NCBI GenBank assembly: GCA_012932295.1
Contig: JAAONU010000049.1
Coordinates: 1-64,000, forward strand
Reading direction: 5' to 3'
Length of the DNA stretch: 64,000 nucleotides
DNA from: Cyclina sinensis
Taxonomy: Eukaryota; Mollusca; Bivalvia; Venerida; Veneridae
In this document: positions 1-64,000 of the stretch, one piece after another
How the letters are laid out: the number at the start of each line of letters is the position of its first letter
Position numbering within the stretch: the first letter of the stretch is position 1
Notes under the pieces: generated by a model
Seen by the model: the letters and a program-made list of their open reading frames with translations, nothing else
Told to the model about the DNA's origin: nothing
The model's database searches: none
Position numbers and translations under genes: made by a program

Positions 1-345
1 TCTCACTGGTCCGCCGGCTATTATTCCCGTACCAGGTGACGCAGGTTTGAACAGCACTTTTGATTTCTCATATTTACCTTCTATCCAATGCGGTACCGTA
101 TTCCTGTACATCGTTACAGAAATAATTTTTTTATGTGCATTCTGCACTGCTTTGCGTATTGCATCAGACACATCACCCGCTTTTCCCAAACCATATCCTA
201 CCTTGCCTTTTCTGTTTCCTATTATAACAATAGCAGAAAAAGAAAATTTTCTCCCCCCCTTCAGTACTTTTGCAACGCGTCTTAAGTTCACCAGGTTTTC
301 TACAAATTCTGATTCTTTATTGTCTTGTGTCACGTTTTGCTGCAT
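1..345 (-). CDS. rpsE: 30S ribosomal protein S5 (partial, C-terminus off window)
   Basis: Small-subunit protein S5, involved in decoding fidelity. The reverse strand reads from an ATG at 345 with an AGGAGAGA ribosome-binding site. It contains the S5 glycine-rich segment (VLKGGRKFSF, then GNRKGKVGYGLGKA) and later KPASPGTGIIAGGPV, a hallmark of the family. The reading frame leaves the window at base 1, so the C-terminal third is missing here. It follows rplR directly in the usual spc order. Confidence 0.96.
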   Translation of the reverse strand, partial: MQQNVTQDNKESEFVENLVNLRRVAKVLKGGRKFSFSAIVIIGNRKGKVGYGLGKAGDVSDAIRKAVQNAHKKIISVTMYRNTVPHWIEGKYEKSKVLFKPASPGTGIIAGGPVR

Positions 346-357
346 AATCTTTCTCTC

Positions 358-738
358 CTATACCTTAATTTCATTTTCCCGCATACTGTCCACCAATGAT
401 TTAGCCACACCATGATACTTATAGCCATTTCTATCAAACACCACAGTATGTATATTGTGTTCTTTCAACCTTTTTGCCAGCTCTGTTCCCAGCCCTTTTG
501 CAGTTTCAATGGTGGGATGCTTCATAGCTCTGAACTGTTCTTCATACGTGGAGACAGAAAGCAACGTTTTTGAAAGCACGTCATCTATAACCTGCACGTA
601 TATATTTTTATTCGAACGAAAAAAACTGACACGCGGACATTCGGCAGTGCCGTTGATATGTTTCCGTATTCTTAACTTTCTTTTGAGTCGATTTTTTTGT
701 TTTTGACTAATGGCTCTGTTTAATAATTGTACTTTCAT
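358..738 (-). CDS. rplR: 50S ribosomal protein L18
   Basis: L18, a 5S rRNA-binding protein of the central protuberance. The 126-residue product has a basic N-terminus and then the typical TAECPRVSFFRSNKNIYVQVIDD core and a C-terminal YKYHGVAKSLVDSMRE helix. It has the usual length, lies 8 bases after rplF and 12 before rpsE, and belongs to the spc part of the operon. Confidence 0.97.
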   Translation of the reverse strand: MKVQLLNRAISQKQKNRLKRKLRIRKHINGTAECPRVSFFRSNKNIYVQVIDDVLSKTLLSVSTYEEQFRAMKHPTIETAKGLGTELAKRLKEHNIHTVVFDRNGYKYHGVAKSLVDSMRENEIKV

Positions 739-746
739 ATTGCTTG

Positions 747-1286
747 CTATTTTTTACCCGTTTTTCCTTCTTTCTGTCTTATCTTTTCATTGCTGTACTT
801 CACTCCCTTTCCCTTATACGGTTCCGGTGGTCGCAACGATCTTATTTCTGCAGCAACTTGTCCAACCCGCTGCTTGCTTATCCCTTTTACTATTATATTT
901 GTTTGCTTTTCAACGTTAATTTCAACATCATCAGGTATGACATATTCAAACTGTGAGGAATACCCCAGATTCAGTCCTATCATTCCCTGCTTTTCCTCTG
1001 CTCTATAGCCCACCCCAACCATAATAAGATGTTTGGTAAAGCCCTCAGATACCCCTACTATCATGTTATGAATCAGCTGTCTGTACAATCCATGCATCTG
1101 TTTGGCACGTTTTGTATCATCAACTCTCGTAATAGTACATAGATTATCTGTTAAGTCTATGATAACTTCATTCACTAATTTCTGCGTCAGGGTGCCTTTC
1201 GGACCTGTCACGGTAATGTTCTCTTTTGCACATTCAACCTGCACTCCCTGAGGTATCTGTACTGGTAATTTTCCTATTCTAGACAT
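747..1286 (-). CDS. rplF: 50S ribosomal protein L6
   Basis: L6, a two-domain protein near the factor-binding site of the large subunit. The 179-residue product starts MSRIGKLPVQIPQGV and contains TGPKGTL and, near the C-terminus, LRPPEPYKGKGVKY, both diagnostic of L6. Length is normal. It sits between rpsH and rplR. Confidence 0.97.
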   Translation of the reverse strand: MSRIGKLPVQIPQGVQVECAKENITVTGPKGTLTQKLVNEVIIDLTDNLCTITRVDDTKRAKQMHGLYRQLIHNMIVGVSEGFTKHLIMVGVGYRAEEKQGMIGLNLGYSSQFEYVIPDDVEINVEKQTNIIVKGISKQRVGQVAAEIRSLRPPEPYKGKGVKYSNEKIRQKEGKTGKK

Positions 1287-1295
1287 ACTATACTC

Positions 1296-1700
1296 CTACC
1301 ACACAGAACAAATAAGTTCTCCCCCCACTTTTTTTTCTCGCGCCTCTCTGTCAGTAACCATGCCTTGCGAAGTAGATATGATCAATGTGCCATATCCATT
1401 TTTCACCCTTCCAATATTCCTGTATTTGGCATATACTCTTCTACCGGGTTTAGAAATTTTCTTTATTTCATGTATTACTGGTTGTTTGCGGGTATCATAT
1501 TTCAAAGATAATTTTAATACATCATAGTGAGTCGAAGGAGATTTGGTTTTTATTACATCTGCGATATACCCTTCTTCTTTCAACACTCTGGTAATTTCTC
1601 TATTAATATTAGAATTTCTTATGTATAAATCATCATGTCCCGCCATGCATGCATTACGTATTTTTGTTAACATATCTGCAATTGGATCCGATACTGCCAT
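1296..1700 (-). CDS. rpsH: 30S ribosomal protein S8
   Basis: S8 binds 16S rRNA and in other bacteria represses spc translation. The 134-residue product begins MAVSDPIADMLTKIRNA, the conserved N-terminus, and ends with GTLIISTSQGMVTDREAREKKVGGELICSVW, where the STSxGxxxDxxA motif contacts rRNA. It lies 9 bases after rpsN. No S8-type leader was looked for by folding. Confidence 0.97.
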   Translation of the reverse strand: MAVSDPIADMLTKIRNACMAGHDDLYIRNSNINREITRVLKEEGYIADVIKTKSPSTHYDVLKLSLKYDTRKQPVIHEIKKISKPGRRVYAKYRNIGRVKNGYGTLIISTSQGMVTDREAREKKVGGELICSVW

Positions 1701-1709
1701 TTTATCCTC

Positions 1710-1895
1710 CTACCAACTTGATTTTTGCACACCAGAAATAGCTCCTTCACTTGCATATTTTCTAAAACATACCCTGCAAAGGCTAAATCTTCTCATATAT
1801 CCACGTGGTCGCCCACATATTTCACACCTATTCACTCTTCTTGTTGAATATTTTGGTGTTCGTTTTGCTTTCACTATCATTGACTTTTTAGCCAT
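1710..1895 (-). CDS. rpsN: 30S ribosomal protein S14, zinc-binding short type
   Basis: The 61-residue S14 is the short form with two CxxC pairs (CEIC near residue 24 and CRVC near residue 40) that hold a structural zinc. [10 protein letters not shown] at the start and [20 protein letters not shown] are typical. It lies between rplE and rpsH. The zinc form implies a need for zinc and that a zinc-free S14 paralogue, if any, lies elsewhere. Confidence 0.96.
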
Positions 1896-1920
1896 GCTTC
1901 ACCTCTGTAGTACTCATTTG

Positions 1921-2469
1921 CTAATTACCCGCAAATGGCAATAACATTTTCTCTAATAATGCGAGTGCTTCTTCATCTTTTTTTGCTGTAGTATTAATTG
2001 TTATAGCAAGTCCTATAACCTTATCAATCTTATCATAATCAATTTCAGGAAAAATAATATGTTCCTTAATTCCCAGAGAATATCCTCCATGCCCATCAAA
2101 CGCATTTCTTTTGATACCCCTGAAGTCCTTCACGCGTGGCAGGGCAATATGCACCAACCTATACAGAAAATTATACATCTGCGCATTTCTGAGCGTCACT
2201 TTTACTCCTATGGGCATGCCTTCCCGAAGTTTAAAGTTCGATATAGAAACTCTTGCTTTTGTCACCACTGCTTTCTGACCTGCTATCAGCGATACTTCTT
2301 CCAACACGCTATCCAGACGTTTTTTATTCTGAATCACGTCTCCCACCCCAGAACTTATCACAATTTTTTCTATACGAGGCACCTGCATGACAGAAGTGTA
2401 TGAAAATTGCTTTTTAAGCTCGTCTCTGACCTTGCTTTTATACAACGTATCCATGCTAAGAATTTTCAC
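1921..2469 (-). CDS. rplE: 50S ribosomal protein L5
   Basis: L5 binds 5S rRNA in the central protuberance. The product carries the conserved QVPRIEKIVISSGVGD segment, a central VTLRNAQMYNFLYRLVHIALPRVKDFRGI and the C-terminal EIDYDKIDKVIGLAITI. The start taken is the GTG at 2469, which overlaps the rplX stop as TAGTG; an internal ATG five codons later is possible. Length (182) is normal. Confidence 0.95.
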   Translation of the reverse strand: MKILSMDTLYKSKVRDELKKQFSYTSVMQVPRIEKIVISSGVGDVIQNKKRLDSVLEEVSLIAGQKAVVTKARVSISNFKLREGMPIGVKVTLRNAQMYNFLYRLVHIALPRVKDFRGIKRNAFDGHGGYSLGIKEHIIFPEIDYDKIDKVIGLAITINTTAKKDEEALALLEKMLLPFAGN

Positions 2470-2777
2470 TACAATTCTTCTCCTGTTTTCTTTGCAATGC
2501 GTTTTTTCTTTCCCGCACTATCTTTATACCCTATCCTTGACACATTTCCTTTTGATACAATCTGCACATTGGAAATATCCAGAGGAGCTTCCACATTGAC
2601 AAAACCACCTTGCTCTTGTTGGGACTTTCTTTTTACTGTTTTCACTACCATGTTCACCCCGGCAACCATCACCTTCCGCTTCGCCGCATCTACTGCTACT
2701 ATCTTGCCTGACATCCCTTTGCTTTTCCCTGTTATCACCTTTACCACATCATTTTTTTTCAGTCTTAATTTTGCCAT
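2469..2777 (-). CDS. rplX: 50S ribosomal protein L24
   Basis: L24 is an early assembly protein of the large subunit. The 102-residue product has a KOW motif near the N-terminus (KKNDVVKVITGKSKGMSGKI) followed by a short beta-rich domain. Its start overlaps the rplN stop by one base (TAATG) and its stop overlaps the rplE start, showing tight translational coupling. Confidence 0.96.
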   Translation of the reverse strand: MAKLRLKKNDVVKVITGKSKGMSGKIVAVDAAKRKVMVAGVNMVVKTVKRKSQQEQGGFVNVEAPLDISNVQIVSKGNVSRIGYKDSAGKKKRIAKKTGEEL

Positions 2778-3145
2778 TATAACACCTCCGGAGCAAGAGA
2801 CACTATTCTCATGTGTCCGCCTTCTCGCAACTCTCTCGCTACAGGTCCGAATACACGCCTTCCTTTGGGATGTCTTGTGTCATCCAGAATAACGCATGCA
2901 TTATCATCAAAACGTATATAGGTGCCATCTTTCCTTCTATATTCTTTTTTTGTGCGCACTATGACTGCCTTTTGCACAGAACCTTTTTTTACTACGGAAG
3001 TTGGAAGTGCCACTTTTACTGCCACCACTATAATATCTCCTACAGAACAATACGCCCTGTTGGTGCCTCCGAGTAATTTTATACATTCCACCCTTTTAGC
3101 GCCACTATTATCTGCTACTGTTAACGTTGTACCCACCTGTATCAT
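2777..3145 (-). CDS. rplN: 50S ribosomal protein L14
   Basis: L14 contacts 16S rRNA at the subunit interface. I use the ATG at 3145, which gives the canonical [18 protein letters not shown]-terminus and 122 residues, and overlaps the rpsQ stop as TAATG; a longer upstream frame exists but lies inside rpsQ. The family sequence [28 protein letters not shown] is present. Confidence 0.97.
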
Positions 3146-3399
3146 TATTGCACCTTCTTTATGACCGTTATTTTCTCCCAACGTTTATGTCTGCTCAACG
3201 GTCTTGTCTCACGAATTCCCACTACATCACCTACTTGTGCTTCATTAGTACTGTCATGCACGAGGATTTTCTTAGTAGACGCGATGAATTTTTTATAGAG
3301 AGGATGCATTTTTCTTATTTTTACCGCAACTACAATAGTTTTTTCCATCTTATTGCTGACTACTGTTCCTTGTAAATAACGACGATTTAATTTTTCCAT
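3145..3399 (-). CDS. rpsQ: 30S ribosomal protein S17
   Basis: S17 is a primary 16S rRNA-binding OB-fold protein. The 84 residues contain [18 protein letters not shown] and [18 protein letters not shown], then [19 protein letters not shown], the family signature. It lies 4 bases after rpmC and overlaps rplN by one base. Confidence 0.97.
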
Positions 3400-3403
3400 A
3401 CTA

Positions 3404-3604
3404 TTATTCCTTATTCATATTCTCCATAACATTATGTATTCTGGTGTTTAACCTCGCTATCTGACGTCTCATAATTCTCAACTCGACAGGGTTGCTCACC
3501 TGCCCGAGCGCAATTTTCGCCCTTGTATCGAACAATCGTCTTCGCAATTCTTCACGCTTCACTATCATTTCATCCAATGTTAACTCAAGAAAACTATTCT
3601 TCAT
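3404..3604 (-). CDS. rpmC: 50S ribosomal protein L29
   Basis: Small helical protein at the peptide exit tunnel rim, the docking site for trigger factor and SRP in other bacteria. The 66-residue product has [47 protein letters not shown], the usual helix pair. It directly follows rplP. Confidence 0.95.
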
Positions 3605-4024
3605 CTAATACTTCCTCTGAATAAATTTAGACTTCACAGGCAATTTACCTATTGCACGATTAATTGCCGCCTCTGCCAGTGCCGCATCCACACCTGCTAT
3701 TTCAAACAGAATTTGATCCGTTTTTACCGGCACTACCCATTTTTCCAGACTTCCTTTTCCACTTCCCATGCGAGTTTCCACTGGTTTCTTGGTATACGGC
3801 ACATCTGGAAACATGCGTATCCATACCTTGCCGCCACGTTTTATATGACGAGTCAGTGCAATACGGGCTGCCTCTATCTGGCGCGCGGTAACAAAATCAT
3901 TGCTGGTAGCTACCAACCCATAATCTCCAAACGCAAAAAAGTTATTCCTCGTTGCCTTTCCATACAACCTGCGGCGTATTCTACGTTGTTGTTTTCTATG
4001 TTTCACGCGTTTGGGGCTAAGCAT
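3605..4024 (-). CDS. rplP: 50S ribosomal protein L16
   Basis: L16 helps shape the A-site region of the large subunit. I use the ATG at 4024, giving the usual [15 protein letters not shown] start and an 8-base overlap with rpsC; an ATG 12 bases upstream is in frame but gives an atypical extension. The family core ([29 protein letters not shown], then RMGSGKG) is intact. Confidence 0.96.
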
Positions 4025-4733
4025 TGTCTTCTCCATCCATCATGAGCATACTGTGTCCGGAAGTCTTCAATAGTTTTCCGGCGTCCGTTCTCTCTTCCTT
4101 ACTGTGAACTTCGCCTTTGAAGATCCACACTTTGATCCCTATAACTCCATAGGTGGTCATCGCTTCAGCAAATCCATAATCTATATCTGCCCTGAAAGTA
4201 TGTAAGGGAATCCTTCCAATTTTTATCAGTTTGTTCTGAGACATTTCAGCACCACCCAGACGTCCCGCAACTTTTATTTTCACGCCTTTTACGCCCGCTT
4301 TCATTGCGTTCATCTGTGCCATTTTAAGCGTTCTTCGCCACGCAGAGCGTATTTTCAACTGTCGCGCAATATACAGCGCTATCAATTTGGCATTGGACTC
4401 TGGTCTGTTTATCATGCGTATCTTAATCAGAATTTTGCTACTTGAATGTTTAGATAAACTTGTAGTGAGTCTCTCGATATTCCCCCCCTTCACTCCTATG
4501 AGTGCCCCAGGTCTGGAGGTATAGATGACGAGCGTAACTCTTTGTGGGTATCGTATTATCTCCACATCAGATATATCTGTGTTTTTAAGTTCGGGCAATG
4601 TGCTCATCACCCCTCTGATCTTAAAATCCTCACGCAAATTCTTAATATATTCTTTGCCTGATGCATACCAACAAGAGCGCCAACTCTTATTTACACCTAT
4701 ACGCATTATATAAGGATGTACTTTCTGTCCCAC
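4017..4733 (-). CDS. rpsC: 30S ribosomal protein S3
   Basis: S3 lies at the mRNA entry site and has helicase-like activity with S4 and S5. The 238-residue product starts MGQKVHPYIMRIGV, has a KH domain (ALIGVKGGNIERLT near residue 80) and the C-terminal VKIKVAGRLGGAEMSQ segment. Normal length and order (rplV-rpsC-rplP). Confidence 0.97.
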   Translation of the reverse strand: MGQKVHPYIMRIGVNKSWRSCWYASGKEYIKNLREDFKIRGVMSTLPELKNTDISDVEIIRYPQRVTLVIYTSRPGALIGVKGGNIERLTTSLSKHSSSKILIKIRMINRPESNAKLIALYIARQLKIRSAWRRTLKMAQMNAMKAGVKGVKIKVAGRLGGAEMSQNKLIKIGRIPLHTFRADIDYGFAEAMTTYGVIGIKVWIFKGEVHSKEERTDAGKLLKTSGHSMLMMDGEDNA

Positions 4734-4736
4734 GCT

Positions 4737-5081
4737 TTACTCCTCTTTCCCATCCGAGATATGCACTGATATATGACTCATTCTCTTTAATATAACGTCC
4801 GCCCTTCCGCGTGCTCTGGGCCATATGCGTTTCATGCGCGGACCTTCATTTACAATTATAGAACTCACTTTCAGCATAGACTCATCTAATTGAGCATTCT
4901 TGCTCAGGGCATTTGCCGCTGCCGACTTCGTAACCTTCAATAACATTTTACTCGCTCTGTGCGGAAGATGTTGCAAATATGCCACTACTTCATTATACGC
5001 TCGGCCAGAAAGTGCTCTTGAGACCCTCCGCACTTTAGAGGGGGAGATAATAGCAAATCTATGTATACTCTTATACACCAT
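4737..5081 (-). CDS. rplV: 50S ribosomal protein L22
   Basis: L22 lines the peptide exit tunnel with a long beta-hairpin. I use the ATG at 5081, which overlaps the rpsS stop as TGATG and has GGAG at good spacing; the GTG one codon earlier is an alternative. IISPSKVRRVSRALSGR and the C-terminal GPRMKRIWPRARGRADVILKRMSHISV are family hallmarks. No tunnel-loop insertion of the macrolide-resistance kind is evident. Confidence 0.95.
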   Translation of the reverse strand: MVYKSIHRFAIISPSKVRRVSRALSGRAYNEVVAYLQHLPHRASKMLLKVTKSAAANALSKNAQLDESMLKVSSIIVNEGPRMKRIWPRARGRADVILKRMSHISVHISDGKEE

Positions 5082-5362
5082 CACCGTCGCTCCACTTTAT
5101 TGTCTGATCCTGCATGTCTTCGAAAAATGCGCGTAGGAGAAAACTCTCCAAGTTTGTGCCCTACATATTGTTCCGTAATGTAGACAGGTATAAATGTCTT
5201 GCCATTGTGTACAGAAAGAGTCAATCCTACCATTTCAGGTATGATAGTCGAATCACGAGAATACGTTTTAATAACTGTCTTTTTCGCTTCTTTTTGAGCC
5301 AGAAGTATCTTCTTATAAAGACTGGATTCTATAAATGGTCCTTTTTTAACTGAACGTGCCAT
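5081..5362 (-). CDS. rpsS: 30S ribosomal protein S19
   Basis: S19 sits in the head of the small subunit. The 93 residues begin [19 protein letters not shown] and contain [43 protein letters not shown], an almost textbook S19. An AAGAGGT site precedes the start. It overlaps rplV by one base. Confidence 0.97.
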
Positions 5363-5372
5363 ACTGTACCTC

Positions 5373-6203
5373 TTATTTCGACCTTCTCTTCACTATAAAT
5401 TTACTCGTCGGGTTTCTCTTGTTTCTGGTCTTATACCCTTTCGTAAACTGACCCCAGGGTGATACAGGATGTCTCCCTCCCGAGGTTTTTCCTTCGCCAC
5501 CACCATGAGGATGATCATGAGGATTCATCGCCACTCCGCGAACTTTCGGTCTCCTTCCTAACCATCGGTTTTTGCCTGCTTTGCCCAAACTGGTATTCAT
5601 ATGATCTTCACCGCTCACCGTGCCTATGGTGGCCTTACACAAGCCAAACACAGAGCGTATTTCACCAGAAGGTAATTTGATAGACACATAACTCCCTTCC
5701 TTCGCAATGAGGGTCGCATATGCGCCAGCACTTCGCACAATAGTGGCTCCTTTATTCAAGGTGAGTTCTACGTTATGAATCACAGATCCTAAAGGAATGT
5801 TTTTCAGTGGGAGACTGTTGCCTATTGCAGGAGATGCGTTCTCTCCGCTTACTACCACATCGCCCACTTTAATGCCGCGTGGCGCAACAATATAGCGTTT
5901 CTCACCATCTTTATAGTGCAATAAACATATATCTGCGGTTCTGTTAGGATCATATTCTATAGACGCTACGATGGCCTCCACGTTATACTTATTACGCTTA
6001 AAGTCTATTTCCCTGTAGAGTTTCTTGTTACCGCCTCCCTTTCTTCGTACGGTAATCCTTCCAGATGCACCACTTCTGCCGCTCACTCGTCTTTTCCCCT
6101 TGGTAAGAGACTTGCTGGGCGTCTGTGTGGTAAGGTGCGCGTAACTTCTCGTTACTAAAAATCTGAGACTCGGTGTTACTGGTTTATACGTTTTAGTCGC
6201 CAT
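5373..6203 (-). CDS. rplB: 50S ribosomal protein L2
   Basis: L2 is needed for subunit joining and peptidyl transfer. The 276-residue product has the [20 protein letters not shown] segment, [15 protein letters not shown], and the C-terminal [18 protein letters not shown] motif around the conserved His essential for activity. Normal length; lies between rplW and rpsS. Confidence 0.97.
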
Positions 6204-6205
6204 GT

Positions 6206-6496
6206 CTATACACCTTCAAAAATAGAAATAGTATCGCCTTTCTTCAGCGTGAGAATTGCTTTCTTATAAGCACTGGTCTTGCCCACATACTTACCTTGCT
6301 TCTTTTTCTTGCCCTTTACTTTCACGGTATTGCAGGAAACAGGCGTGACATTGTAAAGTTTATGAATTGCCCGCATAATCTCAATTTTATTTGCACGCAC
6401 TGACACTTTGAACGTGTATTTCTGCAGCGTTCTGCCTTCATTGCTTTTCTCAGTGAGTATAGGCACTACAATGATATTTTCAGGATCTCGCCTCAT
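6206..6496 (-). CDS. rplW: 50S ribosomal protein L23
   Basis: L23 forms the trigger-factor and SRP docking site at the exit tunnel. The 96 residues contain [14 protein letters not shown] and [40 protein letters not shown], typical for the family. Its ATG overlaps the rplD stop (ATGA), so the two are coupled. Confidence 0.96.
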
Positions 6497-7152
6497 GATG
6501 CCTCTCCTTCTGCATGTGTGCCTTCACTTTTGTGATAAAAAGTATTCATTTTTTGTGCAGCGGATAACAGCACGAGCACTTTGTCCGCATAGAACAAATC
6601 TTTCAATAACAGCCGATTATAACTATACACCCTCACCCAGGGTATGTTCCGGGCTGCGCGTTTAATATCTGCGTGTTCGTCTGTAACTATGAGAATTGCT
6701 TTCTTCTTTTCAGTATATAAGGAGCTGAGTATTGCATGACATTCCTTCGTCTTTAAGGATTCTACTTTGAAATCCGCAACAACCTCTAATTTCTTTTCCT
6801 GTAGTTTTGCGGTATACACCGACTTAAAAGCTAAGCGCTTTATTTTATCAGGAAGCACATAGCTATAATCACGAGGAACAGGACCAAATGTCACGCCCCC
6901 TCCCTTCCAGATAGGAGAACTTCTCGCGCCCGCTCTTGCACGTCCCGTCCCTTTTTGTCTCCAGGGTTTTTTGCCTGAATACCGCACTTCAGATCTGCCT
7001 TTTGTTTTCGCGGTGCCTTGTCTTTTATTTGCAAGTTCGTTGCGTATCTTGTGATACACAGACCCCATGCTTATATCCACGTTGAATACATCATCATTGA
7101 GGTCTACTGAACTTTCTTCCTTTCCCATAGGAGCTATCACTTTCACTGTCAT
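6493..7152 (-). CDS. rplD: 50S ribosomal protein L4
   Basis: L4 is a tunnel-wall protein; in some bacteria it also represses the S10 operon. The 219-residue product has the long loop GKKPWRQKGTGRARAGARSSPIWKGGGVTFGP and a globular domain ending near the C-terminus, with a short acidic tail. It overlaps rplC by four bases (ATGA). Confidence 0.96.
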   Translation of the reverse strand: MTVKVIAPMGKEESSVDLNDDVFNVDISMGSVYHKIRNELANKRQGTAKTKGRSEVRYSGKKPWRQKGTGRARAGARSSPIWKGGGVTFGPVPRDYSYVLPDKIKRLAFKSVYTAKLQEKKLEVVADFKVESLKTKECHAILSSLYTEKKKAILIVTDEHADIKRAARNIPWVRVYSYNRLLLKDLFYADKVLVLLSAAQKMNTFYHKSEGTHAEGEAS

Positions 7153-7778
7153 ACTAATACGCTTTTCTTCTTTGCATTCCTGACCAATACAGATGCTCCA
7201 GTGGCTCCCGGAACGGCACCGCCTACGAGCAGCAGTCCTTTTTGTGTATTCACTTGTATTATTTTAAGATTTTGCACGGTTACTCTGGCATTTCCCATGT
7301 GCCCTGCCATCTTGGATCCTTTTCTCACCCGGGATGGGGTAGCGGATTGTCCGGTAGAACCACCCGTCCTGTGAAACTTAGAACCATGCGCAGCAGGTCC
7401 ACCGCTGGCATTGTGTCGTTTCATGACTCCCTGATATCCCTTTCCCTTGCTTGTAGCCGTCACATCGACAAAAGCTATGGACTCAAACACTTCAACCCCA
7501 ATTTCATCCCCGTATTGATGATCGGCATAGCCTTTCACCTCAAACATTTTAGATCTGGGGTGTACCTTATCCTTGAAGTATCCTAACTGCGGTTTTCTGA
7601 GCCGCTGGGGTTTGGTGCGAAATGTCGCGAGAATTTTTCCTGCGTATCCATTTTTTTCTTCGCTCCTGTCCCCCACCACTACATTTGGCTCTATATGGAT
7701 CACCGTAACAGGCAAAAGAAGCCCGTCTTTATCAAACACCTGCGTCATTCCTATTTTTGTTCCATATAGTGCTATCAT
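7149..7778 (-). CDS. rplC: 50S ribosomal protein L3
   Basis: L3 reaches toward the peptidyl transferase centre. I use the ATG at 7778, which has GGAAG eight bases upstream and gives the usual MIALYGTKIGMTQVF start; a TTG four codons earlier is also in frame. FHRTGGSTGQSATPSRVRKGSKMAGHMGN marks the conserved central loop. It is the third gene of the tuf-rpsJ-rplC run. Confidence 0.96.
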   Translation of the reverse strand: MIALYGTKIGMTQVFDKDGLLLPVTVIHIEPNVVVGDRSEEKNGYAGKILATFRTKPQRLRKPQLGYFKDKVHPRSKMFEVKGYADHQYGDEIGVEVFESIAFVDVTATSKGKGYQGVMKRHNASGGPAAHGSKFHRTGGSTGQSATPSRVRKGSKMAGHMGNARVTVQNLKIIQVNTQKGLLLVGGAVPGATGASVLVRNAKKKSVLV

Positions 7779-7805
7779 ATTATCTTCCAAAATGCGTGTG
7801 GGCTT

Positions 7806-8114
7806 TTACGATTTTAACTGTACTTCCACTCCTGCTGGTAATTCTAACTTCATCAATGCCGCCATGACCTCCTGGTCAGGGTTTAAGACATCAATTAACC
7901 GTGTGTGCGTGCGCACTTCAAATTGTTCCCGCGACTTCTTGTTTACATGTGGTGAACGTAAGACCGTAAACTTCTCAATTTTAGTAGGAAGAGGAATAGG
8001 CCCCACAACAGTAGCTTGAGTTTTTTTTACAGAATCCACAATATTCGTTGCACCAGTGTCAACTAATTTAATGTCAAATCCTTTTAATTTAACTCTGAAT
8101 CGTTTTTGTGCCAT
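7806..8114 (-). CDS. rpsJ: 30S ribosomal protein S10
   Basis: S10 (NusE) works in the ribosome and in Nus antitermination complexes. The 102 residues contain [13 protein letters not shown] and the [37 protein letters not shown] segment, which is diagnostic. It follows tuf by about 23 bases, as in treponemes. Confidence 0.97.
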
Positions 8115-8137
8115 ATGCTCTCCACAGTAGCTCCACG

Positions 8138-9331
8138 CTACTCAATAATCTCCGTCACCTGACCACTTGCAACCGTTCGTCCGCCTTCACGGATGGCAAG
8201 GCGCAATCCTTTATCCATAGCGATGGGTCTGATAAGTTCCACTTCAATCTGCGTATTATCGCCAGGAAGCACTATTTTAGCATCAGACGGTAACTTTACT
8301 TCTCCGGTAACATCAGTGGTTCTGAAATAAAATTGTGGTCTGTATCCACTGGAAAAGTTAGTGTGACGTCCGCCTTCTTCCTTTGTCAATACGTAAATCT
8401 GACCTTTGAATTTCTTATGCGGGGTAATGGTTCCGGGCTTTGCAAGCACTTGCCCTCTTTCGACATCGTTTTTATCAACACCGCGCAACAGTACTCCAAT
8501 ATTATCTCCTGCTTGTCCCTGATCCAAGAGTTTGTTAAACATCTCTACTCCGGTACATACTGCCTTTTTGGTGTCACGAATGCCAACAATTTCTATTTCT
8601 TCTCCTACTTTTACCACGCCTGATTCAACCCTGCCCGTGACCACAGTACCTCTTCCCTGAATAGAAAATATATCTTCAATAGGCATGAGGAATGGCTTGT
8701 CTATATCTCTCTCGGGAATGGGGAAATATTCATCCATCGCTTTCAGCAGTTCCGCGATACATGCAGTCTGCTTTTCGTCGTTTGGATTTTCCATGGCATT
8801 GAATGCACTACCCTGAACAATGGGTATTTCATCACCGGGAAAATCATAGGTGGTGAGGATTTCTCTTATCTCCTCTTCAACCAGTTCTATCATCTCAGGA
8901 TCATCCACCTGATCAATTTTATTCAAAAATACCACTATCTTTGGTACTCCCACCTGACGAGCTAACAGAATGTGCTCTCTCGTCTGAGACATCGCTCCAT
9001 CCGGTGCAGACACCACCAACACTGCTCCGTCCATCTGTGCGGCGCCTGTGATCATGTTCTTGATATAATCAGCATGTCCCGGGCAATCCACGTGAGCATA
9101 ATGTCGATTATCGCTTTCGTATTCGACATGACGAGTGTTGATAGTTATGCCACGCTCTCTTTCTTCCGGTGCATTATCAATATCATTATAGTTAAGCGCT
9201 GCATTTCCAGTCTTTAACGCACAAAACTGCGATATCGCAGCAGTAAGAGTGGTTTTACCGTGATCTACGTGCCCTATGGTTCCCACATTCACGTGAGGTT
9301 TTGTTCTTTCAAATTTCTTTTTTTCGGCCAT
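8138..9331 (-). CDS. tuf: Elongation factor Tu
   Basis: EF-Tu brings aminoacyl-tRNA to the ribosome with GTP. I use the ATG at 9331 after a strong AGGAGGAG site, giving 397 residues starting [28 protein letters not shown]; an upstream in-frame ATG is not likely used. G1 (GHVDHGKT), DCPGH and NKID guanine-recognition motifs are present, and all three domains are full length. A region normally read as HTPFFNGYRPQF is [12 protein letters not shown] here. Only one tuf is seen in the window, and fusA is not beside it. Confidence 0.97.
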
Positions 9332-9437
9332 AATGACTCCTCCTAAAAATTTTAACTTATGCAATATGTATGCATAGTTACTCGTAATTTTACTACTCTA
9401 TACATTCTAATCTGAAAATAAATTCGATTTACTTAAC

Positions 9438-9463
9438 ATGATATACAATGTGTTGTACATCAT
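9438..9463 (-). promoter_or_regulatory. Hairpin in the tuf leader
   Basis: An 11-base arm (ATGATATACAA) pairs with TTGTACATCAT across a TGTG loop, with one A-C mismatch. No T-run follows on the coding strand, so a terminator is unlikely; a leader structure is possible. Confidence 0.4.
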
Positions 9464-9545
9464 AATGAAGAAACCGTTATCCAAATTCTACAGATTTAGA
9501 ACCTGTTTCATAATCAACACAGTATGTCTATACTGATTAACTAAT

Positions 9546-9574
9546 ATTATACAAAAATACAAAAAATGTTTCAA
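9546..9574 (-). promoter_or_regulatory. Sigma70-type promoter for tuf and S10 operon
   Basis: On the reverse strand TTGAAA (9574-9569) is followed after 17 bases by TATAAT (9551-9546). Spacing and hexamers are close to the housekeeping consensus. It is the only good promoter seen before tuf. Confidence 0.7.
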
Positions 9575-9624
9575 GTGGTAACATTAATTTCAGTATTTTC
9601 ATGTGTTTTTTTCATTTTATATGT

Positions 9625-10092
9625 TTATAATCTGTAATGAGAAAATGCCTTGTTGGCCTCTGCCATCCTGTGCGTTTCCTCCATCTTCTTATGCGTGGCG
9701 CCGGTAGCGTTATATGCATCAAGAAATTCTCTTCCTAATTTCTCTATCATAGACTTGCCTGCCCTTTTTCTTGCATAGCGCACTAGCCATCTCATTGCGA
9801 GTGCTTCCTGTCTTGGTTCTGCAATCTCTATAGGCACCTGATAGGTTGCGCCTCCTACCCGGCGCGATTTTACTTCAATGGATGGGCACACATTTTCCAG
9901 CGCCTTTTTAAACGCATCTAATCCATTGGTCTCCAGTTGTTTCCCCAACCAGTCTATAGCACCGTACACTATTTTTATAGCCACAGAACGTTTGCCTTGC
10001 AACATGAGTATATTGATAAACCGTGTCACCACAGGATCATTATACTTATGATCAAGAAATAGTTTTTGTCGCTGACGCATTGTGTTACTCAA
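9625..10092 (-). CDS. rpsG: 30S ribosomal protein S7
   Basis: S7 nucleates assembly of the 30S head. The product contains RRVGGATYQVPIEIAEPRQEALAMRWLVRYARKR and GREFLDAYNATGATHKKMEETHRMAEANKAFSHYR, typical of S7. The TTG at 10092 gives a length and N-terminal register like other S7 proteins (155 residues) and has AGGA upstream; the ATG at 10080 would shorten it by four residues. It follows rpsL; the fusA gene that usually comes next is missing. Confidence 0.95.
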   Translation of the reverse strand: MSNTMRQRQKLFLDHKYNDPVVTRFINILMLQGKRSVAIKIVYGAIDWLGKQLETNGLDAFKKALENVCPSIEVKSRRVGGATYQVPIEIAEPRQEALAMRWLVRYARKRAGKSMIEKLGREFLDAYNATGATHKKMEETHRMAEANKAFSHYRL

Positions 10093-10117
10093 TGTCTTCT
10101 TTCCTCATCTTCATTGT

Positions 10118-10492
10118 CTATGCCTTTGGTTTTTTAGCTCCATATCGTGAGCGGCCTCTTCGGCGTTTTTCAACTCCAAGTAAATCCTTCGTTCCCCGTA
10201 CTATGTGATATCGTACACCAGGCAAGTCTTTCACTCTTCCGCCTCTGATGAGCACTACCGAGTGCTCCTGCAGATTGTGGCCTTCACCAGGTATATATCC
10301 CGTGACTTCCATACCATTGGTCAACCGAATACGTGCTACTTTTCTCAGTGCTGAATTCGGTTTTCTGGGAGTGACGGTCATCACCCGTGTGCATACTCCT
10401 TTTTTCTGCGGACACGATTGCAGTGCTGGTGAGCTGGTCTTTTTGTATGTTTTCTTTCGGCCTTTTCTTACAAGCTGATTAATAGTAGGCAT
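10118..10492 (-). CDS. rpsL: 30S ribosomal protein S12 with Arg at position 43
   Basis: S12 is the decoding-centre protein and streptomycin target region. The 124-residue product is canonical: [35 protein letters not shown] and [26 protein letters not shown]. Residue 43 is Arg (codon at 10364-10366) where most bacteria have Lys; Lys43Arg is a classic streptomycin-resistance change in E. coli and mycobacteria. The gene has its own promoter and lies downstream of rpoC. Confidence 0.97.
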
Positions 10493-10541
10493 ACCTCATC
10501 CTTTTTTCATTTATACGAGAAACATAGGTCTCATTTCCTCA

Positions 10542-10570
10542 ATTATACACAAAATAGCATTCATGTGCAA
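10542..10570 (-). promoter_or_regulatory. Promoter for rpsL-rpsG
   Basis: On the reverse strand TTGCAC (10570-10565), a 17-base spacer and TATAAT (10547-10542) lie about 50 bases before the rpsL start. This separates rpsL-rpsG from rpoBC at least in part. The rest of the 126-base gap after rpoC shows no obvious terminator hairpin. Confidence 0.68.
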
Positions 10571-10618
10571 GTAAGAATAACAATTTTTATCATAATTATA
10601 TTGAAAACTACGCACTCT

Positions 10619-11347
10619 CTACTCGCTCTGCTCTTCCTGTTGCACTAATTGTTGTCTCAACTCTTCCTTTTCCTGCTCCCGTTTTTCCAGAATTGACTGC
10701 ACTTTCTCATCCAGATTATGAGATTCCTTATCAAAAAGCTGTATGTTTCTGTATACCTTCATGCCAGTACCGGCAGGAATGAGTTGTCCGAGTATGAGAT
10801 TTTCCTTTAACCCTGTCAGATTATCTTCCACCCCTTCCAGCGCCTTGTTCGTGAGCACTTTTGTCGTCTCCTGAAAGGATGCCGCAGATAAAAAGGATTC
10901 CACGTTGATGCTTGCCTTCTTTATGCCCAGCAGACAGGGTCTCGCGATAGCAGGCTGACCACCTTGTTTTAATATTCTATCGTTTTCTTCTTTGAATTTA
11001 TACTTGTCCACTAATTGCCCCTGAATAAAGAGCGAATCTCCACTCTGCACTATTTCTAAATTACGCATCATCTGGCGTATGATCACACAGATATGCTTAT
11101 CATTAATGCCCACACCCTGCAAACGATAGACTTCCTGAATTTCATTTATCAGGAACATCTGCAAGGCCGTTTCACCTAATATGTGCAGTATGTCGTGAGG
11201 ATTTATCTCTCCTTCACAGAGCGGTTCGCCTGCTTTTACCATATCGCCATCACGAACCAAAAGGTGTCGTCCCAACGGCACCATATGCACATAGGATTTC
11301 CCCAACGTGTCTTCAATGATGACAGAGCGTCCTTTTTCACTTGACAC
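10619..11347 (-). CDS. rpoC: RNA polymerase beta' subunit, C-terminal segment (frame +1)
   Basis: This frame encodes the last 240 or so residues of RpoC. It contains the nearly invariant NPHDILHILG and NEIQEVYRLQGVGINDKHICVIIRQMM segments and a charged coiled C-terminus. It overlaps the upstream rpoC frame by 11 bases and begins with a possible GTG at 11347 but has no convincing ribosome-binding site. Joined at the same register as other bacterial RpoC proteins it completes the chain without gap or extra residues, so it is the 3' part of rpoC in another frame rather than a separate gene. See the frameshift entry for the alternatives. Confidence 0.85.
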   Translation of the reverse strand: MSSEKGRSVIIEDTLGKSYVHMVPLGRHLLVRDGDMVKAGEPLCEGEINPHDILHILGETALQMFLINEIQEVYRLQGVGINDKHICVIIRQMMRNLEIVQSGDSLFIQGQLVDKYKFKEENDRILKQGGQPAIARPCLLGIKKASINVESFLSAASFQETTKVLTNKALEGVEDNLTGLKENLILGQLIPAGTGMKVYRNIQLFDKESHNLDEKVQSILEKREQEKEELRQQLVQQEEQSE

Positions 11348-11350
11348 AGA
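11331..11350 (-). other. Frameshift point in rpoC
   Basis: The upstream frame ends ATC TTC TGT GTC AAG TGA; the conserved continuation (GAA AAA GGA CGC) is in the +1 frame. Skipping one base between TGT and the TGA restores an RpoC of normal length. There is no long homopolymer at the shift. The site does not match the known prfB signal (CTT TGA C with an upstream purine run). Confidence 0.85.
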
Positions 11351-14300
11351 AGATTGCTACTATTCCGTCCACTTTGGACAAGATCGCAGAGGTGTCTTTA
11401 GGATTATACGCTTCAAACAACTTGCTTATCCTGGGAAGACCACCGGTAATGTCAGTAGTCTTAATGCTCTCTTTGGGCATCTTGGCTATCATCTGGCCTC
11501 TTTCCACTTTCTGACCGTTATCCACATTTAAGTACGAATCAAAAGGAAGAGCATAGGAAAATTGATCCACACCATCTTCATTTAAGATTTTCAAACTGGG
11601 GTTGAGCGTGTGTATGCCGGAGTCTACAATCTTCTTCTCCGCATTCCCCGTGTCCTCGTTGATTTCTTCTCTCATGGTAGTGCCCGGCAGTATATCGGAG
11701 TACTTGATAAAGCCGGAATATTCGCTGATAATAGGTTCACTATACAGGTCAAAGACCGCAATGGTTTCCTTTGCCTGTACCACATCGCCGGTATGCACCA
11801 TCAATTCTGCACCGTTACGAAGTTCTATCTCCTGCTCCACATTCAGCAACAATAGTTTGTTTTTATTAATGCGTATGATACAGGGATTGGCAGCATGTAT
11901 TTCTTCTCCACTATTGAATTTTCCCAGCAACTGGGCCTTTCCTACTGTCTGTCCATTTTTCACATCAAGAATTTCAAAGTCCTTGATATTGTATTCCGCG
12001 AAAATTCTGGACACATGCAAGTATCCCTTACGTGTTACGATGGAATTGCCAGTGGGGAGTTTTACCTGATGTCCGGAAATAGAGTCGATATACACAGGAT
12101 GCTCTAAGGCGATATAGTTATCTTCCCGCTCGCGTGTCGCTACTCCTCCTATATGAAAGGTTCTCATCGTCAACTGCGTCCCCGGCTGACCTATGGATTG
12201 CGCAGCAATGACTCCTACCGCTTCGCCAATATGTACGGGCTTGTTGGTGGCAAGGTTGTATCCGTAACATTTCTGACACACACCATATTTTGCATCGCAG
12301 GTGAGCACCGAACGAATATATACTTTCTCTATGCCTATTTCTTCAATGAACTTTGCTGTTTTCTCATCTATTTCCTGATTCATGGCCAACACCAGTTCGT
12401 TGGAAATAGGATGATAGATATTGTCAAGGGAATAGGTGCCTTTAATTCTTTCTGACAACGGTTCTACAATGTCTTCTCCGTCTTTCAGTGCGACTACTAC
12501 CACCCCATTGATTGTTTCACAATCAGGAATAGTGACCACAATGTTCTGTGCAACGTCTACCAGGCGCCGTGTGAGATATCCCGCATCAGCGGTCTTGAGC
12601 GCGGTGTCCGCGAGCCCTTTTCTTGCTCCATTGGTGGAAATGAAGAATTCCAACACGTTCAATCCCTCTTTGAAATTTGAGCGTATGGGGAGTTCGATAA
12701 TATCTCCAGACGGCTTTGCCATCAGTCCACGCATGCCGGAAAGCTGTCGTATCTGATTTCTACTTCCCCGCGCTCCCGAATGTGCCATTAAATATATGGG
12801 GTTAAAGCCCTGACCGTCATTTTTCAGTTCTTCCATGAGCGTGTCAGTTAAGCTGTCGTTAGCTCTACTCCATATTTCCACTACACGATTATATCGTTCT
12901 TCATTGGTGACCACACCTTTTCTGTATTGTTCCTGCACCTGATTCACTTTCTGTTCTGCATCCTGAATGAGCTGTGCTTTTTTCTTAGGAATGATGACAT
13001 CGCTGATGCCTATGGTGGAACCAAAAATAGTGGCATACTTAAAGCCAATATCCTTCAGAGAATCCAGCATCTTCACAAGCACGCTGTGACCAAAATTGGC
13101 ATAGACGTAACTGATGAGATCCCGCAATTCCTTCTCTCCAAATGCTTGATTTTGAAATGGTATGCCTTTCGGAAGTGCGTCTGAGAATATCACCCGTCCC
13201 GGCGTGGTTTCTATCCACTCACCATCCATTTTCAATTTTATCAGGGCCTGATAGTCCACGAACCTTGCTTCAAGCGCATAATACATGTCTTTCTTCGTGA
13301 GAAATTTTTTGCCTTCTCCTTTTGCGCCACGCAGTTCTTTTGTCAGATAATTGTTTCCCAGCACCATATCCTGAGACGGAAACACAATAGGCGTTCCGTT
13401 TGCGGGGTTGAGCAGATTTCTTGCGGACAACATGAGCCCCCACGCTTCTGCTTGTGCCGCTTGTGAGAGAGGAATATGAATGGCCATCTGATCTCCATCG
13501 AAATCCGCATTATAGGCGTGACATACCAGCGGATGAAGATGCAGTGCTTTTCCTTCTACCAGCACGGGTTCAAAGGCCTGAAACCCCAATCTATGCAGGG
13601 TGGGTGCCCTATTCAGAAGCACCGGATGTTCTCTCACCACTTCTTCTAAAATTTCAAACACTTCGTCCACTTCATTGTCTATCATGATACGCGCGCGTTT
13701 TACGTTGAACACCATGCCTTTTTCTATGAGTTTTCTCTCTATAAATGGCTTAAACAACTCCAGCGCCATCTTCACAGGCACACCACATTGATGGAGTTTG
13801 AGTGTGGGGCCTACTACCACCACAGAACGCCCGGAATAATCTACGCGCTTTCCAAGCAGGTTTTGTCTGAATCTGCCTTGTTTTCCCCGCAACATGTCAG
13901 ACAGCGATTTCACCTGTTTGTTCCCGATGATGGGGTCCTTCGTATTATCAAACAGGGAATCCACCGCCTGTTGCAGCATGCGCCTTTCATTCTCTATCAT
14001 AATCTGCGGAGCACGAATATTGATCATTTTTCGCACCCTGTCGTTAATACGTATGACTCTTCGATACAAATCATTCAAGTCTGATGAAGCAAATCTGCCT
14101 CCATCGAGTTGTACCATGGGTCGTAAATCTGGTGGCATAACAGGTATCACATCCAATATCATCCAGGAAGGTTGATTGTCAGATGCATGAAATTGTTTTG
14201 CAATGTCTAATTTTCTCAGCAACAGTGTGTTGGCTCTGTTTTGCTTCTCATTGATTTCTTTTCTCAAATCATAGATCAGCTTGTCCAAATCTAATTGTTG

Positions 14301-14852
14301 TAACAGTTGCTTTATTACTTCGGCTCCCTTACCCACGGTAAACGTAGCGTTACGATCATTCAGAAAATCCACTTCTCTCTTGGTGATCACATCCATGGCT
14401 TTCAGGTCAGTATCGCCCGGATCTATGATGATATATTTATCATACAAGAGTACGGAACGGAGATTACCACTGGACAGTCCCAGAAGATCTCCTATGCGGG
14501 AAGGGACATTTCTGTAATACCACACATGTGCAACGGGCGATACTAATTCTATACACCCCATGCGCTCTCTTCTCACTTTAGAATGCGTTACTTCTACACC
14601 ACATCTGTCACACACGACGCCTCTGTATCGATTAGAACGAAATTTGCCACATTGGCATTCCCAGTCCTTGGTGGTTCCGAATATTCTCTCACAAAACAAT
14701 CCGTCTTTCTCTGGTTTCAGTGTGCGGTAATTTATTGTTTCCTGTGTTTTTACTTCTCCGTAACTCCATTGGCGAATCTGTTCAGGAGACGCCAGCTTCA
14801 ACATTACGCTTGATATATCAAATTTTGATGGTTTATACATTGAATGCTCCAT
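11337..14852 (-). CDS. rpoC: RNA polymerase beta' subunit, N-terminal 1171 residues
   Basis: Catalytic beta' subunit of RNA polymerase. Seen in order: the first zinc site (CQCGKF to CDRCGVEV, near residues 67-85), the clamp, GRSVVVVGP, the active-site [12 protein letters not shown] with three Mg-binding aspartates, the bridge helix region, and the second zinc site ([14 protein letters not shown]). [21 protein letters not shown] is the trigger-loop region. The ATG overlaps the rpoB stop (TAATG). The frame stops at 11337 before the conserved C-terminal 240 residues, which continue in the +1 frame. As the gene is essential, an assembly error, a programmed shift or a natural split are the choices. 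Confidence 0.93.
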
Positions 14853-17800
14853 TAAAAATTTTGCCCTCGCTTTGCGATGATTTCCTCATCTCTTTCTGTT
14901 AAGGGAATTTGTTTTCCTTTAGAATCATACACAGATATATCCAACCCTAATCCTCTTAACTCATGCATAAGTACTCTGAATGATTCAGGCACTCCGGATT
15001 TTGTATAGTTCTTCCCTTTTACAATAGATTCATATATTTTAATTCTTCCCTGTAAGTCATCTGACTTCACCGTAATAAACTCATTCAGTATATTAGCCGC
15101 GCCATAGGCCTCCAGGGCCCATACTTCCATTTCTCCAAGACGTTGCCCACCAAATTGTGCCTTGCCTCCCAACGGTTGCTGCGTGACAAGAGAATACGTG
15201 CCCGTACATCGCGCATGCATTTTCTCATCGACAAGATGGTGTAATTTCAACACATACAGACATCCTACCGTCACGGGATTTTCATACTTTATGCCCGTAA
15301 GCCCATCATAGAGATCTACTTTAGAGGTAGCAGGAAGCCCTGCTTCTGTGAGCATGGTTGAAATATTTTCACTGGAAGGAGAATTAAATACGGGAGTAGA
15401 ATACCACTTGTCAAGTGCAAGCCCTACCCACCCGAGCTCCGTTTCCAGCAACTGTCCAATGTTCATGCGTGAAGGCACTCCAAGAGGACTTAAACATATA
15501 TCAAGAGGAGTACCATCTGCCATGTACGGCATATCTTCTTCAGGAACAATGCGAGCCACGACCCCTTTATTGCCATGTCGCCCCGCCATTTTATCTCCCT
15601 CTTTTAACTTTCTCTTTGCCGCTACGGATACCACCACTATTTCTTCAACACCCGGAGACAACTGATCTCCATTTGCCCTGCTCTGTCTCTTGATATCTAT
15701 TACAGTGCCATCTACTCCATGAGGAAGTCGTAAGGATGTGTCCTTCACTTCTCTTCCCTTCTCTCCAAACACATGGGTAATCAGTTTTTTCTCTGGTTCT
15801 ATTTCTGATTCAGATTTAGGCGTTATTTTTCCTACGAGTATGTCATTTGCCTGAACTTTTGCTCCCACATGTATGATGCCGTTTTCATCAAGTTTATTCA
15901 GCATGCGTTCCGGAACATTGGGTATATCGTTGGTGATCACTTCCATGCCCTGACGAGTTTCATGCACTTCTATAGAAAATTCTTTTATATGCAATGAAGT
16001 AAATATGTCCTTCTTCACTAAACGCTCAGAGACAAGAATGGCATCTTCAAAGTTATATCCATTCCAGGGAAGGAAGCCGACAAACACATTTCTGCCTAAT
16101 GCCAACTCTCCCCCTACGGTGGCGGAGCCATCTGCAATAATTTCTGTGGCACGCACTTTCTGTCCAATCTGCACGACAGATTTCTGAGTAAAACTCGTGT
16201 CCTGATTGGTGCGCTTGTATTTCACCAGAGTATAGACATCTTTGTCATCTTCATCTGCAGGTTGGTCAGGGACAATTTCTATGGTCCTGTTCACTACTTT
16301 TGTGACCGTGCCGCTTCGTTTTGCTTTCACCACTACTCCGGAATCATAGGCGGCTTTCATCTCCATGCCCGTCCCTACTCTGGGGGGCTCGGAATACAAA
16401 AGAGGGACTGCCTGACGTTGCATATTAGAACCCATGAGTGCACGGTTTGCGTCGTCATGTTCCAGAAATGGAATGAGCGAGGCAGACACGGATACTATCT
16501 GTCTTGGTGAGATATCCATATAATCCACTTCTGCAATAGGAACGGTGATATAGTCTCCCTTCCTTCGCACGGGCACGTGTGCGTCTACAAAGTGGCTGTT
16601 TGCATCCAATTTTGCATCTGCCTGTGCAATGATATAATGGTCTTCCTCCATAGCGGTAAGATAATCAATTTTATTTGAAACCTGTCCATTCACCACTTTT
16701 TTATATGGCGTCTCTAAAAATCCATATTCGTTGACTTTTGCATAGTTCGTCAGGGACATAATCAGCCCTATGTTAGGACCCTCTGGAGATTCTATGGGGC
16801 ACACCCGACCATAATGTGAATAATGGACATCCCGAACATCAAAGCCCGCACGTTCACGTGAGAGTCCGCCCGGTCCAAGTGCATTGAGTCTCCTTCTGTG
16901 AGTGAGGGCGGCAAGTGGATTGACCTGATCCATGAATTGACATAACTGCGAAGAACCAAAGAAATCTTTCATGGCACTCACAATAGGTTTAATAGTGATG
17001 AGGTCCTGCAGACGTATGCCTTCTCTTCTTTCTTTCAGCGTCAGTTTTTCCTTGGTGTTTCTGGAGACGCGCACCAGGGCTTTTTTAAACTCTAACGCAA
17101 CCAACTCTCCTACTATTCTCACTCTGCGACTGCCAAGGTGATCAATGTCATCGACACGCTCTTCTCCTTTATATACCGAGATGAGATAGTTCAGCGTATA
17201 GGCAATGTCTTCAGGCGTGAGGGTAGTGCCAGCAGATTCCTTCTTGTAATTAAATTTCTTGTTTAACTTAAAGCGGCCAACTTTTCCCAGGTCATATCGT
17301 TTTTTATGAAAAAACATATTGTGGATTTCACTGGCGATTTTCACTACATCATAGCGATCTTTTAAGCGCAACGAACTGCCTATCACTTCACATACTGTAT
17401 CCATACTCGGCTCTGTTTCACCTTCTTCCTGATACAATACTGCTTCCTGCTCAAAACAATTGATAAGTATGGTGTCCGCGTCGTTATCCAAATCAATATT
17501 GCTGATAACTTCGATTTTCCTGACCCCCATGTTGATCATATCTTCCAAATCCGCGTGCAAGAGTTTTTCTCCCGCATTCTTGAAATACACCACGTTTTTC
17601 TTTTTATCTTTCACCACTATGGGTTTTGAAAGCACATTGTCTATACACTCTTCCAGGTTGTCTGCACTGATAGGGATGATATCGCATTCAGGATAAAAGA
17701 TTTTTATTACTTTTTCCCTGCTATCAAATCCCAATACCCTGAGGAACAGGGTGGTGAGCACTTTTGCATTTTTGTCTATTTTCACCCACATGCATTTTTT

Positions 17801-18361
17801 TCTGGTATCTACTTCAAATTCTATCCATGATCCTCTGTAAGGGATGATACGTGCGAGTAAGGACTCGTTAGAACGCACCCCTCCCCATTCAAACACTACT
17901 CCGGGGCTACGGTGTATCTGACTCACCACTACGCGTTCTGCTCCATTGATGATAAACGTGCCCCGCTCCGTCATAAGAGGCACATCCCCTAAATACAGCT
18001 CTCGTTCACGTATCTCGCCTGTTTCACTGGAAAACAAACTGACTGTAATCTTCAGCGGAACTGCATAGGTCTGACCTTTTTCTATACATTCTTCTTCTGT
18101 GAACTGCATGCGCTCTACATCAAACGCATAGGATTTATAATTGAGTATATGAGTTTTTTTCGCACTTTCAATAGGGAATACTTCATTGAATACTTCCTGC
18201 AATCCCTTCTCTTCTAACGGTTCTCCGTTTCTTACACGCTCAAACTGAAGAAAATCCTCATAGGATTTCAACTGAATTTCCACAAGATTAGGAAGATCTA
18301 AATCTTGTAGTGCTTCTGTTTTTAACACTTCTCTTTGAACTACATTTTTAGGTGCTATCAT
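14852..18361 (-). CDS. rpoB: RNA polymerase beta subunit (Asn at the Ser531 position)
   Basis: Beta subunit of RNA polymerase, about 1169 residues. The rifampicin region reads GSSQLCQFMDQVNPLAALTH followed by RRRLNALGPGGLSRERAGF. The Asn (codon at 16883-16885, residue 493 here) stands where E. coli has Ser531; this substitution is the recognised cause of natural rifampicin resistance in spirochaetes. GVEEIVVVSVAAKRKLKEGDKMAGRHGNKGV and MHARCTGTYSLVTQQPLGGKAQFGGQRLGEMEVWALEAYGA are conserved C-terminal segments. The ATG at 18361 after GGAGG is preferred over the GTG at 18364. Confidence 0.97.
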   Translation of the reverse strand: MIAPKNVVQREVLKTEALQDLDLPNLVEIQLKSYEDFLQFERVRNGEPLEEKGLQEVFNEVFPIESAKKTHILNYKSYAFDVERMQFTEEECIEKGQTYAVPLKITVSLFSSETGEIRERELYLGDVPLMTERGTFIINGAERVVVSQIHRSPGVVFEWGGVRSNESLLARIIPYRGSWIEFEVDTRKKCMWVKIDKNAKVLTTLFLRVLGFDSREKVIKIFYPECDIIPISADNLEECIDNVLSKPIVVKDKKKNVVYFKNAGEKLLHADLEDMINMGVRKIEVISNIDLDNDADTILINCFEQEAVLYQEEGETEPSMDTVCEVIGSSLRLKDRYDVVKIASEIHNMFFHKKRYDLGKVGRFKLNKKFNYKKESAGTTLTPEDIAYTLNYLISVYKGEERVDDIDHLGSRRVRIVGELVALEFKKALVRVSRNTKEKLTLKERREGIRLQDLITIKPIVSAMKDFFGSSQLCQFMDQVNPLAALTHRRRLNALGPGGLSRERAGFDVRDVHYSHYGRVCPIESPEGPNIGLIMSLTNYAKVNEYGFLETPYKKVVNGQVSNKIDYLTAMEEDHYIIAQADAKLDANSHFVDAHVPVRRKGDYITVPIAEVDYMDISPRQIVSVSASLIPFLEHDDANRALMGSNMQRQAVPLLYSEPPRVGTGMEMKAAYDSGVVVKAKRSGTVTKVVNRTIEIVPDQPADEDDKDVYTLVKYKRTNQDTSFTQKSVVQIGQKVRATEIIADGSATVGGELALGRNVFVGFLPWNGYNFEDAILVSERLVKKDIFTSLHIKEFSIEVHETRQGMEVITNDIPNVPERMLNKLDENGIIHVGAKVQANDILVGKITPKSESEIEPEKKLITHVFGEKGREVKDTSLRLPHGVDGTVIDIKRQSRANGDQLSPGVEEIVVVSVAAKRKLKEGDKMAGRHGNKGVVARIVPEEDMPYMADGTPLDICLSPLGVPSRMNIGQLLETELGWVGLALDKWYSTPVFNSPSSENISTMLTEAGLPATSKVDLYDGLTGIKYENPVTVGCLYVLKLHHLVDEKMHARCTGTYSLVTQQPLGGKAQFGGQRLGEMEVWALEAYGAANILNEFITVKSDDLQGRIKIYESIVKGKNYTKSGVPESFRVLMHELRGLGLDISVYDSKGKQIPLTERDEEIIAKRGQNF

Positions 18362-18399
18362 CACCCCTCCAGAAAAACTTATTCTTTATACATCAAAGA

Positions 18400-18420
18400 G
18401 CATAGATATATTACCTATGC
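18400..18420 (-). promoter_or_regulatory. Weak hairpin between rplL and rpoB
   Basis: GCATAG and CTATGC can pair across a 9-base loop in the 96-base gap between rplL and rpoB. This is where many bacteria have a partial terminator that lowers rpoBC expression. The stem is short and lacks a T-run, so the role is uncertain. Confidence 0.3.
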
Positions 18421-18457
18421 CCTATGAGAAATAATTAAGTATAATAAACAGTACAAA

Positions 18458-18838
18458 CTATCTAAGTTCGACAACTGCTCCTGCTTCTTCAATTTTCTTT
18501 TTCATTTCTTCAGCATCAGCTTTTGCCACACCCGTTTTTACTGGCTGTCCTTCAGCCTCCACGAGCTCCTTTGTCTCTTTAAGTCCCAGTCCTACTATTG
18601 TTTTCACCACTTTTATCACCGCTATCTTGTTGGTCACGCTGGTAATGAACACGTCAAATACACTTTTTTCTTCTTCTCCGCTTTCCTGACTCGCTGCCGC
18701 GGGCGCCGCACCAACAATTTGAGTGGGGGCCGATGCAGAAACTCCAAATTTTTCTTCCATTGCTTTTACAAGCTCTGAAATTTCTAATGCAGTCATGTTA
18801 GAAATAGCTTCTAACAATTCTTCTTTACTAATAGCCAT
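18458..18838 (-). CDS. rplL: 50S ribosomal protein L7/L12
   Basis: Stalk protein that recruits translation GTPases. The 126-residue product has an N-terminal dimerisation helix pair, an Ala/Glu-rich hinge (about residues 40-58) and the C-terminal domain FITSVTNKIAVIKVVKTIVGLGLKETKELVE. AGGAGAAGG precedes the ATG. Order rplJ-rplL-rpoB is normal. Confidence 0.97.
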   Translation of the reverse strand: MAISKEELLEAISNMTALEISELVKAMEEKFGVSASAPTQIVGAAPAAASQESGEEEKSVFDVFITSVTNKIAVIKVVKTIVGLGLKETKELVEAEGQPVKTGVAKADAEEMKKKIEEAGAVVELR

Positions 18839-18910
18839 ATTACCTTCTCCTTTTCTTTATTGTAAGCTAGTGATAGCAGGCTTGGATTGAAGACTAACAC
18901 TATGCTTTAT

Positions 18911-19453
18911 TTATTCTTTTTTACTATCCGCAACCGCTTGCAGTACCCTCGCAAAACGCGCGACAATATCCTGCAACACAGTGACAAGATTCTGCACTGG
19001 TGCACGCATGACCCACATCAACTGCACAATCAACTGCTCTTTTGATGGGAGATTTGAAAACTGCTCGGCCTGGGCGGCGTTGAGCACAATGTTATCCGCA
19101 TAGGCGCCCTTTACATGCAAACTTATGTCCGGGCGTTTTGCAAAGTTAAACAATGCCTTCAGTGCGGGCAGGTAATCACCCTGTATATACGCAATGGCGG
19201 ACGGACCTTTCAAATATTCCTCTAAGGTTTCAGGATAGTTCTCATGTTTCAAGGCAATCTTTGTGAGATTGTTTTTCTGCACATATATACGACTATCACA
19301 TGAGGAAAGTGCGGCTCTCAACTCGCTGATCTGCGTTACTGTCAAGCCCCTGAAATCATTGATAATAATAGCGTTGGAATTTCTCAGACGCTCTTCTATT
19401 ACGCGTACCTTATTTTCTCTTATCTGCCTGCCTTGTTTTACATGCGTTTCCAT
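18911..19453 (-). CDS. rplJ: 50S ribosomal protein L10
   Basis: Stalk base protein carrying L7/L12 dimers. NAIIINDFRGLTVTQISELRAAL near the start and IYVQKNNLTKIAL are conserved; the C-terminal helix that binds L12 is present. I prefer the ATG at 19453 after GAGG over the GTG at 19459. Only about 20 bases separate it from rplA, so a full-size L10 leader is not obvious. Confidence 0.95.
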   Translation of the reverse strand: METHVKQGRQIRENKVRVIEERLRNSNAIIINDFRGLTVTQISELRAALSSCDSRIYVQKNNLTKIALKHENYPETLEEYLKGPSAIAYIQGDYLPALKALFNFAKRPDISLHVKGAYADNIVLNAAQAEQFSNLPSKEQLIVQLMWVMRAPVQNLVTVLQDIVARFARVLQAVADSKKE

Positions 19454-19475
19454 ACTCACCTCTCACTCTCTCTCA

Positions 19476-20156
19476 CTATTTTACTAACGCTTCAATGCCT
19501 ATGCCAGGTCCCATAGTAGGAGAAACATACACAGAGCGGACAAAAATTCCTTTCACGTCGTTTGGTTTTTTAATATTAACCTCAGCAAGTATGGATTCTA
19601 TGTTTTCCGTTAACTGCTCTGGCTGCATAGAAGACTTGCCAACCGACACATGGAGTATGCCATTCTTATCTGCGCGTATTTCTATTCTCCCCTTTTTTAA
19701 TTCTGTAATCGCCTGTGCTATGTCTGTAGTCACTGTTTTTGTCTTAGGATTGGGCATGAGCCCTCTTCTTCCTAGTATTGCCCCCAACTTTCCTACTTCT
19801 TTCATCATGTCTGGAGTGGAAATGACGACATCGAAGTCCAGCCATCCCCCCTGAATTTTCTCTATATACTCATTGTCACCTACGAACGTCGCGCCGGCAT
19901 TTGTGGCTTCCTCTGCTTTTTCTCCTCTTGCAAATACGAGGATTTTTTTATCGCTGGACGTCTGATGCGGCAACACCATGGTGTCCCTCAAGGTCTGCCC
20001 CTTCTTCAGGTTAAGTTTTACAGACAGGTCTATGGTTTCATCAAATTTTGCAGATGAAACGCTTTTGATTATTTGTACTGCGTCCGCAATGGTATAGGAC
20101 TTGCCGGGCTCAAAAGATGCGGCGGCATTTCTGTATCGTTTACTGTGTTTCGCCAT
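19476..20156 (-). CDS. rplA: 50S ribosomal protein L1
   Basis: L1 forms the mobile stalk at the E site and in many bacteria represses rplK-rplA. The 226-residue product has the IDLSVKLNLKKGQTLRDTMVLPH segment and the conserved GRRGLMPNPKTKTVT near residue 130, plus MGPGIGI at the end. It overlaps the rplK stop as TAATG. Confidence 0.97.
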   Translation of the reverse strand: MAKHSKRYRNAAASFEPGKSYTIADAVQIIKSVSSAKFDETIDLSVKLNLKKGQTLRDTMVLPHQTSSDKKILVFARGEKAEEATNAGATFVGDNEYIEKIQGGWLDFDVVISTPDMMKEVGKLGAILGRRGLMPNPKTKTVTTDIAQAITELKKGRIEIRADKNGILHVSVGKSSMQPEQLTENIESILAEVNIKKPNDVKGIFVRSVYVSPTMGPGIGIEALVK

Positions 20157-20581
20157 TATACCACCTCTACTCCCATGCTTCGTGCGGTGCCACCAATAAT
20201 CTTAATGGCTGCTTCTATATCATTCGCACTGAGATCTGCCATTTTAGTTTCAGCAATAGTTTTTAACTGATCTTTTGTTATTTTGCCTACTTTATGGGAA
20301 TGCGGTTCTCCCGACCCTTTTTCTATATTAATTTCCTTTTTTATCAACACTGCGGCGGGAGGAGTTTTGATAATGAATGTATATGAACGATCTTCATACA
20401 CACTCACCACCACAGGAAGTATAATGCCGGGATCCATGTTCTTAGTTTGATCATTGAACTGCATACAAAACTGTGGTGCAGGAACTCCCAAAGGACCTAA
20501 GGCAGTACCGACCGGTGGTGCAGGGGTTGCTTTTCCTGCAGGTACCTGAAATTTAACTTGCGTGATAAGTTTTTTCTTCAT
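20156..20581 (-). CDS. rplK: 50S ribosomal protein L11
   Basis: L11 belongs to the GTPase-associated centre and is the thiostrepton target. I use the ATG at 20581 after GGAG, giving 141 residues starting [32 protein letters not shown]; the upstream in-frame start is less likely. The C-terminal rRNA-binding domain ends [11 protein letters not shown]. Confidence 0.97.
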
Positions 20582-20702
20582 ATATTGCTCCGTATATACC
20601 TCTACCTGACGATAAGTATACACTTATTATATTATATTAGCACAAATGATATATTCTGTATATATTTTTCTTGTAATATTACCTTAATTATACTTAATTT
20701 TC

Positions 20703-21257
20703 TTAAATCTTTTCAACCTGTTCAAAGGTTAAATCTATGGGGGTTATTCTCCCGAAAATCTCCACATTTACCCGTAGCGTCGACTTTTGATCATCAATGG
20801 TCGCAACACTTCCCGTAAATCCATCGAAAGGACCATCTATGATCTTCACGCTTTCCTTGACCAAAAATGTCTCTTTTGATCGTATTGTCTTTACCCCTAT
20901 GCCTTCTTTTCCATATTGCAGCATACTCCGAGCTTCTTCCTCAGAAAGCGGTTGCGGTCTGCTGTCACTCCCTACTGTACTTGCAAAGCCAATGACACCG
21001 TCTATGGATCGCAATGAATATACTGCATCCTTCCATTTTTCCTCCGCGAACTCAAGTTCTATCATAATATACCCGGGGAGCAATCTTCGCTTTTGAGTAT
21101 ATTTCTTGCCATTTCTCTCTACAATCACCTTTTCTGTAGGGATATGAAGCTCTCCTACGGACAAAGACAACAAATCATCTTGCTTTAATGCCAAAATTAA
21201 CTTCACTATTTTGTTTTCCTGACCAGAAACAACGCGTAGTGCATACCATTTTTTCAT
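20703..21257 (-). CDS. nusG: Transcription antitermination factor NusG
   Basis: NusG binds RNA polymerase and links it to Rho or ribosomes. The 184-residue product starts MKKWYALRVVSGQENKI, has LLPGYIMIELEF in the NGN domain and a C-terminal KOW domain (IIDGPFDGFTGSVATID). It lacks the long insert seen in some NusG proteins. It lies between secE and rplK; the 121-base gap to rplK is AT-rich with no recognised element. Confidence 0.96.
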   Translation of the reverse strand: MKKWYALRVVSGQENKIVKLILALKQDDLLSLSVGELHIPTEKVIVERNGKKYTQKRRLLPGYIMIELEFAEEKWKDAVYSLRSIDGVIGFASTVGSDSRPQPLSEEEARSMLQYGKEGIGVKTIRSKETFLVKESVKIIDGPFDGFTGSVATIDDQKSTLRVNVEIFGRITPIDLTFEQVEKI

Positions 21258-21327
21258 ATTTTATACCTATTCCTCCGTGTACACTCATTTCTTTCAATGA
21301 AAGCACCATGATACTTCATCGTATTGC

Positions 21328-21507
21328 TTATAAAATTAAATTTATACCATAAAACAATAAATAATCTATTCCACCGAGAATAATCGATATGATGATGACT
21401 GATATTACCACCACTTTCGTGGATACAATGACATCATCTTTCGTAGGCCATGATACTTTTTTCATTTCCTGCAGGCTTTCTCTTATAAATGTAAATATTC
21501 TTTTCAT
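21328..21507 (-). CDS. secE: Preprotein translocase subunit SecE (short)
   Basis: A 59-residue protein translated from the reverse strand, start ATG at 21507. It has FIRESLQEMKKVSWPTKDDV, the SecE amphipathic signature with VSWPTK, and then a single transmembrane helix (about residues 32-52). This is the one-helix form found in most bacteria. It lies between tRNA-Trp and nusG, the classic position. Confidence 0.93.
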   Translation of the reverse strand: MKRIFTFIRESLQEMKKVSWPTKDDVIVSTKVVVISVIIISIILGGIDYLLFYGINLIL

Positions 21508-21561
21508 CTTTTTCCTTTTTTATATACGCAATACTTTCCTTAATGACAGCACACGTGTAAC

Positions 21562-21634
21562 CAGGTCAGGTAGGATTCGAACCTACAACATTCAGTTTTG
21601 GAGACTGACGCTCTACCATTGGAGCTACTGACCT
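21562..21634 (-). tRNA. trnW: tRNA-Trp (CCA anticodon)
   Basis: A 73-base cloverleaf on the reverse strand with a 7-bp acceptor stem AGGTCAG/CTGACCT, D-arm AGCTCCAATGGTAGAGC, anticodon loop CTCCAAA with anticodon CCA, and T-arm GGTTCGAATCC. CCA is not encoded. Its place before secE matches treponemes. Confidence 0.95.
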
Positions 21635-21664
21635 TCATGCGTGTAGCACACCATGTTGTCGCTC

Positions 21665-21737
21665 AGCCCTCGATCGGACTTGAACCGATGACCCCATCCT
21701 TACCATGGATGTGCTCTACCAACTGAGCTACAAGGGC
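21665..21737 (-). tRNA. trnT: tRNA-Thr (GGT anticodon)
   Basis: A 73-base cloverleaf on the reverse strand. The acceptor is GCCCTTG/CGAGGGC (one G-T pair), the D-arm AGCTCAGTTGGTAGAGC, the anticodon stem CATCC/GGATG encloses anticodon GGT, and the T-arm has GGTTCAAGTCC. CCA is not encoded. It is the first gene of the secE-nusG-rpl-rpo transcription unit. Confidence 0.95.
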
Positions 21738-21753
21738 GTACATACTCACTATA

Positions 21754-21783
21754 ATTATAGTAAAAATAAAGATTACAGGTCAA
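21754..21783 (-). promoter_or_regulatory. Promoter of the tRNA-Thr/Trp-secE-rpl-rpo unit
   Basis: On the reverse strand TTGACC (21783-21778), 18 bases, TATAAT (21759-21754), then about 16 bases to the tRNA-Thr start. This is a strong sigma70-like promoter and the only one seen before secE-nusG. Confidence 0.78.
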
Positions 21784-21845
21784 GTAAAAAGGAGCCCTTG
21801 TGCCTTATTCGTGCTTCTTCTTCCTGATTATGCCCATATACACCA

Positions 21846-22340
21846 TTATTTATTATTAAATGCGACGGCATCAAGCTCATGTACTAGTGTATCAAACATA
21901 GAAGCCCTGTATACATTGAGCGGAAGTGAAAAAATATCCGTCACATCATCCCCGATTTTATTGCATTCACCTTCAAAATCCACTCCCGACTGCATGCGTA
22001 TCACTGCACTGATAACAGAACCGCGCACCACCGAATGGGCATAAAAATACATGCCTTTTCTCGCATGAATTTTGCCCGACACATGCCCCATCACTAGCAG
22101 ATAATCCACAAGGATGGTGCCCTCTACGGTTGCCTGAGGAAAAATGACCAGCAACTCGCCGCCAATAATCTCTCCTTTCACTGTGCCCAGCACACTTAAA
22201 GAAGTTTTGAAATTGAGCACTCCCTCATATACGGAATTCTTGCCTATTCTGCTTGCAGTAACGGGCAAATCTATTATCATAGACTCCGATGTAGTCTTCA
22301 CTTTTGATGACATGTCTTTTTCTTTCATACTTTCTTCCAT
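21846..22340 (-). CDS. Bactofilin (polymer-forming cytoskeletal protein)
   Basis: Bactofilins form nucleotide-free filaments that scaffold cell-wall and shape functions. The 164-residue product has a basic N-terminal tail, then a repetitive beta-helix core of the DUF583 type: VLGTVKGEIIGG, QATVEGTILVDYLLVMGHVSGKI, VVRGSVISAVIRMQSGVDFEGEC. A second ATG at 22328 has better GGAAG spacing and may be the true start. It sits 23 bases after the phosphodiesterase gene. The C-terminal 25 residues are not part of the core and are unusual. Confidence 0.85.
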   Translation of the reverse strand: MEESMKEKDMSSKVKTTSESMIIDLPVTASRIGKNSVYEGVLNFKTSLSVLGTVKGEIIGGELLVIFPQATVEGTILVDYLLVMGHVSGKIHARKGMYFYAHSVVRGSVISAVIRMQSGVDFEGECNKIGDDVTDIFSLPLNVYRASMFDTLVHELDAVAFNNK

Positions 22341-22363
22341 ATTGTCACGCTCATGCCCTGCAT

Positions 22364-23134
22364 CTATAAATAATGGGTAAAATTCTGTGGATAATCGGTA
22401 AATATGCCGTCCACTCCCATCGCAAATACACGTTCTCCTTCTTTCTCTTCATTGACAGTAAAACAATATACGCTTAAATTTTCCTTTTTTATAGATTCTA
22501 CCAACTTCGCTCCTTTCTCGTAATCTTCAAGGAGCATGCGGGTACTCACATGTACGGAGACCGCATCAAGAGACTGAGCAAATTTCTTGAAATCATATTC
22601 CTCAGCACTGGCAAGCAACATTCCCACTCCTATAGAAGTATTATGTTTTCTCACTTCCTGTAAAAAAGGAGGATAAAAACTCGTCATGAGAATTCCCCGG
22701 GAAGGTGTCGGGGATTGCTTAATCACCCGCATGATGGAACGCACAATCTCCGCTATGTGCTCTTTTTCTGCTACATCGTGTATTCCCCTGTGAAACTTAA
22801 TCTCAAGGTTGAGCCCCATATCGAACTCTTCAACGAGCAGGAGCAATTCATGGAGGGTGGGGATTTTTTCATGCTTGAATTTCTCATCAAACCAACTGCC
22901 AGCGTCAATGGAGGACAAGGTGTCTATGGTGTAATCCGTAATAACCCCACTCGCATCTGTGGTTCTCGCAAGATCATAGTCATGTAAGATGACGGGCGTG
23001 AAGTCCTTGAGCACCTGCACGTCCACCTCTACCCACGGTATCCCTAATTTTTCGGCAGCACGCACGGCAACGAGCGTGTTTTCCGGAAATAAACTCGGGA
23101 CTCCCCTATGGGCGATAATTGAAGATGGCATCAT
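22364..23134 (-). CDS. ugpQ: Glycerophosphodiester phosphodiesterase
   Basis: Hydrolyses glycerophosphodiesters to sn-glycerol 3-phosphate and an alcohol. The 256-residue TIM-barrel has IAHRG near residue 8, the PENT motif, EVDVQ and HDYDLARTT, which carry the catalytic His and metal ligands, and the terminal MGVDGIFTDYP. No signal peptide is seen, so it is probably cytoplasmic. AGGA lies 7 bases before the ATG. Phospholipid turnover is the likely role; the closest family is UgpQ. Confidence 0.92.
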   Translation of the reverse strand: MMPSSIIAHRGVPSLFPENTLVAVRAAEKLGIPWVEVDVQVLKDFTPVILHDYDLARTTDASGVITDYTIDTLSSIDAGSWFDEKFKHEKIPTLHELLLLVEEFDMGLNLEIKFHRGIHDVAEKEHIAEIVRSIMRVIKQSPTPSRGILMTSFYPPFLQEVRKHNTSIGVGMLLASAEEYDFKKFAQSLDAVSVHVSTRMLLEDYEKGAKLVESIKKENLSVYCFTVNEEKEGERVFAMGVDGIFTDYPQNFTHYL

Positions 23135-23168
23135 ATCGTATTCCTGAACATTGTGTTACTATGATAGT

Positions 23169-23174
23169 ATTATA
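23169..23174 (-). promoter_or_regulatory. -10 element for ugpQ-bactofilin
   Basis: TATAAT on the reverse strand, about 35 bases before the ugpQ ATG. No convincing -35 box is seen. It lies in a 247-base divergent region shared with the sulfate transporter genes; the remainder of this gap is AT-rich and holds no gene I can support. Confidence 0.45.
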
Positions 23175-23309
23175 CTACTTTTTTGTGTGATGCATATTCC
23201 GAAATTTCGTGGAATTCAACGCAATCTACATATGAGAACGCATGTCTTCATGAAATGACATTCGTTTTCAGCCATATGCAAAAATTTTTCATAAAAAAGC
23301 ATGAAGTAC

Positions 23310-23340
23310 TTGACAAAAACATATAAATATATGATTATAT
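23310..23340 (+). promoter_or_regulatory. Promoter of the sulfate importer operon
   Basis: TTGACA at 23310-23315 is followed after 18-20 bases by AT-rich -10 candidates within 23333-23340 (ATTATA or TATATA). The sbp-like gene starts about 40 bases downstream behind AGGAGG. Confidence 0.6.
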
Positions 23341-23381
23341 AAGTATATATTAAAATAATTGATGTGAATTCAGGAGGTAGA

Positions 23382-24470
23382 ATGAAAAGAATACTAATTA
23401 TTATAATTATTGTGGGCGTCGCGCTCTTTCTAATTATTGGATACTTTGCAAGGTCTTCTAAAAAAGACAATGCAGATGCTTCGGGTGCTTCTGTAGAAGA
23501 AGTTGAACTCTTACATGTTTCTTTTGACATTGCAAGAGAAATTGGAAAACGCTTAAATGCGGGATTCATTCCCTGGTATAAAGAAAAAACAGGCATACAG
23601 GTAAAAATTGAACAATCGAATGCGGGATCCAGCAAGCAGGCAAGAGCGGTCGCAGACGGGTTGCAAGCTGATATTGTGAGCATGAATCAATATTTAGATA
23701 TAGATTTGATATACGAACTCACAAAAAACAATCCGGATGGGGCAGTGATCCCTCAGAATTGGCAGTCAGCATATCCCAATAACAGTAGCCCTGCAAGTTC
23801 AACCATGGCTTTTGTAGTGAGAAAAGGGAATCCCAAAAATATCAGAGACTGGGATGATGTAATCAGAGAGGGCATAGAGATTATCGCGCCTAACTATCGT
23901 TCAACAGGCAATGGAAGATACAGTCTTTTAACCGCATATACATACGGGAAAAATAAATATGCAGAAAAAAATGAACAATCTGCTGTCGATTTTGTACAAA
24001 AATTAATTCAAAATACTCCAATACTTGCCACAGGAGGAAGGGATGCCACGAATATCTTTGTAGAAAGGGGTATCGGGGATGTGCTGTTAACGTTTGAAGC
24101 AGAAGTCAATCTGATTGTAAAGGATTTGGGGCCGGAATCTTTTGAAATTGTGGTGCCAAGTTATGGGGTTGATGCAAAAATTTACGTAGTGGTCATAGAT
24201 GCGTATGCCAAAGATAAAGGTGAAGAAAATTATAAGGCGGCGAAAAGTTTCTGGGATTTCATCTATACAGATCAAGGGCAGGAAATTGTTGCTCAGAGTT
24301 TCTTTCGACCTATTAATGACGATATCGCTAAAAAATATCAAACGGCACTTCCTGATATTGAACTTTTCAATGTGGAAGATGAATATGGGTCATGGGATAC
24401 TGTAAAACAACTGCTCTTTGATGAAAACGGAGTGGTGGCAAAAGCATACGAACTATCAGGAAAAAATTAA
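23382..24470 (+). CDS. Sulfate/thiosulfate ABC transporter substrate-binding protein, membrane-anchored
   Basis: Binds an oxyanion, probably sulfate, for the CysTWA-type importer. The 362-residue product has a single N-terminal transmembrane segment (about residues 4-21) with no lipobox Cys, then the Sbp/CysP fold: LLHVSFDIAREI, QSNAGSSKQARAVADGLQADIV, and TGGRDATNIFVERGIGDVLLTFEAE. These motifs contact sulfate in Sbp. The ATG at 23382 follows AGGAGG. It is the first gene of a four-gene ABC operon upstream of cysteate synthase, so the supplied sulfur may end up in sulfonates. Related oxyanions cannot be excluded. Confidence 0.9.
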   Translation: MKRILIIIIIVGVALFLIIGYFARSSKKDNADASGASVEEVELLHVSFDIAREIGKRLNAGFIPWYKEKTGIQVKIEQSNAGSSKQARAVADGLQADIVSMNQYLDIDLIYELTKNNPDGAVIPQNWQSAYPNNSSPASSTMAFVVRKGNPKNIRDWDDVIREGIEIIAPNYRSTGNGRYSLLTAYTYGKNKYAEKNEQSAVDFVQKLIQNTPILATGGRDATNIFVERGIGDVLLTFEAEVNLIVKDLGPESFEIVVPSYGVDAKIYVVVIDAYAKDKGEENYKAAKSFWDFIYTDQGQEIVAQSFFRPINDDIAKKYQTALPDIELFNVEDEYGSWDTVKQLLFDENGVVAKAYELSGKN

Positions 24471-24476
24471 ACTACG

Positions 24477-25364
24477 ATGGCGATAGCGCAGAATACTCAT
24501 AAACGCTTACAAAAACTACGGCATTATCTACTCGGCACTACAAGACGCACCCATCATGTACTGCCGGGCTTCTCATTAAGTCTGGGCATTACCCTTTCAT
24601 GGATTGGGTTTTTTATTATGTTCCCCATTATCTTTTTATTTATAAAAGCAAGTGAGATATCGATAACGGAGTTATGGTTTGCCCTGACAAGGCCTGCTGC
24701 CATTACATCGTTTCGAATTACCATTGCCTATGCATTTGCCTGTGGAATAATCAATGTGTTTGTAGGGCTTATCATTGCGTGGACACTCATACGCTTTCCT
24801 TTTAAGACCAGCACCCTATTTGATGCTATTATTGACCTGCCCTTTGCAATTCCCGGAGCGGTGGGAGGCATTGCCCTTGCAAATATACTGGGGAAAAATG
24901 GCATCATTGGCACATTCTTTGACAATTTTGGCATTCAGCTTATTTATAATCAGTTTGGAATACTATTCGGACTTTTATTTGTCACCCTCCCCTTCGCGGT
25001 ACGATCCATACAACCGCTCATACAGGAACTTGAAGTGCAAGAGGAACAGGCAGCAGTAATGTTGGGAGCAAATACATGGAACATTTTTACAAAAGTGCAA
25101 CTCCCATACCTGATACCTGGCATGTTCAGTGCATTTATACTGTCATTTTCCCGCTCAATAGGTGAATATGGGGTAGTAATCTTTCTGGCGGGGAATATTC
25201 CGCTCAAAAGCGAGGTGATCTCCAGATATATCTACAACAAAGTAGACCAATATGATCTCCCCGGAGCGGTGGCAGTGGCATCGGTACTGCTCTTGATATC
25301 CCTATTCATGCTGTGTGTGTTTAATTTTGTTCAATATAGATGGAGAAAGAAATTTGAACATTAG
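24477..25364 (+). CDS. cysT: Sulfate ABC transporter permease CysT-like
   Basis: Inner-membrane permease of the sulfate importer. It has several hydrophobic segments and the EAA-type loop LQVEEEQAAVMLGANTWNIFTKVQLPYLIPG reads in register here as EVQEEQAAVMLGANTWNIF. FSRSIGEYGVVIFLAGNIP near residue 220 is a family hallmark. It starts 7 bases after the binding-protein gene and overlaps cysW by 11 bases. Confidence 0.92.
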   Translation: MAIAQNTHKRLQKLRHYLLGTTRRTHHVLPGFSLSLGITLSWIGFFIMFPIIFLFIKASEISITELWFALTRPAAITSFRITIAYAFACGIINVFVGLIIAWTLIRFPFKTSTLFDAIIDLPFAIPGAVGGIALANILGKNGIIGTFFDNFGIQLIYNQFGILFGLLFVTLPFAVRSIQPLIQELEVQEEQAAVMLGANTWNIFTKVQLPYLIPGMFSAFILSFSRSIGEYGVVIFLAGNIPLKSEVISRYIYNKVDQYDLPGAVAVASVLLLISLFMLCVFNFVQYRWRKKFEH

Positions 25365-26175
25365 TATTGTAAGAACTACATGCAGAATATTTACCATTCT
25401 CTTTCTTGGGTTAATCTTGATATTACCAATCATAGTCATATTCAAAGAAGCATTTTCTGCAGGCGCAGGAGCATACCTCAACAATATATTCCATGAATAC
25501 ACTATATATGCATTCCTGCTCAGTGTTGCCATTACCTCTGTGGCGGTTATTGCGTCCACAATCTTTGGTGTTGCGGCAGCATGGTGCATAAGTTTCTATC
25601 AATTCAGAGGGAAAACGTTCCTCAACAGCATTATTGATCTGCCTATATCTATATCTCCCATTATTATCGGGCTTTCTTTTATCCTCATATACGGCAAGCA
25701 CGGATTTCTGGGTAGAATCCTGGAATCTGCAGGGATACAGATAATATTTTCATGGCCAGGCCTCATGCTCACCAATATGTGTATCATCACCCCTTTTGTC
25801 TTAAGAAGCATACTCCCATCCATGCAGGGCATAAGCACCGAACAAGAACAGATTGCAAAATTACTTGGGGCAAATGGATGGCAAATTCTTATACGCATTA
25901 CACTTCCGCGCATAAAATGGTCTTTGCTCTATGGGGTAATACTGGCAACTGCCCGAAGTATTGGAGAGTTTGGCGCTGCGTCTATTGTGTCGGGCTTAAT
26001 ACGCAAAAAGACTGTCACACTCCCATTGCTGGTAGAGATATATTACAATGAATACTTAAGTCTGGCTGCCTATGCAAGTGCAAGTGTATTTATATTTCTG
26101 GGAATAGGAACATTGATTGCAAAATATATATCCAATAAAAAAGATATTCAGTTAAAATACAATGAGAATACATAA
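25354..26175 (+). CDS. cysW: Sulfate ABC transporter permease CysW-like
   Basis: Second permease, forming a heterodimer with CysT. The EAA loop (EQEQIAKLLGANGWQIL) and TARSIGEFGAASIVSG are conserved. I choose the TTG at 25354, which has GGAG upstream and overlaps the cysT stop; the ATG at 25315 would extend far into cysT. The stop TAA directly abuts the cysA ATG. Confidence 0.9.
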   Translation: MNISIVRTTCRIFTILFLGLILILPIIVIFKEAFSAGAGAYLNNIFHEYTIYAFLLSVAITSVAVIASTIFGVAAAWCISFYQFRGKTFLNSIIDLPISISPIIIGLSFILIYGKHGFLGRILESAGIQIIFSWPGLMLTNMCIITPFVLRSILPSMQGISTEQEQIAKLLGANGWQILIRITLPRIKWSLLYGVILATARSIGEFGAASIVSGLIRKKTVTLPLLVEIYYNEYLSLAAYASASVFIFLGIGTLIAKYISNKKDIQLKYNENT

Positions 26176-27351
26176 ATGAAGATAGAAATACAAAACATTT
26201 CAAAAGAATTCGGCACCCATGTGGCACTGGATAACCTTAATTTTACCATAGAAGAAGGAAATCTCACATCGTTACTTGGGCCTTCAGGGTGTGGGAAAAC
26301 TACGCTGCTCAGAATTATTTCAGGGCTTGAATATGCAAATGCAGGGAGAATATTGATAGATGAGCAGGAGCTCAACCCGGAACTACAACAAAAAATAGGG
26401 TTTGTATTTCAGCACTATGCATTATTCAAACACATGACTGCCTTTGAAAATGTCGCGTTCGGGCTGAGAGTGAAACCGAAAAAAGAAAGGCCATCTAAAA
26501 CAGAAATAGAATCACGGGTGCATGAAGTGCTGAGTTTAGTGCAATTAGACAATCAATCACATAAATATCCACATCAACTGTCAGGAGGACAGCAACAGAG
26601 GATTGCACTGGCCCGAGCGCTGGTGATAAAACCAAAAATACTGTTGCTGGATGAACCCTTTGGGGCATTAGACGCCACCGTACGCAGAGACCTGCGGCGC
26701 TGGTTAAAAAGATTGCATAGCGAAATTCATATCACCACAATATTAGTAACACATGATCAGGAAGAGGCGTTAGAAATTTCTGATAAAATTGCGTTGCTGA
26801 ATCAGGGAAAACTGGAACAGTACGGAAATCCCCAGGAAATATATACGTCTCCTGAAACTCCTTTTGTATATGAATTTCTTGGCGAGGTAAATATATTTTC
26901 CGGACGCTTAAAAGACCACCATCTTATCCATTTTTATCAAGATCAGGATCATAAATCTAATACCACCTATCTCAATACTGACGCACTTGTATATGTTCGT
27001 CCGCAGGACATAAAAATACACAAGCAAAAGGAACAGGAGACTGATTTAGAGGCGATTATCATACAAATAAGTTTTATTGGCACGAATATTCGATTAGAAG
27101 CCCGACTAAAGGGAAATGCCGAATACGAGAATTATGTTATTGAGGCGAGCGTGCATGAAAAAGAATGGGATGCCCATCAGTACAGGGTGGGAGATACTAT
27201 CTATCTAAGAACTACTCAATTTAAGATTTTCGATGAACATGAAGTAAAAAAAAGCATCAAAAATACGCGCGCACTTTCACGCACCCACACTCCAGACTCA
27301 AAAAATCCGCGCAAAAAGCCCTCTGAAAAACAGCGTTCCTCAAAAGCATGA
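26176..27351 (+). CDS. cysA: Sulfate ABC transporter ATP-binding protein CysA-like
   Basis: ATPase of the sulfate importer. Walker A GPSGCGKTT is at residues 35-43, the signature LSGGQQQR near 137, Walker B ILLLDEPFGALDA near 155 and the H-loop VTHDQEEA near 190. The C-terminal third is a regulatory domain as in CysA/MalK relatives, with a basic tail. It closes the transporter operon; cysteate synthase follows 56 bases later. Confidence 0.93.
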   Translation: MKIEIQNISKEFGTHVALDNLNFTIEEGNLTSLLGPSGCGKTTLLRIISGLEYANAGRILIDEQELNPELQQKIGFVFQHYALFKHMTAFENVAFGLRVKPKKERPSKTEIESRVHEVLSLVQLDNQSHKYPHQLSGGQQQRIALARALVIKPKILLLDEPFGALDATVRRDLRRWLKRLHSEIHITTILVTHDQEEALEISDKIALLNQGKLEQYGNPQEIYTSPETPFVYEFLGEVNIFSGRLKDHHLIHFYQDQDHKSNTTYLNTDALVYVRPQDIKIHKQKEQETDLEAIIIQISFIGTNIRLEARLKGNAEYENYVIEASVHEKEWDAHQYRVGDTIYLRTTQFKIFDEHEVKKSIKNTRALSRTHTPDSKNPRKKPSEKQRSSKA

Positions 27352-27395
27352 GAATACCAGGCCAGTTACTGCTCACCTAATTTACGTCTTTAGAT

Positions 27396-27401
27396 TATAA
27401 T
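27396..27401 (+). promoter_or_regulatory. -10 element of a predicted leaderless cysteate synthase mRNA
   Basis: TATAAT ends six bases before the ATG at 27408, and there is no Shine-Dalgarno sequence. The transcription start would fall on or next to the ATG. No good -35 box is seen. Read-through from cysA could also feed this gene. Confidence 0.5.
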
Positions 27402-27407
27402 CAAAGT

Positions 27408-28727
27408 ATGGCAGACCATTACAAACTTCGATGTTTAGGAGACAACACGCTCTTCGACGATATTTGGCATGATCAAAAAGACCCACATGCCCCCGATGTC
27501 TCAAAAAAAATGAAGGGCTATTTGCTCGCCAACCCCCATTGCAAGGACAAGGCATTGTTGCGCACAGAATACCTCGAGCCACTCACCATAGATGCATCAT
27601 GCAATAGTATTTTTAAGTATTCATGGTTGCCAACGCACACCACCTTTTCATGTACGTCTGCTCCTGTTACCTTCAGGAGTGAAAAATTTGCACACGCATT
27701 GAATTTAAAAAACTTATACTGTACATTTTCCGGATACGCTCCATCGAAACACGCCTATAACCACACCTGCTCTTTCAAAGAATTTGAAGCAGTGGGGGTA
27801 TTAGCAAGACATGGGTTGAAAAACACAGCCACTATAGTGCTGGCATCGGCAGGAAACACGGCTCGGGCATTTATAGAAATAGGAACGCCACTCCCTGCCA
27901 AAATAATCATCATAGTGCCAGATCTCGCCCTCTCAGAATTGTGGACTACTCACGCACAGTCAGGAGACAACATAGAAGTGTACTCAATAGAAAACGGTGA
28001 TTACAGTGACGCAATACATCTTGCAAACCGCATTGCTCAGTTCGATGAGTGCATACCTGAGGGAGGCGTGCTCAACATAGGAAGAAGAGACGGCATGGGC
28101 ACATGCCTGCTTTCTGCAGTAGAATGCATAGGACGTATTCCAGATCACTTCTTTCAGGCGTCAGGAAGTGCGTCGGGTGCCATCAGTACGTGGGAAACAG
28201 CAATGAGATTAAAAACCATGATGCATACTCCCGGGGCAGACGTGCCAAAACTCCACATTTCTCAGAATATTCCTTTCACGCCCATTATAGATAGCTGGGG
28301 GAAAAGATCTCCCCATCTAGTCCCTATTGATAAAGATGAAGCACGCACACAAATCAGTCGTGTAGATGCAAAAGTACTCTCCAATAGAATGCCGCCCTAC
28401 AGTACGATTGGAGGCATCTATGATGCTATGATGGCCACTCATGGGGAAGGATATAAAGTCACAAACCAGGAAGGCAGACACGCAAGAGATATGTTTCAGG
28501 CCTTGGAAGGCATACAGATTGATCCCCCCACCGCCATCACCTGTGCAAGTCTCATACAGGCAGTGGAACAAAAGAAAGTGCATCCTGACGATACTATCAT
28601 GCTCAACCTCACAGGAGGAGGCCATGATGAGATAGCCAAAGATTATACCATCACTCAAGTAACACCACGCATGTCTTTACCGGCACAGATAGACACGGCA
28701 CAACTTAAAGCCCTCATTGCCACATAA
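27408..28727 (+). CDS. Cysteate synthase (threonine synthase fold, PLP)
   Basis: Likely makes L-cysteate from O-phosphoserine and sulfite. The 439-residue product is of the PLP threonine synthase fold but matches the methanogen cysteate synthase family in its details: FSGYAPSKHAYNHTCSFKEFEA with Lys124 as the Schiff-base residue, SAGNTARAF (147-155) for PLP phosphate, YSDAIHLANRIA, IPEGGVLNIGRRDGMGT, IPDHFFQASGSASGAISTWE, LHISQNIPFTPI and RMPPYSTIGGIYDAM. An N-terminal insert of about 25 residues (around 15-40) replaces the usual cysteine-rich start. It lies between a sulfate importer and an acyltransferase that could use cysteate. Threonine synthase is the name automatic tools would give; no other thr genes are near. 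Confidence 0.85.
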   Translation: MADHYKLRCLGDNTLFDDIWHDQKDPHAPDVSKKMKGYLLANPHCKDKALLRTEYLEPLTIDASCNSIFKYSWLPTHTTFSCTSAPVTFRSEKFAHALNLKNLYCTFSGYAPSKHAYNHTCSFKEFEAVGVLARHGLKNTATIVLASAGNTARAFIEIGTPLPAKIIIIVPDLALSELWTTHAQSGDNIEVYSIENGDYSDAIHLANRIAQFDECIPEGGVLNIGRRDGMGTCLLSAVECIGRIPDHFFQASGSASGAISTWETAMRLKTMMHTPGADVPKLHISQNIPFTPIIDSWGKRSPHLVPIDKDEARTQISRVDAKVLSNRMPPYSTIGGIYDAMMATHGEGYKVTNQEGRHARDMFQALEGIQIDPPTAITCASLIQAVEQKKVHPDDTIMLNLTGGGHDEIAKDYTITQVTPRMSLPAQIDTAQLKALIAT

Positions 28728-28851
28728 GACACATACTATGCCCAGTTACCGACATATTAGAAAACCCAAGATTATAATTTATTCTATAATAGATACAGAT
28801 GTATACGTAAGATATACACCTACATTTTTATTAAAACATTAAGGACATACT
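28728..28851 (+). promoter_or_regulatory. Promoter region of the acyltransferase gene
   Basis: This 124-base gap holds two TATAAT hexamers (28773-28778 and 28785-28790) and, just downstream, an inverted repeat TGTATA-7-TATACA (28800-28818) that could be an operator. An AAGGA site lies 7 bases before the ATG at 28852. The acyltransferase can thus be expressed separately from the upstream genes. Confidence 0.5.
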
Positions 28852-30138
28852 ATGAATAAAACTCAAGATATATTTTCAAAATGCTATACCGACCAGGGAT
28901 ACTTTGGCGCCCTGCGGGTTGCAGGAGATCGTTTTTTCTCAAGACCGACACTCCCCATCCGACCATCTCCCCACATGAAATTTGACAATCGTCAATGTAT
29001 CATGTGGTCTATTAATGATTACCTGGGCTTTGCAAACCACCCCGAGGTAATGAAAGTTGCACAAAAAAGTCTGGAAACATACGGCATCAGTTCTCCTATG
29101 GGTTCAAGAATGATGAGCGGCACCACGAAAGACCATCTTGCATTGGAAGAAAAAATTGCCCAATGGGTGGAAAAAGAAGCGGCGTATGTGTTTAACTATG
29201 GGTATCTGGGAGTGCTGGGAGTGGTGAGCTCTCTGGTGACTCCTAAAGACATCATCATTATGGATAAACTCTCGCATGCGTGCATAGTAGACGCCGCATT
29301 TCTCTCGCGTGCAAAGACAAGAATTTTTAAGCACAACAACATGGAAGATTTAGAGAAAGTGCTTGCGAGTACCAGAAAAAACAATCCCGACAGCGGCATA
29401 CTCATCCTGATAGAAGGAGTGTATGGCATGACAGGCGACTTAGCACCAATTAATAAAATCATTGCACTAAAAAAGAAATATCATGCACGTGTGTTTATAG
29501 ATGACGCCCATGGCTGCGGCGTGTTGGGAGAAAAAGGGCGCGGGACGGGCGCATATTGTCAGGCGATGAAGGATATAGATATTTACTTTGGCACCTTTGC
29601 AAAAGCGTTTGGTGCAATAGGCGGATTTGCTGCTGCGGATAAGGCAGTCATAGAGTGGATAGGATACAACGCAAGAACGCAGGTCTTTGCAAAGAGTCTG
29701 CCCATCATCTATGTACATGCCATAAGCAAGATGCTCGATCTCATTATCAAAGCCGACGATAGGAGGGCCATCATGTGGGAGCGATCTCACGCACTCAAAG
29801 ATGGATTGAAAGCCGCCGGATTTACTGTCGGGAAAGGCATCTCTCCCATAGTAAGCACCTACATGTCAATCAAAGAAGATACCCCACACACATCGGTAAT
29901 ACCTCAGACAGTGAGTCTCTTACGACATAAGGGCGTGTTTGTGACTGCAGTGATGCATCCCGTCATTCCACAGGGATTGGTCATGTATAGAATGATACCC
30001 ACTGCAAATCACAGTATCTCAGATATTCAACACACAATACACGCATTTCAGGAAATGAAAAAGGAACTGGACTTCGATACTTCAATGACCTCCGATGAAA
30101 ACGAGCTACTAGAGAAGATCTATGTCAATAATGAGTAG
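28852..30138 (+). CDS. Alpha-oxoamine synthase, probable cysteate acyltransferase (SPT-like)
   Basis: PLP enzyme that joins an acyl thioester to an amino acid with loss of CO2. The 428 residues match the bacteroidete serine palmitoyltransferase/cysteate acyltransferase branch: SINDYLGFANHPEV, SSPMGSRMMSGTTKDH, His142 in DKLSHAC stacking on PLP, IDDAHGCGVLGEKGRGTG (215-232) and the Schiff-base Lys251 in FGTFAKAFGAIGG. The neighbour makes cysteate, so the best guess is 3-ketocapnine synthesis, first committed step of sulfonolipids. Serine palmitoyltransferase, 2-amino-3-ketobutyrate ligase or BioF-like roles are less likely by context or motif. The reductase and N-acyltransferase of a full pathway are not in the window. 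Confidence 0.8.
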   Translation: MNKTQDIFSKCYTDQGYFGALRVAGDRFFSRPTLPIRPSPHMKFDNRQCIMWSINDYLGFANHPEVMKVAQKSLETYGISSPMGSRMMSGTTKDHLALEEKIAQWVEKEAAYVFNYGYLGVLGVVSSLVTPKDIIIMDKLSHACIVDAAFLSRAKTRIFKHNNMEDLEKVLASTRKNNPDSGILILIEGVYGMTGDLAPINKIIALKKKYHARVFIDDAHGCGVLGEKGRGTGAYCQAMKDIDIYFGTFAKAFGAIGGFAAADKAVIEWIGYNARTQVFAKSLPIIYVHAISKMLDLIIKADDRRAIMWERSHALKDGLKAAGFTVGKGISPIVSTYMSIKEDTPHTSVIPQTVSLLRHKGVFVTAVMHPVIPQGLVMYRMIPTANHSISDIQHTIHAFQEMKKELDFDTSMTSDENELLEKIYVNNE

Positions 30139-30158
30139 GCCATAACAATGCAATAGGA

Positions 30159-31235
30159 CTATTTTCTTCTTCTATACTTCAGGGCTTTCAGAAATAGCCT
30201 AGGTAACGGAGTGCCGATTTTTCTCTTCTGCATATTAAGCACAATCCCATATTTTCTGAGCAAGGGTAGTTTATATACTTCAACAAATTCTATGAGCGTG
30301 CCGTCCGGATCTTCCAGATATGCAAATCTCCCGAAGGCATCATCCATCTTAAATTCTGTTCCGGAATCTATGGTAAATGGGTATCCTGCATTGTGTGCGT
30401 AGACTTTAAAGGCATCCATGCCTTGCATGTCAAAACACAGATGTATGTATCCTAAATCTCCCCAATATCTATCCTTAAACAAATGTCCTTCCTGGCGTGG
30501 CGCCTCTATGAGTTCAATAAAGGATTCACTCAAGAGATGAGAAAAAGGACCTCGGGTGGGTACGGAACGCCCCAGTTTCACTCGTCTGACTTTTTGTTGT
30601 TCTGAAAAAATATCAAAATCCGTAAACGTATCGCTGACATCATAGAGCACCGTATCATATCCGCATATCGTATTATAAAACTCCATGGATTTCTCCATAT
30701 CAGACACGCCTATCAGGGCACCGCACACACCACCCACATATGATTGCGTAGACCGTATGCCTTTAGGATGTGAAAACCATCCCTCATTGGTCTCTATCAA
30801 ACACACCCAGTTATACTCTATGTCCTGGACAAAACACCGCAGGGTGCCGTCAGGTGCGTAACTCGGTTTTGAAATTTCCAATGTACTGTCCAACAATCTT
30901 TCTCTCAATATATGAAGATTTTTACACCGTATGAAAGGAGCTAAAATTCCCAGATTGCCCAACTGTATCTCCCGCATGGTGCCAACTGGTTCCCTGTCGA
31001 CATACTGCCATATCTCCATGCCACCGCCGCCGTTAAGATTGATAAGAAACGTGGCATGACGAGTCCATGTCTGCCCTCCCATATACTTACACATAATGTC
31101 GGCAGTGCCTGTCTCATCAAACATGGGAATAGTAAACCCGAGATTTTGTGTATAGAACCTGCATACGTTGGGATTGTTTTTCACTCCCAACCCTATCTGT
31201 TGTAATCCGCCAAAGATCCATTCTGCTTTTTTCAT
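30159..31235 (-). CDS. Two-domain VOC-family protein, function unknown
   Basis: The product has two vicinal-oxygen-chelate repeats. Each begins with a QIGLGVKNNPNVCRFYTQNLGF or GALIGVSDMEKSMEFYNTICGY type motif; the second ends FAYLEDPDGTLIEFVEVYKLP, where Glu is a usual metal ligand. VOC proteins include glyoxalases, dioxygenases and epimerases. It converges on the acyltransferase gene with 20 bases between stops, so it may or may not belong to the same pathway. The ATG at 31235 with GAGGG upstream is preferred; an ATG at 31253 is in frame. The basic C-terminus is extra. Confidence 0.75.
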   Translation of the reverse strand: MKKAEWIFGGLQQIGLGVKNNPNVCRFYTQNLGFTIPMFDETGTADIMCKYMGGQTWTRHATFLINLNGGGGMEIWQYVDREPVGTMREIQLGNLGILAPFIRCKNLHILRERLLDSTLEISKPSYAPDGTLRCFVQDIEYNWVCLIETNEGWFSHPKGIRSTQSYVGGVCGALIGVSDMEKSMEFYNTICGYDTVLYDVSDTFTDFDIFSEQQKVRRVKLGRSVPTRGPFSHLLSESFIELIEAPRQEGHLFKDRYWGDLGYIHLCFDMQGMDAFKVYAHNAGYPFTIDSGTEFKMDDAFGRFAYLEDPDGTLIEFVEVYKLPLLRKYGIVLNMQKRKIGTPLPRLFLKALKYRRRK

Positions 31236-31268
31236 ACTACCCTCTTTTTTCATGCTGCTTTCTTTTTA

Positions 31269-31982
31269 TTATAACCACATACCCCACCAGGAAACAGATA
31301 TTGCACATACCAACAACACCATTCCAACAATTTTTTTTCTTCCCGAGTGTCTTCCTGCACCTGTTGTCTCATCCCCATGAGAGGAAGCAGTGTCGGTATC
31401 CGCATGAATAGAAGAAAGGGCATGGTACAACAACATATCGGTTTTTTCTGCTAATTTCGATGACCTGATGCCCAGTGTGCGTTTTGTGCGTTTTTGTTCC
31501 TGCAGAAAATGTTTATACTCAGTACTCGAAGACACGGACAAGAGCACATAAAAATACTGTATGCTCAATGTCAACACACGCCCATACTTTGTGGGAAGGT
31601 GTAGGCGTGGGCTTATGCACCAGAGCGAAATGAACACATAGCCATTGAGCGTGAGACCACGATATAACCCGTCTGTCAATGCGGTTTCTGTGATCTTAAG
31701 CACCCCAAGATCAAACAGCACTCTCCCGTTGGGAACAAAGATATAAAATATGGTGATGGACAAGGTGATGAAGACAAAGTACAGGACGCGCACATGCTTT
31801 ACCTGGACAGCCAGAATAAAGACCACGCACACCTGTATGGCCCGCGCGGATAGACTGCGGGTGAAAAAGAAGGGGATGATGGTGGCAATGCCGCATACAA
31901 TCAACAGGGAGGGGGGTATCCAACTGAAAATAGTGGGGCTCCCCACGTACGATTTGAGCTGTGTATCTGACTTATGATTCAT
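31269..31982 (-). CDS. Membrane protein, EcfT (CbiQ)-like
   Basis: A 237-residue protein with five or so hydrophobic segments in the first 150 residues and a soluble basic C-terminal part with one last hydrophobic stretch. GRVLFDLGVLKITETALTDGLYRGLTLNGYVFISLW resembles the transmembrane coupling region of energy-coupling factor T components. It overlaps the Gx gene by 11 bases. No ATPase is next to it. The assignment is by topology and context more than by strong motifs. Confidence 0.55.
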   Translation of the reverse strand: MNHKSDTQLKSYVGSPTIFSWIPPSLLIVCGIATIIPFFFTRSLSARAIQVCVVFILAVQVKHVRVLYFVFITLSITIFYIFVPNGRVLFDLGVLKITETALTDGLYRGLTLNGYVFISLWCISPRLHLPTKYGRVLTLSIQYFYVLLSVSSSTEYKHFLQEQKRTKRTLGIRSSKLAEKTDMLLYHALSSIHADTDTASSHGDETTGAGRHSGRKKIVGMVLLVCAISVSWWGMWL

Positions 31983-32529
31983 TTCTGACCCTGCTATATT
32001 CCAGAAGTATGGTGTGGAGCAGTTTTGAATTATTCCAGTAATATTGGGATAATATTCCTATCGTGATGCCCGCAATGGACCCCAGCAACAGAAGATATGG
32101 GGCAATAATCCAGGCCTGTACTCCAAAAATATACAATATGGCACAGGTTATCTGCACTATATTACTGGTGAACGCTCCACAGACACTCAAGCCCACTAAA
32201 CTCAATCTGTTGCCGAGAAGCCGTGATAAGCCATACACGCATACCAGAGAACTCATGGTGCCGAACAAAGAAAACACAATCACGTACGATAAAAACGTGC
32301 CGTTGAGTATCCCAAGCCCCACAACTTTCAGCAACGCAATCAGCACCATGTCTCTGAAGTCAAAGGTCCGTAGCCCCAGGAGTATGGTGATATTTGCAAG
32401 GCCATAACGAAAAAACGGCACAGGGCGCGGCAGAAGATATTCCAGCGAAGAGAGAAAAAAACTCAATGCAGCAAACAATGCTACTATCTCTGTTCGCTGT
32501 AACGATATATCACGTGTGCGCTGCTCCAT
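31972..32529 (-). CDS. Gx transporter family protein (HepT/ECF S-component-like)
   Basis: A 185-residue hydrophobic protein with about five membrane segments. SLEYLLPRPVPFFRYGLANITILLGLRTF near the start is typical of the Gx family, once called heptaprenyl diphosphate synthase component I and now thought to be a small transporter. The start is the ATG at 32529, exactly 6 bases after TATAAT, with no ribosome-binding site; an in-frame GTG lies inside the -10 region. The pair with an EcfT-like protein suggests an ECF importer. Confidence 0.7.
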   Translation of the reverse strand: MEQRTRDISLQRTEIVALFAALSFFLSSLEYLLPRPVPFFRYGLANITILLGLRTFDFRDMVLIALLKVVGLGILNGTFLSYVIVFSLFGTMSSLVCVYGLSRLLGNRLSLVGLSVCGAFTSNIVQITCAILYIFGVQAWIIAPYLLLLGSIAGITIGILSQYYWNNSKLLHTILLEYSRVRNES

Positions 32530-32535
32530 TCCATA

Positions 32536-32541
32536 ATTATA
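32536..32541 (-). promoter_or_regulatory. -10 element of a predicted leaderless Gx gene
   Basis: TATAAT on the reverse strand followed by six bases and the ATG at 32529. The same spacing occurs before five other genes in this window. Confidence 0.5.
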
Positions 32542-32614
32542 CACTAATCAGGAAAAACAGAATATGTGCATGGTTGTACTCTTTGCTCTGTTATGCTATG
32601 ATAAGAGCAATTCT

Positions 32615-33226
32615 ATGTTTCGCTACCCACGCATTATACTCGCATCCAGTTCCCCGAGACGACGGGACATACTCAATCAACTGCAGATCCCTCATGACGT
32701 AGTAGAGCCACATATAGACGAAACCCTGGATATACTCAACCCCAGCGAACGAGTCACAACCCTGGCAATGAAAAAGGCACGGGCGGTACAGGACAGCGTA
32801 GATACAGATATGATCATCGCCGCTGATACCATAGTCGCATTGTCAAAAGAGAAAGCCCACGCACACCGTGATGATATTCCTCAGGACTACTTCATATTTG
32901 AAAAACCGCGTGATGAAGATGAAGCACGACACATGCTCTCCCTCCTATCAGGGAACACCCACACCGTATATTCAGGGATCTGCGTGAAATATCAGGATGA
33001 GTTGCTGGTGGAATGCGATACTACCGAAGTGGAATTTATTACTATAGACACTGCAATGCTGGAGGCGTATATCGCCAGTAAAGACTGGATGGGGGTTGCA
33101 GGTGGATACAGAATACAAGGGTTGGGAGCGTACTTTATAAAAGTAATTCATGGCTCATATTCTAACGTAATGGGCTTGCCTATTGTTTTACTTTTTGATA
33201 TGATTAAACCATATATAACTCTCTAA
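32615..33226 (+). CDS. maf: Maf-like nucleoside triphosphate pyrophosphatase
   Basis: House-cleaning enzyme that hydrolyses non-standard or excess NTPs to NMP. The 203-residue product has IILASSSPRRRDILNQL near the start, AADTIVAL (metal-binding Asp), LSGNTHTVYSGI and the YIASKDWMGVAGGYRIQGLGAYFI segment. The ATG at 32615 gives the family start; it is divergent from the Gx gene. Whether it prefers dTTP/UTP or m7GTP is not clear. Confidence 0.9.
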   Translation: MFRYPRIILASSSPRRRDILNQLQIPHDVVEPHIDETLDILNPSERVTTLAMKKARAVQDSVDTDMIIAADTIVALSKEKAHAHRDDIPQDYFIFEKPRDEDEARHMLSLLSGNTHTVYSGICVKYQDELLVECDTTEVEFITIDTAMLEAYIASKDWMGVAGGYRIQGLGAYFIKVIHGSYSNVMGLPIVLLFDMIKPYITL

Positions 33227-33237
33227 AACTATAAAAA

Positions 33238-33255
33238 GTCATGGTACTCCATGAC
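33238..33255 (+). promoter_or_regulatory. Perfect hairpin upstream of rpsB
   Basis: GTCATGG and CCATGAC pair fully across a TACT loop, 12 bases after the maf stop. No T-run follows, so it is more likely an operator or structural element than a terminator. A TATAAT lies at 33286-33291, after this element. Confidence 0.4.
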
Positions 33256-33293
33256 AAGTGGTTTTATGTAACATGAGAAGGAAAATATAATAA

Positions 33294-33310
33294 TACAGTA
33301 CAACACTGTA
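33294..33310 (+). promoter_or_regulatory. Hairpin in the rpsB leader
   Basis: TACAGT and ACTGTA pair across ACAAC, about 9 bases downstream of TATAAT (33286-33291) and upstream of the AGGAGG ribosome-binding site of rpsB. S2 controls its own leader in other bacteria; whether this structure serves that role is open. Confidence 0.4.
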
Positions 33311-33334
33311 TGTATACATATATTAGGAGGCCAG

Positions 33335-34240
33335 ATGGCAATTGTAACAATGAAGCATCTCTTGGAGGCAGGTGTACATTTTGGACATCAAGTAAAACGA
33401 TGGAATCCAAAAATGAAACCGTATATCTACTCTGCAAGAAACAATATATATATTATTGACTTACAAAAAACGATAGTCTGTTTGAAAGAAGCGTTTGAGG
33501 CAGTGCGAGCAACTATCCTCAAGAACAAAACATTACTATTTGTGGGAACAAAGAAACAATCTCAGGAAGTGATAGCAGACGCAGCGGAAAGTTGCGGCAT
33601 GCCATATATCAATCATCATTGGCCAGGCGGACTACTGACAAACTTTCAAACCATACAGAAAACCATTGCCAGAATGAAACGTCTGGAAAAAATGCAATCC
33701 GATAATTTATTAGATAATCTGACAAAAAAGGAAAAAAAGTTAATACAAAAAGACCTCATGCGTCTGAATAAAAAATTTGGCGGCATAAAAAACATGAATT
33801 CGCTGCCTGGCGCCTTGTTTATCATTGATGTGCGCACAGACGCACTGGCAGTGTTAGAAGCAAACAAACTCAATATTCCAGTCATATCTGTGGTGGATAC
33901 GAACAGCGACCCCACAGGAGTAGACTATCCCATACCTGGAAACGATGACGCCATCCGTGCCATCACTCTCTATACCAGCATTATTGCACAAGCAGTAAAC
34001 GAGGCGGATAAAGAAATAGGATTGGAGATTATCACACAGGAAGAAGACTTTCAGGAACAAATAGACAAACAACCCCTCTCTTCCTTTGAAGAATCAGAGG
34101 AGATCTTTTCTTCGTATGAAACAGAGGAATTCTCAAAATATCAATCTACAGAGGACAAAGAAATAGTGGATGTACACACAAAAGAAGAAGAACTTGCGAA
34201 AAAAGCAGGTATTGGTGAAGATGAACTATATGAGAGCTAA
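33335..34240 (+). CDS. rpsB: 30S ribosomal protein S2 with long acidic tail
   Basis: S2 is added late to the 30S subunit. The 301-residue product starts MAIVTMKHLLEAGVHFGHQVKRWNPKMKPYIY and contains NHHWPGGLLTNFQTI, then LPGALFIIDVRTDALAVLEANKLNIPVISVVDTNSDPTGVDYPIPGNDDAIRAI. The last 65 residues are an acidic tail not found in E. coli S2. AGGAGG precedes the start. It heads the rpsB-tsf-frr-uppS-cdsA series. Confidence 0.97.
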   Translation: MAIVTMKHLLEAGVHFGHQVKRWNPKMKPYIYSARNNIYIIDLQKTIVCLKEAFEAVRATILKNKTLLFVGTKKQSQEVIADAAESCGMPYINHHWPGGLLTNFQTIQKTIARMKRLEKMQSDNLLDNLTKKEKKLIQKDLMRLNKKFGGIKNMNSLPGALFIIDVRTDALAVLEANKLNIPVISVVDTNSDPTGVDYPIPGNDDAIRAITLYTSIIAQAVNEADKEIGLEIITQEEDFQEQIDKQPLSSFEESEEIFSSYETEEFSKYQSTEDKEIVDVHTKEEELAKKAGIGEDELYES

Positions 34241-34266
34241 ACACACGCGATGGATGGAGAAGAACT

Positions 34267-35124
34267 ATGTCGGTATCTATGAATGATATTAAAACACTAC
34301 GAGCAAAAACAGGGGCAGGATTTGCGGACTGTAAGAATGCATTAGAAAAATCTAATGGCGATATGAATGCCGCAATAAAACTACTAAAAGAGATGGGAGT
34401 GGCAGCAGCGGAGAAACGCGCAGGCAAAAAAACAGAAGAAGGAAGCATATTTGTTGAGGTGAAGGAGAACAAGGCGGTGCTCGCCGAAGTGCATTGCGAA
34501 ACCGACTTTGTGGCAAGAAATGAAGACTTCCAGCAGTTGGGGGCGTATATCACACAGGAGGCATTAGCACATGACTGTGATGCTGGGGTATTGCAACCCA
34601 CTGAGGCGATGAAAGAAAAACTGCAGGAAACTATCGCGAAAATAAAAGAAAACATGAACATACACAGAATATGTATAGTGAAAAAAAACAGCGACGAAAT
34701 CTTTGCACACTATACCCACGGAGTGCCCGCCCGATTAGGTGCTGTGGTCACGTTGGCATCTGACGTAGCAGAGGCACTGCATACACAGGAAGTACAGGAT
34801 TTTGCGTTGAACTGTGCATTACATGCAGTGGCACGCACGCCTCTTTTTCTCAATAAAGATACCATCTCCGAACCGTATCAAAAAGAGCAATTAGACATTA
34901 TCACTGCTCAAGTTAAAAAACTAGAAAAACCAGAACATGTATCAAAAGGAATTGTTCAGGGTAAATGGAATAAACATGCTACAGAAATATGTTTTCTCCT
35001 CCAACCATGGGTACATGATGAAAAAAGAACCACTCAGAACGAAATCGACGATATATCGAAGAAAGTTGGAGCAAAGATAGCCATACGTAATTTTGTAGTA
35101 TTTATTTTAGGTGAAGACACATAA
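34267..35124 (+). CDS. tsf: Elongation factor Ts
   Basis: GDP exchange factor for EF-Tu. MNDIKTLRAKTGAGFADCKNALEKSNGDMNAAIKLLKEMG is the N-terminal UBA-like domain; the core has VEVKENKAVLAEVHCETDFVARNEDF with the TDFVA motif that contacts EF-Tu. Length (285) is normal. GGAGAAG precedes the ATG. Confidence 0.96.
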   Translation: MSVSMNDIKTLRAKTGAGFADCKNALEKSNGDMNAAIKLLKEMGVAAAEKRAGKKTEEGSIFVEVKENKAVLAEVHCETDFVARNEDFQQLGAYITQEALAHDCDAGVLQPTEAMKEKLQETIAKIKENMNIHRICIVKKNSDEIFAHYTHGVPARLGAVVTLASDVAEALHTQEVQDFALNCALHAVARTPLFLNKDTISEPYQKEQLDIITAQVKKLEKPEHVSKGIVQGKWNKHATEICFLLQPWVHDEKRTTQNEIDDISKKVGAKIAIRNFVVFILGEDT

Positions 35125-35139
35125 ACATAAGGAGTACAC

Positions 35140-35700
35140 ATGCCAGCAAAAGAAATTATATCTCAATCAAAAGAAAAAATGAAAAAGAGTATGCACGCAC
35201 TGGAAGAAAAGTTCAAAACGTTGAGGACAGGAAGAGCATCCGCCCAACATTTTGAGCATATTCAGGTAGAATACTATGGAACACGGGTTCCGCTGAAACA
35301 AATCAGTAATATCAGTGTGCCTGAGCCGCGTTTAGTGGTCATACAACCCTGGGATACCAATGCTATGGCTAAAATAGAACAGGCAATTCTGAATGCAAAC
35401 CTGTCCGTGAACCCTCAAAACGATGGAAAACTCATACGCATTGCTATCCCTCCCCTCACCGATGAAACACGAGAGAAAAACATAAAACTTGCCAAACAAC
35501 TCAGTGAAGAAGCAAAAGTTGCCCTCAGAAATATCAGAAGAGATGCAAACGATAAACTGAAAGCATTACAACATGACTCAGTTATCAGCGAAGATGAATT
35601 TCATTCTCACGAGCATGAAATGCAGAAATTAACAGACGACATGAATCATGCCATTCAAGCTATGTTAATAGAAAAAGAAAAAGAAATAAACGAAATATAG
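35140..35700 (+). CDS. frr: Ribosome recycling factor
   Basis: Splits post-termination ribosomes with EF-G. The 186-residue product has LRTGRASAQHFEHIQVEYYGTRVPLKQISNISVPEPRLVVIQPWD and the C-terminal KQLSEEAKVALRNIRRDANDKLK, both conserved. It starts 15 bases after tsf with an AAGGAG site. Confidence 0.96.
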   Translation: MPAKEIISQSKEKMKKSMHALEEKFKTLRTGRASAQHFEHIQVEYYGTRVPLKQISNISVPEPRLVVIQPWDTNAMAKIEQAILNANLSVNPQNDGKLIRIAIPPLTDETREKNIKLAKQLSEEAKVALRNIRRDANDKLKALQHDSVISEDEFHSHEHEMQKLTDDMNHAIQAMLIEKEKEINEI

Positions 35701-35710
35701 TTGTACCCGT

Positions 35711-36448
35711 ATGATGACTCTGTCTGCGACATCATCCAATACTGAGCGTAAACAAATACCTCAACATATAGGCGTCATCATGGATGGTAACGGCAGGTGG
35801 GCAGAACAGCGCAACCTGAAGCGTTCTGAAGGGCATATCAACGGCATACAACCCATGAAAGACTCCATCAGTGTCGCGCTACAATATGGCGTGCGCTTTA
35901 TCACTTTTTATGTCTTTTCTATGGAAAACTGGAAACGCCCCCGTCAGGAAGTCAATTTCATTTTTTCTCTTGTGGCGGGAAATCTCAGATCTCACTATAA
36001 ATTCTACGAACAACACAACATAAAAGTGGTGCATTCAGGCAAGACTGACAATTTAGGATCCGCCATCGTCAAGGAAATACGCACCGTGATGAATGCCACG
36101 AAAAACAATTCTGCTATCACGTTGAACTTAGCGTTTAATTACAGTGGGCGCGATGAAATTATTCGATCCATAAAAAAATGTACAAAAGACCCCAGCAACA
36201 TCGATGAGTTGACCGAACAGGAATTTGAAAAGTACTTCGACAGACCCGAGATACCCCATATGGATTTATTGATACGCACCGGAGGAGTAAAGAGAATAAG
36301 CAATTTTTTCATCTGGCACGCAGCGTATGCCGAATTATACTTCAGCGATATATTATGGCCAGAGTGGAAAAAAGAACACATGGAAGATGCAATACAATTC
36401 TATGGACAACAGGAGAGAAGATTTGGTGGCATCACACGCACCACATAA
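35711..36448 (+). CDS. uppS: Isoprenyl transferase (undecaprenyl diphosphate synthase)
   Basis: Makes the polyprenyl diphosphate carrier for cell-wall synthesis. HIGVIMDGNGRWAEQRNLKRSEGH holds the catalytic Asp in MDGNGRWA; FYVFSMENWKRP and WHAAYAELYFSDILWPEW follow. One family residue differs: the usual GGE in the RTGGExRISNF motif reads GGV (codon at 36287-36289), while the Mg-binding Glu of AELYF is kept. Lies between frr and cdsA as in many bacteria. Confidence 0.93.
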   Translation: MMTLSATSSNTERKQIPQHIGVIMDGNGRWAEQRNLKRSEGHINGIQPMKDSISVALQYGVRFITFYVFSMENWKRPRQEVNFIFSLVAGNLRSHYKFYEQHNIKVVHSGKTDNLGSAIVKEIRTVMNATKNNSAITLNLAFNYSGRDEIIRSIKKCTKDPSNIDELTEQEFEKYFDRPEIPHMDLLIRTGGVKRISNFFIWHAAYAELYFSDILWPEWKKEHMEDAIQFYGQQERRFGGITRTT

Positions 36449-36457
36449 CGCGAGCCC

Positions 36458-37348
36458 ATGAAAAACACATCCACGTCACATAACATACAGAAGCATTCTA
36501 CTGTTCACAATATGGTGAGCAGACTGATTTTATTTTTCATGGGAGGCACCTTTTGTATCTTTGCATTTAATTCTTCCTGGCACTATCATATTATATTACG
36601 AATTGCGTATATACTGTTTGTGATTGGAATGAGCATAGAAATGCACTACCTGTTTCCACCAGAACACCGCCCAAAAAATATTCTCATCAGCATGTATGCA
36701 ACCCTCATCTTCCCTCTCTCCAGTTTTGTACTCCCCCACATCTCGCGCCAGCTTACCATAGAACCATACATAGCTATCTTCCTGTTACTTCTCTTCTATA
36801 CCGCGTGCGCGTTCTTCAATAACTGGGATACTACCATCCGGGAGTTATACAGTGTGGCGTTTATGATACTATATCCCGGACTGTTAGCATCCTTTTTTCT
36901 GGATATTGCAAGATTGGAATTTGCCACCATACACTATTACACGTTGGTGAGCACCATCTATACCCACGATGGGCTTGGATACTTTACAGGCATCAGTCTG
37001 GGAAGGATAGAAAAGAAGCATAGAAAAAAACCCTTGCTCAGCGTAAGCCCCAATAAAACACTCACAGGATACGTAGGAGGCATATTGTTTGGCATGATTC
37101 CCGCTGCAATCATGTACGCCATAGCTCCTGAGGCATTTGGATATTCTCTGGCGAAAGTATTGCTCCTGGGCTTTGCATTGAATATTGCGTCCATGTGCGG
37201 AGATCTGTTTGAATCCATAGTAAAACGACATTTCCACAAAAAAGACAGCGGTAATCTCATGCTTGGAAGGGGCGGCGTGCTCGACACCTTTGATTCCCTG
37301 CTGTTCTCATCCACCGTATACTACATCATGTACCAATTCCTGTTTTAG
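36458..37348 (+). CDS. cdsA: Phosphatidate cytidylyltransferase
   Basis: Makes CDP-diacylglycerol for phospholipid synthesis. A 296-residue membrane protein with about eight hydrophobic segments. The signature near the C-terminus reads SMCGDLFESIVKRHFHKKDSGNLMLGRGGVLDTFDSLLFSS, matching the CDP-diglyceride synthetase pattern with its metal-binding Asp residues. It follows uppS by 9 bases. dxr and rseP, often next, are absent. Confidence 0.94.
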   Translation: MKNTSTSHNIQKHSTVHNMVSRLILFFMGGTFCIFAFNSSWHYHIILRIAYILFVIGMSIEMHYLFPPEHRPKNILISMYATLIFPLSSFVLPHISRQLTIEPYIAIFLLLLFYTACAFFNNWDTTIRELYSVAFMILYPGLLASFFLDIARLEFATIHYYTLVSTIYTHDGLGYFTGISLGRIEKKHRKKPLLSVSPNKTLTGYVGGILFGMIPAAIMYAIAPEAFGYSLAKVLLLGFALNIASMCGDLFESIVKRHFHKKDSGNLMLGRGGVLDTFDSLLFSSTVYYIMYQFLF

Positions 37349-37421
37349 GCATGATCGGGGTAGGATTACGACAAAAAATAATCATCAAAATATGCTATTA
37401 TTATTGTAATGGAGAGTGGTA

Positions 37422-39134
37422 GTGTATTATCTGGATGAGTCTCATATTCTTCTATTCTTACTACAACTCACCGTCATCCTGATATGTGCGCGTGTGCTGG
37501 GGGAAGTATTCCGACGATGGAAACAGCCCGTCCTTACCGCAGAGTTACTGGTAGGCATCCTGCTCGGCCCGACAGTGCTGGGAAGGTTTTTCCCTGAAGT
37601 ATTTGCGTACCTCTTCCCCAGCAATATTATTCAACAAAATATGCTGGAGACCATCGCATGGATTGGGGTGCTGTTTTTACTGTTAGATACCGGGCTTGAA
37701 ATAAACTTTTCTGCCGCGTGGAAACAAAAAAGCAGCGTGGTCATCATTGCGATAGTCGACATTATCATCCCCATGCTTATTGCATTTTCCGCAACATTTC
37801 TATTCGATGATTCCTATCTTGCCGACGCCAGCAAAAGGATGCAGTTTGCACTATTCATTGCGGTGGTCATGACAATAAGTGCCATGCCCGTAGCATCAAA
37901 AGTGCTCCATGACCTACGACTATTAAAAACAGACCTGGGCTTTCTGACCATGTCTGCGCTTGCCATAAACGATATAATTGGATGGACTTTATTCACTATC
38001 ATTTTGGGCTTGTTTACCCAAAACGTACTCAGTATATCCCATGTATCACTGGTATTGCTGATGACCATTGGCTTCTCAGTATTAGCACTCACCATAGGGC
38101 GGTATCTCTCTAACAAAGTCATCAATTTTTTTCATAATAAGCACCTGCCTCAGCCATCAACTTCATTCACCTTTGCCTGCGTGATGGGCATAGTGTTTGG
38201 AGCGATAACACAAAAAGTGGGTATACACGCGCTCTTTGGGTTTTTCCTTGCGGGTGTGGTAGTAGGAGAAGCAAAGAACCTGAAAGATGAAACCAGATCC
38301 ATCATTTCACAAATGGTGCACGCACTCTTTGTGCCGATATTTTTCGTGAACATAGGACTCAAGATAGATATTGTTGCACACTTTGATCTCTTTCTTGTAC
38401 TTGTCATTACCGTCATTGGTATTGCGGGAAGATTTCTGGGAGCATGGGTTGGGGCTTCATGGAGCAAGGTGCCTAAGGTGCATAAATCCTTAATAGCCAT
38501 TGCACATACTCCGGGTGGTATGATGGAGATTGTGGTAGCGCTCATAGCGTTGGAACTGGAGTTAATTATCCCCAAGGTGTTTATCGCAATAATCTTTGGC
38601 GCAGTGATCTCGTCAATCCTGATGGGACCATGGATGAGTCTTGCCCTGCGAAGAAGAAAAAGCGTTACGCTTGCCAGCTATATTAACTTTGACCGCGGAA
38701 TACTATTTCTGGATGAAGATAATAAACAAGATGCCCTTACACGTCTCATCCTGCATGCGTCTCAGATGGTGAAAGCCCTTGAAACACGCACGCTTACAGA
38801 AACTATCATACGTCGCGAGGAGGATTTTTCTACGGCGCTCGGATATGGTGTGGCAATACCACATGCGCGCATACATGAAATAAAAAATCCCTTGCTCCTG
38901 TGCGCCTATTCCAAAAACGGCATAGACTGGAATGCCCCCGATGGAAAAGAAGTGCATATTATTTTCTTTCTGCTCTCCCCTTCGATCACCAACGATGTAC
39001 ACGTCGAGATATTATCAAAGATAGCCAAAATTATGCAAAACGAAGAAAACCGCAAACAGCTACTGCAATCCAATACGCTTGAAAACCTGTCGGCTTCCAT
39101 TAAGAGTGTCTGCAAGACGTATGACAAAACGTAG
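37422..39134 (+). CDS. CPA2 cation:proton antiporter fused to PTS EIIA domain
   Basis: The first 400 residues form a CPA2 (KefB-like) exchanger with about 12 membrane segments: LVGILLGPTVLGRFFPE, LLDTGLEINF, SAMPVASKVLHDLRL and GFFLAGVVVGEAKNL are family-like. After a short cytoplasmic linker, residues about 425-570 form an EIIA-Fru/PtsN domain with LGYGVAIPHAR, where His481 would take a phosphate. This fusion is known in other bacteria and ties ion exchange to the phosphotransferase chain. I use the GTG at 37422 with GGAG 7 bases upstream; another GTG lies 6 bases earlier. No other pts genes are in the window. Confidence 0.88.
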   Translation: MYYLDESHILLFLLQLTVILICARVLGEVFRRWKQPVLTAELLVGILLGPTVLGRFFPEVFAYLFPSNIIQQNMLETIAWIGVLFLLLDTGLEINFSAAWKQKSSVVIIAIVDIIIPMLIAFSATFLFDDSYLADASKRMQFALFIAVVMTISAMPVASKVLHDLRLLKTDLGFLTMSALAINDIIGWTLFTIILGLFTQNVLSISHVSLVLLMTIGFSVLALTIGRYLSNKVINFFHNKHLPQPSTSFTFACVMGIVFGAITQKVGIHALFGFFLAGVVVGEAKNLKDETRSIISQMVHALFVPIFFVNIGLKIDIVAHFDLFLVLVITVIGIAGRFLGAWVGASWSKVPKVHKSLIAIAHTPGGMMEIVVALIALELELIIPKVFIAIIFGAVISSILMGPWMSLALRRRKSVTLASYINFDRGILFLDEDNKQDALTRLILHASQMVKALETRTLTETIIRREEDFSTALGYGVAIPHARIHEIKNPLLLCAYSKNGIDWNAPDGKEVHIIFFLLSPSITNDVHVEILSKIAKIMQNEENRKQLLQSNTLENLSASIKSVCKTYDKT

Positions 39135-39152
39135 GGGCGACTTACAGTGTCT

Positions 39153-39174
39153 CTAAGATCTGCCTAAGATCTGC
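39153..39174. repeat. Two 11-bp tandem copies
   Basis: CTAAGATCTGC occurs twice in tandem in the 66-base gap between the convergent antiporter and oxidoreductase genes. Function unknown. No clear terminator is seen in this gap. Confidence 0.6.
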
Positions 39175-39200
39175 GCATAGATACACGCAGTATGTGTACA

Positions 39201-40244
39201 TTAGGTGATAGTATCAATGTACACCCTGTTGCCACTCTCTATTGACATATTAATGGCTTCAATCACTTCCATTACTTTGAGCCCATCTAATCCTGACACT
39301 ATGGGTTCTGTCTCTCCTCGTATCACTTGAGCAAAATGCTCTAATTGTACCACAAGAGGGTCTTGTATATTTTTCATGAAAATTTCGGAACTGATGGGCT
39401 TGTACCAATGGCGTTCACCTGTATAATACCATATACGATTATTAGGCAACTCTATAGCCCCTTTGGTGCCACCTATCATACAGTATAGTTGATCGGTTTT
39501 GGGATACGTTGAATTATCTCCGGCAGTCAACTCCCAGCTCCACGGGGATGGAATGGTATCTGACAAATTAATAGTACAGAGGGTGGAATTCTTGAACTTT
39601 GCCATTATCACCGCAGTATCTTCCACAGATAAATTTCTAGTGGCATTACAACTACAGGCACTGACATATTCTATATCTCCAATAAAATATAAAAGCAAAT
39701 CAATGTCATGACATAAGTTGATATTAATAGGTCCTGCCCCCTTCTTGCATCTCCATGTTACGTCGAAATAAGAATCGTTTTTATAAAGCCAGAAATGACT
39801 ATGTACGGACACAAGTTTGCCTATACGCCCCTTCTCTATTTGTTTTTTCGTTGCCTGCACCACATCATTGAATCTTCTGAAGTAGCCAGTTAATACAGGC
39901 ACGTTTTTCTCCTGCGCCATTTGAAGGACATCCTTGGCATCCTGTATATTGGTCGCAAAAGGTTTTTCTACAAGCACCGGAACGCCCCGTTCTATACATG
40001 GGATGGCATTCTTAAGATGTAATGCATTTGGCGTTGCCACAATAACACCCTCTGGCTTTACGGCTTCCAGCATCTCGCTGACATCTTCAAAAAAAGGAAT
40101 GTTATAACTTTCTGCTATGCGTCGCCCCGTCTCTGTGATGTCAACAACCGCAACAATGGTAATATTTTTTGTTTTTGTGGAACTGTCTATATGTCGTATT
40201 CCAATTAACCCAACCCCGACTACAGCTATTCTTGTTAATTTCAT
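39201..40244 (-). CDS. Gfo/Idh/MocA family oxidoreductase
   Basis: NAD(P)-dependent dehydrogenase, often of sugars or inositols. The 347 residues have a Rossmann start VVGVGLIGIRHIDS, VIVATPNALHLKNAI and the EKPFATN motif with the Lys conserved in this family, then HDIDLLLYFIG in the substrate domain. It is the last gene of the TRAP cluster, with AAGGA before the ATG. The substrate is not predictable. Confidence 0.88.
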   Translation of the reverse strand: MKLTRIAVVGVGLIGIRHIDSSTKTKNITIVAVVDITETGRRIAESYNIPFFEDVSEMLEAVKPEGVIVATPNALHLKNAIPCIERGVPVLVEKPFATNIQDAKDVLQMAQEKNVPVLTGYFRRFNDVVQATKKQIEKGRIGKLVSVHSHFWLYKNDSYFDVTWRCKKGAGPININLCHDIDLLLYFIGDIEYVSACSCNATRNLSVEDTAVIMAKFKNSTLCTINLSDTIPSPWSWELTAGDNSTYPKTDQLYCMIGGTKGAIELPNNRIWYYTGERHWYKPISSEIFMKNIQDPLVVQLEHFAQVIRGETEPIVSGLDGLKVMEVIEAINMSIESGNRVYIDTIT

Positions 40245-40271
40245 ATGTATCCTTATACTTTACTTCTCCCA

Positions 40272-42041
40272 CTAATCAGTAGAAGAATGCGAAACCTTAG
40301 CACCTGGAGAATATATATCCAATATATTCCAATGACCTGTCGTAGGCGTTGGGGTGTTTACCATGGCCACATCAATCACAGTGGGTTTTTTACTCTTGAT
40401 AGCATCCTGCAGTGCATGTTTAAATTCACTTGCCTTTTCAATTTTAATGCCTTCTATTCCATAGGCCCTGGCTATATCCGCATAATTCGTATTTGATCGT
40501 TCTCTGTTGCGTTCAAATAATGTCCCATAGGTTATGCCATAATGTGCTTTTTGCAACCCTGCAATAGTACCAAACGCATTGTTGTTCATCACAATCCACA
40601 CAATATGTAATCCCAACTCATATGCAGTAGAAAGCACTGCAGGATTTTGACCAAACCCTCCGTCTCCTACCATGGATACGACAATCTTTGATGGGGCTGC
40701 AAGTTTTGCTCCTATCGCAGCAGAGGGGCCAAAGCCCATAGTGGCACATCCACCTGGAGTAAGAATACTATTGGGCGTAAGAATGTCAAATTGTTGCCCC
40801 ACACCATTTTTGTTCCAACCAACGTCAGTGGTGATGATGGCATCATCCGGCAACACTTCTCTGGTATCCGATAAAATGCGTTCCGGCATCATGGGGAAAC
40901 TGTCACTTTCACATTGTGCTTGTCTGCTTTGTGTGAACTCTTTTCTAAACTGTGCAATCTGTTGTGATAATTCCTGATGTTTGAATCCATCTGGATATTT
41001 CTCTTTGAAGATTTTGTTGATTAAGGCAAGAGATTGTTGTAAGTCTCCTACCGCCCCTATATGTGCGGGATAATTTCTACTAATTTCGCCTGGCTCTATA
41101 TCTATATGAATGAGTGTAGTAGAATCTGGTATATTAAAAGTATAGCCACTTTCCCACGAACTACTGTCTGCTTCTTTAAAGCGAGTTCCTAAGGCAAAAA
41201 TATAATCTGCAGCAAGACAGGCATTGTTCACCAGAGACGTGCCCCAGAATCCCGTCATGCCTAACACGAAGGGATGTGCGTCAGATATGCATCCCTTTCC
41301 CATTAAACTATATGCCACTGGAATATTGGTGTGGTCTACCAATTCTTCTAATTCCTTTGAAGCTCTTGCCAATAAGACACCGCCCCCGGCATATATCACA
41401 GGGTTTTTTGCCTGTGCTAACAGAGTAACAATTTGCTCTGCCACATCATGTGAAATACAAGGAGCAGAGAGTTTCTGTGTGCCATTCAGTCTTGCAAATA
41501 ATGTTGGGTCTATCTCTTTAGAAAAAATATCCATAGGAACATTCACCAGCACGGGTCCCTGTTGCCCACTCTCTGCCAGTAAAAACGCTTTCTCTATGAT
41601 CTCTGGAAACAATTCTGCCGTATCTACTCTCCAGGCCCGCTTCACAAATGGTTTGAAAATCTCATACTGTGACCCGTCCGCATGCAGATTTACTTCCTGA
41701 TGCGGATGCTTTCCATAATAGTGAGAAGGAACATCACCTGCAATCACCACCATAGGAATACAATCCAACGCTGCATTTAATACTCCAGTGGCACTGTTCG
41801 TAAGCCCCGGACTCAAATGAGATAACAGCACGGATGCGCTATTCTTTACCCTTGCATATCCATCAGCGGCGTGCGCTGCAATCTGCTCATGTCGTACTGT
41901 CACAAAATCTATACTTGACTCATATAATGCTGATAATACTGCAATATTTGTATGGCCGCATAGCCCAAAGACATGAGATATATTTCTTTTCTCAAGATAT
42001 TGTACCAATAATTGTGCTACTGTATTTTTTCTTTCCTGCAT
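40272..42041 (-). CDS. Thiamine diphosphate-dependent enzyme (acetolactate synthase-like)
   Basis: The 589-residue product has all three ThDP-enzyme domains. VRHEQIAAHAADGYARV carries the catalytic Glu; the ThDP motif is MVGDGGFGQNP with the later NNNAFGTI. Automatic tools would say acetolactate synthase, but regulatory subunit ilvN and other ilv genes are absent. With an acylating aldehyde dehydrogenase and a TRAP importer next to it, a 2-oxoacid decarboxylase or an Xsc-type lyase of a sulfoaldehyde are better guesses. The exact reaction is unknown. Confidence 0.8.
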   Translation of the reverse strand: MQERKNTVAQLLVQYLEKRNISHVFGLCGHTNIAVLSALYESSIDFVTVRHEQIAAHAADGYARVKNSASVLLSHLSPGLTNSATGVLNAALDCIPMVVIAGDVPSHYYGKHPHQEVNLHADGSQYEIFKPFVKRAWRVDTAELFPEIIEKAFLLAESGQQGPVLVNVPMDIFSKEIDPTLFARLNGTQKLSAPCISHDVAEQIVTLLAQAKNPVIYAGGGVLLARASKELEELVDHTNIPVAYSLMGKGCISDAHPFVLGMTGFWGTSLVNNACLAADYIFALGTRFKEADSSSWESGYTFNIPDSTTLIHIDIEPGEISRNYPAHIGAVGDLQQSLALINKIFKEKYPDGFKHQELSQQIAQFRKEFTQSRQAQCESDSFPMMPERILSDTREVLPDDAIITTDVGWNKNGVGQQFDILTPNSILTPGGCATMGFGPSAAIGAKLAAPSKIVVSMVGDGGFGQNPAVLSTAYELGLHIVWIVMNNNAFGTIAGLQKAHYGITYGTLFERNRERSNTNYADIARAYGIEGIKIEKASEFKHALQDAIKSKKPTVIDVAMVNTPTPTTGHWNILDIYSPGAKVSHSSTD

Positions 42042-42067
42042 ATATGCTCCTTATTGCTTCACTACCA

Positions 42068-43504
42068 TTAAAAAATCTGTACGGGAGTATTATAGAATTC
42101 ACCAAACAACTCCTTCTCATCAGGTTTGTCTTCCGATATAGGAGTACTCACCCATGTGTACTGCAAATAATGTTTCAAATTTATATTTTCATTTGTTATG
42201 TTTCCACCCCATATCCCGCATCCTAACGATGCAGTCATGGGCATGCCATTAGTCCAGGCCCCTGCATTGGCTTTAGATTGAGGTTGCCTTACCATAATTC
42301 GACTTACAGGCGCAGTTTTTGCGAGCGCGTCTATATTATTCTCATCATGAGAATAGATCCCGCAAGAATGTCCTTTTCCTGCCGTGTTATATATCTGCGT
42401 GACAATGCTCAGGGCTTCAGAAAAATGTTCAAAATAATAGAGGGCCATTACTGTTGTCAATTTTTCCTTAGAAAATTTATGCTGTTCACCAATCTTGCCC
42501 TGGTTTTCAACCATCAGAAATTTTGTATCGTCAGGTATTGAAAATCCTGCATGCGCTGCAATCTGCTGAGGCGGGCACGCTATAGTTTCAAAGGTTCTGT
42601 TGCCTTCTTCATTCCACATTACTTTTTCTATTAATTGCTTTTCCTCTTCTGAGCACAAATACCCACCTTCATCCTTCAGCGCTTGCAGCATATCCTGATA
42701 TATTGACGTATCTATAATGATATTCCCATCCGCCGAACATCCTGATCCAAAATCAGACGTTTTGCTTATTCTTGTATTCTGTGCTGCAATCTTGATATCA
42801 GCACTCCTGTCAATAACCATAGTCGAATTGCCAGCCCCCACTCCATATGCGGGTTTCCCGGAACTATACGCTGACCTTACCATGGGCTTTCCACCTGTAG
42901 CCAGTGTGACATCACATTCTGCCATGAGCTCCTTTGTTGTTGGTATGGACGGCTCCTCTATCACTTGAAATAAATCCTCGGGAGCTCCTGCAGCTACACA
43001 CGCACATCTTATTGCCCTCACCATCTCTGCAGTGGTCTTTTTTGTTCTCGGATGCGGGGAAAAGATCACTGCGTCTTTTGCTTTTGCCGCATAGACTGCG
43101 GTTACCGGAGGAGTAAGCGCGGGGTTGGTCATCGGTATCAGTGAAGCAATAACGCCTACAGGTTTTGCATACTTCGCAATTCCCTTCCGGACATCTTCCT
43201 CTACCTTCCCCACACTTTTTTGTCTCATGGCATCCCGTAATACGCCTTGTATCTTAAACCTCTTGTTTGGGCGACCATTTCTGTCTCCTATGCCACTCTC
43301 ATCAACCCCTAACCGTGCCAAATGAGTAAAGGTATCTTCATGTGAGGTATACCATGCTATTGCCTGACACAACCTGTCAACTTGAGCTTGATCCCAGTCA
43401 GCAATTTTTTCCATTGCATTTCTTGCATTCTCAATTTTTTTCTTAACCATTTCTTTCTGTTCTGTCGTTAACTCATATTTTTTTTCTCTATGTTGCTTGT
43501 CCAT
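42068..43504 (-). CDS. Acylating aldehyde dehydrogenase, SauS-like
   Basis: Turns an aldehyde plus CoA and NAD(P) into an acyl-CoA. The 478 residues are in the CoA-acylating branch: AKPVGVIASLIPMTNPALTPP, ATGGKPMVRSAYSSGKPAYGVGAGNSTMVIDRSADI, the catalytic Cys in DFGSGCSADGNIII, and AGAWTNGMPMTASLGCGIWGGNITNENINLKHYL at the end. These segments resemble acylating sulfoacetaldehyde dehydrogenase (SauS), although acetaldehyde, glycolaldehyde or other short aldehydes are possible. GAGGAG precedes the ATG. Confidence 0.85.
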   Translation of the reverse strand: MDKQHREKKYELTTEQKEMVKKKIENARNAMEKIADWDQAQVDRLCQAIAWYTSHEDTFTHLARLGVDESGIGDRNGRPNKRFKIQGVLRDAMRQKSVGKVEEDVRKGIAKYAKPVGVIASLIPMTNPALTPPVTAVYAAKAKDAVIFSPHPRTKKTTAEMVRAIRCACVAAGAPEDLFQVIEEPSIPTTKELMAECDVTLATGGKPMVRSAYSSGKPAYGVGAGNSTMVIDRSADIKIAAQNTRISKTSDFGSGCSADGNIIIDTSIYQDMLQALKDEGGYLCSEEEKQLIEKVMWNEEGNRTFETIACPPQQIAAHAGFSIPDDTKFLMVENQGKIGEQHKFSKEKLTTVMALYYFEHFSEALSIVTQIYNTAGKGHSCGIYSHDENNIDALAKTAPVSRIMVRQPQSKANAGAWTNGMPMTASLGCGIWGGNITNENINLKHYLQYTWVSTPISEDKPDEKELFGEFYNTPVQIF

Positions 43505-43522
43505 ATCATGCTCCTCAACATG

Positions 43523-44386
43523 TCATATTAGTCTATCTGGCACGCTTTTATATTTTAATTTCACGCGCCAACATTCTTCCAATATCAGATAATTCCTGGT
43601 GTCCTGTAGAATATACTTTGCATATTCTATGGATCCTAAATGCCTATGTAACCTTTCATTGGGAATTTCCAGAGAAAATACATCACAGTTGATATTATCT
43701 AAATAATTCAGTATCGCAATATCACCTCTGCCAGCAGGATACCGTGCTTCTCTGGCAATAAATTTCTGCCCCGAAACGCCCTTAATCCCTTTCCCTTTTG
43801 CATCACATAAGTGCACATAGTCCAGATACTTTGGATCAATGATGTTAATTTCTTCTGGCTCGGTTTTTGATCGATACAGATGCAGCAAATCCAGTAAAAT
43901 ACCAGAATTATCGGCATTTGCCTGTAAGATAAAATCATTAAGAGTATGAATATTGGAAATCGATGACCACGGCAACATTTCCAGTACAATTTTTATCTTA
44001 TACTGTGCTGCCAACTCACAGAGCGCTCGAAATTTTTCTCTGCAAAGAGATAGATCAGTGCCATGTACCTGGGCAATAGCAAATCGAGCCCCAATAAGGG
44101 CGCCTGTCTCCAAAATGGGTTCAAACTCGGCGGCAACGTCTGTAGTGTCGCTAATGATTAATAACTCTAAATCTAATACTTTTACTCTGGAGTCTGCTAA
44201 AATTTTTTTACATTCTGCAATGATGTGTGCATCTCCCACTAATCTATGTACTTCTTCTTCTTTTGTAACCGCTTTCAGTCGAGGACTCACATACTCATAT
44301 CCTGCTATTTCAGCAATCTTTATTAAATTGAAAATAGTCTCTTCTATCATGCTTAAATGGGCTAATGAATATTTATTATTTATCAT
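43523..44386 (-). CDS. Sugar phosphate isomerase/epimerase-like TIM barrel
   Basis: The 287-residue product is an AP-endonuclease-2/xylose-isomerase type barrel: AHLSMIEETIFNLIKIAEIAGYEYVSPR, IKIVLEMLPWSSISNIHTLNDFI with a metal-binding Glu, GILLDLLHLYRS, DYVHLCDAKG and VFSLEIPNERL. These carry the usual metal ligands (E, D, H, E). It overlaps the upstream citrate synthase-like gene by 11 bases, so the two are co-translated. A sugar acid or other hydroxy-oxo compound could be the substrate. Confidence 0.82.
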   Translation of the reverse strand: MINNKYSLAHLSMIEETIFNLIKIAEIAGYEYVSPRLKAVTKEEEVHRLVGDAHIIAECKKILADSRVKVLDLELLIISDTTDVAAEFEPILETGALIGARFAIAQVHGTDLSLCREKFRALCELAAQYKIKIVLEMLPWSSISNIHTLNDFILQANADNSGILLDLLHLYRSKTEPEEINIIDPKYLDYVHLCDAKGKGIKGVSGQKFIAREARYPAGRGDIAILNYLDNINCDVFSLEIPNERLHRHLGSIEYAKYILQDTRNYLILEECWRVKLKYKSVPDRLI

Positions 44387-45218
44387 CTTGCACTTCCTCT
44401 TGAATACCTCCAGAGATATACGGAGGTAAAATTTCCGGTGGTATTGGTCCTTTATTTTTTATTCCACTTTGCATTTCTTCCCACGCATGAGCCAGTATTC
44501 CTACACTACGAGATATACAAAAGAGACCACGACAAAGAGGGGCGGGAATGCCCAACTCACAAAAAATAACGGCAAGAGCACCATCCACATTCATAGGAAT
44601 AGTACGTGAACTGTGAGTGTTAATATAATTCTGTACCTCCCTTGCAATCTCACCAAATATTCCTTTTATATGCCCCTCTTCCGCATATCTCTTGATTACT
44701 TCAAGTGTTTTGACAGATCTTGGATCTGTGGGGGTATGAAATCTATGCCCAAAGCCAGGAATAATCTTTCCATGTTGTTTCTGATACAGAGCGATAGTAT
44801 GCGCCACACTCTGACTCAGTGCCATACCTCCTTGTATATTTTCTTCTATAGCATACAACAACTCTGCACAACCTTGCCCTGCACCTCCATGATTATCTCC
44901 CAGAACATTCACAGCACTCGCCAACACATTATTCATTCCAATGCCACATGTTGCTGCCATACGCGCAATCGCTATAGAGGGTGCGTGTGGTCCATGATCT
45001 ACAGACATTACCATCGCCATCTCAAACAATCGGGCTTCCTCAACAGAAATATTTCTTCCCAAAATCATAAAGAAGATCATCTGAGAGAAAGATTTCGTTT
45101 CCATTAACTCTTCTATCGCCTGGCCTCGGAAACATATTTTCCCGGGACGCATATCTATAATAGAGTTCTGCCACCAGAGACCGGCTCTCTTATTATGTTG
45201 TTCTTCGTCACGTTCCAT
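44376..45218 (-). CDS. Citrate synthase-like/citryl-CoA lyase family protein
   Basis: A short (280-residue) citrate synthase homologue, the size seen for citryl-CoA lyase-like proteins, not the 370-430 residues of true citrate synthase. FRGQAIEELMETKSFSQMIFFMILGR, SVDHGPHAPS, GDNHGGAGQGC and IIPGFGHRFHTPTDPRS carry the catalytic His residues; DGALAVIFCELGIP follows. It probably makes or breaks a C-C bond at an acyl-CoA; the neighbour supplies an acyl-CoA. The ATG at 45218 lies 14 bases after TATAAT with no clear ribosome-binding site. Confidence 0.82.
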   Translation of the reverse strand: MERDEEQHNKRAGLWWQNSIIDMRPGKICFRGQAIEELMETKSFSQMIFFMILGRNISVEEARLFEMAMVMSVDHGPHAPSIAIARMAATCGIGMNNVLASAVNVLGDNHGGAGQGCAELLYAIEENIQGGMALSQSVAHTIALYQKQHGKIIPGFGHRFHTPTDPRSVKTLEVIKRYAEEGHIKGIFGEIAREVQNYINTHSSRTIPMNVDGALAVIFCELGIPAPLCRGLFCISRSVGILAHAWEEMQSGIKNKGPIPPEILPPYISGGIQEEVQDDK

Positions 45219-45232
45219 GTTCTTATATTTCA

Positions 45233-45246
45233 ATTATATGTTACAC
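45233..45246 (+). promoter_or_regulatory. Candidate GntR operator (copy 1)
   Basis: ATTATATGTTACAC, with the small dyad TGT-T-ACA. The same 14 bases occur in the dctP promoter at 49008-49021 on the other strand. Binding here would cover the -10 box. The obvious candidate regulator is the GntR/FCD gene next to it. Confidence 0.55.
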
Positions 45247-45261
45247 ATTTTGTCTTGTCAA
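45233..45261 (-). promoter_or_regulatory. Consensus promoter of the catabolic genes
   Basis: On the reverse strand TTGACA (45261-45256), a 17-base spacer and TATAAT (45238-45233), a perfect consensus pair. It would drive the lyase, TIM-barrel, dehydrogenase, ThDP and oxidoreductase genes. The -10 and spacer overlap the motif shared with the dctP promoter. Confidence 0.82.
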
Positions 45262-45341
45262 GCAAATATATGATATTATTAAAAACGTATGATGTTTTGT
45301 AAGGTAGCTGAAATAGCAGCGCGCATTGCTCACACATCATG

Positions 45342-45995
45342 TTAGTTTTTAAATAAATTAACTGCCTCATAAATATGCTTTTTCAGTACTTTTGTTGCGA
45401 AAGAGGCAGTGCGTTCCAAACAGGATTCCAGTAATAGTTTATGTTCCTCTATTGCTTCCATTCTACGAAACCCCAGTACATTTATCTGGTATCGTAGATA
45501 TTTTGTATAAATAATTTTATGCAGTGAAATCAATTCTGTTGAATCACACGCAGATAAAATAGTCTGATGAAATTCAAAATCAGCCATCTGCAACTCATGA
45601 GAATCAAAATGTTGATCTTTCAGTAATTTCTGTTCATAGGTATGTAAGCGATGATGTGCCGCGATGATCAGACTTTCCCAGTGGACATCTCCTGCTTTTA
45701 TGGATAGTTTTAACATATTCGATTCCAATAAAAAGCGCAAGTGCGCCAATTCATTGAAGTGCTTTTTTGTCAAAGGAGCAACATAAAATCCTTTTTGTTC
45801 TTCTGCTATGATGAATCCATCATTAGTAAGTCGATTTAACACTTCTCGAATTGTTGATACACTTACCTTATATAAATTTTTTAAGTCACCAAGTTTTAAT
45901 TTCCGCTCAGGGGGCAATATCCCATGCACAACATCGTATAATATCTTTTGATATATGGAACTACCAATCGTAGTAGTTTTTTCTTTATCCTTCAT
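45342..45995 (-). CDS. GntR family transcription regulator (FCD domain)
   Basis: The 217-residue product has an N-terminal winged helix (YQKILYDVVHGILPPERKLKLGDLKNLYKVSVSTIREVLNRLTNDGFIIAEEQKGFYVA) and an all-helical FCD effector domain from about residue 80 with a likely metal site (DFEFHQTIL, EEHKLLL, KHIYEA). It lies 9 bases after dctM, so it is co-transcribed with the transporter. It probably senses the TRAP substrate or an intermediate. Confidence 0.9.
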   Translation of the reverse strand: MKDKEKTTTIGSSIYQKILYDVVHGILPPERKLKLGDLKNLYKVSVSTIREVLNRLTNDGFIIAEEQKGFYVAPLTKKHFNELAHLRFLLESNMLKLSIKAGDVHWESLIIAAHHRLHTYEQKLLKDQHFDSHELQMADFEFHQTILSACDSTELISLHKIIYTKYLRYQINVLGFRRMEAIEEHKLLLESCLERTASFATKVLKKHIYEAVNLFKN

Positions 45996-46004
45996 GCCGT
46001 GCTG

Positions 46005-47300
46005 CTATCCCTGATACCCAAGTAATTTTGGAATAAATAATACTATATCGGGAAATAATATAATAAGAAGCAAGAACCCTATCAGAGCAAAAAGAAATGG
46101 CAAGAGATTTTTTATTATCTCCCCCAGTGGGATCTTCATGATAGAATTGATCACCAGAATAACTACTCCATACGGCGGGGTAATCAGACCTATCATACAA
46201 TTTATTACTATGACAACTCCAAAATACACTGTATCAATCCCTAATACCTCCACTGTTGGTAAAAACAATGGGATAATAACCAAGATAATCACCGAAGCGT
46301 CCAGTAGACATCCAAGTACAAAGACAATCAAGTTAATGAGAAGCATAAATAATAATGGATGAATATGCAACCCGGTAAATATGTTTGAAAAATAACTGGG
46401 GATATTTTGACTCACTATCACATAATTCATGATGAGTGCACTACCCACAATAAACCCAGCAGATGCTGAGGCCCTTGCCGTCTCTGACATTGCATCAATA
46501 AATTTTTTAACGGTAAGCCCTCTATAAATCAATAGATCTATGACCAATGCGTACAACGCTGCAATTGCGGCGGCCTCTGTCGCGGTCATCACCCCGCCAT
46601 AAATGCCATACAACAGTATTACAGGCATCATTAACGATGGAAATGCCACCACTGTTTTCTTAGGAATTTCTATAAGCGGCACTTTCTCTTCCACTGCAAA
46701 ATTATTCTTCTTTGCCAATAATGCATTAATGGCCATAAGCACTACTCCCATAATAATGCCGGGTAAAATTCCTCCCAGAAACAGATAGCCAATTGAAGCA
46801 TTAGAAACCAACGCATACAATATCATTGGAATAGAGGGCGGAATAATAGGACCGATGGTGGATGAGGCGGCAGTAATAGCTGCTGCATATCCTCTTGTGT
46901 ATTTGTTATCCTTAGTCATCATGGGAACGATAATCTTTCCAACCCCAGCGATATCCGCCACTGCAGAGCCAGACATTCCAGAAAAAATTAAAGAAAGGAC
47001 AACATTTACATGCCCCAACCCACCCTTAAAACGTCCAACTAAGGCAAGACTAAACTCCAGCAACTTATCTGTGATTTTTGAGGCATTCATGATATTCGCA
47101 GACATGATAAACAAAGGCACTGCAAGCAATAAATAATTATTAAAAATAGAGTTAAGCAGTTGCTCTGCCGCAATAGCCAAATCTTGTCCAGAGGCAAATA
47201 AAAACCCCGTAGCGGCAAAAATTATCGAAATAGAAATCGGTAATTCTAATAACACAAATATTACTAATAATAATACAAATACAATTATTTCTATATTCAT
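46005..47300 (-). CDS. dctM: TRAP transporter large permease subunit
   Basis: A 431-residue membrane protein of about 12 segments, the sodium-coupled core of a TRAP importer. FSGMSGSAVADIAGVGKIIVPMM, YAAAITAASSTIGPIIPPSIPMILYA and ITPPYGVVILVINSIMKI are conserved. Its ATG overlaps the dctQ stop by 4 bases. Confidence 0.94.
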   Translation of the reverse strand: MNIEIIVFVLLLVIFVLLELPISISIIFAATGFLFASGQDLAIAAEQLLNSIFNNYLLLAVPLFIMSANIMNASKITDKLLEFSLALVGRFKGGLGHVNVVLSLIFSGMSGSAVADIAGVGKIIVPMMTKDNKYTRGYAAAITAASSTIGPIIPPSIPMILYALVSNASIGYLFLGGILPGIIMGVVLMAINALLAKKNNFAVEEKVPLIEIPKKTVVAFPSLMMPVILLYGIYGGVMTATEAAAIAALYALVIDLLIYRGLTVKKFIDAMSETARASASAGFIVGSALIMNYVIVSQNIPSYFSNIFTGLHIHPLLFMLLINLIVFVLGCLLDASVIILVIIPLFLPTVEVLGIDTVYFGVVIVINCMIGLITPPYGVVILVINSIMKIPLGEIIKNLLPFLFALIGFLLLIILFPDIVLFIPKLLGYQG

Positions 47301-47860
47301 TCTTTTTCCTCTCCATCATCAACCGTAGGAGTATGGGTATCTCTGTCAACGGTATCTTTTGTGTGTACAAGTTGTACCAAACGATGAACATATACTATTA
47401 TCTTATATCCATACCCCACAATAATGGCAATGAGAAAGATTTTATATACCAAAAAAACATGATTCATAGGTATGCCCATGACATCACTGCTTCTCACCTG
47501 AAGAAAATTAATATAATCCCACACTGGCGATATCATAAAAATACCACCAAAAAAAATAATGCTGAAAGAAATTATTTTTAACAATAACGTTAATTTTTTA
47601 CCAAAAGTTCTATGCATATACACAAACGACACATGATCATCGTCGTGTAAAAAAACACCTGCCCCCAACAATATAACCCATACCCACAAAATAAGGGAAA
47701 ATTCCACTATCCATCCAAATGATTTACCTACCGTATAGCGCAGAATTACATTGGCGCAGAAGGTGACAAAAATTGTCACCACCATTGCTGCTGCCAGATA
47801 ATTTACCCACTGTTTTACATGTGTAATTATTTTTCCAACGTGTTTTTTATATTGACGCAT
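47297..47860 (-). CDS. dctQ: TRAP transporter small permease subunit
   Basis: A 187-residue DctQ-type protein with four hydrophobic segments. VTIFVTFCANVILRYTVGKSFGWIVEFSLILWVWVILLGAGVFL has the family pattern RY..G.....wv.E.s...f.W...lG. The highly charged C-terminal tail is cytoplasmic. It lies between dctP and dctM, with a weak ribosome-binding site. Confidence 0.9.
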   Translation of the reverse strand: MRQYKKHVGKIITHVKQWVNYLAAAMVVTIFVTFCANVILRYTVGKSFGWIVEFSLILWVWVILLGAGVFLHDDDHVSFVYMHRTFGKKLTLLLKIISFSIIFFGGIFMISPVWDYINFLQVRSSDVMGIPMNHVFLVYKIFLIAIIVGYGYKIIVYVHRLVQLVHTKDTVDRDTHTPTVDDGEEKE

Positions 47861-47889
47861 AGAACTTCAGCACACAATCAATAACTCAT

Positions 47890-48897
47890 TTATTGTATTG
47901 CATTAATTTGATCCAACACTCCTGCTGGCCATACCTCTGAATATTCAGAATTCAAATACTCTTGTTGTACATGTGTTCTAAAGGCATCAACATCAGGAGC
48001 ATACACCTTCAGGCCCTGCTCTTCTAAAAATGAAATTTGCTCTTCTTCCAATGCAACTTGCCTTTTCCATGCAGCTTCTGTAACCTGATCTGCAGCATTT
48101 TGAAATTTCTCCTGTTGTTCTGGTGTCAGACTATTCCACAAATCAAGAGATACCGCCAGATAATTGAAATCAACCAGGTGTCCCGTGAGGACAACTTGAT
48201 CTGTTACTTCATAAAACTTTTTGTCAATAGTTGTTGGAATGGGATTATCCTGACCATCCACAGCGCCACTTTGTAATGCGGTGTACACCTCAGTAAAGGC
48301 GATAGGAGTTGGGTTTGCGCCTAATGCTTTACCCAAAAATTGCCATGATTTAGAACCCGGCATACGTAATTTCACACCTTTTAAGTCTTCTGGTGTAGTA
48401 ATGACCTTGTCTCCCTTCAGATTCAAATTTCTCCTGCCCAGATATACCACACTTAACAATTTTATTTTCAGTTGATCTTCTACCTTTTTCTTAAAAGGAT
48501 CCATCAACGGAGCCTTAAATACATCTATCTGATGTTGGGCATCTCGAAGCACATAACCAGTGGCAAAGATTGAAAACTCGGGAAGGAATTGAGACACTTC
48601 TTGTGCAGATGTTAAGGCCATTTCCAAATTTCCACGAGCCATGGCATCCAATTCTGTGCCCTGCTTAAACAAACTGGCATTCCAATATGTTTCTAATTCT
48701 GCAAAATCTGCAATGCCTGGTTTGAGATACTCATCTATGGCTTTTGTCCTTACTTCAGTGGGGGACGCTGATCCAGCAATTTTTATTGTAATTTTCCGGG
48801 AACCGTCTGAAGCACTGCCTTCACCATCACCACTCGCAAACATATAATGAACCGAAACAAAATTCATTATCAATAAGATTAAAAGTAATTTTTTCAT
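47890..48897 (-). CDS. dctP: TRAP transporter substrate-binding protein
   Basis: The periplasmic binding protein: signal peptide at residues 1-21 (no lipobox Cys), then a DctP fold. LKGVKLRMPGSKSWQFLGKALGANPTPIAFTEVYTALQSGAVDGQDNP holds the conserved Arg that binds a carboxylate. The substrate should therefore carry a carboxylate (for example sulfolactate, sulfopyruvate, a sugar acid or a dicarboxylate). A strong AGGAGG precedes the ATG. It is the first gene of dctPQM-gntR. Confidence 0.93.
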   Translation of the reverse strand: MKKLLLILLIMNFVSVHYMFASGDGEGSASDGSRKITIKIAGSASPTEVRTKAIDEYLKPGIADFAELETYWNASLFKQGTELDAMARGNLEMALTSAQEVSQFLPEFSIFATGYVLRDAQHQIDVFKAPLMDPFKKKVEDQLKIKLLSVVYLGRRNLNLKGDKVITTPEDLKGVKLRMPGSKSWQFLGKALGANPTPIAFTEVYTALQSGAVDGQDNPIPTTIDKKFYEVTDQVVLTGHLVDFNYLAVSLDLWNSLTPEQQEKFQNAADQVTEAAWKRQVALEEEQISFLEEQGLKVYAPDVDAFRTHVQQEYLNSEYSEVWPAGVLDQINAIQ

Positions 48898-49006
48898 ATA
48901 ACCTCCTGAAATTTAATATACTTTTTCTACGTCACATCATGTCATGTCATATCAAATAAACAAGATATACTTATCTTAAACATGCAGACACATACTAACA
49001 TACTAT

Positions 49007-49035
49007 AGTGTAACATATAATGCCATGTTTGTCAA
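49007..49035 (-). promoter_or_regulatory. Promoter of dctPQM-gntR
   Basis: On the reverse strand TTGACA (49035-49030), a 17-base spacer and TACACT (49012-49007), preceded by TGT as an extended -10. The leader to dctP is about 100 bases and contains AGGAGG just before the ATG. Confidence 0.7.
49008..49021 (-). promoter_or_regulatory. Candidate GntR operator (copy 2)
   Basis: The 14 bases ATTATATGTTACAC on the reverse strand fill the end of the spacer and part of the -10 box of the dctP promoter. Identical to the copy at 45233-45246. Confidence 0.55.
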
Positions 49036-49098
49036 CAATTTTTTAAAAAATATACTATATTATGTAAAATATCATATATTATTCAGCATGTAGGCGGC

Positions 49099-49109
49099 GG
49101 TATAATACC
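49099..49109. promoter_or_regulatory. Perfect 11-bp palindrome
   Basis: GGTATAATACC is symmetric about its central A. It lies between the nadE stop and the dctP promoter, about 65 bases upstream of the dctP -35 box. Symmetric sites of this size are typical of GntR-type regulators, but function is not shown. Confidence 0.35.
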
Positions 49110-49121
49110 CCATTATATGGC

Positions 49122-50993
49122 TTATATGGCACTGAAGTTACTCGCCAGTGGCACCAATCTCCCTCTTCCAAACGCATGTGCCGAAAGTTTAATTATCGGT
49201 GCTGCCTGATACCGTTTATACTCACTGCGTATGTACATAAGCCACACATTCTGCACGATCTCCGGGGGAGCAATGCCTAAGGCATGCACTTCCGCAGGTG
49301 TTTCTCTGCATTCTATAAACCTGTAGAGAATTTCATCAAGAATATCATACACAGGAAGACTGTCACTATCTTTTTGATTTTCTTTCAACTCGGCCGTGGG
49401 CTCTTTTTCCAGTATAGAGAGTGGAATATACGGCTCCTGTGCATTGAGATATGTGGCAAGTGCATATACTTCTGTCTTATACAGGTCTCCTATGAGATTA
49501 AGAGAGCCACACATATCTCCATACAAGGTGCTGTATCCCACCGCTATCTCAGATTTATTCCCCGTGGTGAGGAGCATGGAATTTGTTCTGTTGGAATACG
49601 CCATGAGTAACATTCCCCGTAATCGTGCCTGTGCATTTTCTTCTGCAAGCGTATGTGACACGCGATGCACAGAAAATATTTCCGCCAACTCCTGCATGGC
49701 CACGCGATACAGCTCTTTTATGGGCACAGTATGCGTAGCTATGCCTAACCTTTGCGCTACCTCTGTGGCATCCTGTATGCTTGCATCGCTGGTAAACGTA
49801 GAGGGAAGCAATATACCTTTCACCCTGTCTTTTCCCAGGGCTCGCACTGCAAGCACAGCAGTAAGCGCAGAATCTATGCCGCCACTCAATCCTACATGCA
49901 CAGTGTGTGCAAACTGTGTCTTATGCAGAAAATCCTGCAGTCCTCGTTCTATGATCATGCTCACGCGTTCCAGATTCGGCAACGGTTTAGGATAGCTGGT
50001 TTCCTGATTGAGTGCAGGGAGTTGAGAGGGCATAGTGCGTGTTGGAGCAGCAGTGCGTGTATCTGTGTTCTCACGCTTCGTGATGATCCCATTATGAAAG
50101 GTATACCATGCAGTATCCTCGTGACAGAATGCCAGCATGTCTGACAGCGTGCCATTGCTGTCCAATACAAAGGATGAACCATCGAATACAATTTCGTCGT
50201 TACCTCCTGTCAGATTTACGTATATCATGGGCACCCCTACTCTTTTCACTGCATCTTTACAAAGATGGAGTCTCTGTTGTAATTTATAGTGCTCAAAGGG
50301 AGAGGCAGAAAGACATATCATCATATCCGGTTTCAGACGTTGGGATTGCACAACAGGATTCGTATCATGCGAGGGGTTCCAGATATCCTCACATACCATG
50401 ATGGTGCATCGCACCTGTGATTCCTGTTGGCGGCTCGGGAACGTACACAGTTTTGTAGTGATATCGAAGTGAGGGATGGGGGGGAAGTATCTGGTTTCAT
50501 AGAACACATCATAATGGGGGAGTAATTGTTTGGGTTGAATATATGCAGTATAGGTGTCATGAGATAGGCATATGCCATCATGCAACAGGGCTGGGGAGGC
50601 GTTGGCGGCATGTGCAGCCGGGCACACAATACAGGCGCAGTTCACCCACTGTCGAGGTGCAATGCGATCAGGTGAGATCTCTTCCGCACTGAGTGTTCTG
50701 TGCACAGCATGCGCGGGGCGTGTGCGGGCAGATAGAAAAGAATAAGGAAGGGCCATGCCCACTATCACGTATTGGTGCGGAAGCAGCATTGCTGCAATAC
50801 GAGAGAGCATCTCATCGTAGGTGTAGGATTGGGCATACGCAAAATAATCATACGCCATGTATCCCTGAAGTGCTAATTCGGGAAAAATGAACAGATCTAC
50901 AGCACTGTCTTTCTGAATCACATCAGCAAAATACGCAATATTTCCCTCTATATCTCCAATAGTAGGGTTGTTTTGAATAATTTTAATATTCAT
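49122..50993 (-). CDS. nadE: Glutamine-dependent NAD+ synthetase
   Basis: Last step of NAD+ synthesis. The 623-residue enzyme has an N-terminal nitrilase-type glutaminase domain with its triad (Glu in FPELALQGY, Lys in QPKQLLPHYDVFYETRYF, Cys in MVCEDIWNP) and a C-terminal synthetase domain (from about residue 330) with the P-loop GLSGGIDSALTA. The C-terminus LSAHAFGRGRLVPLASNF is typical. An AGGAG site precedes the ATG. Confidence 0.95.
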   Translation of the reverse strand: MNIKIIQNNPTIGDIEGNIAYFADVIQKDSAVDLFIFPELALQGYMAYDYFAYAQSYTYDEMLSRIAAMLLPHQYVIVGMALPYSFLSARTRPAHAVHRTLSAEEISPDRIAPRQWVNCACIVCPAAHAANASPALLHDGICLSHDTYTAYIQPKQLLPHYDVFYETRYFPPIPHFDITTKLCTFPSRQQESQVRCTIMVCEDIWNPSHDTNPVVQSQRLKPDMMICLSASPFEHYKLQQRLHLCKDAVKRVGVPMIYVNLTGGNDEIVFDGSSFVLDSNGTLSDMLAFCHEDTAWYTFHNGIITKRENTDTRTAAPTRTMPSQLPALNQETSYPKPLPNLERVSMIIERGLQDFLHKTQFAHTVHVGLSGGIDSALTAVLAVRALGKDRVKGILLPSTFTSDASIQDATEVAQRLGIATHTVPIKELYRVAMQELAEIFSVHRVSHTLAEENAQARLRGMLLMAYSNRTNSMLLTTGNKSEIAVGYSTLYGDMCGSLNLIGDLYKTEVYALATYLNAQEPYIPLSILEKEPTAELKENQKDSDSLPVYDILDEILYRFIECRETPAEVHALGIAPPEIVQNVWLMYIRSEYKRYQAAPIIKLSAHAFGRGRLVPLASNFSAI

Positions 50994-51044
50994 TTCATAC
51001 TCCTGTCATACTCTCTATTGACATTATAGCACTAGAGCCATTAC

Positions 51045-51050
51045 TATTAT
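51045..51050 (+). promoter_or_regulatory. -10 element of a predicted leaderless gene
   Basis: TATTAT ends six bases before the ATG at 51057, with no Shine-Dalgarno sequence. TTGACA at 51018-51023 is a good -35 box but is 21 bases away; an overlapping TACTAT at 51042-51047 would give an 18-base spacer and a leader of 2-3 bases. Confidence 0.5.
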
Positions 51051-51056
51051 CTTAGT

Positions 51057-51707
51057 ATGCTAGAAAGTTTTTTTATTACAGGCACTGCACATAACCTCAT
51101 AGTGCAGTTAGGAAATCAGAAAAGTATACTTGGAAACAATACGTATTACCATACGGTGTCAGACTATATGAGCAATGATCCCCACACGTCACAATTAAGT
51201 GCCTTTTCGGCACCACTCATATGTGCCACTGCAAAGATGAAACTGAAGAAAATTTCACACATATTACTCTGCATCAGAATACCAGAACTTCCCCCACTGG
51301 AACTCATAGATGACAAAAAGATTGAATTAGCATTTAATACCGAGTGGTATTTTATCCTGGATCTCATACGTCGGTCCATACTATTGCTCGATACGCATGA
51401 AACAGATGCTGCAAGGGATACGCTACACAAAGGAAGAGTATATATCACGCTTCCCCATTTGAGAACGTCAAATATGACGAATACACAAGTGCTCTTTTAT
51501 AAGTGTATAGTACGTGCAATAAGAACGCTCATTGATACATTAACACACAATTCACAACTGATTCTGGTATATGTCTCATCCATGGTGGCCGATAGAGATA
51601 ATGCACTCGGCATTCTTAACTACATAGAAACGCTCCATACAAAGCATGCCTATAAAAAGATATACTTTCAAACGCCTTTTCTCAGGAGGATGCTGGGGAA
51701 TCATTAA
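51057..51707 (+). CDS. Protein of unknown function
   Basis: I do not recognise this 216-residue protein. It has no signal peptide or clear membrane segments; it looks soluble and mixed alpha/beta, with hydrophobic strands ISHILLCIRIPE and SQLILVYVSSMV and a His/Thr-rich middle part. It is divergent from nadE and lies 51 bases before the symporter gene, with which it may be expressed. Confidence 0.6.
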   Translation: MLESFFITGTAHNLIVQLGNQKSILGNNTYYHTVSDYMSNDPHTSQLSAFSAPLICATAKMKLKKISHILLCIRIPELPPLELIDDKKIELAFNTEWYFILDLIRRSILLLDTHETDAARDTLHKGRVYITLPHLRTSNMTNTQVLFYKCIVRAIRTLIDTLTHNSQLILVYVSSMVADRDNALGILNYIETLHTKHAYKKIYFQTPFLRRMLGNH

Positions 51708-51746
51708 CAGCGTGATATTGAGACAAGGTAAAAATATACTTTATGC

Positions 51747-51752
51747 TACACT
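51747..51752 (+). promoter_or_regulatory. -10 element of a predicted leaderless symporter gene
   Basis: TGC-TACACT, an extended -10, ends six bases before the ATG at 51759. There is no Shine-Dalgarno sequence. Confidence 0.45.
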
Positions 51753-51758
51753 ACTTAT

Positions 51759-53018
51759 ATGTACACAGATAAATCTCTCCACTACGCATCGTATTCTGCA
51801 ATTTTATTTGTGATAGCACTCGCATTGGGGGTAGGTGCAGGAATAGTACTCCCCACAGAATGGATACCTTCTATTTTTGAAATCGGCGCATTCATCGTGT
51901 ATCGCATTATCCTGTACTTTACCATACCGTATTTATTCTTCTCTCTATTGCTTTCCACCTATGAACTGCATAGAAAAAAACAATTTGGCACTATACTAAA
52001 ACTTACAATAAAAACCAGTATTATTCTCTCCCTCATAATAGTGACAATATCGGCTCTGGTATTCATCGTACTGCCTAAATACAACAAAATTTCAATAATT
52101 CCAGGCAGAATTGACATTCCCACGGTGTCCATCCCCGAAATTATAGATAATATTTTCTCTATTCATTGGAATACTATTTCTTATGCCTCTCAGGTGGTAA
52201 TCCTGCCACTGTTCTTTCTTGCCATCATCATAGGCATGTGTGCCAACAACACCATAGAGACAAGGCATGCACTGCTGGAAATATGTAGCGGCATACGAAC
52301 AATAAACTTAAAGATACTGGAAAAAATATTTCCTTTCTTCAGCATAGGAATTTTTATCATGTGCATATATAATGTCACATATATCAGAACCATAGAAAAC
52401 TTCTCACATATTAAAATATTACTATTCTTTCTTCCCGGACTGGGGATACTGCTCACCTTTATTGTCTATCCTGTATTGTTAAAGATGTTGCGAGTACCCA
52501 TTACATACGGCAAGTGGTGCATGCAGATCATTCCTGCCATCAGTCTGGCGTTTGCAGGGGGGAATATGACCACTGCAGCAAGTGCATTGTTGTACGTGGA
52601 GGATCTGAATAATAAAAAAATTAAAATTAACGACACCATCATCGCCCTCTCGTTTATTTTCTCCCGAATCGGCACTGCAATCACTATCATCGTCACCTTT
52701 TTCTACATTAACTATAACTATTCTGTCATTCCACTGGGGCTCATATCGCTCATCATCATGTTCCTCGGCGCCATAGCATTTTCCTATATTACCAACGCAG
52801 TCAACACTCCCATCATCATCACGAGTATAGTATCCTTATCTCAAATTCCTAACATACAGGTACAAGACTTGTATATGGTCATACTCCCATTCAGTATCAT
52901 TCTCCACAGTCTTGCTGCTACCATAGACGTATCGACTTGTGGCTTTATAAAACTGTACGTGACAAAAAATGTGATGGCACACCGATACGAATTATTTCAT
53001 AACAAAGATAACATATGA
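51759..53018 (+). CDS. Dicarboxylate/amino acid:cation symporter family protein
   Basis: A 419-residue membrane protein of the DAACS (GltP) type with about eight to ten hydrophobic segments. AISLAFAGGNMTTAASALLYVEDLNN stands where the family has its serine-rich hairpin, and FSIILHSLAATIDVSTCGFIKLYV the conserved C-terminal substrate region; several usual residues are changed, so the substrate may not be glutamate. Its stop overlaps the argC ATG (ATGA), so it is coupled to the arginine genes. Confidence 0.72.
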   Translation: MYTDKSLHYASYSAILFVIALALGVGAGIVLPTEWIPSIFEIGAFIVYRIILYFTIPYLFFSLLLSTYELHRKKQFGTILKLTIKTSIILSLIIVTISALVFIVLPKYNKISIIPGRIDIPTVSIPEIIDNIFSIHWNTISYASQVVILPLFFLAIIIGMCANNTIETRHALLEICSGIRTINLKILEKIFPFFSIGIFIMCIYNVTYIRTIENFSHIKILLFFLPGLGILLTFIVYPVLLKMLRVPITYGKWCMQIIPAISLAFAGGNMTTAASALLYVEDLNNKKIKINDTIIALSFIFSRIGTAITIIVTFFYINYNYSVIPLGLISLIIMFLGAIAFSYITNAVNTPIIITSIVSLSQIPNIQVQDLYMVILPFSIILHSLAATIDVSTCGFIKLYVTKNVMAHRYELFHNKDNI

Positions 53019-54052
53019 AAGCATTACTATTAGGATCAACAGGATATACAGGCCAACTGCTTCTCACCTTGTTAGCACGTCATCCCCGTATCACACAGAT
53101 TGGAGCGGTCTCTACAAGCATGCCTCATGCCCCTGTCACCAATCCTGTACTCATACACAGCAATAAACTCATACACCCCTACTACATCCCCCCGGATGAC
53201 ATACAGGAACGCTACGATGTAATCTTTTCAGCGCTTCCCCATGGCAACTCCATACCCGCATATCTCACCTTGCCACCACATGGCGTATATATTGACCTGT
53301 CGGCAGATTTTCGATTCGGCAACATTGATACGTATATGCAGGTATATGGAAAGGAAAGTACTATTCAGAAAAACACCGCACTCATAAAGGCGATGCGTAC
53401 TGCGGTATATGGCTTAAGTGAATTTCACAGAGAATTATTGACACGCGCAGACATCATTGCGTGTCCGGGATGCTATCCTACCTCCATACTCATTCCACTG
53501 ATACCCATATTGAGACACTGTACTCCTTCTGCGTCCATTGCCGTCACATCCATCTCCGGAATATCAGGGGCAGGATCCCGCCCCCAAAAGCACATGCTCT
53601 ACAGCGAAAGAACAGAAAACCTGCATCCCTACGCCATAGGGAGAACGCACAGACATTATTTTGAAATACAAGACCAACTGGAAAAAACCACACACTGCAC
53701 TCCCTCCCTCACGTTTACGCCTGTACTCGCGCCACTCAAACAGGGAATACTCTCCATCATACACATTCCCCTCCCCTCGCACGATATACCTCGTGCAGTA
53801 GAGGCAGTGCGTTCACAGTATATCGATGAACCTTTTATTTCTGTAGTGTCAGAAGAATCTGTCGATACTGCCTCGGTGAAAAATACTAACAATATCATCA
53901 TATCCCTCCACAAAGAGCAGGACTCAGTAATAGCGACCTGCTGTCATAGACAATCTCTGGAAAGGCGCGGCAGGACAAGCAATACAAAATTTCAATATTC
54001 GCTTTGGATTTCAGGAAATCGAAGGACTGGAATACGTGTCTTTATAATATAA
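53015..54052 (+). CDS. argC: N-acetyl-gamma-glutamyl-phosphate reductase, frameshifted near the end
   Basis: Third step of arginine synthesis. [20 protein letters not shown] is the NADP-binding start; the catalytic Cys153 lies in [23 protein letters not shown] and [11 protein letters not shown] follow. After ATCC (near residue 309) this frame reads unrelated residues, while the +1 frame from 53946 gives [22 protein letters not shown], the standard ArgC ending, and stops at 54047. So one extra base around 53945 breaks the last 35 residues. Either an assembly error or a real mutation; the last conserved helix would be lost in frame 0. Confidence 0.85.
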
Positions 54053-54053
54053 T
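54048..54053 (+). promoter_or_regulatory. -10 element of a predicted leaderless argB
   Basis: TATAAT ends six bases before the argB ATG at 54060. A second overlapping TATAAT lies at 54043-54048. No Shine-Dalgarno sequence precedes argB. Confidence 0.45.
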
Positions 54054-54059
54054 AAATAT

Positions 54060-54827
54060 ATGACACGCATAGTGTGCAAAATAGGTGGCACGGCATTAGA
54101 TGATACTACACGTGTGAATACCTTACTACAAGAGTTGCGACACCTTATACAAGAAGGCGCACACTGTGTGCTGGTGCATGGAGGAGGGAAAAGACTATCG
54201 GCATATTCCAAACTCTTTCATATAGAACCGCGCTTTGACACGCTCGGCAGACGCATTACCACTTCCGAAGAGATGCATGTCTCTGACATGGTGCTCGCAG
54301 GACTCATCAACAAAGAAATCGTACGCTTAGCCAACAGCATGCACCTTCCTGCAGTGGGCATTTCATGTGCCGATAATAATATCATTGTGGGAACACAAAT
54401 AGGCACTACCCATACCGGGGAAGTGCTGCAGTGTAATATGTCCCTGGTGGAATATCTAGTGGAAAAAGGCATGCTCGTAGTACTGAGTTCCGTATCATCC
54501 ACCGCAGGAGGATTGCCGCTCAATATCAATGCAGATGAGGTAGCAAAAACTATCGCAGAGTCATGGAACGCAGATACTCTCTTATATTTATCCGATGTAA
54601 AAGGTATAATAAATAATGGAGATATCATTCCTCAACTCAAAGGAGAAGCTATTGATGCGTTCATTGCGGCGGATACTATTCATGGGGGCATGATAATAAA
54701 AGCTACTCAAGCCAGAGACGCAACACGCAACGGAGTAGGAAAGGTAATTATAGGGCAATATGAACACAGGCACGACTTGCAGAAACTCATGAGCAACAAA
54801 AAAGGAACACACATTGTCAATATTTAA
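54060..54827 (+). CDS. argB: Acetylglutamate kinase
   Basis: Second step of arginine synthesis. The 255-residue kinase has VCKIGGTALDD near the start, VLVHGGGKRLS near residue 40, LPLNINADEVAKTIAESWNADTLLYLSDVKGI and the terminal GTHIVNI. The N-terminal helix that gives arginine feedback inhibition in longer forms is absent, so it may be insensitive. It overlaps argD by 14 bases. Confidence 0.94.
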   Translation: MTRIVCKIGGTALDDTTRVNTLLQELRHLIQEGAHCVLVHGGGKRLSAYSKLFHIEPRFDTLGRRITTSEEMHVSDMVLAGLINKEIVRLANSMHLPAVGISCADNNIIVGTQIGTTHTGEVLQCNMSLVEYLVEKGMLVVLSSVSSTAGGLPLNINADEVAKTIAESWNADTLLYLSDVKGIINNGDIIPQLKGEAIDAFIAADTIHGGMIIKATQARDATRNGVGKVIIGQYEHRHDLQKLMSNKKGTHIVNI

Positions 54828-56100
54828 AACATTGCTCATGCGGATTCGCACAACTCTATCGCCTCGAAAAGAACAAGCAGATCTGCTTGAACATTCATGC
54901 ATAAGCCCGGTATTTCGTCCATCTCTGAATATCATAGACAGCAATAATGACTACGTATTTGATCACACAGGAAAGAAATACATAGATTTCACAAGCGGTA
55001 TTGCCGTCAATGCCTTTGGGCATAAAAAATTCTCTACTATTCACGCAAGCATACAACAGATGTTCAAGGTGATACACGTGTCCAATCTGTTCACTACATC
55101 CCCACAACGATCTCTGTGTAAGCACTTAGTACAACTCGCAAATAAATCCATCAGAAATGTGACGTATACATCCGTCTTTCTTTCTAACAGTGGCACCGAA
55201 GCAAACGAAGCGGCTCTGAAGTTTGCAAAACTTGCCGCAAAACGACATCACCCCTCTCTATCTAACAAGGTAGAGATCATTTCATTTGAAAATAGCTTTC
55301 ATGGAAGAACCTTAGGTGCGTTATCCGTCACAGGACAAGATAAATACAGAATGGATTTTGAACCACTGCTTCCACATGTCACCATACTGCCGTATAACGA
55401 TATAAACGCACTGAACAATGCAGTGACCAATAATACTGCTGCCATCATAGTGGAGGTGATACAGGGTGAAGGAGGATTGTCCAAAATGAGTATGGAATTT
55501 GCTCATGCAATCAATACCGCAGCCGCTGCACACAACGTGACGGTGATAGCAGACGAAGTGCAGACTGGACTGTATCGTGCAGGTGCCTTATTCGCAAGCA
55601 AAAAAGCAGGGCTCATGCCGCACATCATTACGTTATCAAAATCCTTAGGAGGCGGGTTTCCCCTGGGGGCCACCATTACCTGCGATACCATTCACGACAT
55701 ACTCAAGCCCGGTGACCACGGTACTACTATGGGAGGAAACCCTGTCATCTGCAACGTTGCACTCACAAACCTGAAAAAACTTACCAGCCAGATCACTCAT
55801 TCTAAAATTGCCATGAGTGCCTTTTGGCTTAACTATGAATTAAATACCGTAGTGAGAAAATATAAAAACATCGCAATCAGAAAATTAGGCGATGGTGCTA
55901 TGCGTGGCATACAGTTTTCCACAATGGTCGATGTACATCAGATAGTGGAATACGCAAGAAAACACGGATTATTGCTCCTCACTACCGGCACGCACAGCAT
56001 ACGCATCATGCCTTCCCTCGTATGTAAAAAACATATAATAAGAAAAGGCATGCGTATTCTTCACAAAGTGATCAATAAAATAAAAAAAGCAGAAAAGTAA
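54814..56100 (+). CDS. argD: Acetylornithine aminotransferase
   Basis: Class III PLP aminotransferase of arginine synthesis. DFTSGIAVNAFGHK, SNSGTEANEAALKFAKLAA, ISFENSFHGRTLGALSVTG, VIADEVQTGLYRAGALFA and LSKSLGGGFPLGATI, with its Schiff-base Lys, are present. The TTG at 54814 has AGGA upstream and is preferred; an ATG at 54838 lacks a site. argJ, argA and later arg genes are not in the window. Confidence 0.92.
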   Translation: MSIFKTLLMRIRTTLSPRKEQADLLEHSCISPVFRPSLNIIDSNNDYVFDHTGKKYIDFTSGIAVNAFGHKKFSTIHASIQQMFKVIHVSNLFTTSPQRSLCKHLVQLANKSIRNVTYTSVFLSNSGTEANEAALKFAKLAAKRHHPSLSNKVEIISFENSFHGRTLGALSVTGQDKYRMDFEPLLPHVTILPYNDINALNNAVTNNTAAIIVEVIQGEGGLSKMSMEFAHAINTAAAAHNVTVIADEVQTGLYRAGALFASKKAGLMPHIITLSKSLGGGFPLGATITCDTIHDILKPGDHGTTMGGNPVICNVALTNLKKLTSQITHSKIAMSAFWLNYELNTVVRKYKNIAIRKLGDGAMRGIQFSTMVDVHQIVEYARKHGLLLLTTGTHSIRIMPSLVCKKHIIRKGMRILHKVINKIKKAEK

Positions 56101-56112
56101 CCTGCCGAAGTG

Positions 56113-56691
56113 CTACTTGTCACCCTGCGGGTTTTCTTGCTGGTCTTGCTGTTCTTGCTGGTCTTCTATGAACAGTCTTTCTCCTACGGGCGGGGTAGCT
56201 ACCTTCTCCCCGGTGATAAGCAGGTGTTTTGTGCCCCAGTCATTGCTGTCGTTTATCACTTGCAGTGCAGTATTATTCCTGTTGTTGATTACGATGGGCC
56301 CCAGAAAATTACATGTAGTATCCTGAAACAATTTCTGCAAGGTGAGAATAACAAATACTATAATATCCTTAAACTCAGGACTTCCTAATAGCATATACTC
56401 CTCATCTCTCATTGAGAGCGTATATTCCGAATTGATCAAATACGGATTAATGACATAAAACACCGGCGACGCATTTTCCTCTCCCACCAGTCTATAGATT
56501 ATATCATTGGCATGATGCTCTAAAGAATAGGTGTGTATATGTTCAAATCCAATGATGCCGTGCGGCATAGTAATAATAGTATGTGCAACGAGATCCTCTC
56601 TCACTGCAACATCGTCTTGCTGTGGTGTAACTTCCTCAATATTCTGTATACGAGTGTGTTGTCGTAACGTAGAATTTGGTATTGCTATCAT
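56113..56691 (-). CDS. fliW: Flagellar assembly factor FliW
   Basis: FliW binds flagellin and relieves CsrA repression of flagellin translation. The 192-residue product has GIIGFEHIHTYSLEHH, FYVINPYLI and FLGPIVINNRNNTALQVI, typical of FliW. The last 20 residues are Gln-rich (DQQEQQDQQE), an unusual low-complexity tail coded by short repeats. csrA, its usual neighbour downstream, is missing: argD ends 12 bases away on the other strand. Confidence 0.9.
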   Translation of the reverse strand: MIAIPNSTLRQHTRIQNIEEVTPQQDDVAVREDLVAHTIITMPHGIIGFEHIHTYSLEHHANDIIYRLVGEENASPVFYVINPYLINSEYTLSMRDEEYMLLGSPEFKDIIVFVILTLQKLFQDTTCNFLGPIVINNRNNTALQVINDSNDWGTKHLLITGEKVATPPVGERLFIEDQQEQQDQQENPQGDK

Positions 56692-56704
56692 GTATCCTCC
56701 AATG

Positions 56705-57952
56705 TTATTTTAAGTACTGTAATAATGATGTTTCCATAGTTTGACTACTGACTTGATACGCTGCCTGCTGTGCTTGTAACAACTGACGCCATCGTACTAT
56801 CATATCAGCCATATCAACTGCTATTTCTGTATCTAACTGCTTTGTTATATTCGGTATATCTTTTTCTTCCAATCTTCTATAGACTATATCCAATCTCTCG
56901 GTAATGGCTCCTATTTTCCCCAGCCCATCCAATACAGACGACATAGCACCATCAATAGATATAAGGGCTCTTCCCCCTATATCCTGATAATCATCTTCAA
57001 ACATAGCATCCCTTAACCGTATTAAGACATCAAAAAGATTTTCTTCAAAATGCTGCGCATTTCCTGAAATATTGAAAGGAGGTCTTCCTGTCGCATTGAT
57101 GATCCCAAGATCGCTCATGACGGTGCCCGTGTCATCACTTATCCACATCTGCTCAGTATTTGTCCCTCTCAACTGCAATGTGCCGGTAAATGCATCTATA
57201 GACGCATTCACAGATGCACTGGAATTGTTGATCTTGTTAAGAATGGCATATACGGAATCTCCCTGACTGAGGGATATGACGACATTATTGATAATGATCT
57301 CGGAATCCTGTGGCACGGTATAGTTTAACGTATCTGTGTTGCCGGTAATCAAGGTGCTGCGTGTCCACAGCAACTCACTTCCGGGAATAGACTTTGGCAC
57401 AAGATCATTGTCCGATACTTCTACAATATTCGCTTTATTGCTTCCCACGTATTCCATTTGGGTGATAACATCTTTCTGCATTCTGTTGGATACGGTGCGT
57501 AACAATCTGAACGGCGCGACATTAGACCGCGCACCTCCAAAAATATACTGTCCATCTGCATCCTGAGTATTCACCACTACTCCCAACTCTTCTATAAACT
57601 GATCAATTTCAGATGCCATCGCATTTCTGTCAAAATCGGTGAAGGTGCCATTTGCTGCGGTAACTGCAAGTTCTCTGCCTCTGTGCAGAATTTCCACCGC
57701 CTGTCGTATATGCCCTTCCGCAAACTGTAGTCCATCGTAGACTTTTCTGTTCTGTTCGGAATATACTATTTTTCTTGATAAGACAGATGCATATCGTGAC
57801 CCATGTGCCGCAGCCATGGGATCTGTGCGCAACTCGTGCAATCTCTCCTGAGAAGAGATCTGGTTGTTGATTATATTTTTTTCCTTATTTCTAAGTGCCA
57901 AAGTTCGCTGTATGTCACTATGAACCTTGGGAAAGCTTATGCGCCCTAACAT
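56705..57952 (-). CDS. flgL: Flagellar hook-associated protein 3 (FlgL)
   Basis: Joins hook and filament. The 415-residue product has a flagellin-like N-terminal helix region (NKEKNIINNQISSQERLHELRTDPMAAAHGSRY, then LQFAEGHIRQAVEILHRGRELAVTAANGT) and a C-terminal helix. INTQDADGQYIFGGARS type sequence near residue 135 is typical of FlgL. It follows flgK by 19 bases and has AGGAGG before the start. Confidence 0.92.
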   Translation of the reverse strand: MLGRISFPKVHSDIQRTLALRNKEKNIINNQISSQERLHELRTDPMAAAHGSRYASVLSRKIVYSEQNRKVYDGLQFAEGHIRQAVEILHRGRELAVTAANGTFTDFDRNAMASEIDQFIEELGVVVNTQDADGQYIFGGARSNVAPFRLLRTVSNRMQKDVITQMEYVGSNKANIVEVSDNDLVPKSIPGSELLWTRSTLITGNTDTLNYTVPQDSEIIINNVVISLSQGDSVYAILNKINNSSASVNASIDAFTGTLQLRGTNTEQMWISDDTGTVMSDLGIINATGRPPFNISGNAQHFEENLFDVLIRLRDAMFEDDYQDIGGRALISIDGAMSSVLDGLGKIGAITERLDIVYRRLEEKDIPNITKQLDTEIAVDMADMIVRWRQLLQAQQAAYQVSSQTMETSLLQYLK

Positions 57953-57971
57953 ATAAATACCTCCTTGTATT

Positions 57972-59843
57972 TCATACGATATTCAGCAATGTGTCGTAAA
58001 TCTGATTTAATTGAACGAGAAATCTGGATGCAGCACCATAGGCCGTCTGAAATTTAATTAAATCCTGTAATTCCTCATCAATACTCACACCAGATACTTC
58101 ATTTCTCGCCGTACGAAGTTTGTTGAGAATCAACTCATACGTTTGAGAACGAATATCTGCTTCCTGTCCCCTGCTTGCAATTGATGCGACAGTTTCTGAA
58201 AAATAATCATCAAATGACTTTTCTTGTCCAAATCCCGCATTTTCTGTTCTCAGGGTTGCAATGGCTCGTGCCACACTGCCATCTCCGGGGTCTACAATGC
58301 CGTCCTGAGCATATTGAGATGCGGCTATCTGTTCGGGTCTACTCATTAATACTGGATTCACAGTCATGGATGCGGCGGGATTCATAAACGGTGCTACTCC
58401 ATACAGTGGAGTTGCCAACCCCAGCACGGCGTCTGCCTGTAACCAATTATACGCATTTTCCGGTCCCGGCGCAGTGAGTATGCCACTGTAGCCCGCCAGA
58501 AACTCCCCATCATCTTCCAGAAACCGAATGACAAAATCAGGGTTATTTGCGGGATCAGCAGTAGTAGTCGCCTGAAAGGTGAGGCGGTTATTGCTATCCA
58601 GCCCTGCAACCACTTCGGCACCACTCCCGTTAATTCTCTCAATCACGGTTTGTACCGTATCGTTTGCATTGTATTCCACCACTACGTCCTGATTCACACT
58701 GGGTCCGGGAAGCGTCATCTGTCCTTCAAAGCCCAATGTGCTCTGTAAAGAAAGTTCGTTTGCACCAGTAATTCTGAAAATCCTGCTTTGGTCAAATGCG
58801 CCATCCTGATTCGAGTCATAGTTTCCCTGCGCGTTGAGAATGGCAGGAGTTTCAACAAAAAAGTCTCTTCCCGTCTCACCAGTAAGAGATACCCCTGCGC
58901 TATGCAGCATGTTGGTGCCATCTATGAGGGTAACGGCAAACGTGTTGAGACTCTGTATCTCTCCTAACACATCATCATCCCTCAGTGCTATCAGAGAGGA
59001 GAGTTGGCCGCCAGTATAATCCACCTGTTCCTGCGTATCCTCCCAGAGCACGGTATGAGTAGTCACATCGTTGGCATCTCGCACGAGTTCAAAACTCCTC
59101 GCATAATCTCCCTGCACCAAGATCTTGCCATTAGTATGAATTAACAACTCGTCAGGATCATTTGTGTCTATGGTGATATTGATGAGTCCGCTGAGTTTCT
59201 CTATCAACAGATCTCTTCTATCCATCCAGTCATTGGGATTATCTCCCAATCCCTGTGATAAGCCGATTTTCTTATTGAGGGCGGCAATATCTTCCGTGTA
59301 TTCATTAATAAGATTTGCAGTGTGCACCACAGATTCATCTAACATGGCTCTCAGATCGCTTAACTGCCCAAACCGGTCTTTTATTGCAGATGCGAGCGTG
59401 TCTGTACGCTCTAACAGCACAATACGTGCAGACATTTGCGTAGGATAATTGGATACTTCCTGCCACGCTTCCCAATACCTGTCAAGCAAATTTCGTATTG
59501 AAGAATCTCCTACCTCATTGTAAATCTGTTCCAATCTGCCAATATATTTACTTCTTGTATTCCAATACGCTTCCTTATGACCTTCTGAAAATATCTGCAT
59601 ATCGATCTGAAGATCTCGCTGTCTTCGTATGGCCACCTGGTCTACCCCTTGTCCTATTTGACCGGGCACGGGATATCTGAGGCCGGGAATATCGAGCGGT
59701 GGCATAGTAGCCAGTTCCACTCTCTGTTTAGAGTATCCTTCTGTATTGACATTGCTTATATTGTGTCCTACAGTATGCAGCGAGCGAGTTTCTGCAAACA
59801 AGGCCCTTTTTGTTAATTCTACTCCACTAAACGTTGATCCCAT
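57972..59843 (-). CDS. flgK: Flagellar hook-associated protein 1 (FlgK)
   Basis: First hook-filament junction protein. The 623-residue product starts MGSTFSGVELTKRALFAETRSLHTVGHNISNVNTEGYSKQRVEL, the flagellar rod/hook N-terminal domain, and ends with DLIKFQTAYGAASRFLVQLNQIYDTLLNIV, the C-terminal domain. The variable middle is long. AAGGAG lies before the ATG. In the order flgN-flgK-flgL-fliW. Confidence 0.94.
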   Translation of the reverse strand: MGSTFSGVELTKRALFAETRSLHTVGHNISNVNTEGYSKQRVELATMPPLDIPGLRYPVPGQIGQGVDQVAIRRQRDLQIDMQIFSEGHKEAYWNTRSKYIGRLEQIYNEVGDSSIRNLLDRYWEAWQEVSNYPTQMSARIVLLERTDTLASAIKDRFGQLSDLRAMLDESVVHTANLINEYTEDIAALNKKIGLSQGLGDNPNDWMDRRDLLIEKLSGLINITIDTNDPDELLIHTNGKILVQGDYARSFELVRDANDVTTHTVLWEDTQEQVDYTGGQLSSLIALRDDDVLGEIQSLNTFAVTLIDGTNMLHSAGVSLTGETGRDFFVETPAILNAQGNYDSNQDGAFDQSRIFRITGANELSLQSTLGFEGQMTLPGPSVNQDVVVEYNANDTVQTVIERINGSGAEVVAGLDSNNRLTFQATTTADPANNPDFVIRFLEDDGEFLAGYSGILTAPGPENAYNWLQADAVLGLATPLYGVAPFMNPAASMTVNPVLMSRPEQIAASQYAQDGIVDPGDGSVARAIATLRTENAGFGQEKSFDDYFSETVASIASRGQEADIRSQTYELILNKLRTARNEVSGVSIDEELQDLIKFQTAYGAASRFLVQLNQIYDTLLNIV

Positions 59844-59868
59844 ATATGCTCCTTACAGTACACCCATC

Positions 59869-60393
59869 CTAGGCATGTGTGTGTAACAATACACCTGTAT
59901 TATTCTTTTTATGCTCTCCATCTTTGTTATAGGTACTGCTTTTTTGCGCGTCATTGTATACACGCTCAAAAAATGATTTGTATTCCTGTACTTTTGATCC
60001 AAAATAGTGTTCTATTGCCTGAGTATGATGCCGTATATCCATATTCAACTGTATGCATTGACGTCCCACCTCAACAATATTGTTCTGCAATTTATCCCCT
60101 GCTTTCTCATAAATTGTACTCAGCGTATACAAGGTGTTCTTTCCCCCTAATACTCTGCTTATTCTCTTCTGCTCTTCCTGTAATGCAATGCGAGTTTGCT
60201 GAATTGCATACAGATGAGTGTCTTCAATCAGGTGTATAGAAATATCATCACCATTCAATAATGCCTGAAAGAGTTCCCTGTAATGTATAGAAGCATGCAT
60301 TAATGCTTCATGAAATTGCCCTAATGCGTTTTCAAACCTTGCAAATAAATTAAACCGAATCATATCTATTAAATCGGATGAAAAGAAAAACAT
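59869..60393 (-). CDS. flgN: FlgN-like flagellar export chaperone
   Basis: A 174-residue helical protein just upstream of flgK, where FlgN (chaperone for FlgK and FlgL) is expected. It has long amphipathic helices (FENALGQFHEALMHASIHYRELFQALL, then IQQTRIALQEEQKRISRVLG). Sequence conservation in FlgN is weak, so the call rests mainly on size, helix content and position. An internal ATG at 60363 may be the real start. Confidence 0.65.
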   Translation of the reverse strand: MFFFSSDLIDMIRFNLFARFENALGQFHEALMHASIHYRELFQALLNGDDISIHLIEDTHLYAIQQTRIALQEEQKRISRVLGGKNTLYTLSTIYEKAGDKLQNNIVEVGRQCIQLNMDIRHHTQAIEHYFGSKVQEYKSFFERVYNDAQKSSTYNKDGEHKKNNTGVLLHTHA

Positions 60394-60431
60394 AAAAGGG
60401 TTTTTTTGATAATTTTAAATATTGTATTGAG

Positions 60432-60437
60432 TATAAT
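60432..60437 (+). promoter_or_regulatory. -10 element of a predicted leaderless glycosidase gene
   Basis: TATAAT ends six bases before the ATG at 60444, with no Shine-Dalgarno sequence. TTGATA at 60406-60411 is a possible -35 box but 20 bases away. Confidence 0.5.
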
Positions 60438-60443
60438 AATAGT

Positions 60444-61790
60444 ATGAAGTTTCCTAAAAATTTTCTATGGGGCGTGAGTACCGCCTCATATCAGGTAGAA
60501 GGTGCAGCAAATGTGCACGGAAAAGGACGTTGTTCCTGGGATGCGTTTTCCCAAATTCCCGGCAAGGTATATGCAGGAGAAAATGGAGACGTAGCTGTAG
60601 ATCAATATCATCGTTATCGTGAAGATGTGGCTCTTATGCACACCTTGGGCATACAGTCATACCGGTTCTCCATCGCATGGCCACGGGTATATCCCCATGC
60701 AGGAGAAAGCACCCCCATTTCAAATGGCCCTCTCAATCAGAAAGGGCTGGACTACTACCACAGACTGGTAGATTGCCTCCTGGAACACAACATACAACCC
60801 ATGATCACCCTCTATCACTGGGACTTGCCCATCGCGCTCTCGGAAAAAGGCGGCTGGACCAACAGGGACTGTTGTTATTGCTTTCAGGAATATGCACGCA
60901 CTATCTTCAATGCGCTTGGAGACAGGGTGAACATGTGGGCTCCTCACAATGAACCATGGTGTTCCACTATACTTGGATACTTATTGGGCATGCATGCGCC
61001 CGGCAAAAAGAACAAAACCATGGCATACGACGCCATACATCACATCAACCTGTCTCATGGATTAGCGGTTGAGTGTTTCAGAAATTCCAAAGCAAAAAAG
61101 GGAGCCATAGGACATGTAGTCAACCTGTTTACTCCACAGCCCGCCACGCATGCTCAGGAAGACATGCTTGCCGCCGACAGAGCAATGGACAGAGACTGCA
61201 GAATGTTTCTCAACCCCATTTTCGGGAAACCGTATCCCAAACGACACTTGCAGGCACACAATATCACCCTTCCCATTAAGAACGGAGATATGGATATTAT
61301 TAAACAACCCATAGACTTTATAGGCCTGAACTATTATACAGAACAGATAGTAAGGTACAGCAGCAAAAAGCCGGAACAGTTTGTGCTCAGCCCCACTCCG
61401 GGACGGGACTGCACCAGCATAGGGTGGCCCATCGTGCCGGAAGGCATAGTGAGAAATATGGAATTTGTACAGAAAGAGTATGGCAACATACCGCTCTACA
61501 TTACCGAAAACGGCTCTGCCTGGTCAGATCACTATGACGGAACGTCCGTATATGATTACAACCGCATATACTATCTGCAATCCCATATCGCACAGTGTAA
61601 CTACGCAATAAATAAAGGCATCAATCTGAAAGGATACTTTGCGTGGTCTTTCATAGATAACTTCGAGTGGGCCTTTGGATATACCCAACGTTTCGGGCTT
61701 GTATACTGTGACTATGCCACACTCGCACGCATACCAAAAGCCAGTTTCTATGAGTATCAGAAGATCATCGACCGTAGCAGGAGCAGGTAG
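60444..61790 (+). CDS. bglA: Glycoside hydrolase family 1 beta-glucosidase
   Basis: Retaining beta-glycosidase, cytoplasmic (no signal peptide). FLWGVSTASYQVEGA, SYRFSIAWPRVYP and YHWDLP are GH1 marks; the acid/base is Glu170 in HNEPW and the nucleophile Glu355 in ITENGSAW. WSFIDNFEWAFGY is the aglycone-side motif. Length (448) is normal. Whether it takes free or 6-phospho sugars is not clear. It is divergent from flgN. The C-terminus and stop lie inside a 13-bp repeat. Confidence 0.95.
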   Translation: MKFPKNFLWGVSTASYQVEGAANVHGKGRCSWDAFSQIPGKVYAGENGDVAVDQYHRYREDVALMHTLGIQSYRFSIAWPRVYPHAGESTPISNGPLNQKGLDYYHRLVDCLLEHNIQPMITLYHWDLPIALSEKGGWTNRDCCYCFQEYARTIFNALGDRVNMWAPHNEPWCSTILGYLLGMHAPGKKNKTMAYDAIHHINLSHGLAVECFRNSKAKKGAIGHVVNLFTPQPATHAQEDMLAADRAMDRDCRMFLNPIFGKPYPKRHLQAHNITLPIKNGDMDIIKQPIDFIGLNYYTEQIVRYSSKKPEQFVLSPTPGRDCTSIGWPIVPEGIVRNMEFVQKEYGNIPLYITENGSAWSDHYDGTSVYDYNRIYYLQSHIAQCNYAINKGINLKGYFAWSFIDNFEWAFGYTQRFGLVYCDYATLARIPKASFYEYQKIIDRSRSR

Positions 61791-61812
61791 CAGGAACAGG
61801 TAGCAGGTGAGG
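61774..61812. repeat. Three 13-bp tandem repeats across the bglA stop
   Basis: Units GTAGCAGGAGCAG, GTAGCAGGAACAG and GTAGCAGGTGAGG. The bglA stop codon TAG lies in the second unit. As 13 is not a multiple of 3, unit gain or loss would change the last residues or the stop. Confidence 0.85.
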
Positions 61813-61845
61813 CCCTACAGATGAGCCACACCCACTAGCCATCCA

Positions 61846-64000
61846 CTAGGGGAGTTCTATCTCCACCGTAAAGGACAAGTATAACCCGGTAAGCAAGTTG
61901 AGTGGTTGAAATTCAAATGAGTTGATTCTATTATCCACATTGCTATTGCTTGCTCCCGGGGTTTGGGTAGCAATATCGTCTGTATTCAATGTCCAGCTAA
62001 ATATACTTAACAGATCTCCGGGTTGAACTCTGTAGGTAAACTTTGCGCGTTTTGTCTCATAGATAGTGCCACTGACATTGACTACAAGACTATACAACGG
62101 CACATAGTTTCTTGCAGACCATGGGTCTTCTTTTATATTGCGTATAGTCGTCTCATTGGTTGTGGCATCTACGTTCTCTGTGGCCGTCACGGGTGTGAAA
62201 GGAACATCGAACAATATGCTTCCCACTATGCCAAAATTAAATGGTTTGAATTTATTGAAGATATACGATATCTTTAATTGATGTCGATAATCATTGCTGG
62301 GCGGTATCCATCCATAGTCTTCTGTATTATAGAAGGCATAGCCCAGCGTATACGATGCATTCAAAAGATGATGGGTGAGTTTCATTGCCCATTCCACAGA
62401 AACACCTGTTCCTATTCCTGTTTCAGGTGAGATGTACAGATATCCCCTTGGTGTCCCCGAAACATTTGCAACCGTTAAAGAAGGAACAAAGCCCGAAAAA
62501 TTAAAATAATAGGCAAAAAATGGTTCAAGAAACAGCGAATGCTCATTGCTCACCTGCCAGGTAAGGCGTGAGGCAGTGGTAAGCCCATACGTGGGGTGTA
62601 GGTATTGTGTAATACTATCAAAATCGGAAGTCTTCTCAGATATGATTCTATCTCCATATTGGGGTCCATTGATGAATGCCGGACTGACAGAAATAGTGCT
62701 GGAGAGTTTCCAATTATCTACAAAATTATAATCATGCAATATTCCCCCGGAGGGAAACGTGCTCAGTGTGTCATTGCCAACACCCAGCAACTGCGATACG
62801 CCCAGAGTAACAGTGGTCTCCATGTTTCCCACGGTCCACCCGTAATCGGTAAAGCCATAGAGTTTATATATATTCTCCTCCAGAGTATATTCAGCTTCGT
62901 CTGCAATCGGAAGAACGCCTAAACGTTCATTTTCACTCCTGAACTCATCTGTATGCCTTGCCGTGACTCTCAAATATTGGAATTCCAATCCAAAGGTCAG
63001 CACATTGGCATCATTCACAAGCCATGTAAGGGAATTCTGTAGTTTAGAATCAAGTGCATCTACATAGCCGTCGTATCTGTAAAAAACACCCGAATCTCCC
63101 CGTATATCAAAGAGCAAATCAGAAGTACTCACGTAGTATGTCGTATAACTTGCAAGCACATTTTTGAGATTGTCGCGAATCAAAGCGTTCCAGCGTACAC
63201 CGCCGCCATAGAAGATAGGCAACACATCCAAATCAGAAACCACCTGATCCACATCATCATCAGAAGATGCCGCATCTAAGTTTGCAACAAATTTATCGTA
63301 ATATGCAAGTCCCAGAAGCCGTACCTCATGCTTATCATACTGAAATGTCAGGGAAAATAACGCGTCTCCATATATATTATTATCTATGTTGCCTGATACG
63401 TCTTCAGAATTTTCTATTATTAAGTTTGCAAGAGGAACGATGGTCCACTGTGAAATAGACTGACGCACAGAAAAAAAGAGAGAGACATTTTTTGTGATCC
63501 AATAATTGAATATCGCCATCGGATCGGTCGGGCTAATATCCAACTGTATATAGTTCTTCTCATCCGTACGTGGGAGCAATACCAAGGTAGATCCTATGCC
63601 CTGACCATATAATCCCGTAGGCATCCCCTTAAAACTTATGAGGCCATCCACCGCTCTGCGCGTGATCACTGAAGTATCGGGGTTTGAGACATGCGTGTTG
63701 TTTGGTATTTGTATGAAATCATAAAAATACCGGTTCCATGCAGTATCGCTCCCGTAAATACTGAATTCTCTCGACAAGGAGTAGAGCTGTCCCTGTATAT
63801 TTGCCACGCTCCTGTTCCTGAACAACTCTGTCTGATATATTACCCCGGGTTCCCGTTGTACCAGAGAAATCGGATCATCCCCTACAAGCGGCAAATTCAT
63901 CACCTCTTGTTTTGAGAACGTGCGTTGTCCACTCGTTGAATCATCAAAGCGCTCTGAAGTGATGACTATCTCTTCGGCTACAAACACATCTTCATTGTTC
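61846..64000 (-). CDS. TonB-dependent receptor-like outer membrane protein (partial)
   Basis: The frame enters the window at base 64000 and ends at 61846, so the N-terminus (signal peptide, start) is missing. The visible start is like a TonB plug domain (EEIVITSERFDD, TFSKQEVMNLPLVGDDPISLVQREPGV, SIYGSDTAWNRYFYD), followed by about 600 residues of alternating beta strands with many aromatic residues, fitting a barrel. The last residue is Pro, not the usual aromatic. TonB receptors are rare in host-associated spirochaetes. Substrate unknown; converges with the glycosidase. Confidence 0.78.
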   Translation of the reverse strand, partial: NNEDVFVAEEIVITSERFDDSTSGQRTFSKQEVMNLPLVGDDPISLVQREPGVIYQTELFRNRSVANIQGQLYSLSREFSIYGSDTAWNRYFYDFIQIPNNTHVSNPDTSVITRRAVDGLISFKGMPTGLYGQGIGSTLVLLPRTDEKNYIQLDISPTDPMAIFNYWITKNVSLFFSVRQSISQWTIVPLANLIIENSEDVSGNIDNNIYGDALFSLTFQYDKHEVRLLGLAYYDKFVANLDAASSDDDVDQVVSDLDVLPIFYGGGVRWNALIRDNLKNVLASYTTYYVSTSDLLFDIRGDSGVFYRYDGYVDALDSKLQNSLTWLVNDANVLTFGLEFQYLRVTARHTDEFRSENERLGVLPIADEAEYTLEENIYKLYGFTDYGWTVGNMETTVTLGVSQLLGVGNDTLSTFPSGGILHDYNFVDNWKLSSTISVSPAFINGPQYGDRIISEKTSDFDSITQYLHPTYGLTTASRLTWQVSNEHSLFLEPFFAYYFNFSGFVPSLTVANVSGTPRGYLYISPETGIGTGVSVEWAMKLTHHLLNASYTLGYAFYNTEDYGWIPPSNDYRHQLKISYIFNKFKPFNFGIVGSILFDVPFTPVTATENVDATTNETTIRNIKEDPWSARNYVPLYSLVVNVSGTIYETKRAKFTYRVQPGDLLSIFSWTLNTDDIATQTPGASNSNVDNRINSFEFQPLNLLTGLYLSFTVEIELP

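Follow-up and report, generated by a model that had tools for sequence, protein, structure and literature searches.

A locus in the 64,000-nucleotide stretch of DNA analysed here (the window) likely encodes the start of sulfonolipid synthesis in a spirochaete-like bacterium. Six open reading frames on the + strand (23382-30138) code for a sulfate-family ABC importer, a protein of the cysteate synthase family and an alpha-oxoamine synthase of the SulA (cysteate acyltransferase) type, and we favor this reading because the importer adjoins relatives of the first two sulfonolipid enzymes of Bacteroidota. Sulfonolipids are sulfur-bearing relatives of ceramides; those of bacteria have been described mainly from Bacteroidota (PMC9304779), and PMC11211663 links them to inflammation and immune responses. 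No report of sulfonolipids from spirochaetes was found in the literature searched. The enzymes are known, and the phylum would be new for enzymes that initiate the pathway.

Gene order and the importer

The six genes lie in the same direction and in the order given in an earlier note on this DNA. The first encodes a sulfate/thiosulfate-family ABC substrate-binding protein of the CysP/Sbp type (23382-24470, + strand); its start is more probably ATG 23382 than the listed GTG 23364, because AGGAGG precedes the ATG. It is followed on the same strand by a CysT-type permease (24477-25364), a second permease that is CysW type by best match (25315-26175), an ABC ATPase that is CysA type by position (26176-27351), the cysteate synthase family gene (27408-28727) and the acyltransferase gene, here called sulA (28852-30138). 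A promoter-like match, TTGACA-17-GATTAT (23310-23338, + strand, 10/12 positions), has its first base at 23310 and leaves 43 bases to the first start codon; it is only a plausible promoter, since such matches in the region (22 observed, shuffle mean 25.2) do not exceed the shuffles. The 124-base gap before sulA contains another, CCGACA-18-TATAAT (28749-28778, + strand, 10/12), which is at chance level in the region.

In the NCBIfam profile search the binding protein exceeded the TIGR00971 cut-off (309.8 bits, cut-off 155.5) and came close below that of the thiosulfate model PRK10852 (292.5 versus 308). The first permease passed TIGR02139 (CysT; 287.9 bits, cut-off 246.1), and the second passed TIGR00969 (254.3 bits, cut-off 240) and missed the CysW model TIGR02140 (283.6 versus 329.1). 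The ATPase is an ABC protein (PF00005, 136.1 bits) whose family score is not decisive: it passed no sulfate-specific cut-off (TIGR00968, 336.6 versus 342.75; PRK10851 CysA, 368.3 versus 502), and its best NCBIfam match, PhnT2 (372.4 bits), was also under the cut-off (457.7). By family cut-off, the sulfate-family assignment made in the earlier note stands for the binding protein and both permeases; the sulfate-specific cut-offs for CysW and for the ATPase were missed.

The two enzymes and their relatives

The PLP-dependent protein encoded at 27408-28727, predicted to convert phosphoserine and sulfite to cysteate, belongs to the cysteate synthase family, as its motifs had suggested. It matched TIGR03844 over nearly its full length with 404.9 bits (curated cut-off 324.9), its best solved relative is the cysteate synthase PDB 9k3c (E 2.7e-93), and the lysine of the SFKE motif is kept. 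A threonine synthase, the identity that the earlier note had named as fatal to its proposal, was rejected by profile score (TIGR00260, thrC: 49.7 bits versus 167.1). The nearest proteins among the best 120 of about 8000 homologues (P0001-P0003) match at 53-56%, and in a second listing of 120 cysteate synthases 8 are named as spirochaete sequences. A quick, midpoint-rooted tree of 65 of the 120 homologues in the first listing places the window protein with P0001-P0004 in a separate, deep clade that holds no named Bacteroidota sequence.

The two best PDB relatives of the protein encoded at 28852-30138 are both cysteate acyltransferases, namely the cysteate-C-fatty acyltransferase 28eh (E 3.2e-105, 41.5% identity over the aligned part) and SulA of Alistipes finegoldii (alfi_1224, PDB 7u7h; E 8.7e-95, 38.4%), and the next is the serine palmitoyltransferase 3a2b (E 4.3e-64, 33.7%). 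The matches of the locus's enzymes, with E values of 3e-121, 2.7e-93 and 3.2e-105, are far beyond chance. No NCBIfam cut-off was passed by the acyltransferase among the 12 families listed. Its residues N55, H142, D217, H220, T248, K251, K281 and R380 correspond to N53, H140, D217, H220, T248, K251, K281 and R376 of A. finegoldii SulA (PMC9304779), so that the common PLP residues are conserved and Lys251 and Lys281 carry the same numbers in both proteins. Lys281 is said to tell SulA from serine palmitoyltransferase. It is present in the window protein and in 120/120 listed homologues (best 120 of about 8000) and in 0/18 other alpha-oxoamine synthases, the position being Ala in serine palmitoyltransferase and Asn in E. 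coli Kbl. In SulA, Ala78 and Gly255 hold Lys281 through backbone contacts; in the window protein they are replaced by Ser80 and Ala255.

In a tree built with 44 of the best 120 homologues, for which the program warns of long branches, 45 sequences including that of the window group beside 28eh and 7u7h (100/99) and apart from BioF, Kbl and serine palmitoyltransferase, separated from 28eh by a long stem. The earlier note, which described the enzyme as an SPT-type alpha-oxoamine synthase of the bacteroidete branch, had called for such a tree and had named a place among BioF/Kbl enzymes as refuting its proposal; the grouping and Lys281 both speak for the proposal. The clade of the window protein is likely spirochaetal and separate from, and sister to, the SulA enzymes of Bacteroidota. 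The window gene also differs from that of A. finegoldii in standing behind a cysteate synthase gene (cysS) and a sulfate-type importer.

Source organism and occurrence in Spirochaetota

The window is the start of the 138-kb contig C81. This contig is part of an assembly of 903 Mb with the look of a eukaryote's genome, so that its source would be either a host-associated bacterium or a contaminant. For the ribosomal proteins L2 and S3 the nearest solved structure is PDB 8fmw, the Borreliella ribosome, and the SulA homologues that carry an organism name (8 of the best 120 of about 8000) are all from Spirochaetota, which agrees with the description of the genome as spirochaete-like. Judged by these homologues, the gene pair is not peculiar to the window organism, both genes having predicted counterparts in many other Spirochaetota sequences.

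Linkage of the two families was assessed with equal longest-contig size as a proxy for a single contig, using all 120 SulA entries and 210 distinct cysteate synthase entries (best 120 of about 8000 in each search, so that a missing partner is uninformative). An exact match in size was found for 11/120 SulA entries (shifted control: mean 0.84, maximum 6) and, on contigs of at least 8 kb, for 8/70 (control: mean 0.09, maximum 2). The two families thus seem to share contigs above chance in other spirochaete sequences. A scan of genome contigs with the single SulA protein yielded 15 loci of 25-35% identity with Ala, Asn, Thr or Ser at position 281, 0 of them with a cysteate synthase; it says little on distant relatives because only six exact peptide patterns were used. 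A scan of viral contigs matched 44 stretches, of which 0 were confirmed.

Proposed pathway and alternatives

By analogy to the Bacteroidota enzymes, the cysteate synthase family enzyme would make cysteate from sulfite and phosphoserine, and the SulA-type acyltransferase would join cysteate with a fatty acyl-ACP to give 3-ketocapnine. A short-chain dehydrogenase encoded elsewhere in the genome would then reduce this to capnine, a further enzyme would N-acylate the product, and the sulfonolipid would be placed in the outer membrane. Production of capnine-type lipids, which the earlier note had proposed, is a prediction for the window organism, supported by the TIGR03844 score, Lys281 and the SulA tree. 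A motif scan detected no such reductase in the window. Of the 18 matches scored among 247 candidates in the assembly, 17 lie at megabase coordinates and were taken as the host's; the sole candidate for the ketocapnine reductase is on contig C153. It scores best with a general oxidoreductase model (354.4 bits, cut-off 305) and reaches only 223.8 bits, against a cut-off of 400, with the model for 3-ketodihydrosphingosine reductase. Among solved structures it is most similar to 3m1a, a putative dehydrogenase, and the 60 solved relatives listed include no sphingosine reductase.

The first two enzyme families are those of the Chryseobacterium gleum and A. finegoldii pathway (PMC11211663). There, too, the short-chain dehydrogenases of the third step are encoded away from cys and cfat, which the C153 gene would match. 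An importer alongside is not mentioned in the text consulted, whereas it is adjacent in the window, and the sulfonolipid product is proven in that pathway while the spirochaete locus is known from its genes. No gene for the N-acyltransferase step is named in the text consulted of PMC9304779 or PMC11211663.

The acyltransferase could instead be a serine palmitoyltransferase or glycine C-acetyltransferase of an organism that makes sphingoid bases or degrades threonine. The fold family is the same, identity to 3a2b is 33.7%, and automatic annotation names 20 of the 120 listed homologues (from about 8000) as glycine C-acetyltransferase; yet Lys281 replaces the Ala or Asn of those enzymes throughout the listed homologues, the tree sides with SulA, and a cysteate synthase family gene lies directly upstream. 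Moreover, the NCBIfam cut-offs were each missed by more than 120 bits: serine palmitoyltransferase (288.2 versus 500 for NF047599; 287.1 versus 640 for NF047600), BioF (305.4 versus 426.45) and Kbl (295 and 254.4 versus 460 and 493), and these identities were rejected. We consider this explanation very improbable. Scarcely more probable is that cysteate feeds a non-lipid product, for instance taurine or a sulfonate of the coenzyme M type, with the acyltransferase merely a neighbor. The first description of cysteate synthase concerned the making of coenzyme M in Methanosarcina, and the adjoining importer would suit any sulfonate product, but a SulA-type gene begins 124 bases downstream of the cysteate synthase gene and the two families seem to be linked in other spirochaetes.

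A variant compatible with sulfonolipid synthesis is that capnine is made with sulfite from imported thiosulfate, from imported sulfite or from organosulfonate breakdown rather than from sulfate reduction; we regard it as somewhat less likely than not. The closeness of the binding protein to PRK10852 would fit, as would the ATP-sulfurylase model PF01747, whose 3/3 matches in the assembly are on the host-like contig C1, a model that also misses 9/14 control genomes. The cluster at 39201-48897 encodes a TRAP transporter together with a dehydrogenase whose nearest model is that of sulfoacetaldehyde dehydrogenase. However, the dehydrogenase is under the cut-off of that model (442.3 versus 600 bits) and has an acetaldehyde dehydrogenase as best solved relative; the neighboring TPP enzyme is of the acetolactate synthase type by score, and its best 25 matches include no model for sulfoacetaldehyde acetyltransferase. 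As its enzymes miss the sulfonate-specific cut-offs, this cluster was not accepted for now as a sulfite source.

Nothing seen here supports the role in motility or host signalling that the earlier note had raised. In a broader proposal, which we consider evenly balanced between true and false, sulfonolipids would be common outer-membrane lipids across a large part of Spirochaetota, made through the phylum's own SulA/CysS branch; host-associated members, the window organism among them, would supply it through their own dedicated importer of the sulfate type, encoded at that locus, and the product would act as a ceramide-like signal lipid to the host. If spirochaetes do make sulfonolipids, the reading of lipid markers as "Bacteroidota" would need care, models of the spirochaete envelope would have to take in a further anionic lipid, and a candidate signal molecule would be available to host-associated spirochaetes.

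Gene order and the importer

The locus consists of six genes on the + strand, four for an ABC importer followed by cysS and sulA, all in one direction. The earlier note had described an importer, a cysteate synthase family protein and an alpha-oxoamine synthase lying in one direction, and this is borne out by the gene order and the profile scores. By NCBIfam profiles the importer belongs to the sulfate/thiosulfate family: the binding protein scores 309.8 bits with TIGR00971 (cut-off 155.5) and the permeases 287.9 with TIGR02139 (cut-off 246.1) and 254.3 with TIGR00969 (cut-off 240), the second permease falling below the CysW cut-off and the ATPase below the sulfate ATPase cut-off (336.6 vs 342.75). 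The start codon of the binding protein gene (+ strand) is most likely ATG 23382, which is preceded by AGGAGG. Upstream, at 23310-23338, lies a match to TTGACA-17-GATTAT whose first base is the start coordinate of the earlier note; promoter-like matches in the region are not commoner than in shuffled sequence. The cysS gene (27408-28727, +) begins 56 bases after the importer genes and sulA (28852-30138, +) 124 bases after cysS, and the unit ends at a VOC/glyoxalase-like gene (30159-31253, -), which encodes a VOC-fold protein and is convergent with sulA.

The cysteate synthase family protein and the SulA-type acyltransferase

The cysS product scores 404.9 bits with the TIGR03844 model (cut-off 324.9), in agreement with the family membership proposed earlier; a threonine synthase identity was rejected, as that model gives 49.7 against a cut-off of 167.1. 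Its best solved relative is 9k3c, a named cysteate synthase (E 2.7e-93), while threonine synthases appear at 1.5e-8 and worse. Among the best 120 matches listed, the closest proteins are P0001-P0003 (53-56% identity), followed by P0004 at 42% and others at 40-47%; the organism-named matches listed are from Bacteroidota except one Hormoscilla. In a quick tree the window protein and P0001-P0004 form one clade (SH-aLRT 100), separate from the named Bacteroidota and from a second group, P0010, P0015, P0023 and P0071, which is likely spirochaetal. A second search used a profile built from these nine cysteate synthases, and since 8 of the 120 matches listed are named from Spirochaetaceae, Spirochaetales or Spirochaetia, all eight labelled "cysteate synthase", database annotation already places the enzyme in spirochaetes.

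The two best solved relatives of the sulA product are 28eh, a cysteate-C-fatty acyltransferase (3.2e-105), and 7u7h, A. finegoldii SulA (8.7e-95), with the serine palmitoyltransferase (SPT) 3a2b next at 4.3e-64; identities over the aligned parts are 41.5%, 38.4% and 33.7%, respectively. In the passages available, PMC9304779 names the SulA active-site residues N53, H140, D217, H220, T248, K251 and R376, all of which are retained in the window protein by alignment (SulA numbering), and states that known SulA proteins share Lys281, which may serve to separate sulfonolipid from sphingolipid enzymes. Lys281 is present in the window protein and in 120/120 listed homologues; position 281 is Ala, Thr, Asn or Ser in all 18 further members of the family that were compared (SPT, E. 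coli BioF, E. coli Kbl and 15 genome loci). SulA Ala78 and Gly255, whose backbone holds Lys281, are replaced in the window protein by Ser and Ala. In a tree of 65 rows, including 44 of the 120 homologues, the window protein and its homologues join 28eh and 7u7h with support 100/99, the program warning of long branches. Lys281 and the tree thus group the acyltransferase with SulA and not with SPT, BioF or Kbl; they also speak against the automatic label glycine C-acetyltransferase carried by 20 of the 120 homologues. Organism names are attached to eight of the 120, all Spirochaetota.

Exactly equal contig size in SulA and cysteate synthase rows was taken as a proxy for sharing one contig, with sizes shifted by 1-500 in both directions as control. 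Such a match to any of 210 cysteate synthase rows was found for 11/120 SulA rows (control mean 0.84, max 6) and, for contigs >= 8 kb, for 8/70 (control mean 0.09, max 2). Because the exact matches exceed the shifted controls, both genes appear to share contigs in other spirochaete sequences.

Proposed pathway and its standing

By analogy, the importer would bring in sulfate (or thiosulfate or sulfite). Strong family evidence argues that phosphoserine and sulfite would then be converted to cysteate, and acyl-ACP and cysteate to 3-ketocapnine with release of CO2. Reduction to capnine and N-acylation to a sulfobacin-like outer-membrane lipid may follow, as in known systems. The third step in Bacteroidota is catalyzed by an SDR reductase encoded away from the first two genes, according to the available part of PMC11211663. 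When the ORFs of the window were scanned for SDR motifs, the only hit was a ribosomal protein. A PF13561 search of the assembly gave one match off megabase coordinates, at 17241-17801 of contig C153 (18 of 247 candidates scored). This 278-residue protein (42% GC) scores 354.4 with a general oxidoreductase model (cut-off 305) and 223.8 with the 3-ketodihydrosphingosine reductase model (cut-off 400), its best solved relative being a putative dehydrogenase; it is a candidate ketocapnine reductase, no more. From composition we infer that C153 belongs to the spirochaete, probably the same bacterium as the window's contig, C81.

Sulfite formation is the weakest link of the pathway. PF01747 (ATP-sulfurylase) matches in the assembly occur at three places on contig C1 only, where they resemble host-gene exons. 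A catabolic-looking cluster occupies 39201-48897 (- strand) of the window, with a Gfo/Idh dehydrogenase, an acetolactate-synthase-type TPP enzyme, a TIM-barrel protein, a GntR regulator, a TRAP transporter, a citryl-CoA lyase type protein over cut-off and an acylating aldehyde dehydrogenase whose nearest model is SauS (442.3 bits, cut-off 600); an organosulfonate is a possible substrate.

The capnine-lipid reading of the locus is supported, with lipid production predicted. Systems of this kind are already known. PMC11211663 mentions homologues in 13 phyla, spirochaetes being unnamed in the main text as available. PMC11052126 analysed Treponema denticola and, in the passages available, gives ceramide sulfonates for P. 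gingivalis, P. brevis and C. albicans, with no statement on them in T. denticola. Titles and abstract openings of the papers found gave no report of sulfonolipids or such a locus in spirochaetes; its presence there as a locus, and as a SulA branch with diagnostic residues, seems unreported within the open-licence literature searched.

The bacterium and its assembly

The window opens contig C81, which is 138,056 bases long and belongs to a eukaryotic-looking assembly totalling 902,855,857 bases (154 contigs) that was handled as an intron-bearing genome. Among 18 contigs sampled, C81, C69, C129, C120 and C150 show a bacterial ORF density together with 41-45% GC; long-ORF coverage is 0-13% in 11 of the other 13, with C90 and C65 in between. 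The bacterium is thus a symbiont, a gut or surface associate, or a contaminant of the eukaryote that was sequenced. C69, C129, C120 and C150 look like the same bacterium as C81 in ORF density and GC. The first 10,000 bases of C90 (24% GC, 0.59 long-ORF coverage) differ from host and spirochaete alike, and C90 may come from another microbe or from an organelle.

The best matches of ribosomal proteins L2 and S3 are in PDB 8fmw, the Borreliella burgdorferi ribosome (386.3 bits vs 338.1 for the next, and 224.3 vs 208.5). By eye, C81 also carries a mevalonate pathway cluster at 124075-130960 (HMG-CoA synthase, HMG-CoA reductase, kinases, decarboxylase and type 2 IDI) and a short alanyl-tRNA synthetase, a form that occurs in spirochaetes. 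Large surface-protein-like ORFs with a common leader and repeat motifs, also seen by eye, lie at 80782-91815, which suggests a variable gene family, and, again by eye, 104255-111453 holds a tandem series of nine small lipoprotein-like ORFs that resemble one another and have leaders of near-identical sequence.
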